Source of the DNA: a virus | DNA: 25,656 nt | Virus record (IMG/VR): IMGVR_UViG_3300031669_000215 | Span: 1 to 25,656 of that record | Direction: 5' to 3' (one strand) | Shown: positions 1 through 25,656 of the stretch, piece by piece | Layout: the number at the start of each line of letters is the position of its first letter | How positions within the stretch are numbered: the stretch's first letter is position 1 | Translations under genes and position numbers: made by a program | Notes under the pieces: model-generated | What the model saw: the letters and a program-made list of their open reading frames with translations, nothing else | Told to the model about the DNA's origin: nothing | The model's database searches: none

Positions 1-89
1 CATATTTCCCGCGTCTTATCCCGGATATCTTTTTCATTACGTTCCAAGCGCCAGGCATGCTCTGAATGTTCATTACAATCATTAGCCAT
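1..89 (-). CDS. Start of a small charged protein, cut by the window edge (possibly XhlA-like)
   Basis: Only the first 29 codons are present. The ATG overlaps the stop of the tail fibre gene as TAATG, which suggests translational coupling. The visible peptide is very polar, rich in Glu, Asp, Arg, Asn and His, and begins M-A-N-D-C-N-E-H-S-E-H-A-W-R-L-E-R. A short charged, helix-prone N-terminus with this kind of C/H/E/R pattern right after a tail fibre is reminiscent of XhlA/haemolysin-type phage membrane proteins, which end in a transmembrane helix. That C-terminus lies outside the window, so the family call is a guess. The reading frame itself is well supported by the overlap and by the absence of stops. 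Confidence 0.55.
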   Translation of the reverse strand, partial: MANDCNEHSEHAWRLERNEKDIRDKTREI

Positions 90-1678
90 TAAGTACCCCA
101 TTCACTGCTCAAATCCTCAATCCATCCACGGAAACGTGCCTCAAATTCCCCATCCAAATCCCCTGTCGAACGTCTCACATAATATTCAGATGATATTTTA
201 CGCAACGGCACCATCGCCTGAATAGTGTCATACGTTTCACTGCTCGCCGTATCCAGATTCAATGACTCCAGAATACTGTCCGCACTTCCTCCTCCGTCAT
301 CGCCCCTGATATCCAGTTGAGTAGCTGCTCCAGTATCCCCTCCTGATCTATAAGTAAATTGCATATCAGCGATCTTATACCAATAATCATTTACGTCGGT
401 GCGCAGTGGGACTGTAAATGATCTTGCGGTTGATCCTATGATCGCAGTATCTTCCAACTTCACGGACTCATTCAAAATAAATCTCTGCCCCTGTTTCACC
501 ATAGGAATTACGGCCCATCCTCCCGCCGCTCCGGGGATAGATCCGGATATGATAATATGTCCGATCCGTCTATACAAATCATACCCATCCCCAGCCACAT
601 CTGACATCAAATTTGATGCACTATAAGAAGTATCAAATCCGTATTCAGCAGCCGTCATCAATGTAGTTTTCCCCAGAGCAAATACAAATAGGGGCCGGAA
701 AGCCACTTCAACTGTACATCCAGAAGTATTGCTGGATGTGCGGTGAACCGTAATTGAAGTACCAGATTTCCCGACCACCCTGACGTATTTATTTGGAGCA
801 AAGCCCGTACTGCTGATAGCCACAAGATCACCCACGCTGATCTTCGTGGTATCGGTCATTGATGTAATGACAGCGCTCCCCGAAGTCTGTATACCGGAAA
901 ACGTAGTGGAGGGAGTGGCGGGCAAGTCCTCAAGCGCAGAAGCGCACCCCCCGACACCCGAACCCGCAACCCAGCTCACCAGAGCACTTCCGGCAACTAC
1001 ATTTTTATAATGATCGCCAGCATTGATTCGATATATCGGTTGCGCATAGGGGCCAAAGGGCCGCCCAATAGTCTTGCCTTCCGTTCTGAAATTCACTCTA
1101 AAATAATCACTGCCCCCCGTAATTACTTCATAATTGAATCCAGTTATTGTTCCGAACAGTTCATCATAATACAATCGCTCCGCCAGATTGTCAAGATCAT
1201 CAGTCACTGTTGTTCCCGATAGATATCCACAATCACTATCCACATCATCACTGCTTAGCGATCCAAGTAAAGTATCCAGAGCATTCAGCGCAGCTGTTAC
1301 TGTAGCTCCGGTGACAGTAGAAACATTCCCGATATCTGTACTATCCAACCCTCCGATATCAGAATCCAACTGATCCAACGCATCATCCACATCCGTTCCG
1401 GATACCCCTGAATCATTGTCTATCCGGGACGCAACCAGCTTAGCATTGATAGCCGTTTCCAATTGAAACATCTGAGCAGGAGTCTCAGTATCCGTTTGGA
1501 GGGATATACCCTCACCGCGAATGACGTTGGCTATTTCCTCCTGTATTGCGTTCATTTCCGCGTGCCTCAATTGCGTTGCGTCATAGCTCCCTCCCAATTG
1601 ATCGCGGTATATATCAACCGTTCCGTCGTATTTTCCCGTGGCCGTGGTTTTGCTGTCCGCGTTGGTACACCTGTGCAT
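89..1678 (-). CDS. Putative tail fibre / receptor-binding protein
   Basis: This 529-residue protein follows the gp48-type baseplate gene, which is where Mu-like phages encode the tail fibre. The SD AGGAGG lies 8 nt before the ATG. Residues about 25-85 are polar and probably helical. Residues 89-169 hold three copies of a roughly 20-residue element spaced 30 residues apart (pattern V-x-G-x-x-V-x-x-A-L-x-x-L-D), a pattern common in trimeric phage fibre shafts. Residues about 170-529 are Gly/Ser/Thr-rich and probably beta-structured, as expected for a distal binding domain. No enzymatic motif, chaperone domain or collagen-like repeat is visible. The fibre role is inferred from position and composition. 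No companion fibre assembly chaperone is visible; the next gene is cut off by the edge. Confidence 0.72.
   Translation of the reverse strand: MHRCTNADSKTTATGKYDGTVDIYRDQLGGSYDATQLRHAEMNAIQEEIANVIRGEGISLQTDTETPAQMFQLETAINAKLVASRIDNDSGVSGTDVDDALDQLDSDIGGLDSTDIGNVSTVTGATVTAALNALDTLLGSLSSDDVDSDCGYLSGTTVTDDLDNLAERLYYDELFGTITGFNYEVITGGSDYFRVNFRTEGKTIGRPFGPYAQPIYRINAGDHYKNVVAGSALVSWVAGSGVGGCASALEDLPATPSTTFSGIQTSGSAVITSMTDTTKISVGDLVAISSTGFAPNKYVRVVGKSGTSITVHRTSSNTSGCTVEVAFRPLFVFALGKTTLMTAAEYGFDTSYSASNLMSDVAGDGYDLYRRIGHIIISGSIPGAAGGWAVIPMVKQGQRFILNESVKLEDTAIIGSTARSFTVPLRTDVNDYWYKIADMQFTYRSGGDTGAATQLDIRGDDGGGSADSILESLNLDTASSETYDTIQAMVPLRKISSEYYVRRSTGDLDGEFEARFRGWIEDLSSEWGT
1172..1414 (-). repeat. Three 30-residue repeats in the fibre shaft
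   Basis: These are protein-level repeats at residues 89-108, 119-138 and 149-169 of the fibre protein. All share a hydrophobic-Gly-Thr-x-Val core followed by A/D-L-x-x-L-D/A. The exact 30-residue spacing suggests a repeated shaft segment, probably trimeric. DNA identity between copies is low, so the duplication looks old. Confidence 0.6.
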
Positions 1679-1694
1679 GATTGTTTCCTCCTGT

Positions 1695-3314
1695 TTATGG
1701 CGTGAATATCACTTGAGTCCACGCTGGTTTTATCTTATTGAATACGCATTCCATCAGGCTCCTATTTCCTCCCGGATCCGATACCACATCAACTACCCAC
1801 TGATATTGAACGCTTGATGAATTTAGTCTTGAATCATCAATACCGTCCGGAGGGGGCATTTGAGTGACTCGCTGAATCCTTCCATCAGTCTTATGTCCTG
1901 TGCGGAATAAATCCCCGCCCGATACATCTGATATCGTGATAGTGATGCCCAGCCCTGCCGCGTAATCAATAAAGAATTGACTGCTGAGCCCTGAATAAGT
2001 CAAATATATTTTTGTGTGAACATTGGCTTGCCTCTGGGCTGTCGTCAATGAGGGAGGAGTACATATATCAGGCAACCCTGCTATCCGCTCCCAGTCCGAT
2101 AGCAATTCAACGGACAGTCCGGGGACGCTTTCCCGCTGCAACCTAACCACATCAGCTTCAAAACGGGATAGCTCCGAAGCAAAGCAAGACAATAACCGCC
2201 CCAACCATGACGTTTCCGGGCTCTCCACCGCTTCCCATATTGTCCCATCAGTTTGGATACCGTATAACTTTCCATTAAGGCTTTCCAATCCAGCCATACC
2301 AATCCCATTGGCTGTCGGGGTCAAAGCCGATATCTGATAATTGAAATTGGAATCAACTTCAATTAGATATGATCCGCCTTCGATAGTTGGAGGAGCGCCG
2401 GAGATAGCCGCCATCGTCACACCATATAATTTTCCATTATGTTCCCGGAGAAAATGAAGAGAACTATCATAATCCAAATAGGGAGAGCGGGGCAATTCTA
2501 CAATTGAAGCCCCATCCCAATATCCGATCCTTGCATGATCCCGTGTACCGACAAAAACAGAACCGTTGAAGGCCCTGAGCGCCCATCCACCTATAGTATC
2601 CATCCACCCGTCCTGAAGCACAGTCCACGTGCCAGCCGCGAAATCCCACTCAAATAGCGCCATACTCTCCGTCACTCCGTATAACTTATTGTTGAGTATA
2701 TCCATGTAGTGTATGGTCCATTTCCCTGCCGCTTGGGGGAGAACAGGAGTCATTGAACCTGGTGCCCAAATATCATTCTTCAGAAGGAGTCCGTTGGGAT
2801 ATGTTCCGATATAAAGAATTGGTTGAGGGCCGGGATAGAAAGATGTGCGAAGGGAAAAAAGATCAGTTTGACCACTGGTCATAGGAGCCTCAACTGACCA
2901 AAAACCTGAGCCGGGAGTATGCTTCAATAGTGCTCCTGTTCTCCCCGTTCCCACCATTAAATACCCGCCATAAGGCTCCAGCGCATAGATCAATTCCTGC
3001 CCCAAATAAGTATCTGCCGCAAGGGATATCTCCAACTCCGATCCGAACCATTGCCATAGTCTCCCTGTTCCGTCTGTGTGACGTGTCCCCATCCAAATAC
3101 GGCCGCCATAAGTCTGCGTGACCATGACTTCCAACCCGGCCGGAGCGCTGGAGGGAGATTCAGCAACCTTCACCCAATACCGGGGAGTCACCGCCAAGCA
3201 CGGAGCGATCCGGAGCCGATCCCATAGCGGCCCGCTGGGCAATAGCCGTCGGAGCATTTTCAAATACTCTAAACAGGAGTATTTTTGAGACGGCTCAAAT
3301 TCTTCATATGCCAT
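1695..3314 (-). CDS. Mu gp48/YmfQ-type (DUF2313) baseplate protein with an inserted beta-propeller-like domain
   Basis: This 539-residue protein is about 2.5 times the usual length of roughly 190-220 for the gp48/YmfQ family. Residues 1-41 resemble the family N-terminus (Tyr-x-x-x-L-x-x-L-L-P-x-G-x-x-W). Residues 369-539 resume it: W-L-G-R-L-L-S-C-F-A-x-E-L-x-R, then a Leu-Pro-Asp helix-rich section, ending K-P-A-W-T-Q-V-I-F-T-P. Between them, about 42-365, is an insertion with recurring blade-like elements such as N-G-K-L-Y-G-V-T, N-N-K-L-Y-G-V-T, N-G-S-V-F-V-G-T and N-G-K-L-Y-G-I-Q, typical of beta-propellers. gp48-type proteins lie at the baseplate edge and connect to tail fibres. The start is an ATG with GGAG six bases upstream. 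The family call is from pattern recognition, and the insertion boundaries are approximate. Confidence 0.8.
   Translation of the reverse strand: MAYEEFEPSQKYSCLEYLKMLRRLLPSGPLWDRLRIAPCLAVTPRYWVKVAESPSSAPAGLEVMVTQTYGGRIWMGTRHTDGTGRLWQWFGSELEISLAADTYLGQELIYALEPYGGYLMVGTGRTGALLKHTPGSGFWSVEAPMTSGQTDLFSLRTSFYPGPQPILYIGTYPNGLLLKNDIWAPGSMTPVLPQAAGKWTIHYMDILNNKLYGVTESMALFEWDFAAGTWTVLQDGWMDTIGGWALRAFNGSVFVGTRDHARIGYWDGASIVELPRSPYLDYDSSLHFLREHNGKLYGVTMAAISGAPPTIEGGSYLIEVDSNFNYQISALTPTANGIGMAGLESLNGKLYGIQTDGTIWEAVESPETSWLGRLLSCFASELSRFEADVVRLQRESVPGLSVELLSDWERIAGLPDICTPPSLTTAQRQANVHTKIYLTYSGLSSQFFIDYAAGLGITITISDVSGGDLFRTGHKTDGRIQRVTQMPPPDGIDDSRLNSSSVQYQWVVDVVSDPGGNRSLMECVFNKIKPAWTQVIFTP
2220..3191 (-). 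other. Inserted beta-propeller-like domain coding segment
   Basis: This segment covers residues about 42-365 of the gp48-type protein. At least five blade-like repeats are visible, each with a short strand ending in L-Y-G or V-G-T followed by an aromatic-rich strand (L-W-Q-W-F, F-E-W-D, I-G-Y-W-D, I-W-E-A). It has no catalytic motif I recognise. Propellers of this kind usually bind proteins or glycans, so a receptor or fibre contact is plausible but inferred. Confidence 0.6.
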
Positions 3315-3329
3315 ATTTTTCTCCGCCTA

Positions 3330-4397
3330 TTAAATCAAAGTCCAGAATACATCATCCAAAACAGGATATTCAAAACCTGTGAAAACGATATCAGCCAAGG
3401 AGACAGGAGTGCCGGCGACAGTGATCTGCGTGATCTCATAATCCGGAATGCCTGATGTTGATATAGCGTTATTCAATTGACTCCAAAGAATTGTCCCGCC
3501 GGGGGCCGCTTCGCTTCCGAAGAAATCCGACAGATTAGATTCAATAGCGTTTTCATACGGGGTATAATCAGTATCAATCTCAATTGTAATATCTATCAAC
3601 TTACTGACAATAGGCTCAATTGCTGTCCCGGCCGTGACTGGCTTTTTTGCATTCACGTTTGTTTCTACGGCAGACAGGAGAGCGGGAGCCGGAACAGGGT
3701 CAACCCCCAGCGCCTTCGCTACTATTGACACCGTCCCCAATGACGGATTATTCGGGAAGGCCCAAGCATCCGCCACTCCAGACACCTCCCTTGCCCATCG
3801 TTCAAAATCATCAGCAGTCCCGCCCATAGGAGGAGTAGATATGCGCTCAAATATCCTTCCGGCCAAATCGCTGTCGCTCTCCTGATCCAACCCCCCGGCC
3901 ATTGATACAACTTCAACTTCAGTTATTTCACTCATCGGCTCTATCATAATCAATACAGTGGCTGCCGTTAAATTTCCCGCATCCCCCGGCTCCACAGCTT
4001 CGACGGCCAACGTGAGAGTCCCGGCCGCTATTATTCCGCTGGCTGTAGTTTCTAATTCAACTCCATCTTCATCCACCACCAATGTCCCAGTCGCAATACT
4101 CGCCCCATCAACTCCAGTGAATGTGATTGTGCCTGTTGCAAACTCAGCCGCCTTCCGGGTCAAGCCCCATCGCCGGGCATGGTTGTCCAATTCGCTTTCC
4201 TCCGCTGTATCATAGAATAGCTGTTTGGCAAGCCACTGGAGGAGTCCATACAGAAGGTGGATTGCTCCCGCAAATACTCTGGCCAATATCCGGAGGAGCC
4301 CCACAGCAAGCAACGGGACAGTCCCAGTGAGCCGCTGCTCCATATCCGCTTCAATACGTTGAATAATCGTAATCAGTGTTGGTCTGGTGAACGGCAT
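3330..4397 (-). CDS. Baseplate J-like protein (Mu gp47 type)
   Basis: This 355-residue wedge component matches the Mu gp47 / baseplate J family (related to T4 gp6 and P2 gpJ). Supporting features are the N-terminal segment with R-P-T-L-x-x-I-I-x-R and L-A-R-V-x-A-G-A-x-H-x-L-Y-x-x-L, then the block E-L-D-N-H-A-R-R-W-G-L-T-R-K-A-A, beta-rich repeats with G-D-A-G-N-L-T-A, and the D-D-F-E-R-W-A-R-E-V-x-G-V-x-x-A segment near residues 200-215. The protein ends with a terminal-domain L-A-D-I-V-F-T-G. The ATG lies five bases after the gp46 stop codon begins, with AGGGGA upstream. The length is normal for the family. Confidence 0.92.
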   Translation of the reverse strand: MPFTRPTLITIIQRIEADMEQRLTGTVPLLAVGLLRILARVFAGAIHLLYGLLQWLAKQLFYDTAEESELDNHARRWGLTRKAAEFATGTITFTGVDGASIATGTLVVDEDGVELETTASGIIAAGTLTLAVEAVEPGDAGNLTAATVLIMIEPMSEITEVEVVSMAGGLDQESDSDLAGRIFERISTPPMGGTADDFERWAREVSGVADAWAFPNNPSLGTVSIVAKALGVDPVPAPALLSAVETNVNAKKPVTAGTAIEPIVSKLIDITIEIDTDYTPYENAIESNLSDFFGSEAAPGGTILWSQLNNAISTSGIPDYEITQITVAGTPVSLADIVFTGFEYPVLDDVFWTLI

Positions 4398-4401
4398 AAT
4401 A

Positions 4402-4890
4402 TTATCCCCTTCGTATAGTCTGTGCTTCCCAATTTAGGAAATATCTATAAGTAAATTCATTTGATTGAGTGACTCCTGGCCGTACTATGCGGATGGACAG
4501 GAACAATATTTGAGAACTGTATTTGGTTGCGGTCACGTCAATCTCGCTCGCCACTTCCCCGTCCAACATCCATTGAAGTGCCTCAAGACAATATTGACGA
4601 GATAATGTCAATACTTCATTGACATCTTTTCCCCTCTGTAATAACCAAAGCCTTGATCCAAATTCTATATCACTATCCAATACGGCCCCCGCCCACCATC
4701 CACCCTTGCCCCCGGAGTCATCTGGGAGCAACCGCTCATCATTCTCTCTCCTGTCGGAGAACAGAGATATGAGCACCGCTGTCTCCAGCCCTGAATCTCT
4801 GGCAGCGTCCCGTAAAGTCATATTGATATCTCCGTACCCATCCAACGGATCAAGAGTCATCATCATATCGCCTATATTTTCAAAATCCAT
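4402..4890 (-). CDS. Mu gp46-type baseplate wedge protein (gp25-like)
   Basis: This 162-residue protein matches the phage GP46 family, a Mu counterpart of T4 gp25/W25 that joins wedge to hub and initiates the sheath. Visible family marks are Y-G-D-I-N-M-T-L near residue 19, T-A-V-L-I-S-L-F-S-D-R-R near 37-48, G-W-W-A near 64, and F-G-S-R-L-W-L-L-x-R near 77-86. The start codon follows the previous gene's stop by one base, so translation is probably coupled. The SD is weak. Confidence 0.92.
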   Translation of the reverse strand: MDFENIGDMMMTLDPLDGYGDINMTLRDAARDSGLETAVLISLFSDRRENDERLLPDDSGGKGGWWAGAVLDSDIEFGSRLWLLQRGKDVNEVLTLSRQYCLEALQWMLDGEVASEIDVTATKYSSQILFLSIRIVRPGVTQSNEFTYRYFLNWEAQTIRRG

Positions 4891-4891
4891 A

Positions 4892-5290
4892 TCAAACCGC
4901 CTTCACTTTATTCTGTCCAGCGTCCGTGATTTCCACATCAAAAGTGATTGTGCAAGAAATAGGAGGAGAGCCGGGATTGGTTGCCCCTGTCGTGGTCACC
5001 CCTGTCACCTTATCCCCTAATCTCATCACAGCATCCCCTTCAGTAGTCACCGCTATTGCCGTTGCTAATATCTTCGCACTGGTGACAGTCCCCGGAGTCA
5101 CCGAACCGCAAGGAGGAGCCGGAGCCACAGCAACCACATTGGCTACACTAAATTCAATTTCCTTTTTGTATACTCCCTTGCCCTCCGCTTTCATCACCGT
5201 ACTGGGGACGGACAGAACCGTAATCACCCCCGATACCCCCGGAGTGATTATGGATAGAGTGCAATCTTGATTGGCTATAAATTCTGACAT
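4892..5290 (-). CDS. Hypothetical protein between spike and gp46; possible spike tip
   Basis: This 132-residue protein has no family I can name with confidence. Its ATG overlaps the gp45-type stop as TAATG, with GAGGTGA in the end of that gene as SD, so it should be made together with the spike. It is small, beta-prone and rich in Val, Thr, Gly and Pro, with three cysteines (near residues 10, 61 and 113) and no His cluster. The second half has E-G-D-A-V-M-R-L-G-D-K-V-T-G and ends E-I-T-D-A-G-Q-N-K-V-K-A-V. PAAR-like tip proteins of contractile machines share this size, gene position and repetitive beta character. A tip role is inference only. The gene itself is well supported by its packed position. 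Confidence 0.7.
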   Translation of the reverse strand: MSEFIANQDCTLSIITPGVSGVITVLSVPSTVMKAEGKGVYKKEIEFSVANVVAVAPAPPCGSVTPGTVTSAKILATAIAVTTEGDAVMRLGDKVTGVTTTGATNPGSPPISCTITFDVEITDAGQNKVKAV

Positions 5291-5763
5291 TAAGTCACCT
5301 CAAGATTAGAGCCGTTGACTGTGAATTTATCCGTAGTTATATTCACTTCAGATCCGGAAGCTATGATGGTGATATTTCCTCCGGCCGCTGTGATCTCAAT
5401 TCCGTCATCTTTCAACTTGATCAGGCATCCGCCCTTGTTATATAGAGCCGTATCACCTTCATTATCCAGAGCGGGCCGCCCATCCGCATTATCCGTCGAA
5501 ACCAGCAAGCCCTGTTCCCGATTTCCTCCGGGAAACAGGACAATGCCCTGCGCCCCCGTAACTGGCCAGGATGCCATGCCGTATGCTTGGAGAAGGGTGA
5601 CTGGTTTATCTTCCCCCGACAGCAACGCCACGGTCACTGTGGGCAGCTTTGTGGCCGTGTCGATGCTCTTCACGACGGCTTTCATAATCATCAGCGCAAC
5701 ACGCTTTCTGAGCGGAGAAATCCAACGCTCAAGCATATTCAATGTCCTATCATTACCAGCCAT
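5290..5763 (-). CDS. Baseplate assembly protein V / central spike (Mu gp45 type)
   Basis: This 157-residue protein has the gp45/gpV layout: an N-terminal R-x-L-x-x-L-E-R-W-I-S-P-L-R-K-R-V-A-L-M helix, an OB-fold-like middle (V-K-S-I-D...V-T-V-A-L-L-S-G-E, Y-G-M-A-S-W-P-V-T-G-A-Q-G-I-V-L-F-P-G-G), then a beta-helix of alternating I-x-I repeats. It punctures the outer membrane at the tail tip. It is shorter than P2 gpV and Mu gp45 (about 200) and lacks the C-terminal His-x-His apex that binds iron in those spikes. It overlaps the gpP-type gene by 11 bases. ATG at 5763 is the likely start; ATG at 5736 (residue 10) is an alternative. Confidence 0.88.
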   Translation of the reverse strand: MAGNDRTLNMLERWISPLRKRVALMIMKAVVKSIDTATKLPTVTVALLSGEDKPVTLLQAYGMASWPVTGAQGIVLFPGGNREQGLLVSTDNADGRPALDNEGDTALYNKGGCLIKLKDDGIEITAAGGNITIIASGSEVNITTDKFTVNGSNLEVT

Positions 5764-6817
5764 AGCCGTTCGCCGTTCCTGTTCTGACTTGTTTTTTCAC
5801 CAATGCTTTATAAGCATCTTCACGTCTCAACTCAATGATTGTTCTCGATCCCTCACCGATAGATTTGGAGTAATTGACCGAAGTGATCAGCATCTTTCTG
5901 TCCGTCAACTGTAGCTCAGGAATATTCACCGATACCAATCCATTCAAAGGCCAAAGCCTTCCGCTCCTCTGAGCCCAACCAGCAACAGTCACGGTCACTT
6001 GTGATGACTTCGCCGCTCTCACCGTCGCTTCCAGATCAGCCCGATTCTGCGCATCAGCAGTGTTCACAGTTTTTTCAGCAACTATCAGCTTCGGACGGAA
6101 GCGCTTTGATGCGATGATAGGATCTGAGGATGAAGCCTTGACTGATACTGTATTGCTGTTCCATCCGTCCCCTATCTCCCGCGCCTGTCCTTTCACTGTA
6201 TAATCAGAGAACCTATCTGAATAATCAATAGCAGCTGACGCTTCAATAATATTCTCCCCCGTCACCAGTTTATCGGTTGCGGGCTCCCCCTGACCTGGGC
6301 TGGTAATCAATAACCGTCCCCGCTCATCAGTTAAAAATAGTGCTCCCTCAAATTCATTCGCCCGCGCCAAAGACTCAAAAGGACTCTCCCCCGCCTGTAT
6401 GGTATGGGTAAATTTCTCAGCGGTCTGCCGCTCCGCAATCACTCTCACATCAAAAGGAGCGCACAGCGCACGGGCCAGTGTTGTGACTGTGACTGTATTG
6501 TTTCTCCAAGTCCCCGGCTCATTCATAGCCGAACAGTCAACCAGATCCGCTGTTGTATCCCTTCCTGAAACTGACAGCCCTCTGGAATCCTGTTTAATGG
6601 AGGGGCTGATGCGATCGATCAACCCGCGCATCACGGGAGTATTATCAATATCAATATCAGCTTCAACATTGGGAGTGATTGGCCATAGCTCTGGAGTGAA
6701 GCCATCTATCAATTCCAAAGAAAAGGAACCGCAAAGAGACTCAATGGAGCGGGAAATACTCGCCGTTTTCCAGCCAGTATAGTTCACCGTTCCTATTCTC
6801 AGATTGACTTCAGACAC
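5753..6817 (-). CDS. Baseplate hub protein (Mu gpP / late control D type)
   Basis: This 354-residue protein matches Mu gpP, a gp27-like trimeric hub beneath the tube that carries the spike. Family features include S-I-S-R-S-I-E-S-L-C-G-S-F-S-L near residue 22, the G-L-I-D-R-I-S-P segment, G-R-D-T-T-A-D-L-V-D-C-S near 86-97, Q-A-G-E-S-P-F-E-S-L-A-R (about 143-154) and a C-terminal S-x-N-Y-S-K-S-x-G-E-G-S-R-T-x-I-E-L-R-R-E-D-A-Y. The start codon is GTG, with GAGG 9 bases upstream, and overlaps the stop of the preceding gpN-type gene. The length is normal. Confidence 0.92.
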   Translation of the reverse strand: MSEVNLRIGTVNYTGWKTASISRSIESLCGSFSLELIDGFTPELWPITPNVEADIDIDNTPVMRGLIDRISPSIKQDSRGLSVSGRDTTADLVDCSAMNEPGTWRNNTVTVTTLARALCAPFDVRVIAERQTAEKFTHTIQAGESPFESLARANEFEGALFLTDERGRLLITSPGQGEPATDKLVTGENIIEASAAIDYSDRFSDYTVKGQAREIGDGWNSNTVSVKASSSDPIIASKRFRPKLIVAEKTVNTADAQNRADLEATVRAAKSSQVTVTVAGWAQRSGRLWPLNGLVSVNIPELQLTDRKMLITSVNYSKSIGEGSRTIIELRREDAYKALVKKQVRTGTANGYGW

Positions 6818-8027
6818 TGGTCAATACCTCAATTTCCTGTCCTCCGGGGATAAATCCGGGATGATCAATTTTATTCCTATCAATGATATCCTGTTCCGCA
6901 TCCACTGTTCCGTATAGCTTAAAGGACAGCACAAGGGCCGGGACGGACTCCGGAGGAGTCAACGTGGTGAGCCGGGCCAATGTAGTGGCACGCTTTTTCA
7001 AATCAGCTATCACTGATGCTTTTAGATCGCGGAAAGCCGCCGCAATATCTGTCGGAAGATCATTCAAAAGCACCCTATTGATCTGGCCCACTATAATGTC
7101 TTGGAATGCTTCCGCGTCATCCAGACTGCTGAAGGGCATCACGGACATAAAACCAGCGCCTGTGGCTATATTGATTTGCTGAATATACGCGGTCACCGCG
7201 TCCGATTGCTCGCTGGTGCTTGTCTCCGGCTCCCATTCAAACATAGATTTCAATTCATCGAATTGATCCCTGCTATTCAATTCAGTCGCCGGATTTTCTT
7301 CATTGGCAGTATCGAAATCATTGCGATCAGAGGGAAACAATCCATCAGGGAAAGATCCAAACGTCACCAAATCGGCCATCGCTTCAGCCAGATCATCTGC
7401 GCTTTGAATCAGTGTATCGATATCGGCCAGAGTCCGTTTGACCATCTTCCCGTATGAAGCAACAGAAGCAACTATCAATCTATAATCCTCAATGGCTCCT
7501 ATTGCCGATTGAACATTGGTGCGTATTTCTCTGAATTTATTTACCGGGATACGGGTCAAATCATAGAGAGCCCTGAGCCCGGCCCGCGCCTGATCGATGA
7601 CGGATAGCTTGTTGGTGGCGTTGGAAAAAGAAGTATTCACAAAAGTTGAAGGGAACAGGAGAGAGCCAGCTTCGACAAAAGCAATCTGAATGCGCAGTAT
7701 CCGCGTCTCCTCCGTACTATCCAAAGTGACAAACCGGGAGCACAGCACTTTCAATATCCCGTAATAAGGATGAATCAATTCACCTGCCGTGGATTGATCC
7801 TCACAAGCGCTCTGAAGCCTGTCCCGCTGTTCCATATACATATCACCAAGCAAATATCCGTCTATCTGATAGTGCTTCGGTTGCCGCCCCAAGTCCTCCG
7901 TATACGGCACGTCACGTTGGGGAAACTCATGAGTGATCATTCGACGGCCGAACGTGTTATTGGCCGCATTCACGTAAAAAGAAACACCGCGAAAACTGGC
8001 CGGCAATAATCTCTCTTTCCATCCCAT
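6810..8027 (-). CDS. DNA circularisation N-terminal domain protein (Mu gpN type)
   Basis: The 405-residue product begins M-G-W-K-E-R-L-L-P-A-S-F-R-G-V-S-F, followed by G-R-R-x-x-x-H-E-F-P-Q-R-D-V-P-Y-x-E-D-L-G-R. This is the signature of the 'DNA circularisation protein N-terminus' family (Mu gpN). Despite its historical name, gpN sits between tape measure and hub in Mu and is needed for the baseplate. The rest is helical with long charged stretches and no membrane segment. I chose ATG 8027 because GGGGAG lies upstream at suitable spacing and the family motif starts there. An in-frame ATG at 8057 would overlap the tape measure gene. Confidence 0.9.
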   Translation of the reverse strand: MGWKERLLPASFRGVSFYVNAANNTFGRRMITHEFPQRDVPYTEDLGRQPKHYQIDGYLLGDMYMEQRDRLQSACEDQSTAGELIHPYYGILKVLCSRFVTLDSTEETRILRIQIAFVEAGSLLFPSTFVNTSFSNATNKLSVIDQARAGLRALYDLTRIPVNKFREIRTNVQSAIGAIEDYRLIVASVASYGKMVKRTLADIDTLIQSADDLAEAMADLVTFGSFPDGLFPSDRNDFDTANEENPATELNSRDQFDELKSMFEWEPETSTSEQSDAVTAYIQQINIATGAGFMSVMPFSSLDDAEAFQDIIVGQINRVLLNDLPTDIAAAFRDLKASVIADLKKRATTLARLTTLTPPESVPALVLSFKLYGTVDAEQDIIDRNKIDHPGFIPGGQEIEVLTSV

Positions 8028-8038
8028 AATACTCTCCC

Positions 8039-9805
8039 CTATAATCCCGGAGCCCACATCAGGCCCGTATCCGTTTTCAACGATACATCAGCACCGCTCT
8101 CCCGTTTCGCTCTCACTGGGGAACCGTCCTTGCTCTGAACCTCCACAAGCACGTGCGCATTATTCGTATTGACTGAGCCCACTGTTGCCGCGCCAGCTGT
8201 CGCCGCCCCCGTCTCAGCTCCCTCCATCCTGAAGCCCTCCGCCGCCAGTCTGAAATGCTCTGACAGTCCCTTCCCCAATAGCGGGATTTTAGAGAACATA
8301 TCAGCCAGCGCTTCAGCTATCTCCGCAAGAAAAAATTTGAAGGTTTTGAAGAAAGTCATTTTGCTCTCAAACGCACTTGTCAACGCTTCCCAATTGTCCG
8401 CTATTTGCTTGATGACGTAGATCCAAATAAATAGCGCAGCTATGATCAACGTGACGGGATTGAGCAACGCCAACTTCGACAGTCCCATGAATATCCGGAA
8501 AGCCACAAATAGGAATTTGAACCCAGTGAGGAGCCAACCAAATATCTTCAATAGAAATAGAAATACGGGGGCCAGCTTCGCCACACCAATGAAGATAAAT
8601 CCCAAAGATGCTATAAACTTTCCCACCACCAGGAGTATCGGCCCCAAGATCGCAAGGATCCCCGCAGTAATCATCAACCATCTCTTTGTCTCCGGGGACA
8701 GCTTCTGGAATCTCTGGGTGAGAGCGATTAATTTCATAGCAAGTTTTGTCGCCGCTTCCAGCAGTCCCGCCTCACCCATAGATATCGCCAGCTCCTCCGC
8801 CGCGCTCCGGAGCCGCTTTAATTGGCCAAATAAACCCTCTTGCCTGATCTTCGCTATCTCCGCAGCCTTCCCGGTGATCTTCGTTTTCTCCGTCAAATCT
8901 GCCAGCGCTCCGGATCCCTGTTGGACCAGCGCAGCCATCCCAGGACCTGCCCGCTCTCCAAATATCTCCAGCATATCCCCGGCTGAAGCGCCGGACTTCT
9001 CCAGCGCTCTCACCACGTCGATTATTGATTTGACATTCCCTCTGCTGTCCAGCACGTCCTGTTTTCTGATCCGTAGTTTCGACAATACCCTGATTGCTTC
9101 GCGGGAGGGAGTAGCCAGTTTGGAGAGCACACCGCGCAGTGACGTTCCCGCCATACTCGCCTGTATACCCGCATTGCCCATCAATCCTATTGCAGCCGCC
9201 GTCTCATTAAGGGAAATATGCATTGCGTTAGCAACAGGAGCAACGTATTTCATTGCCTCCCCAAGCTGAAGCATATTCGTATTTGTTCGCGTAAATGTAT
9301 TGGCCAGAACGTCATTGATCTCAGTCAACCGCTCCGCTCCATACCCGAATGGGGTCATGATATTAGTAGCCAGATCAGCCGCCGTCGCCAGATCCGTCCC
9401 CGCCGCAGCAGCTAATTGAAGAGTGCCGGGGAGCGCCGTGAATGTTTGATCAGCGCTCAACCCGGCCATCGCCAAGAATGTCATCGCCTTTGCAGCTTCG
9501 GACGCGGAGAATTGGGTATTTGCTCCCATCTCCCGCGCCCTGTCGGACAGTTTTGTGAAAGCCGCTCCGGAAGTAGTGGTGAGTACCTGAACTTCCTTCA
9601 TTGACGCTTCAAAGGATCCCGCTGTGGCTAAAATAGCAGCGCCAGCTAGCATAATGGGCAACGTGACTTTTCGGGTCATCGATGATCCCACTTGTGCTAT
9701 CTTCTCTCCTGATCGGGACAGGTTTTTGCCTATCTTTCCGAACGTCTTGGAGAACTGATCCACGCCCACAATCGGGACGCGCACTGGTCTGATTCCAAAA
9801 GCCAT
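8039..9805 (-). CDS. Tail tape measure protein (TP901 core family)
   Basis: This 588-residue protein sets tail length and occupies the tube lumen. Residues about 45-290 match the TP901-type core: G-S-F-E-A-S-M-K-E-V-Q, then L-S-D-R-A-R-E-M-G-A-N-T-Q-F-S-A-S-E-A-A near 85-105, T-x-x-x-P-G-T-L-Q-L-A-A-A, and G-x-M-G-N-A-G-I-Q-A-S-M-A-G-T-S-L-R-G. Residues about 375-470 are strongly hydrophobic with several predicted membrane-spanning helices, as in other tape measures that contact the inner membrane. The start overlaps the frameshifted chaperone stop as TAATG. At about 0.15 nm per residue it predicts a tail near 85-90 nm, which is short for a myovirus. Confidence 0.93.
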   Translation of the reverse strand: MAFGIRPVRVPIVGVDQFSKTFGKIGKNLSRSGEKIAQVGSSMTRKVTLPIMLAGAAILATAGSFEASMKEVQVLTTTSGAAFTKLSDRAREMGANTQFSASEAAKAMTFLAMAGLSADQTFTALPGTLQLAAAAGTDLATAADLATNIMTPFGYGAERLTEINDVLANTFTRTNTNMLQLGEAMKYVAPVANAMHISLNETAAAIGLMGNAGIQASMAGTSLRGVLSKLATPSREAIRVLSKLRIRKQDVLDSRGNVKSIIDVVRALEKSGASAGDMLEIFGERAGPGMAALVQQGSGALADLTEKTKITGKAAEIAKIRQEGLFGQLKRLRSAAEELAISMGEAGLLEAATKLAMKLIALTQRFQKLSPETKRWLMITAGILAILGPILLVVGKFIASLGFIFIGVAKLAPVFLFLLKIFGWLLTGFKFLFVAFRIFMGLSKLALLNPVTLIIAALFIWIYVIKQIADNWEALTSAFESKMTFFKTFKFFLAEIAEALADMFSKIPLLGKGLSEHFRLAAEGFRMEGAETGAATAGAATVGSVNTNNAHVLVEVQSKDGSPVRAKRESGADVSLKTDTGLMWAPGL

Positions 9806-10247
9806 TATGATTTTCCTTTGAGCGCTTTCATGTACTCATCCGCAACTTTGCCCCAAAATCGGATCTCCACATCATCCATCTCATATAGTTCCGACGGGGG
9901 CCAATGAAACAGAACCGCGAATTGACCCAGGCGTGCTAATCCGCCTGAGCCCCATTTGGCAAAAAAGAGTTGACAACTTCAGATGCTTCCATAAAGTCCA
10001 CCCCGTCCAATTCTTTTATAATCGCCATCGATTGAACAGTCATACGGGAGATTATTTTCAGCATATCATCAAAGGTCATATCTTGCACCTTGATGCCCAT
10101 TAAGTCCTTCGCCTTGAGTCTCCGCTGAAATACAATCTCGTTAATCGTTTCATCTTTCCCGAATGGGATGGGCTCCTGAAGCCTGATAGTGTGAGGGAGT
10201 GGAAATACATTTTGCTCCTGTCCCTGTTCTCTTTGACCAGCCATCAT
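9805..10247 (-). CDS. Frameshifted tail assembly chaperone fusion (Mu gp41/42, P2 E/E' type)
   Basis: This product, a join of 10247..9960 and 9960..9805, arises by -1 slippage at 9966..9960. The first 96 residues come from the upstream frame, followed by 51 from the -1 frame, giving 147 residues. The extension, otherwise an ORF with no start or SD of its own, contains F-H-W-P-P-S-E-L-Y-E-M-D-D-V near its middle and W-G-K-V-A-D-E-Y near its end, matching the GpE-type pattern (W-P-P-s-x-l-x-x-M...W) of P2 E' and Mu gp42. Its stop overlaps the tape measure start as TAATG. Frameshifted chaperones coat the tape measure before tube assembly. The reading of slippery site, spacer and hairpin is direct from sequence; efficiency is unknown. 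Confidence 0.85.
9924..9951 (-). promoter_or_regulatory. Frameshift-stimulating stem-loop
   Basis: On the minus strand, bases 9951..9942 pair with 9933..9924 over 10 base pairs, two of them G-U wobbles, leaving an 8-nt loop. The hairpin starts 8 nt after the slippery heptamer, within the usual range of stimulatory structures. The frame-0 stop (TAG, 9938..9936) lies in the loop. Confidence 0.7.
9936..10247 (-). CDS. Tail assembly chaperone, short form (Mu gp41 type)
   Basis: This 103-residue protein matches phage tail assembly chaperones of the gp41 type: L-Q-E-P-I-P-F-G-K-D-E-T-I-N-E-I-V-F-Q-R-R-L-K-A-K-D-L-M-G has the usual 'L..P...g...i..i.lr.p...dl' layout. It lies between tube and tape measure. 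AGGAGG is 3 nt before the first ATG (10247) and 6 nt before the second (10244), so the product may really start one codon later. The last seven codons follow the slippery site and are replaced in the frameshift product. Confidence 0.9.
   Translation of the reverse strand: MMAGQREQGQEQNVFPLPHTIRLQEPIPFGKDETINEIVFQRRLKAKDLMGIKVQDMTFDDMLKIISRMTVQSMAIIKELDGVDFMEASEVVNSFLPNGAQAD
9960..9966 (-). promoter_or_regulatory. Slippery heptamer T-TTT-TTG for -1 frameshifting
   Basis: In frame 0 the ribosome reads TCT TTT TTG. Slipping back one base re-pairs both tRNAs with TTT TTT. This fits the X-XXY-YYZ rule, and the new frame stays open for 51 codons to the tape measure start. Confidence 0.85.
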
Positions 10248-10267
10248 CTACCTCCTGATTGATTATG

Positions 10268-10302
10268 AAAAAATAGGAAGGAGTCCCCGGTGAACTCCCT
10301 CC
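10268..10302 (-). terminator. Rho-independent terminator after the tail tube gene
   Basis: On the minus strand GGAGGGAGT pairs with ACTCCTTCC (9 bp with one G-U) around a 9-nt loop, followed by TATTTTTT. It lies in the 60-base gap between tube gene and chaperone gene. It would probably act as a partial terminator, since essential tail genes lie downstream and no new promoter is obvious. Confidence 0.8.
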
Positions 10303-10308
10303 GGTTGA

Positions 10309-10674
10309 TTATAATTCCTCAGCGCTCATTGCCTCAAATCTGACGGCAATTTCCGCTTCCTCCGTAGTCACTGCACCTTCCCCCGCATACCAGGCTTCAC
10401 GGAAAACAATTGTTTTGCCGTTGGCCAGGGTGAGGGTGAGAGTGGCGTTGGTAGTGTCTAACAATGATTTCAAATCCAAGTCTGAAGCATCTGTGATAGA
10501 GCCTTCGACGTAAGAAACTTGCGGCATTTCTTTGTATCCGTGAACCCGATCAGCACCAATTATCGCGTCACGTTTCGGCCGCCCAATATTATACGTCCAG
10601 TTTCCCTTCACATCCAGCAATTGGGCATCCTTTTTCACCTCAAGTATGCCCGCTCTTCTGTTCTCATTTGACAT
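10309..10674 (-). CDS. Tail tube protein (Mu gpM type)
   Basis: This 121-residue protein matches the Mu-type tail tube family: an N-terminal segment with A-G-I-L-E-V-K-K-D-A-Q-L-L-D-V-K-G-N-W-T-Y-N, then G-Y-K-E-M-P-Q-V-S-Y-V-E-G-S-I-T-D, L-x-x-L-L-D-T-T-N-A-T-L-T-L-T-L-A-N-G-K, and W-Y-A-G-E-G near the C-terminus. It stacks as hexamers inside the sheath. ATG with GGAGG eight bases upstream. It directly follows the sheath gene and precedes an intrinsic terminator, so both high-copy tail proteins lie before the transcriptional brake. Confidence 0.93.
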   Translation of the reverse strand: MSNENRRAGILEVKKDAQLLDVKGNWTYNIGRPKRDAIIGADRVHGYKEMPQVSYVEGSITDASDLDLKSLLDTTNATLTLTLANGKTIVFREAWYAGEGAVTTEEAEIAVRFEAMSAEEL

Positions 10675-10707
10675 TTTCTACCTCCAAAAAGATTGTAAGT
10701 ATTCCGT

Positions 10708-12216
10708 TTATATTGTCGGTGATTCCAACAAGAACTGAATAGTGCTCCCCACCACCCTCAATTGATTAATCAAATCAGGAGGAAGGAGGAAATCCAACCT
10801 ATCCGGATCAGATATACTCCGCGTCACCACCAGATCCTGTTTGAACTGATCGATATTTTCCACCAGTCCCAAGAACTCCCACGTGCGCGCCCGCGCTATC
10901 GCTTCGGCCCGGCCCACAGAAGGGGTCATGATCTGCTGTCCCGGAGCCACCATCACTCCGTCATTCGCCAACTTCGCTCGCGGATATTTTGTCAGTATAA
11001 TGTTTCTCCAGTCATACCGGATATACATTAATGTGAACAGAGTATTTGAGTTCAAATAAGCTATATCAGCCGCTCCCGCAGCGTTGGTCTGATACATTGT
11101 AATTGCCCGCTCAATCTGAACCGCTCCCCCGGATGACGGACGGATGGTTGCTATGCCGTCATAGAGGAGAGTATTGCGCTCTGCCAGTGTGAACTGTTCC
11201 GTGATATCGGGTTGGAGGGCTCCGATAATTTGAAGAGTCTGAAATGGCCGGGCCGGATCGATTTCAGCCTCAGTGGCAATCCGTCCTCCGGCTCCCGCCG
11301 CAATCCACCAGCTGCTTGTCGGGCCGCCCACTCCTAATTTTCCACCGTTCTCCAGCATGATCACGTGAGGACTGTTGCGCCCGTTTCCGTATGACGCAAG
11401 TCCAGAGAGAGTCCCGCGCTGGGAGGAGATATATATACCATCAATCATACGCAGGGCACCAAATCTGTCTGCCAACTCAGTCTCGATCAAAGTCATATTG
11501 GTCGCATCCTTGACCGATCCGATAATGATATTGAACCACGTATCACCCCAGCTGGACAGGGGAGAAGTGCTTGACCAATCGGGAGTCCCCGTGCCGCCGG
11601 AGAGAGTAGCCTGATGGCCCGATCCAGCGACAACAGCAGTGATGCCCGCCGGCAACTCCTCTCCGTCATTATAGTTGAGCCGGATATCCAACTCATTTCC
11701 CACTGTTCCATTTGTCCGACAAGTCACCACAGCCGTTCCCGGAGTAGTGGTGCCGTCGCAGGTCACTGGGAGAGAAGTCACGGCAATGATCGCCGTAGCC
11801 AGAGCGGATGAAACATCAGCGGCAGCATCTCCGGATTCAACAGCAACTTGGATAGTTGTTCCGTCAATATAAGCATATACCGTCCCTGCTGCTGTAGCTG
11901 TTCCGGTGAATACTATGCTTGCTGCTGCCTTGTTTCCTGTCGCTTCCTCGATCCCCTGCCCAAAAACTTCAACCAGTTTATTGTTCTGAAACCAAGCCTG
12001 AAACATTCTGTGAATCACGGATCCCGCGCCGAAATAGGTTGCTGCCTGATCAGCTGAAGTGACAGCCGAAATCTCATTGACTGCCTTCGTTCCCGTGCTC
12101 AATCTCTCCGCTAAAATTAGCACTTTGTATTTCAAAAGCGCCGGGCCAGAATATGCCCGTGACTCGTCAAATTCAACGTACACAAAAGGCACGCGAATTG
12201 TAGTGGGTATTGACAT
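10708..12216 (-). CDS. Tail sheath protein (Mu gpL type)
   Basis: This 502-residue contractile sheath subunit fits the Mu gpL family in length and layout. The N-terminus reads I-R-V-P-F-V-Y-V-E-F-D-E-S-R-A, followed by a Thr/Ala-rich insertion domain (about residues 100-215). The conserved C-terminal half includes L-F-T-L-M-Y-I-R-Y-D-W-R-N, the K-Y-P-R-A-K-L-A-N-D segment and D-P-D-R-L-D-F-L-L-P-P-D-L-I-N-Q-L. Its presence makes this a contractile-tailed phage. AGGAGGG lies 7 bases before the ATG. It is followed by the tube gene after 33 bases. Confidence 0.96.
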   Translation of the reverse strand: MSIPTTIRVPFVYVEFDESRAYSGPALLKYKVLILAERLSTGTKAVNEISAVTSADQAATYFGAGSVIHRMFQAWFQNNKLVEVFGQGIEEATGNKAAASIVFTGTATAAGTVYAYIDGTTIQVAVESGDAAADVSSALATAIIAVTSLPVTCDGTTTPGTAVVTCRTNGTVGNELDIRLNYNDGEELPAGITAVVAGSGHQATLSGGTGTPDWSSTSPLSSWGDTWFNIIIGSVKDATNMTLIETELADRFGALRMIDGIYISSQRGTLSGLASYGNGRNSPHVIMLENGGKLGVGGPTSSWWIAAGAGGRIATEAEIDPARPFQTLQIIGALQPDITEQFTLAERNTLLYDGIATIRPSSGGAVQIERAITMYQTNAAGAADIAYLNSNTLFTLMYIRYDWRNIILTKYPRAKLANDGVMVAPGQQIMTPSVGRAEAIARARTWEFLGLVENIDQFKQDLVVTRSISDPDRLDFLLPPDLINQLRVVGSTIQFLLESPTI

Positions 12217-12248
12217 GATTTTCCCTCCTGTAAATGATGATAAAAATA

Positions 12249-12461
12249 TTACTTGTCAGCAGCAGATTTGAATACTGAAGCCGCTGAAGTCTTCAGATTT
12301 TTATCCACTGTTTTTTTAGTTCCCAATTCAACGTCTCCCGCTTCCAACCTCCTCATCCAATATGTCGAAGGATTGACGCGCTTGCCCCCGGCCGGAATAA
12401 TTGCCCCACCACGGGGATCGCGCACGATCATTCCAGATTTGGGTTTGACTATTATCTGCAT
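12249..12461 (-). CDS. DUF2635 protein (Mu gp38 type)
   Basis: This 70-residue protein has the DUF2635 pattern: I-V-K-P-K-x-G-M-I-V-R-D-P-R-G-G, I-P-A-x-G-x-x-V-N, then S-T-Y-W-M-R-R-L-E-A-G-D-V. It lies directly upstream of the sheath gene, as in Mu, where its role is unknown. The SD GGAGGTGG (12471..12464) fits ATG 12461. The in-frame ATG at 12473 overlaps that SD, so I prefer the shorter form. Confidence 0.88.
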   Translation of the reverse strand: MQIIVKPKSGMIVRDPRGGAIIPAGGKRVNPSTYWMRRLEAGDVELGTKKTVDKNLKTSAASVFKSAADK

Positions 12462-12481
12462 AACCACCTCCATTGAATATG

Positions 12482-13015
12482 TTAAGTGCGAATCACAATA
12501 TCATCCCGCGCTTCCGCCCCCTCCGGGGTCACGTAGTCTGTCGGAGCCTTCTTGAACTCATCCAGGCTTGACGTGGGTTGAATCTCTGTTTCATAATTTA
12601 TCTGATACGTCAATCGGAGAGCCCTGACGTGCTCCTCAGCACTCACATCAATACTGCCCCACGACGTATTGGTGAGAAAAGTATCGGAGACATAATTGAA
12701 ATCCAAATACTTGTTATTATCAAAAACCTGTTCCACCTCCGCCGCCCGCTCATCCAACCAAGACTCAAGCCCATCCTCCTGTCCGATCCGTCGGATAATA
12801 TCAATATTGACTGTGAGTCTCCGCTTTTTCCTAATCGGCCGCGCTTTATCATCATCCACTGGCTCATTCTCAAAATAATAGCAAATACAAGGCATCTCAG
12901 GAATGAATAGTGGGTCAAAGCGCTCCGGAAATACACGCTGCCCCACATCCACTCCAGCTTTTAGGAGCGCCGTGAGCTTTCCCCTGATCTCATTTCTCCT
13001 GTGCTTCCAAGGCAT
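12482..13015 (-). CDS. Probable tail terminator / minor tail protein (gpU or Mu gp37 role)
   Basis: This 177-residue protein begins R-R-N-E-I-R-G-K-L-T-A-L-L-K-A-G-x-D-V-G-Q-R-V-F-P-E-R, with E-M-P-C-I-C-Y-Y-F-E-N-E soon after and a helix-rich W-L-D-E-R-A-A-E-V-E-Q-V-F. This matches the general pattern of tail terminators: N-terminal helix, 'R-V-f...R', 'l-P-x-i-x-V-y', then 'L-D..a..ie..l'. Tail terminators cap the finished tube and bind the head connector. Its place between head-tail joiner and sheath fits. The last ~30 residues are polar and probably flexible. Its start follows the upstream stop by one base. Confidence 0.75.
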   Translation of the reverse strand: MPWKHRRNEIRGKLTALLKAGVDVGQRVFPERFDPLFIPEMPCICYYFENEPVDDDKARPIRKKRRLTVNIDIIRRIGQEDGLESWLDERAAEVEQVFDNNKYLDFNYVSDTFLTNTSWGSIDVSAEEHVRALRLTYQINYETEIQPTSSLDEFKKAPTDYVTPEGAEARDDIVIRT

Positions 13016-13016
13016 C

Positions 13017-13352
13017 TCAAATCCCTTCGTTCAACGTCACCACTGAAATCCCTGTCCCGTCCGGTTGCGATGAAACCACGCGCCAACGGGCTCCCCGTAT
13101 CTCCAACCAATCTCCCTGGACAGGGGGATGGGGTAATTTGCGGGACTGAATAAGCACGTAAGGCTCCCGCCCCTGCACCATCGCCCCGCTGTCAATATCT
13201 ATCGCCAAATACTCCCTGTCGAAAATCAAATTGATATCCATAGTCACACCCCACTCAGGGCTGTGATATACGGCCGCCTCAGCAAATTCACTGGAACCGA
13301 CGTGCAGAAATACATCATCAATATCATCCTCCAGCATCTGGAAAAACGGAGA
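13017..13352 (-). other. C-terminal head-tail joining (gpFII-like) domain segment
   Basis: This segment encodes residues 800-910 of the giant neck protein. It has the size of a complete standalone gpFII-type joiner and sits where lambda encodes FII, after the capsid genes and before the tail genes. No separate FII-like gene is seen elsewhere in the window. Confidence 0.65.
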
Positions 13353-15749
13353 GAGCGGAATCAATCGCACCACCGCTGTCCCGAAGGACTCCCCAGAGAC
13401 AATTCCAGAAGGGGATATGATCTGACGATATTGTAGTAAAGCCGTCCCAAAGGCTTCCCCGGAAGCGATCCCACCAGCATCATCGATAAATTGACCAGTA
13501 AAAACGCTGCTGACTCCGAAGGCTTCAGCTGATACAATTCCAGTGGGAAGTATACTCACGGCTCCCGGAGTCACAGTCACAGCTCCAAAGGCTTCCGCTG
13601 TCGTGATCCCGGAGGGGAGTATATCCACAGGCCCAACAGTGATCACAGCCGTCCCAAATATTTCCTCAGTCCCAATCCCTCCCGGCCCGACAGGGGCCGC
13701 ACCAGGGGAGACAGAAGGAATACCAAAGGCTTCCGCTGTGGTTATTCCTGATGGTAGAATGCTGACGGCCCCCGTAGTGACCAAACATACCCCGAAGGCT
13801 TCTGACGTGGAAATACCCACAGCTATGACGGAGACAGGCCCCGTAGTGATCACCGCTGTCCCGAAGGCTTCCCCGGAAATAATCCCGGATACTTCGATAG
13901 CCTGGCCCACTGCCGGAGTCCCGAATGCTTCCTGCGATGGAATAGATGCCGGGAGAATGCTGACGGCTCCGGGGGATACCGTAGCCAATCCGAAGGCTTC
14001 CCCGGAGGAAATACCCACAGCTATGACGGAGACAGGCCCAACAGTGATCACCGCTGTCCCGAACGCTTCCGCAGAAATAATCCCCCCAGCGCCGGATAGA
14101 GTCACAGCGCCAGGGGTCACGACGTGGCTGCCAAGTGCTTCCGCCGTAGGGATACCCGTGGGGGAAATAGTCACCACTCCTGTAGTAATTACGGGAGTGC
14201 CGAAGGCTTCAGCAGAAGCTATCCCCGAAGAAACCAAAGGCACTGAGCCCACACTGATCACCGCTGTCCCGAACGCTTCCCCGGAAGCTATCCCGGAGGG
14301 AGCCAGCGTCACCGCTCCCACCCCCACTGTTGCTGTTCCGAAGGCTTCCGCAGATGCAATTCCCCCCGCCGCCGCAATACTCCTCCCAATGATAGGAGTC
14401 CCGAAGGCTTCCGCTGACGGGATACCGCTGGGGAGGAGGGAGACAGCGCCAGGGGACAGGGATGCCGTGCCGAATGCTTCCGCTGATGCGATCCCCGAAG
14501 GGCTGACCGTCACCGCTCCCGCCCCCACTGTTGCTGTTCCGAACGCTTCCACCGTTCCGATACCGGAAGGGAGGAGAGAAACTGAACCTGTAGAAACAAT
14601 CGCAGTGCCGAACGCTTCCGCTGATGTGATAGAGGAAGGGGAAAGAGAAACTGAGCCCGTAGTAATTACGGGAGTGCCGAAGGCTTCAGCAGATACAATA
14701 CCTGTGGGAACTATTGTCAATGTGCTTGTTGGAGTCTCCGGAGTCCCCGCGCTGGAAAATGTTGAAGGTGAACTAAAATTATTATATTCAACAGTAATCC
14801 AGTCCGCCGTTCTGACTGTCTTTGCCACACGAAGCTCATCATACCCACCATCAAACGCGGCATCTGCGTGAACATGACCAATATTGATTCCGAATCCTGC
14901 CGTATTACCGATTGTTGCCGTTAGGCTATTTGTCAGAGCTGCAGCACCATCCAAATACGCACGCCGCGTAGTACCATCAAAAGTGAATACTATCTTCCTC
15001 CAGCTTGCTGACGTTCCTCCAGCCTCCCAGTCATTCCCGTTTATATTATAGCGTGGATTACCACCTGAAAATTTCTCACCATAATCAGGTGCTCCCCAAT
15101 CATTTGCTCCTTTTCCCCATCCTGATCTATATCCCCATGTATCTACTCGTTCATACCATGACATTGTGAGGGCTGTTGTGGCCTGAATAGCAGCGATATT
15201 TGACGCACCAAGTACATCAGTTGTGCCGTTGAAGTCCTGTGCTTTGCTCCCGGAAAACGGGCCGTTGACTTCTGTTGAAGTGCCTGTTGCTGTATTATTA
15301 TTTGTGGTGCTGTCCTTGATGGTAGTGGATGTCAAATCATTCATGTGATAGACAGCGCCGAAACCTGTCCAAACATTATCGGAGCCGTAAGTGCTATTGC
15401 GCGCCGGCATAGTCTCCGACGGGGCATTATACCATAGATAGATTTCAGTATCAACGGAGGAGGAAAGACTGGGTATTTTGACGTACACCTCCGCAAGCCC
15501 GTTCGCCGGGTCATTGTCCAGTAGGATCCGGACAATTTCAACGCATATCTGATTAGCTCCGGCCAGATCACTGGATATCCGGATATCCCCGCCGTCGGAG
15601 CGTGCCGGATAGCTCCCATCAGCGTCAAACATCTCCGACGGCAACTGACCAACAGTCAGCAATACCGGGATATCAGTTTGCGTGCTAGGAACTTTGGTAT
15701 GGTCGATGGTGAGCTTGCACCTTCGGCCCCATCCAGTAGGAAAAGCCAT
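13017..15749 (-). CDS. Giant neck protein: DUF2341/LamG-like region, 20 SAEAFGT repeats, gpFII-like head-tail joining domain
   Basis: This 910-residue ORF has three parts. Residues 1-130 resemble DUF2341 (G-W-G-R-R-C-K-L-T-I, D-I-P-V-L-L-T-V, A-E-V-Y-V-K-I-P, E-I-Y-L-W-Y). Residues about 131-335 resemble a LamG/concanavalin-type lectin fold (V-Y-H-M-N-D, Q-D-F-N-G-T-T-D, W-R-K-I-V-F-T-F-D-G-T-T-R-R-A-Y-L-D-G, Y-D-E-L-R-V-A). Residues 347-795 are 20 copies of a 22-23-residue repeat around S-A-E-A-F-G-T. Residues 800-910 match lambda gpFII-type joiners in layout (D-D-I-D-D-V-F, I-F-D-R-E-Y, G-D-W-L-E-I-R-G-A-R-W-R-V), which are normally about 110-117 residues alone. No SD precedes Met805, so the fusion looks real. 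The N-terminal parts would project from the neck. The joiner call rests on pattern and position. Confidence 0.8.
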   Translation of the reverse strand: MAFPTGWGRRCKLTIDHTKVPSTQTDIPVLLTVGQLPSEMFDADGSYPARSDGGDIRISSDLAGANQICVEIVRILLDNDPANGLAEVYVKIPSLSSSVDTEIYLWYNAPSETMPARNSTYGSDNVWTGFGAVYHMNDLTSTTIKDSTTNNNTATGTSTEVNGPFSGSKAQDFNGTTDVLGASNIAAIQATTALTMSWYERVDTWGYRSGWGKGANDWGAPDYGEKFSGGNPRYNINGNDWEAGGTSASWRKIVFTFDGTTRRAYLDGAAALTNSLTATIGNTAGFGINIGHVHADAAFDGGYDELRVAKTVRTADWITVEYNNFSSPSTFSSAGTPETPTSTLTIVPTGIVSAEAFGTPVITTGSVSLSPSSITSAEAFGTAIVSTGSVSLLPSGIGTVEAFGTATVGAGAVTVSPSGIASAEAFGTASLSPGAVSLLPSGIPSAEAFGTPIIGRSIAAAGGIASAEAFGTATVGVGAVTLAPSGIASGEAFGTAVISVGSVPLVSSGIASAEAFGTPVITTGVVTISPTGIPTAEALGSHVVTPGAVTLSGAGGIISAEAFGTAVITVGPVSVIAVGISSGEAFGLATVSPGAVSILPASIPSQEAFGTPAVGQAIEVSGIISGEAFGTAVITTGPVSVIAVGISTSEAFGVCLVTTGAVSILPSGITTAEAFGIPSVSPGAAPVGPGGIGTEEIFGTAVITVGPVDILPSGITTAEAFGAVTVTPGAVSILPTGIVSAEAFGVSSVFTGQFIDDAGGIASGEAFGTALLQYRQIISPSGIVSGESFGTAVVRLIPLSPFFQMLEDDIDDVFLHVGSSEFAEAAVYHSPEWGVTMDINLIFDREYLAIDIDSGAMVQGREPYVLIQSRKLPHPPVQGDWLEIRGARWRVVSSQPDGTGISVVTLNEGI
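13365..14711 (-). repeat. Array of 20 degenerate SAEAFGT repeats (about 67 bp each)
   Basis: Twenty in-frame units carry E-A-F-G, or E-A-L-G, E-I-F-G or E-S-F-G in three units, spaced mostly 21-24 residues. The typical unit is G-I-x-S-A-E-A-F-G-T-A-V-I-T-x-G-x-V-S-x-x-P-S. The DNA core GAAGCCTTCGG is conserved across many units, while linkers vary. It is coding throughout. Confidence 0.95.
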
Positions 15750-15762
15750 GGCTCAAGATCCC

Positions 15763-16359
15763 CTATTCGTAGAGAGCGGTGATGAGCTTGTCTTTCAACC
15801 CGTTCACTTCACTCTGTATTGTCACATCAGTTATCGTTCCGGCCAACGCATCCTGTCTCCCACAAAGATGCCCCATGACCAGTTTGATAAATGGATCGCT
15901 GTCCCGACGTATATCAGATACCATTCTCATAATCGCTGCATAATTTGTATCTGCTCCGTCAGTCCAAAACCACGCCGTAGCCGCCACCAGAAGCGCTCCC
16001 AATACCCGCTCCCGTAGTTTCTGTGAAGAATAGAGCCGTGCCACTTCGGCTATTGTCGGAACTGCAGGATTGCTGGCAATAGTATCCTTATCCACAGTGA
16101 TCACTGGCTCCACCTGATCATATACGGCACGCTCCGTTGGCTCTCCCTCATCCCATACATAGATTGGTATTTTTGTCTCACGTCCGATCGGCTTCCCTTG
16201 ATCTCCTCCTATACCTTCCTCAAGATAGTGAAAGTGATATAGAGAAGGATTGAGGACACCGGGACGGCTGATGGGCTCTGGATTGACCTTCGGAGCCTCA
16301 AATACCAAAGGAGTAAATAATACGCTCAATTCAGCAATTACTTCTGTCAATGTTGCCAC
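15763..16359 (-). CDS. Hypothetical neck-region protein
   Basis: This 198-residue protein starts at GTG (16359) with GGAGG six bases upstream. I do not recognise a family. The N-terminal 90 residues are Pro- and charge-rich (E-A-P-K-V-N-P-E-P, Y-H-F-H-Y-L-E-E-G). The C-terminal half is helical, with a hydrophobic, Trp-containing helix (V-L-G-A-L-L-V-A-A-T-A-W-F-W) too mixed to call a membrane segment. It is the first gene after the strong terminator at 16381-16411 and lies 13 bases before the giant neck gene, so it is expected to be a low-copy connector or neck protein. That role is inferred from position only. Confidence 0.8.
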   Translation of the reverse strand: MATLTEVIAELSVLFTPLVFEAPKVNPEPISRPGVLNPSLYHFHYLEEGIGGDQGKPIGRETKIPIYVWDEGEPTERAVYDQVEPVITVDKDTIASNPAVPTIAEVARLYSSQKLRERVLGALLVAATAWFWTDGADTNYAAIMRMVSDIRRDSDPFIKLVMGHLCGRQDALAGTITDVTIQSEVNGLKDKLITALYE

Positions 16360-16380
16360 GTGTTGCCTCCATATTATGTG

Positions 16381-16411
16381 AAAAAATAGGGGAGCCGGAG
16401 CGCTCCCCTAT
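16381..16411 (-). terminator. Strong rho-independent terminator after the head gene cluster
   Basis: A perfect 10-bp stem (16386-16395 with 16402-16411, arm sequence ATAGGGGAGC on the + strand) with a 6-nt loop is followed on the minus strand by a run of six T. A smaller hairpin (16427-16441, 6-bp stem AGAGCG) overlaps the stop codon just before it. The stem and T-run closely resemble the terminator at 10268-10302. Confidence 0.88.
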
Positions 16412-16439
16412 CCGGATTTGACTATCAGAGCGCTCCGCT

Positions 16440-16673
16440 CTATTCGCCAGTTTTGACTCCCTGTTCCTTCGCCTTATGGGCAGGATTTTTATCACGCTCA
16501 GTTTTCTCTTTTTTCAGGGCCGTCGCTATTGCCGCGTGGACTGATTTCTGCTGAGATCGATAGGCAACCCGCACCTCATCCATCTCTCCCGACAACTTCG
16601 CAGAAATATCGCCCAACTGATCTGAATTCATCTCATCCAAATTCATCTCAGCTACGTTAGTGAATATATCCAT
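16440..16673 (-). CDS. Small charged hypothetical protein
   Basis: This 77-residue protein has AGGAGA seven bases before the ATG. It is strongly charged. The first 30 residues are acidic (N-L-D-E-M-N-S-D-Q-L-G-D), the middle is helix-prone with coiled-coil character (K-L-S-G-E-M-D-E-V-R-V-A-Y), and the last 30 are Lys/Glu-rich. I see no family. It lies between the 135-residue structural protein and the head-cluster terminator, so it probably belongs to the head transcript. Confidence 0.75.
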   Translation of the reverse strand: MDIFTNVAEMNLDEMNSDQLGDISAKLSGEMDEVRVAYRSQQKSVHAAIATALKKEKTERDKNPAHKAKEQGVKTGE

Positions 16674-16743
16674 TTCAATATCTCCTGTTTGATTTGATTA
16701 TTCAGTTTAGTTCCTTATCACATCGCGTCATCGCGTGAATGGA

Positions 16744-17151
16744 CTACAGTTTGAATATTTTATTCGCTCCCGTATCCCATGTCACGTTGATATCTCCGCC
16801 GTTGGGGGTCACGGGGAGCCCTGTTGCGCCGTCGATATATGCGATCAGCGGAGACGTGGACTGAGTGCCCGTATCCTTCCACAGCACCAGCGCTTCTGAA
16901 ACATCTCCGGTGACTGATGAGAATACTGTCGGGCTTGTCGCATTCGCCACTCCCAGTGTCGCTGAGTTGCCCGTCAGAGTAGCTGTCGCAACTTTTCCCG
17001 CTGTCGTAACATCATCAGCAAATTCATCCACATCAATACTCACCGTATAATCAGCCGTGTCGATCAGATACAATTTGATGGTATCGTTGACCCAGTCGAT
17101 ATCTCCAGTGAGAAACTTGTTTCGGCCCAAGCCGTAAAGAGCATCAGCCAT
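16744..17151 (-). CDS. Conserved phage structural protein of unknown function, head region
   Basis: This 135-residue protein begins M-A-D-A-L-Y-G-L-G-R-N-K-F-L-T-G-D-I-D-W-V-N-D-T-I-K, a start I recognise from a family of small phage proteins encoded near major capsid genes, without known function. The rest is beta-rich, with repeated Thr/Val/Gly strands and D-G-A-T-G-L-P-V-T-P-N-G-G-D-I-N-V-T-W near the C-terminus, suggesting a virion component such as a decoration or tail-surface protein. GGAGG lies 8 bases before the ATG. It shares the high-copy head segment upstream of the 16.4 kb terminator. Confidence 0.82.
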   Translation of the reverse strand: MADALYGLGRNKFLTGDIDWVNDTIKLYLIDTADYTVSIDVDEFADDVTTAGKVATATLTGNSATLGVANATSPTVFSSVTGDVSEALVLWKDTGTQSTSPLIAYIDGATGLPVTPNGGDINVTWDTGANKIFKL

Positions 17152-17181
17152 TTGAACTCCTCCGTTTTATTGTTTTCAGTT

Positions 17182-17613
17182 TCATTCCTCGATCTCAAAC
17201 GCGGAGGCATCAGCAATTATCTTCTCCGCCATGGCTTCCCCGATACCCTTGACATTGAGCGCCATCAGGCTCTCTTTGTCCAAGGCTTTCAGATCCGCAA
17301 CCCCCGCCACTCCCATCTCCAAAAGCGCTTCCGCTATCGGACGGTTGATGCCTTTGACCTGCTTCAGTTCAGCCACAGCTTCAGCCCTCTCATCCTCAGT
17401 CATCCCTTCATCCTCCGGGGCTTCCGGGGCTTCCGGGGCTTCCGGGGCTTCCGGGGCTTTCGGGGTCACTGGGGAAGGAGAGCCCGCCGCTTCAAGCCTC
17501 ACAGCTTTTAGTAACAGGAGCCGCCGTGCTTCCACATCTTCGATTTCTATGAGAGAGCCGGGGGGAATATACTGCCCCCCCAACTTCACCATTCCCACGG
17601 TCAAAACCTTCAT
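17182..17613 (-). CDS. Helix-hairpin-helix protein in the gpFI position
   Basis: ATG 17613, with AGGAGG six bases upstream, gives 143 residues. An in-frame ORF extends to 17787 but overlaps the capsid gene and lacks an SD. Residues 1-45 form a small beta-rich segment (V-K-L-G-G-Q-Y-I-P-P-G-S-L-I-E-I). Then comes a Pro/Glu/Ala linker with E-A-P units (about 50-67), and from about residue 70 two helix-hairpin-helix-like motifs: V-K-G-I-N-R-P-I-A-E-A-L-L-E-M-G and L-N-V-K-G-I-G-E-A-M-A-E-K-I-I. HhH motifs bind DNA non-specifically. Just after the capsid gene, lambda encodes gpFI, which helps DNA packaging, so a packaging role is plausible but inferred. Confidence 0.82.
   Translation of the reverse strand: MKVLTVGMVKLGGQYIPPGSLIEIEDVEARRLLLLKAVRLEAAGSPSPVTPKAPEAPEAPEAPEAPEDEGMTEDERAEAVAELKQVKGINRPIAEALLEMGVAGVADLKALDKESLMALNVKGIGEAMAEKIIADASAFEIEE
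17412..17465 (-). repeat. 9-bp tandem repeat encoding Glu-Ala-Pro units
   Basis: Four perfect copies of CTTCCGGGG (+ strand) occupy 17421-17456, with one-mismatch copies at 17412-17420 and 17457-17465. The unit is a multiple of three, so changes in copy number keep the frame and only lengthen the linker. Confidence 0.95.
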
Positions 17614-17647
17614 GCCATACCTCCTGTGTATAGAAATACTCTTTTGC

Positions 17648-18757
17648 TTACGCAAGCACCTGCACGCAAACAAATCCATCAACCTGGTGCATTGCCACCA
17701 GCGGAGCGCTCTGGAGCATGATGAACCGCGCCGACGGGTCATCCTCAGTCCAGGACTTCGGGAACCGGGCAACCGCCCCGGTGGCATCCAAGTCCTGTAT
17801 TGCTCCGTAGTGCCGGGCAGTGCGGGCTTGAGTCGATCCCATGATCACCTTTTTCGCGGGCATTAGCGGCCCTTCAGTGTCAGTAGAATCATCCACAAAC
17901 CACTCATCATAGACGTAAAGATCAACCCCAACGTCCTTGATACGGCCGTAGTATATTGCGCCTGTGGCCAGGATAGCCGGATCAATCAGGCCCAAATCAA
18001 TTCTCCGTGTATCAAGTTTATTTTGAACATCAGCGTGATCCAAGAAAGCATCAGCGGCATCCGCTCCCATGACAACAGTATCGGGATTGATTCCGCTGTC
18101 CTTCGCAATTATCCGCCGCCAAGCCCTCAAGTCCTCCAGAGGAGTACTGGCTGCGTTGCTCCAAACGTCCGTGCCGCCCAGAGTGATAATATGATCTGCT
18201 GACATCCCGAAATTAATAATTTCATCAATTCCTTCGCCCAGCACATGAACCTGTCCGGACTGGAGCAATTGAGCCGCCATCCACTCCTCCCGGCGAGTAA
18301 TCATTTCATCCAGCGTCCGAAGATCCTTGCCAATCTGGCGAGCCGCTCTCTGAGCCGGGCCGTCATTAGCACTGTAGATAGTAGTGCCCATCTCTCTCTT
18401 CAGGATATCGGCAGCAGTAGTCACCATTTTGGGCTTGATATACGGGGGCTTATAACTCCGCGTAGTATAGCCCAACCGCTCCACTACCTTCCCCTGCTGA
18501 ACTGGGGAGACAAAAGGGGCCAAGCGCCGCTTTCCCTTGTGAATATCAATATCCACGTAGGCAGTCTGGGAAGTCTCCGAAGCACGGAAAAACGTGGTCA
18601 GAAAAAATGTGCGCACCGGCTTCATCTGTTCCAAAGCCGTGAGCATTATCCGTGTATCGAAAAGATCAATTGCTCCCCCTTGCCCCATGTTCCTGCCGAC
18701 GGTCCAAAGGGCTGCGAAAATAACTGAGAATAATCTCAGTGGATTTAAAAACTTCAT
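17648..18757 (-). CDS. Major capsid protein (lambda gpE family)
   Basis: This HK97-fold capsid protein of the gpE family forms the shell. I place the start at ATG 18757, seven bases after AGGAGT, rather than GTG 18766, giving 369 residues (lambda gpE 341). Family marks are Y-I-K-P-K near residue 94, N-K-L-D-T-R-R near 232, the G-S-T-Q-A-R-T-A-R-H-Y-G-A-I-Q-D segment near 303-318, then A-R-F-P-K-S-W and the C-terminal M-L-Q-S-A-P-L-V...F-V-C-V-Q-V-L-A. The first ~20 residues (N-P-L-R-L-F-S-V-I-F-A-A-L-W) are unusually hydrophobic. Confidence 0.95.
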   Translation of the reverse strand: MKFLNPLRLFSVIFAALWTVGRNMGQGGAIDLFDTRIMLTALEQMKPVRTFFLTTFFRASETSQTAYVDIDIHKGKRRLAPFVSPVQQGKVVERLGYTTRSYKPPYIKPKMVTTAADILKREMGTTIYSANDGPAQRAARQIGKDLRTLDEMITRREEWMAAQLLQSGQVHVLGEGIDEIINFGMSADHIITLGGTDVWSNAASTPLEDLRAWRRIIAKDSGINPDTVVMGADAADAFLDHADVQNKLDTRRIDLGLIDPAILATGAIYYGRIKDVGVDLYVYDEWFVDDSTDTEGPLMPAKKVIMGSTQARTARHYGAIQDLDATGAVARFPKSWTEDDPSARFIMLQSAPLVAMHQVDGFVCVQVLA

Positions 18758-18807
18758 ATCCTTCACTCCTGTTGATAGTGTTATAAAAACGCTTGTTTGA
18801 AATTCAA

Positions 18808-18832
18808 TTCAAACCGTTCAAACCGTTCAAAC
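18808..18832 (-). repeat. 9-bp tandem repeat and weak hairpin between decoration and capsid genes
   Basis: TTCAAACCG (+ strand) occurs 2.8 times, running up to the decoration gene stop codon. The last copy joins an imperfectly placed AT-rich hairpin (stem 18795-18801 with 18808-18814), with five T downstream on the minus strand. It may modulate RNA processing or stability but is too weak to call a terminator. Confidence 0.6.
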
Positions 18833-19776
18833 TACACTGAAACCGACGGCCTCAAGAACATGCTTTGAGCTTCCATCTCCTCCCGAACGTCCTCAATGTC
18901 CGTCCCTGTCGCCAGCGTGATTTCTCTCTGGTTGAATTGTCCTGTCCGATATCCTGTGCTCCGGACAGCCGCCGCAGAGGCATCCACGTCCTCAGCCAGC
19001 ACGGCATAGGGCTTGCTGGATCCGTCTGTTGCTGTCTTATCGCACAAAACAACCTGACGCGGATCTATTGTGACAGTGACTGTGAAATAATCGCCCACTA
19101 TGAAATCAGTGGAGCCGTCGGTGATAATTCCCGCCAGCTGATCATTGTCGAAGGAGGCAGTGCCGCCCGCTCCGCCTGAAATCGTGATCCCGGTCTGGAT
19201 ATCGTTTCCGTCAGGATCAGCGATTTTGAATACTCCGCCGTGAGTCGCTGCCGCCGTACATTCGATCACATACGCGCCCAGCTTCGTTCCCCGCCGTCCT
19301 TCAATCGCTGTCAATGTGCCGTTGCCTGTCCCGGTGACTGCCACAGTCGCAGGAACACCATCTGAAACGGCAATGGTGGCCGTGTCGCCCAAAATAAAAT
19401 CAGTGGAACCGTCAGTGATAGTGAAAGTAATTTCACGGTTGGAGAATACTCCTGTGCCGCCAGCTCCGGCCGTAATCTTCACCGTGCCAATGATATCGCC
19501 GTCGGGGTTGACTACCTGAAAAGTACCGCCGTGCGTTTCCACGGCAATGCAGGTTGCCACATAACTCCCGCGCTTTGTATCCGGGCCGCCTGTGACCACT
19601 GTGCATGTTCCGTTGCCCGTTCCGGCAATAGTTCCTGTCGTGGGGACGGATGCCTTGACGCGCCCCAAGACGGCTCCCCGCGCCAGAATACCACTGGCAA
19701 CCAGCACGTCCTCAGTTACAAGGGAAAAATCCCCTGCGATCAAGTTATCATGTTCAAAAGTACCGATCTGAGTCAT
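18832..19776 (-). CDS. Head decoration protein (lambda gpD family) with two inserted repeat domains
   Basis: This 314-residue protein is about three times lambda gpD (110). Residues 1-45 (F-E-H-D-N-L-I-A-G-D-F-S-L-V-T-E-D, G-I-L-A-R-G-A-V-L-G-R-V) and 240-314 (V-V-L-C-D-K-T-A-T-D-G-S-S-K-P-Y-A-V-L-A-E-D-V-D-A) form the usual gpD core. Between lie two homologous modules, residues 52-136 and 149-235. Each starts G-T-G-N-G-T, continues G-x-Y-V-x-x-C and T-H-G-G-x-F, and ends I-T-D-G-S-T-D-F-I-x-G-D. gpD trimers plug and stabilise the expanded capsid, so the modules should be exposed on the surface. GGGAGAG lies before the ATG. It precedes the capsid gene as in lambda. Confidence 0.9.
   Translation of the reverse strand: MTQIGTFEHDNLIAGDFSLVTEDVLVASGILARGAVLGRVKASVPTTGTIAGTGNGTCTVVTGGPDTKRGSYVATCIAVETHGGTFQVVNPDGDIIGTVKITAGAGGTGVFSNREITFTITDGSTDFILGDTATIAVSDGVPATVAVTGTGNGTLTAIEGRRGTKLGAYVIECTAAATHGGVFKIADPDGNDIQTGITISGGAGGTASFDNDQLAGIITDGSTDFIVGDYFTVTVTIDPRQVVLCDKTATDGSSKPYAVLAEDVDASAAAVRSTGYRTGQFNQREITLATGTDIEDVREEMEAQSMFLRPSVSV
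19069..19623 (-). repeat. Two roughly 90-residue tandem modules inside the decoration protein
   Basis: Module 1 spans residues 52-136 and module 2 residues 149-235, offset by 97 residues. They share G-T-G-N-G-T, R-G-x-K/T-x-G-x-Y-V, A-x-x-T-H-G-G-x-F, G-A-G-G-T and I-T-D-G-S-T-D-F-I. Both are Gly/Thr-rich and beta-prone. Confidence 0.88.
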
Positions 19777-19855
19777 AGTTCTCTCCCTGTTTAGGGTGAA
19801 AGTGATTAATCAAAAAAACCTGTTCCCTGTCCCGTCCGTGTTCCGTCCGTTGACC
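19777..19855 (-). other. G-rich intergenic stretch with T7 run
   Basis: In the 79-base gap after the protease/scaffold gene, the minus strand carries two copies of ACGGACGG followed by GGG and GG runs and then seven T. No good hairpin is visible, so it is not a standard intrinsic terminator. The last bases hold the SD (GGGAGAG) for the decoration gene. Confidence 0.5.
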
Positions 19856-20275
19856 TTATTCCCCGCTGGCTCCCGCCACCATAGCTCCCATCAAAGCCGC
19901 GTCCTGAGCTTCCTCCCCGTTCCCGCCGTCCTGAGTAAGTCCCTGGATTTTTTCAGCCAATTTGTTCGCATCTTTCTGAACAGAAACCCCGGCCCCCTCC
20001 GCCTTCGCAGCCTGAGCATCCAGGATCAACTTTGCCACGCTTTCCGCTGTCGCTTCCGGCTTCAACAGATTTTCCGTAACAATATGCTCATATCCAGCCG
20101 GGACTTTCAGCGCCTGTATAGACGTTATGCGCGCCCGTTCTGCTTCGGCTCCGGCTTTCGCCCCTTCGCCGTGAATTGCACTGTGAACCTCCGGGCTCCC
20201 GTCTTTCACGCCTTCAACTGTGACAGTCAAAGGGCTGTCTGCTGTGCTTTCGTTTCCTGCTGTTCCCTTGCCCAT
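19856..20275 (-). CDS. Internal-start scaffolding protein (Nu3-like)
   Basis: Inside the protease gene and in the same frame, AGGAGG lies 6 bases before ATG 20275 (Met309). Starting there gives a separate 139-residue product beginning M-G-K-G-T-A-G-N-E-S-T. It is rich in Ala, Glu, Lys and Gly, with helical coil-prone segments (E-A-E-R-A-R-I-T-S-I-Q-A-L-K and L-D-A-Q-A-A-K-A-E-G), as expected of scaffolds. Lambda makes Nu3 the same way from inside gene C. Scaffold guides prohead assembly and is then removed by the protease. The SD is seen directly; the scaffold role follows from the lambda parallel. Confidence 0.82.
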   Translation of the reverse strand: MGKGTAGNESTADSPLTVTVEGVKDGSPEVHSAIHGEGAKAGAEAERARITSIQALKVPAGYEHIVTENLLKPEATAESVAKLILDAQAAKAEGAGVSVQKDANKLAEKIQGLTQDGGNGEEAQDAALMGAMVAGASGE

Positions 20276-21199
20276 ATCTATACCTCCTGAAAAAAGTGAT
20301 TGTGATGGTTCAAAATGCTGCTCTATTAATAAACTGATGACACCTTCCAGCGATCCAGTCTCATCAGCCATTTTCCTTGTCACCGCTTCGGCCCCCACGA
20401 TGAGTCCCCCGCGTCCGAAATCCGTCAATACTGTCTCCTCCTCCAGCCCACGATACCTTGCCACGGATCCGACAAAAACTTTTGCCAGATCATTGACCAC
20501 TCGCTGTATTTCCTCCCGGCCCTCATCAGTCAACGGGCTGGCCCGCTTCTTGGGGCTGATGCTTGATATGATTTCAATAGCCCGGACTCCCCGCGCCTCA
20601 TCGCGTTTCGTTGTATCCGTATACCCGGCCACCACGCCAATAGATCCCAGCTCAGAAGATTCATCCACGTATATCTTCGACGTTCCAGCTGCGATCCAAT
20701 ACGCTGCCGAAGCACCCAACCCAGATATATAGGATACTACGGACTTTTTCCCCTGTGCCGCAAACAGCATAGCGGCAAATTCACCGATACCTGTGATATT
20801 TCCTCCGGGGCTGTCGATATTCAAAACAATAGAATGAATTGAAGGATCCCGTAAAGCCGCATTGAAATCCAATGTCAGCTCTGAGATAGAAACCCCCCCG
20901 GAGAACTGAGTGAACAGATTTGCACGTGGAAAGATAGGGCCGATCACTGGGAGAATAGCCACGCCGTCCCTTCGGGTCACGTTCTTTGTCCCTGGCAACG
21001 GATCATCTCGCTGCGCCAGTATCGCATCCGGGGATAGCTCCCCCTCCTCCAGATATTTCAAATACTCTCCGTGTCCGTGCATCGCCTTCGCCAGCTCAAA
21101 CGGGTCAAAATCTCTCTCCACCACGCGGAGTATCTGATCCAGGGCTTCCCCTGTCATGGCCCATCTCATTGATAAAATTGTTTCAATTATACGGCTCAT
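19856..21199 (-). CDS. Capsid maturation protease, S49 family (lambda gpC type), with C-terminal scaffold domain
   Basis: This 447-residue protein has an S49/ClpP-like peptidase domain at about residues 78-295: V-L-N-I-D-S-P-G-G near 125-133, the nucleophile in L-G-A-S-A-A-Y (Ser164), and a candidate catalytic lysine in S-P-K-K-R-A-S-P (Lys217 or 218). Residues 309-447 are the scaffold region, which is also made separately from an internal start. The gpC family processes scaffold and portal during prohead maturation. The SD GGAGGAGGAG lies just before ATG 21199. The gene stands between portal and decoration genes as in lambda. Total length is close to lambda gpC (439). Confidence 0.94.
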   Translation of the reverse strand: MSRIIETILSMRWAMTGEALDQILRVVERDFDPFELAKAMHGHGEYLKYLEEGELSPDAILAQRDDPLPGTKNVTRRDGVAILPVIGPIFPRANLFTQFSGGVSISELTLDFNAALRDPSIHSIVLNIDSPGGNITGIGEFAAMLFAAQGKKSVVSYISGLGASAAYWIAAGTSKIYVDESSELGSIGVVAGYTDTTKRDEARGVRAIEIISSISPKKRASPLTDEGREEIQRVVNDLAKVFVGSVARYRGLEEETVLTDFGRGGLIVGAEAVTRKMADETGSLEGVISLLIEQHFEPSQSLFSGGIDMGKGTAGNESTADSPLTVTVEGVKDGSPEVHSAIHGEGAKAGAEAERARITSIQALKVPAGYEHIVTENLLKPEATAESVAKLILDAQAAKAEGAGVSVQKDANKLAEKIQGLTQDGGNGEEAQDAALMGAMVAGASGE

Positions 21200-21241
21200 T
21201 TCTCCTCCTCCTATGATTAATCTGCTCCGTGCCTTCGATGC

Positions 21242-22924
21242 TCAGCCGCCCCGATCATCTGACGCGGGATTGGTCTCAACTCCGGCTTCCTGTTCTCCGG
21301 GCTCCGGCTCCGGGGCCGATAAATCTAATTCATCCAACTTCCGTTCCTGTCTGCTCAACCGCTCCATAGCCGCTTCCCAGTCTCCGCCGTTGATAGCTGT
21401 ATACTCATCTTCATATGTACTTAATCGGGAAGCGATCCGTATTTTGGCCGCATTCGTTTCCTTCACGGGGTCAATTTGTCCCTGTCCCGGCCCAACCCAT
21501 ACCGCCCGCGTCCACGCGGCCCGGATCGCCGGATCATCGAAGAAACCGGGAGCCGATATGCGATTGAGCATTACCGCTTCGGTCAAAAATTCCTCATAGA
21601 CAGGTTGGCACAATTTATTAGCCAACCACGTTCTCCGCCGCTTAAAAAATTTCCATGCTTCCAACATCGATGCCCGGCTTGCGGAGTAGCTGGATTGATA
21701 GGACGCCATCAGGACTTCATAGGGAACTTCAATTGACGCTCCTATCTCTTTCACGATAGCATTGAAAAACGGTTCAAACGAATCATTGGGACGCTTCGGA
21801 TCCGCAATATCAACGCTCTGCCCCTCCCCCAACTCCACCACTGATCCGCTCCCCATCTCCTGTAAATTATCGTCTTTCTTGGAAGCACTACGGCCCGCGC
21901 TATCGTTGCCGCTGCTTTGATCCAATACGCTCTCCCCTTCTGTAAACGCATCCATGAGTCCGCCGGGCTGAACGTCCGATTTTATGAAGGCCGTGAAAAA
22001 AGATGTAATCACCGCCGCCATCAACTCCGCTTCTGATAGCCGGGTCAACTGTTTCAATTGTCCGATCACGTTGGCCAGCAGGGGCATTCCCCTCCGCTGT
22101 CCTATCCGCTCCCGCTCCATCAGATGGAGTATATTTTTTCGGCCGCTCTCCCCCCCGTAAGCTGGCACCCGCGTCCATGTTCCAGCATTCGTGAAGGTCA
22201 GACCAAACGGGGCTTTATGTACCCAATACGCTATGGGAGCGCCGTATTGATCTTGCTCGATACCGCCCACGATACCCTCCCGCCCGGCATTGAGCGATCC
22301 GCCCAATGATAATCCAGTATCGGGGAGATTATTTGGATTGGAGATATAATCACCCTCAATCAATTGCACGCGGAGAGAGTATGGCCAATTCCCCTGAACC
22401 CCCAAATACGGGAGAGCCACAAAAGCATCCCCGTTCATTAGCACAGAGAGCATAGCCAATCCCTGTAGCCATTCAAAATTATCTGTCCTCGTGATATCGC
22501 AATTACTCGATCCAGCCCACATCCGCCATTCTCGCTCAATCACGCGCTCCACCGCTTCGGCTTGCTCATCGGAGAGTCCCAGCGTCTCCCTGTCCAACTG
22601 TGCCTGTAAAGTGAGCCCTGAGCCCACTACATTGGTGCGGATGCGCCGGAGCGCCGCACTGGCAACAGCCGTATTCATAAATAGATCGCGGGAGGAAGCA
22701 CGGGAATCGGGAAGCGCTTGCAGCGCATCCTCATCCGCCGAACGTGCAAAAGGATTCCAACCGCGCACAGATCGCCGTGGCGATCCTCCAGTAACATACC
22801 CCGTTGTTTGATCAATATAGGAAAGGGCCGCCCGCGCTCTCAAACGCTTGACGGCCCTCACGGGATCAATCCAACCAACCAAACGGTCAACGGGATTTGG
22901 ACGAAATAGGGATTTGGTATTCAT
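21242..22924 (-). CDS. Portal protein (lambda gpB family)
   Basis: This portal forms the dodecameric vertex for DNA passage. I choose ATG 22924 (M-N-T-K-S-L-F-R-P-N-P), giving 560 residues. The upstream extension to 22960 would start at TTG and add a Phe/Ile-rich peptide from a T-rich spacer. Family marks include N-P-F-A-R-S-A-D-E-D-A-L, L-F-M-N-T-A-V-A-S-A-A-L-R-R-I-R-T-N-V-V-G-S-G-L near residue 85-105, W-A-G-S-S-N-C-D, and Y-E-V-L-M-A-S-Y-Q-S-S-Y-S-A-S-R-A-S-M-L-E-A-W near residue 410-430. The C-terminus is acidic and Pro-rich, a common portal tail. The SD is weak (AGGG close to the ATG). Confidence 0.94.
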   Translation of the reverse strand: MNTKSLFRPNPVDRLVGWIDPVRAVKRLRARAALSYIDQTTGYVTGGSPRRSVRGWNPFARSADEDALQALPDSRASSRDLFMNTAVASAALRRIRTNVVGSGLTLQAQLDRETLGLSDEQAEAVERVIEREWRMWAGSSNCDITRTDNFEWLQGLAMLSVLMNGDAFVALPYLGVQGNWPYSLRVQLIEGDYISNPNNLPDTGLSLGGSLNAGREGIVGGIEQDQYGAPIAYWVHKAPFGLTFTNAGTWTRVPAYGGESGRKNILHLMERERIGQRRGMPLLANVIGQLKQLTRLSEAELMAAVITSFFTAFIKSDVQPGGLMDAFTEGESVLDQSSGNDSAGRSASKKDDNLQEMGSGSVVELGEGQSVDIADPKRPNDSFEPFFNAIVKEIGASIEVPYEVLMASYQSSYSASRASMLEAWKFFKRRRTWLANKLCQPVYEEFLTEAVMLNRISAPGFFDDPAIRAAWTRAVWVGPGQGQIDPVKETNAAKIRIASRLSTYEDEYTAINGGDWEAAMERLSRQERKLDELDLSAPEPEPGEQEAGVETNPASDDRGG

Positions 22925-22969
22925 TATCCCTATTATAGAAAAAATAAAAACAAAAAACAAGGTTCAAAC

Positions 22970-23194
22970 TCATAAATCTCTCGGCACCATCCTCCTCACT
23001 CTCATTGAACCACCCCGTTGGAGCCCATCAATAATATCAACAAGTCTGTTGATCTCCTCCTGAACCGTCCGGAGATTGGCCCGCGTCAACGTCCTGTCCT
23101 TGATGGTATAGGATTGGCCCTTGAGTATGGATGATTCTGCCGCCCTGTATTCTATCAACCTTGCTTGGTACTGCACCAACGTCATCCCCGCCAT
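22970..23194 (-). CDS. DUF6148-like small protein in the gpW (head-tail joining) position
   Basis: This 74-residue protein lies between large terminase and portal genes, where lambda has W. The pattern T-L-x-Q-Y-Q-A-R-L-I-E-Y-R-A-A-E-S-S-I, G-Q-S-Y-T-I-K-D-R-T-L-T-R-A-N-L, then I-N-R-L-V-D-I-I and a basic end R-V-R-R-M-V-P-R-D matches small gpW-position proteins (DUF6148). gpW binds the portal's lower face after packaging to hold the DNA in. The role is inferred from position and pattern. AGGAGG lies 5 bases before the ATG. Confidence 0.85.
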   Translation of the reverse strand: MAGMTLVQYQARLIEYRAAESSILKGQSYTIKDRTLTRANLRTVQEEINRLVDIIDGLQRGGSMRVRRMVPRDL

Positions 23195-23211
23195 AGTGTC
23201 CTCCTCTATTG

Positions 23212-25092
23212 TTAAGATACCCCAGCACTGACCACTCGCCGCCGCCGCACCCGCTTCCGCTCTATCTTCCGCCCGGACAGGATGAGGGGACGGCCGCGCT
23301 CCGCCAGCCGCTCCATATTAGGATTTAAAATACTTAATGCGGCCATAGCATACCCCCTGCAGTCCAACTGCTCATTCCTCCTCCCCTTCGGCAACTCCCA
23401 TCTCAGCACTCTCCTCCCTCCCTTTTTAGCTGTCTTCAATGTCTCCGCTGTCAACCCTCTAAAATACGCTGAATCGTATATTGGCTTTCGGGGAAAATGA
23501 CAGAAACCGGGGCCGCGCTCCGCTATCTGTAGTTGGGAATATACGCGTGATTTGATCTCATCCACATAAGCCAGGAACAGCCACACCCCAAAATCATTCC
23601 GTGCCTTCGGCTTCCGGATATATCCCTTGCCGAAACCGTCCTCACCCTTCACTGGGAACACCCGGAGAAATTCCCGCTTGCGGCAGAAGCGATAGACGGC
23701 CTGAGCCCTGTGGCCGCTGTCCACCGCCACTACGGCCGGAGTTACAAGCGCTCCACTGGTATGCTTCCACATTCTTTGAATATATCCGTCCAACTGTTCC
23801 CATACCGCTTCGTGCTCCGTGTCTCCCATAAATACCGCGTAATCAATAGACCAGCTCTCCATATGTAATCCCCAACCCACCGTCTCCGCTTCAATTCTAT
23901 CTTCCTGAACGTCACACCCGATAGTCACCACCAATACTCCCGACGGCAACTCAGCGGCATAATCTTCCTTGCGCTTCTCCACCCAATGGGCCTCAATTGT
24001 TTTCCCTGTCTCAGTCCACGTCTCCCCCAGAACAGTATTCACGTATACTTTCAATAGATCCTTGTCGAAGGTGCGCGTTGCCTTGATGAACATCGCGGCC
24101 GCGTCTTTCCAGCTGAAGAATCCCAGTGGACTGTATAGCCCGGAGATATGAAATGACTTGTCTTTCGCGTCCGGATTCTCAGCAATCCAGCGGGCTCCCG
24201 GAGCATCCGGGTCATCATAGTTCTCGCACTCCCGGAGCATCTGGGTTTTGAATCGTTCTGAAATTAGTTTCTTACACCTCAAGCACTCCAACTGTATAGT
24301 ATCCGGGTCATCTCCCTCCCACTTCATCTGTGACCAATATATTACTTGCAGCCTTCCGCAATAGGGGCACTGAACGTGATATCGTTCCCGGCTCCCTTCC
24401 TCATAGTTGGGCTCTATCTTTGACGTTTCTCTAATTGCTGGAGTGGATAACCTGAATATTTTTCGCCGGGGAAAATTCCGCGTCCGCGCAATAGCCAGTT
24501 CACTGGGGTCACCCTCCTCCCCCACGTCACTGTCATAGCTGTCCTCCTCATCCAGTATCAATATTTGTATAGGCATGGAGCGGAGGGATGCGGCAGAGTT
24601 GGCTCCGCCCAATATCAATATTCCGCCGGGGAAGGATTTGAGACGGATGGTATTTGAACTGTCACGGCTTTTAGCTATCCCTATTTTTCCGACAAGGGAG
24701 GGGGTGAGCCTGATCGATTTCTCCAACCGTTGTTTTGATAATCGTTCAACATTTTCTACAGTTTTTTGAACAAATAGAATTGGAGCCGGGGCATGATCCA
24801 CTGTATATAAAACAAGGTTCAACCCGGCTTCCGTGAATCCCAACTGCGCCCCCTTCATCACCGTCACCCGTTGTGTGGGGCACTGGGGGGAGAGTAAATC
24901 CATTATCCGCCGGAGGAAGGGAAACCGCGCCGTGCGCCAGCGTCCGGGCTCTGATGAACCTTCGGGGGTCAAATACCTGTTCCCATCAGACCACTCCGAA
25001 ACCGTCAACCGTTTCGGGGGCCGGATCGCAGAAGCAAATACGCTATATAGTGCCGTGACTTTCTGTTCTGCTTGCGTATCGTTCCAACTCAT
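23212..25092 (-). CDS. terL: Terminase large subunit, GpA family
   Basis: This packaging motor ATPase and nuclease has 626 residues (lambda gpA 641). The N-terminus has L-T-V-S-E-W-S-D-G-N-R-Y-L-T near residues 29-42. The Walker A-like loop is K-G-A-Q-L-G-F-T (80-87) and Walker B is I-L-I-L-D-E-E-D (177-184). A CxxC pair at 242-245 and 270-273 suggests a zinc site. The nuclease half has acidic residues at G-C-D-V-Q-E-D (Asp394 region) and A-V-D-S-G-H-R (Asp458). GGAGG lies nine bases before ATG 25092. The gene overlaps the small subunit by 50 bases, implying coupled translation. The C-terminus is very basic (K-R-V-R-R-R-R). Confidence 0.97.
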   Translation of the reverse strand: MSWNDTQAEQKVTALYSVFASAIRPPKRLTVSEWSDGNRYLTPEGSSEPGRWRTARFPFLRRIMDLLSPQCPTQRVTVMKGAQLGFTEAGLNLVLYTVDHAPAPILFVQKTVENVERLSKQRLEKSIRLTPSLVGKIGIAKSRDSSNTIRLKSFPGGILILGGANSAASLRSMPIQILILDEEDSYDSDVGEEGDPSELAIARTRNFPRRKIFRLSTPAIRETSKIEPNYEEGSRERYHVQCPYCGRLQVIYWSQMKWEGDDPDTIQLECLRCKKLISERFKTQMLRECENYDDPDAPGARWIAENPDAKDKSFHISGLYSPLGFFSWKDAAAMFIKATRTFDKDLLKVYVNTVLGETWTETGKTIEAHWVEKRKEDYAAELPSGVLVVTIGCDVQEDRIEAETVGWGLHMESWSIDYAVFMGDTEHEAVWEQLDGYIQRMWKHTSGALVTPAVVAVDSGHRAQAVYRFCRKREFLRVFPVKGEDGFGKGYIRKPKARNDFGVWLFLAYVDEIKSRVYSQLQIAERGPGFCHFPRKPIYDSAYFRGLTAETLKTAKKGGRRVLRWELPKGRRNEQLDCRGYAMAALSILNPNMERLAERGRPLILSGRKIERKRVRRRRVVSAGVS

Positions 25093-25594
25093 CGCTCAAG
25101 TCCTCCAGTATCATTCTTGTTTCTGTATTAATTAATATCCAGCACTCCCGCGCATCATCCTCCGCCGCCACCACGGGGGCAATCCTGTCCGCAATACCCA
25201 AAACAGCTTTTTGAATATTCGCTCCTAAATTCGCCGCCCACCGTTGAACCTCATCCATCCTCATAGCCTGTCCCGATTTCATTGCATAATCTAATTCAGC
25301 TGCTTGGGCTTTCGCTATTTCTGTGCGCTGCTTCGCTTCACTGATCGTCATCTCCATCTCCAACCCCTGTCCCTCCAGCTCTCCGGGATCCGCAATAGTC
25401 GCAGAGCGGCAGTGACGGAGGAAGGGCTCAAGCTCAGTCTTGATATCAATGCGTTCATTTCCGTCCCGTTCACAAGTCTTGATATGTCCCCGACGGACAG
25501 CATTGCCGACGTGGTTCAAAGATACATTTGTGAACTCTGAAAATTCACCGCGCGTGAGATATCGCCGGGGATGCTTTCCGATATTGCGTATCAA
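25043..25594 (-). CDS. terS: Terminase small subunit (Nu1-type)
   Basis: This 183-residue DNA-recognition subunit starts at TTG 25594, with GGAGG five bases upstream. The only nearby in-frame ATG (25606) is followed by a stop after three codons, so the rare start is well supported. Residues about 8-60 resemble a winged helix-turn-helix (Y-L-T-R-G-E-F-S-E-F-T-N-V-S, H-V-G-N-A-V-R-R-G-H-I-K). A helical middle (E-A-K-Q-R-T-E-I-A-K-A-Q-A-A-E-L-D-Y-A-M-K-S-G) matches the Nu1-type oligomerisation region. It would bind a cos or pac site and load the large subunit. Confidence 0.9.
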   Translation of the reverse strand: MIRNIGKHPRRYLTRGEFSEFTNVSLNHVGNAVRRGHIKTCERDGNERIDIKTELEPFLRHCRSATIADPGELEGQGLEMEMTISEAKQRTEIAKAQAAELDYAMKSGQAMRMDEVQRWAANLGANIQKAVLGIADRIAPVVAAEDDARECWILINTETRMILEDLSDELERYASRTESHGTI

Positions 25595-25656
25595 TTATAC
25601 CTCCATCTCTGTTTGAACATCCATGACTAATGAATAGTCGAGCACTTCGCTTTACC
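25595..25656. other. Window edge upstream of terminase genes, no gene identified
   Basis: These 62 bases contain the SD for the small terminase. All short reading frames here either stop within the segment or lack a start, so an upstream gene end cannot be identified. A nine-residue open tail (stop at 25627-25629) could be the end of a gene outside the window. I see no clear promoter or cos site. Confidence 0.4.

Follow-up and report, generated by a model that had tools for sequence, protein, structure and literature searches.

A gpD-type phage decoration protein with two tandem inserts resembling the flagellar FlgL D2 domain, and apparent nesting of the same module in relatives

The decoration protein of phage lambda is present at about 400 copies on a T=7 head. 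The solved chains of lambda gpD, phage 21 SHP and YSD1_16 have 102-124 residues, with no room for additional modules, whereas the decoration protein described here, which resembles them in core fold (Z 12.1-12.8), in its PHROG_49 match and in gene order, has an insert of 195 residues. Passages of a review of decoration proteins cover the gpD folds as well as Ig-like decoration proteins (PMC7602432), and passages of a survey of tail sheaths describe extra Ig-like domains and a domain layout likened to that of flagellin (PMC9230969). Phage Ig-like domains (Big2, I-set and FN3; T4 Hoc, T5 pb10 and N4 gp17) are beta-sandwiches borne on many unrelated virion proteins, for which a role in weak adhesion is proposed in passages of PMC7602432, PMC9230969 and PMC10276861. 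The module described below differs from them in that its best structural match is a flagellar D2 domain, in its insertion at a hairpin tip, and in its apparent self-nesting.

The flagellar outer domains (D2 of FlgL and FlgK, D2-D3 of FliD) are like the module in fold, in profile similarity and in having one outer domain nested in another; the module differs from them in its virion carrier, its tandem copies and, in relatives, an apparent self-nesting up to four deep. The sheath of phage XM1 likewise has, by description, an outer domain of flagellar type on a protein of the phage surface: the authors of PMC10457771, in the passages covered, liken a domain inserted in this sheath to FliD D3 and regard it as unique to XM1. 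The present module also occurs in sheaths. It is carried as well by some cement proteins of the E217 gp24/Pam3 gp6 kind (L157 and L063), whose Pfam cement family differs from the family of the carrier studied here. The module is not described in the passages covered on JBD30 (PMC11445458) and R4C (PMC10276861), and in the titles and abstract openings of the open-access literature there was no report of the module family, of gpDs bearing it in tandem or of its self-nesting, which is weak evidence of absence.

The decoration gene and its internal duplication

The window, which is the whole stretch of DNA analysed, comprises one entire virus record (25,656 bases). The phage has a contractile tail and head genes of the lambda type, which lie on the minus strand in the order gpA terminase, lambda-family portal, S49 protease, decoration protein and gpE capsid, with tail sheath, tail tube and Mu-like baseplate genes further on, also on the minus strand (Table 1). 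The placement of the decoration gene between protease and gpE capsid genes is common to phiNP, KLER1-1 and SNW-1; in phiNP and SNW-1 one additional gene separates the protease from gpD.

Table 1. Positions in the window of the decoration gene, its parts and the genes used to place it
Feature	Position	Strand	Basis
gpE-type major capsid protein	17648..18766	-	Pfam Phage_cap_E 7.5e-81
gpD-type head decoration protein, two inserted modules	18832..19776	-	ORF of 314 aa
gpD core, C-terminal part, aa 241-314 with stop	18832..19056	-	tblastn and alignment to module-less decoration proteins
module 2, aa 143-240, 51% identical to module 1	19057..19350	-	alignment, model, half-module HMMs
module 1, aa 46-142, FlgL-D2-like beta-sandwich	19351..19641	-	self-alignment, AF2 model and VIA
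gpD core, N-terminal part, aa 1-45	19642..19776	-	alignment to module-less gpD of phiNP, KLER1-1 and SNW-1
S49 head maturation protease	19856..21199	-	Pfam Peptidase_S49 1.7e-19
lambda-family portal protein	21242..22960	-	Pfam Phage_portal_2 5.4e-98
tail sheath protein	10708..12216	-	Pfam Phage_sheath_1 3.6e-19

The core of the window protein was assessed by profile search and from a predicted structure. The head decoration family PHROG_49 matched residues 5-312 at E 2.4e-17, and Pfam HDPD matched residues 21-304 at E 1.7e-6 with 28.6 bits, which is 0.5 bit short of its cut-off of 29.1; no Pfam family rose above its cut-off for this protein. HDPD was found at E ≤0.1 in 62 of the 63 members of alignment A5. 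The AF2 monomer model, made from a 63-sequence alignment, had a mean pLDDT of 89.2 and a pTM of 0.72, and VIA comparison placed 106 of its residues, from within the range 3..309, on lambda gpD (8xqb_J0, Z 12.3); the corresponding values for phage 21 SHP (1td3) and YSD1 (6xgq) were Z 12.5 and 12.8. On this model the window protein is predicted to be of the gpD (beta-tulip) decoration fold with its core split by an insert.

The point of insertion was located with module-less relatives. Both flanks of the insert can be aligned with the gpDs of phiNP, KLER1-1 and SNW-1 and with one from contig L014; in these proteins the first strand ends with "..GxVLG" and the sequence resumes shortly before "DGS..P..IL..D.DA". 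The turn at the tip of one core beta-hairpin is thus replaced by two tandem modules of about 95 residues each, of the FlgL-D2 type, and the alignment puts all 195 inserted residues at this tip.

That the two modules are homologous was evident from self-alignment, which scored 240 compared with a mean of 39.7 (sd 7.1, maximum 73) for 2000 shuffles. In the local alignment 47 of 92 aligned residues were identical, at a register offset of 97 residues (98 past one gap), and PHROG_49, HDPD and lambda gpD each span the insert. An earlier note on this DNA, made from the sequence alone, had described a gpD-type decoration protein whose core is split by two homologous beta-rich modules at this offset, and the predicted structure and the relatives bear it out; the interval 19069-19623 that it gave differs from the bounds of the module pair by no more than about 20 bases. 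At the DNA level the repeat was visible only as a single 36-nt stretch of 86% identity, so that the pair is an old duplication, recognizable at the protein level. The GC content is 0.554 in the modules and 0.556 in the core of the gene. Residues conserved among modules include G, P and a DG..DF..GD..F motif.

In a tree of modules, each of the window copies grouped with the same-position copies of other phages and far from its own partner (the nearest neighbours of copy 1 were in L015, L002 and L014, and those of copy 2 in L009, L003 and L002), which argues that the tandem pair is old and has been maintained. The possibility of an assembly artefact was rejected, as tandem copies group by position across many contigs; the possibility that the module is a feature specific to the window phage was also rejected.

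Fold of the module and its relation to flagellar outer domains

Each copy of the module has eight strands in the AF2 model. The best VIA match was to FlgL (5ziz_A, Z 10.0, rmsd 2.2 Å, 83 residues aligned, model residues 43..138), over a range that we take to be its D2 domain; further matches were FlgK (Z 7.2 and 6.9), Wzc and a flagellin. Foldseek with the model gave FlgK at E 3.4e-5 and FlgL with a probability of 1.00. When a profile of 49 modules was compared by hhalign with 28 FlgL sequences from fetched loci, 80 columns aligned to FlgL D2 with 79% probability and E 1.7e-5, while nine controls (two reversed, six column-shuffled and one gpD C-core) gave a probability of at most 0.8% and E of at least 0.07. 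Comparison of module and FlgL by hmmsearch with single sequences was weak (best E 0.026). The profile comparison supports the module as a probable distant homologue of FlgL D2.

Sequence searches of family collections and solved structures gave the module no name. There was no family for the module in Pfam, NCBIfam or PHROGs; the 49 modules had no convincing match in NCBIfam and Pfam, with weak hits to WZC_N in 4 and FlgD_ig in 2; and PDB profile searches with the module found nothing under E 0.1, the 49-module profile finding no chain (best E 0.14). Weak matches of full proteins were to the Wzc N-domain (best 5.6e-5) and to T4 gp18 domain I (7.5e-5). Wzc was also among the structural matches of the models (Z 6-7.6), and both of these domains may be folds related to the module. 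Ig-like families were at noise level for the window protein (Big_8, E 0.94); among the 49 modules there was one match to Big_8 and one to Big_9 (E 0.06-0.07), and in L036 Big_8 reached 24.1 bits against a cut-off of 22.9. Against distant folds the module reaches moderate Z values, and a function does not follow from a shared fold. The window protein is not itself flagellar, because the module is flanked by gpD core; the D0/D1 helices of flagellar proteins are absent around the domain.

Carriers, copy number and nesting

Relatives were collected in a module scan (the best 80 of 250 confirmed matches kept), a nested-junction scan whose query was designed to pick up nested proteins (the best 80 of at least 414 confirmed) and a scan of prokaryote genomes (all 40 confirmed matches kept). 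One tblastn used a hand-written consensus as query, and its identities are not natural identities. With the earlier loci the sample held 205 loci and 208 module ORFs, 177 of them distinct, among the matches listed. Of these 177, 140 had the gpD C-core behind the module, 15 were sheath-sized and 22 were of other kinds; among the last, 9 of the 22 were nested, and four of these nine (L090, L091, L092 and L094) align with the gpD relatives but miss the C-core cut-off. Sheath carriers were identified by phrog_23 and phrog_165, and in L105 by Phage_sheath_1. E217-type cement carriers were identified by Phage_cement (7.4e-27 in L157, 4.6e-15 in L063). A phrog_687 structural protein with a module adjoins the tape measure gene in Ab19 and Bhz54 (in the PHROG scan, Ab19 only). 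The module is not confined to phages, because a deltaproteobacterial MAG (L205:1-4791) has a 1597-aa ORF with Big_1/Invasin_D3 domains and one module. Prokaryote genomes carrying the module were, by their titles, mostly of environmental Proteobacteria. This range of carriers points to a promiscuous surface-display domain, not a cement. Within the window, the half-module HMMs were significant for the decoration ORF only, and there was no detectable module in the tail sheath. In L062, L064, L039, L068 and L040 the module is in the sheath, and the same loci have a gpD-core ORF that was scored as without module; that of L040 has a weak B half.

Relatives with other module numbers, a search for which the earlier note had proposed, were found for every number from zero to four. 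When the two halves of the module are written A and B, the 177 distinct carriers among the matches listed comprised 116 of AB, 29 of ABAB (the type of the window), 19 of AABB, 6 of AAABBB and 2 of AAAABBBB, counts that are not frequencies because one scan was aimed at nested cases. Rarer strings in the same sample were ABB (2), ABABABB (1), AABBB (1, interrupted by the contig end) and B (1, likewise cut). Both ABB proteins have a weak second A hidden in the sequence, and ABABABB (L036) can be read as one AB and then a second module that has another inserted in a later loop. Phages with one-module gpD include Haddon, Presto and LPPA56, which are phages of P. aeruginosa, and cyanophage Cy-LDV1. 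In L014 two adjacent gpD genes (4542-5495 and 5525-5884) precede the capsid gene; only one of them bears modules, two in tandem, and mixed trimers of both could set the module density on the head. The nested gpD gene at L109:3620-4535 looks frameshifted, with modules and gpD C-core in two overlapping frames.

We examined whether strings such as A-A-A-B-B-B are modules nested in one another or consist of separate repeats of A and of B making up an elongated beta structure, in which case the tandem of the window would be a distinct arrangement. In a MAFFT alignment (A4) single-module relatives pair with the initial A and the final B in most of the nested proteins, and the remainder is an insert at the hairpin turn. 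The numbers of A and B are equal in the 27 proteins of the AABB, AAABBB and AAAABBBB classes among the matches listed, which counts against separate repeats; unbalanced strings are few and are explained by the hidden A of ABB and by the contig edge at which AABBB ends. The D3 domain of FliD is inserted within its D2 domain. The model of an AAABBB protein (L092; 22 sequences, pLDDT 82.9, pTM 0.60) matched FliD D2-D3 entries over residues 93..290 (Z 5.9, 74 residues aligned), as predicted for a nested A2-(A3B1)-B2 because D3 sits inside D2, while the inner module alone (140..230) matched FlgL D2 at Z 9.4; a FliD D2 split by D3 that aligns across the inner module is a further point against separate repeats. 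The comparison of outer and inner halves gave a mixed result that leaves some room for them: the outer A matched best in 14 of 23 nested proteins and the outer B in 14 of 23, with both doing so in 8 of 23. In the five nested cases where the nearest single-module core scored at least 300, L007, L092, L093 and L097 fit the nested arrangement and L184 did not. The lengths of A and B halves did not covary significantly in 155 free modules (rho 0.12, p 0.14). HDPD scores in the nested proteins scanned ranged from 4e-27 (L184) to no match (L091, L092 and L094). On balance we hold separate repeats to be quite improbable and nesting to be very probable; that two independent insertion loops were used, one in L016 and L036 and another in the rest, is also probable, at a somewhat lower level of confidence.

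The nested reading can be extended to the family as a whole, and here our confidence falls to slightly above even. The module, of flagellar D2 type, would spread among phage surface proteins and insert into its own hairpin at one of two loops, depending on lineage, giving Russian-doll pillars with as many as four units on capsids and with two on sheaths, and the tandem of the window would be a product of the same process. If this is true, phage heads, phage tails and bacterial flagella have one outer-surface domain in common, which can grow longer both by nesting and by tandem repetition, and self-insertion to a depth of four is an unusual mode of protein domain evolution. The interest of the module lies in its flagellar relationship, in its spread over virion surfaces and in the apparent self-nesting, which is the part that seems novel; a gpD-type decoration protein is in itself of a known kind.

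Display on the virion, possible role, and other proteins of the window

From the gpD family we infer that trimers of the core would bind to the outside of the capsid, with the tandem modules standing off the outer surface. An outward direction is suggested by insertion at a hairpin tip and by the presence of the same module in sheath and cement proteins, and a site at which the number of modules ranges from zero to four is hardly likely to be turned towards the shell. The module would be a "guest" domain that moves between virion proteins by recombination and multiplies either in tandem, as in the window, or by insertion into its own hairpin, as in relatives with up to four nested units. Its role would be a low-affinity, multivalent contact with the bacterial surface or with extracellular polymers that holds the virion near its hosts.

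Modules on a capsid protein might instead strengthen the capsid, with neighbouring trimers touching through them to form an outer cage like that of the P74-26 Dec arms. It is consistent with a cage that both tandem copies, conserved position by position, seem to be constrained, and that gpD-type proteins stabilise capsids, with an interlocked outer cage described for P74-26 in passages of PMC6775164 and PMC7602432. However, a gpD cage is impossible in a tail sheath, in another cement protein, in the phrog_687 protein or in the Big_1/invasin-like protein, all of which carry the module, and module number within a single core lineage ranges from one to four; we regard a cage as distinctly unlikely here, and cementing as unlikely to be the general role of a domain shared by gpD, other cement, sheath and a bacterial surface protein. 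The promiscuity of carriers and the variable copy number would suit modules that have no specific partner and serve as surface bulk (for spacing, solubility or shielding), multiplied by recombination under little selection, and the pairing in L014 of a two-module gpD gene with a module-less one would suit them also. Against such bulk, module residues (G, P and the motif given above) are strongly conserved and the tandem copies are old and position-specific, which suggests selection on fold or function, and we consider bulk unlikely.

Weak multivalent binding to polymers of the bacterial surface or matrix is the most economical reading and the one we prefer as most likely; it agrees with the role proposed for phage Ig-like domains in passages of PMC7602432 and PMC9230969. 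Animal mucus is not a favoured target, because the prokaryote carriers are mostly environmental Proteobacteria, and the putative role in mucus raised in the earlier note is weakly motivated. For the explanation taken whole (a gpD core, tandem guest modules of FlgL-D2 type displayed outward, and adhesion to polymers) we judge the chances to be a little better than even. The gpD cores with zero to four modules form a natural series for testing the role of head surface domains, and the one-module P. aeruginosa phages Haddon, Presto and LPPA56 make functional tests practical.

Three other minus-strand genes of the window were observed in passing. The ORF at 17182-17787 encodes 201 aa, with a tandem repeat rich in APE/EAP (9-nt unit, 17414-17465) and, after it, a C-terminal helix-hairpin-helix domain. 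The 539-aa protein encoded at 1695-3314 has Phage_Mu_Gp48 at residues 373-538 and, upstream of it, a long stretch rich in G-T motifs that is possibly an inserted beta-propeller. The 910-aa protein encoded at 13017-15749 has a Laminin_G_3 domain, a C-terminal Phage_attach (head-tail attachment) domain and an ExFG motif that occurs 20 times at a spacing of 20-24 (mostly 23) residues; it would be unusual for an attachment protein to be joined to a repeat stalk.
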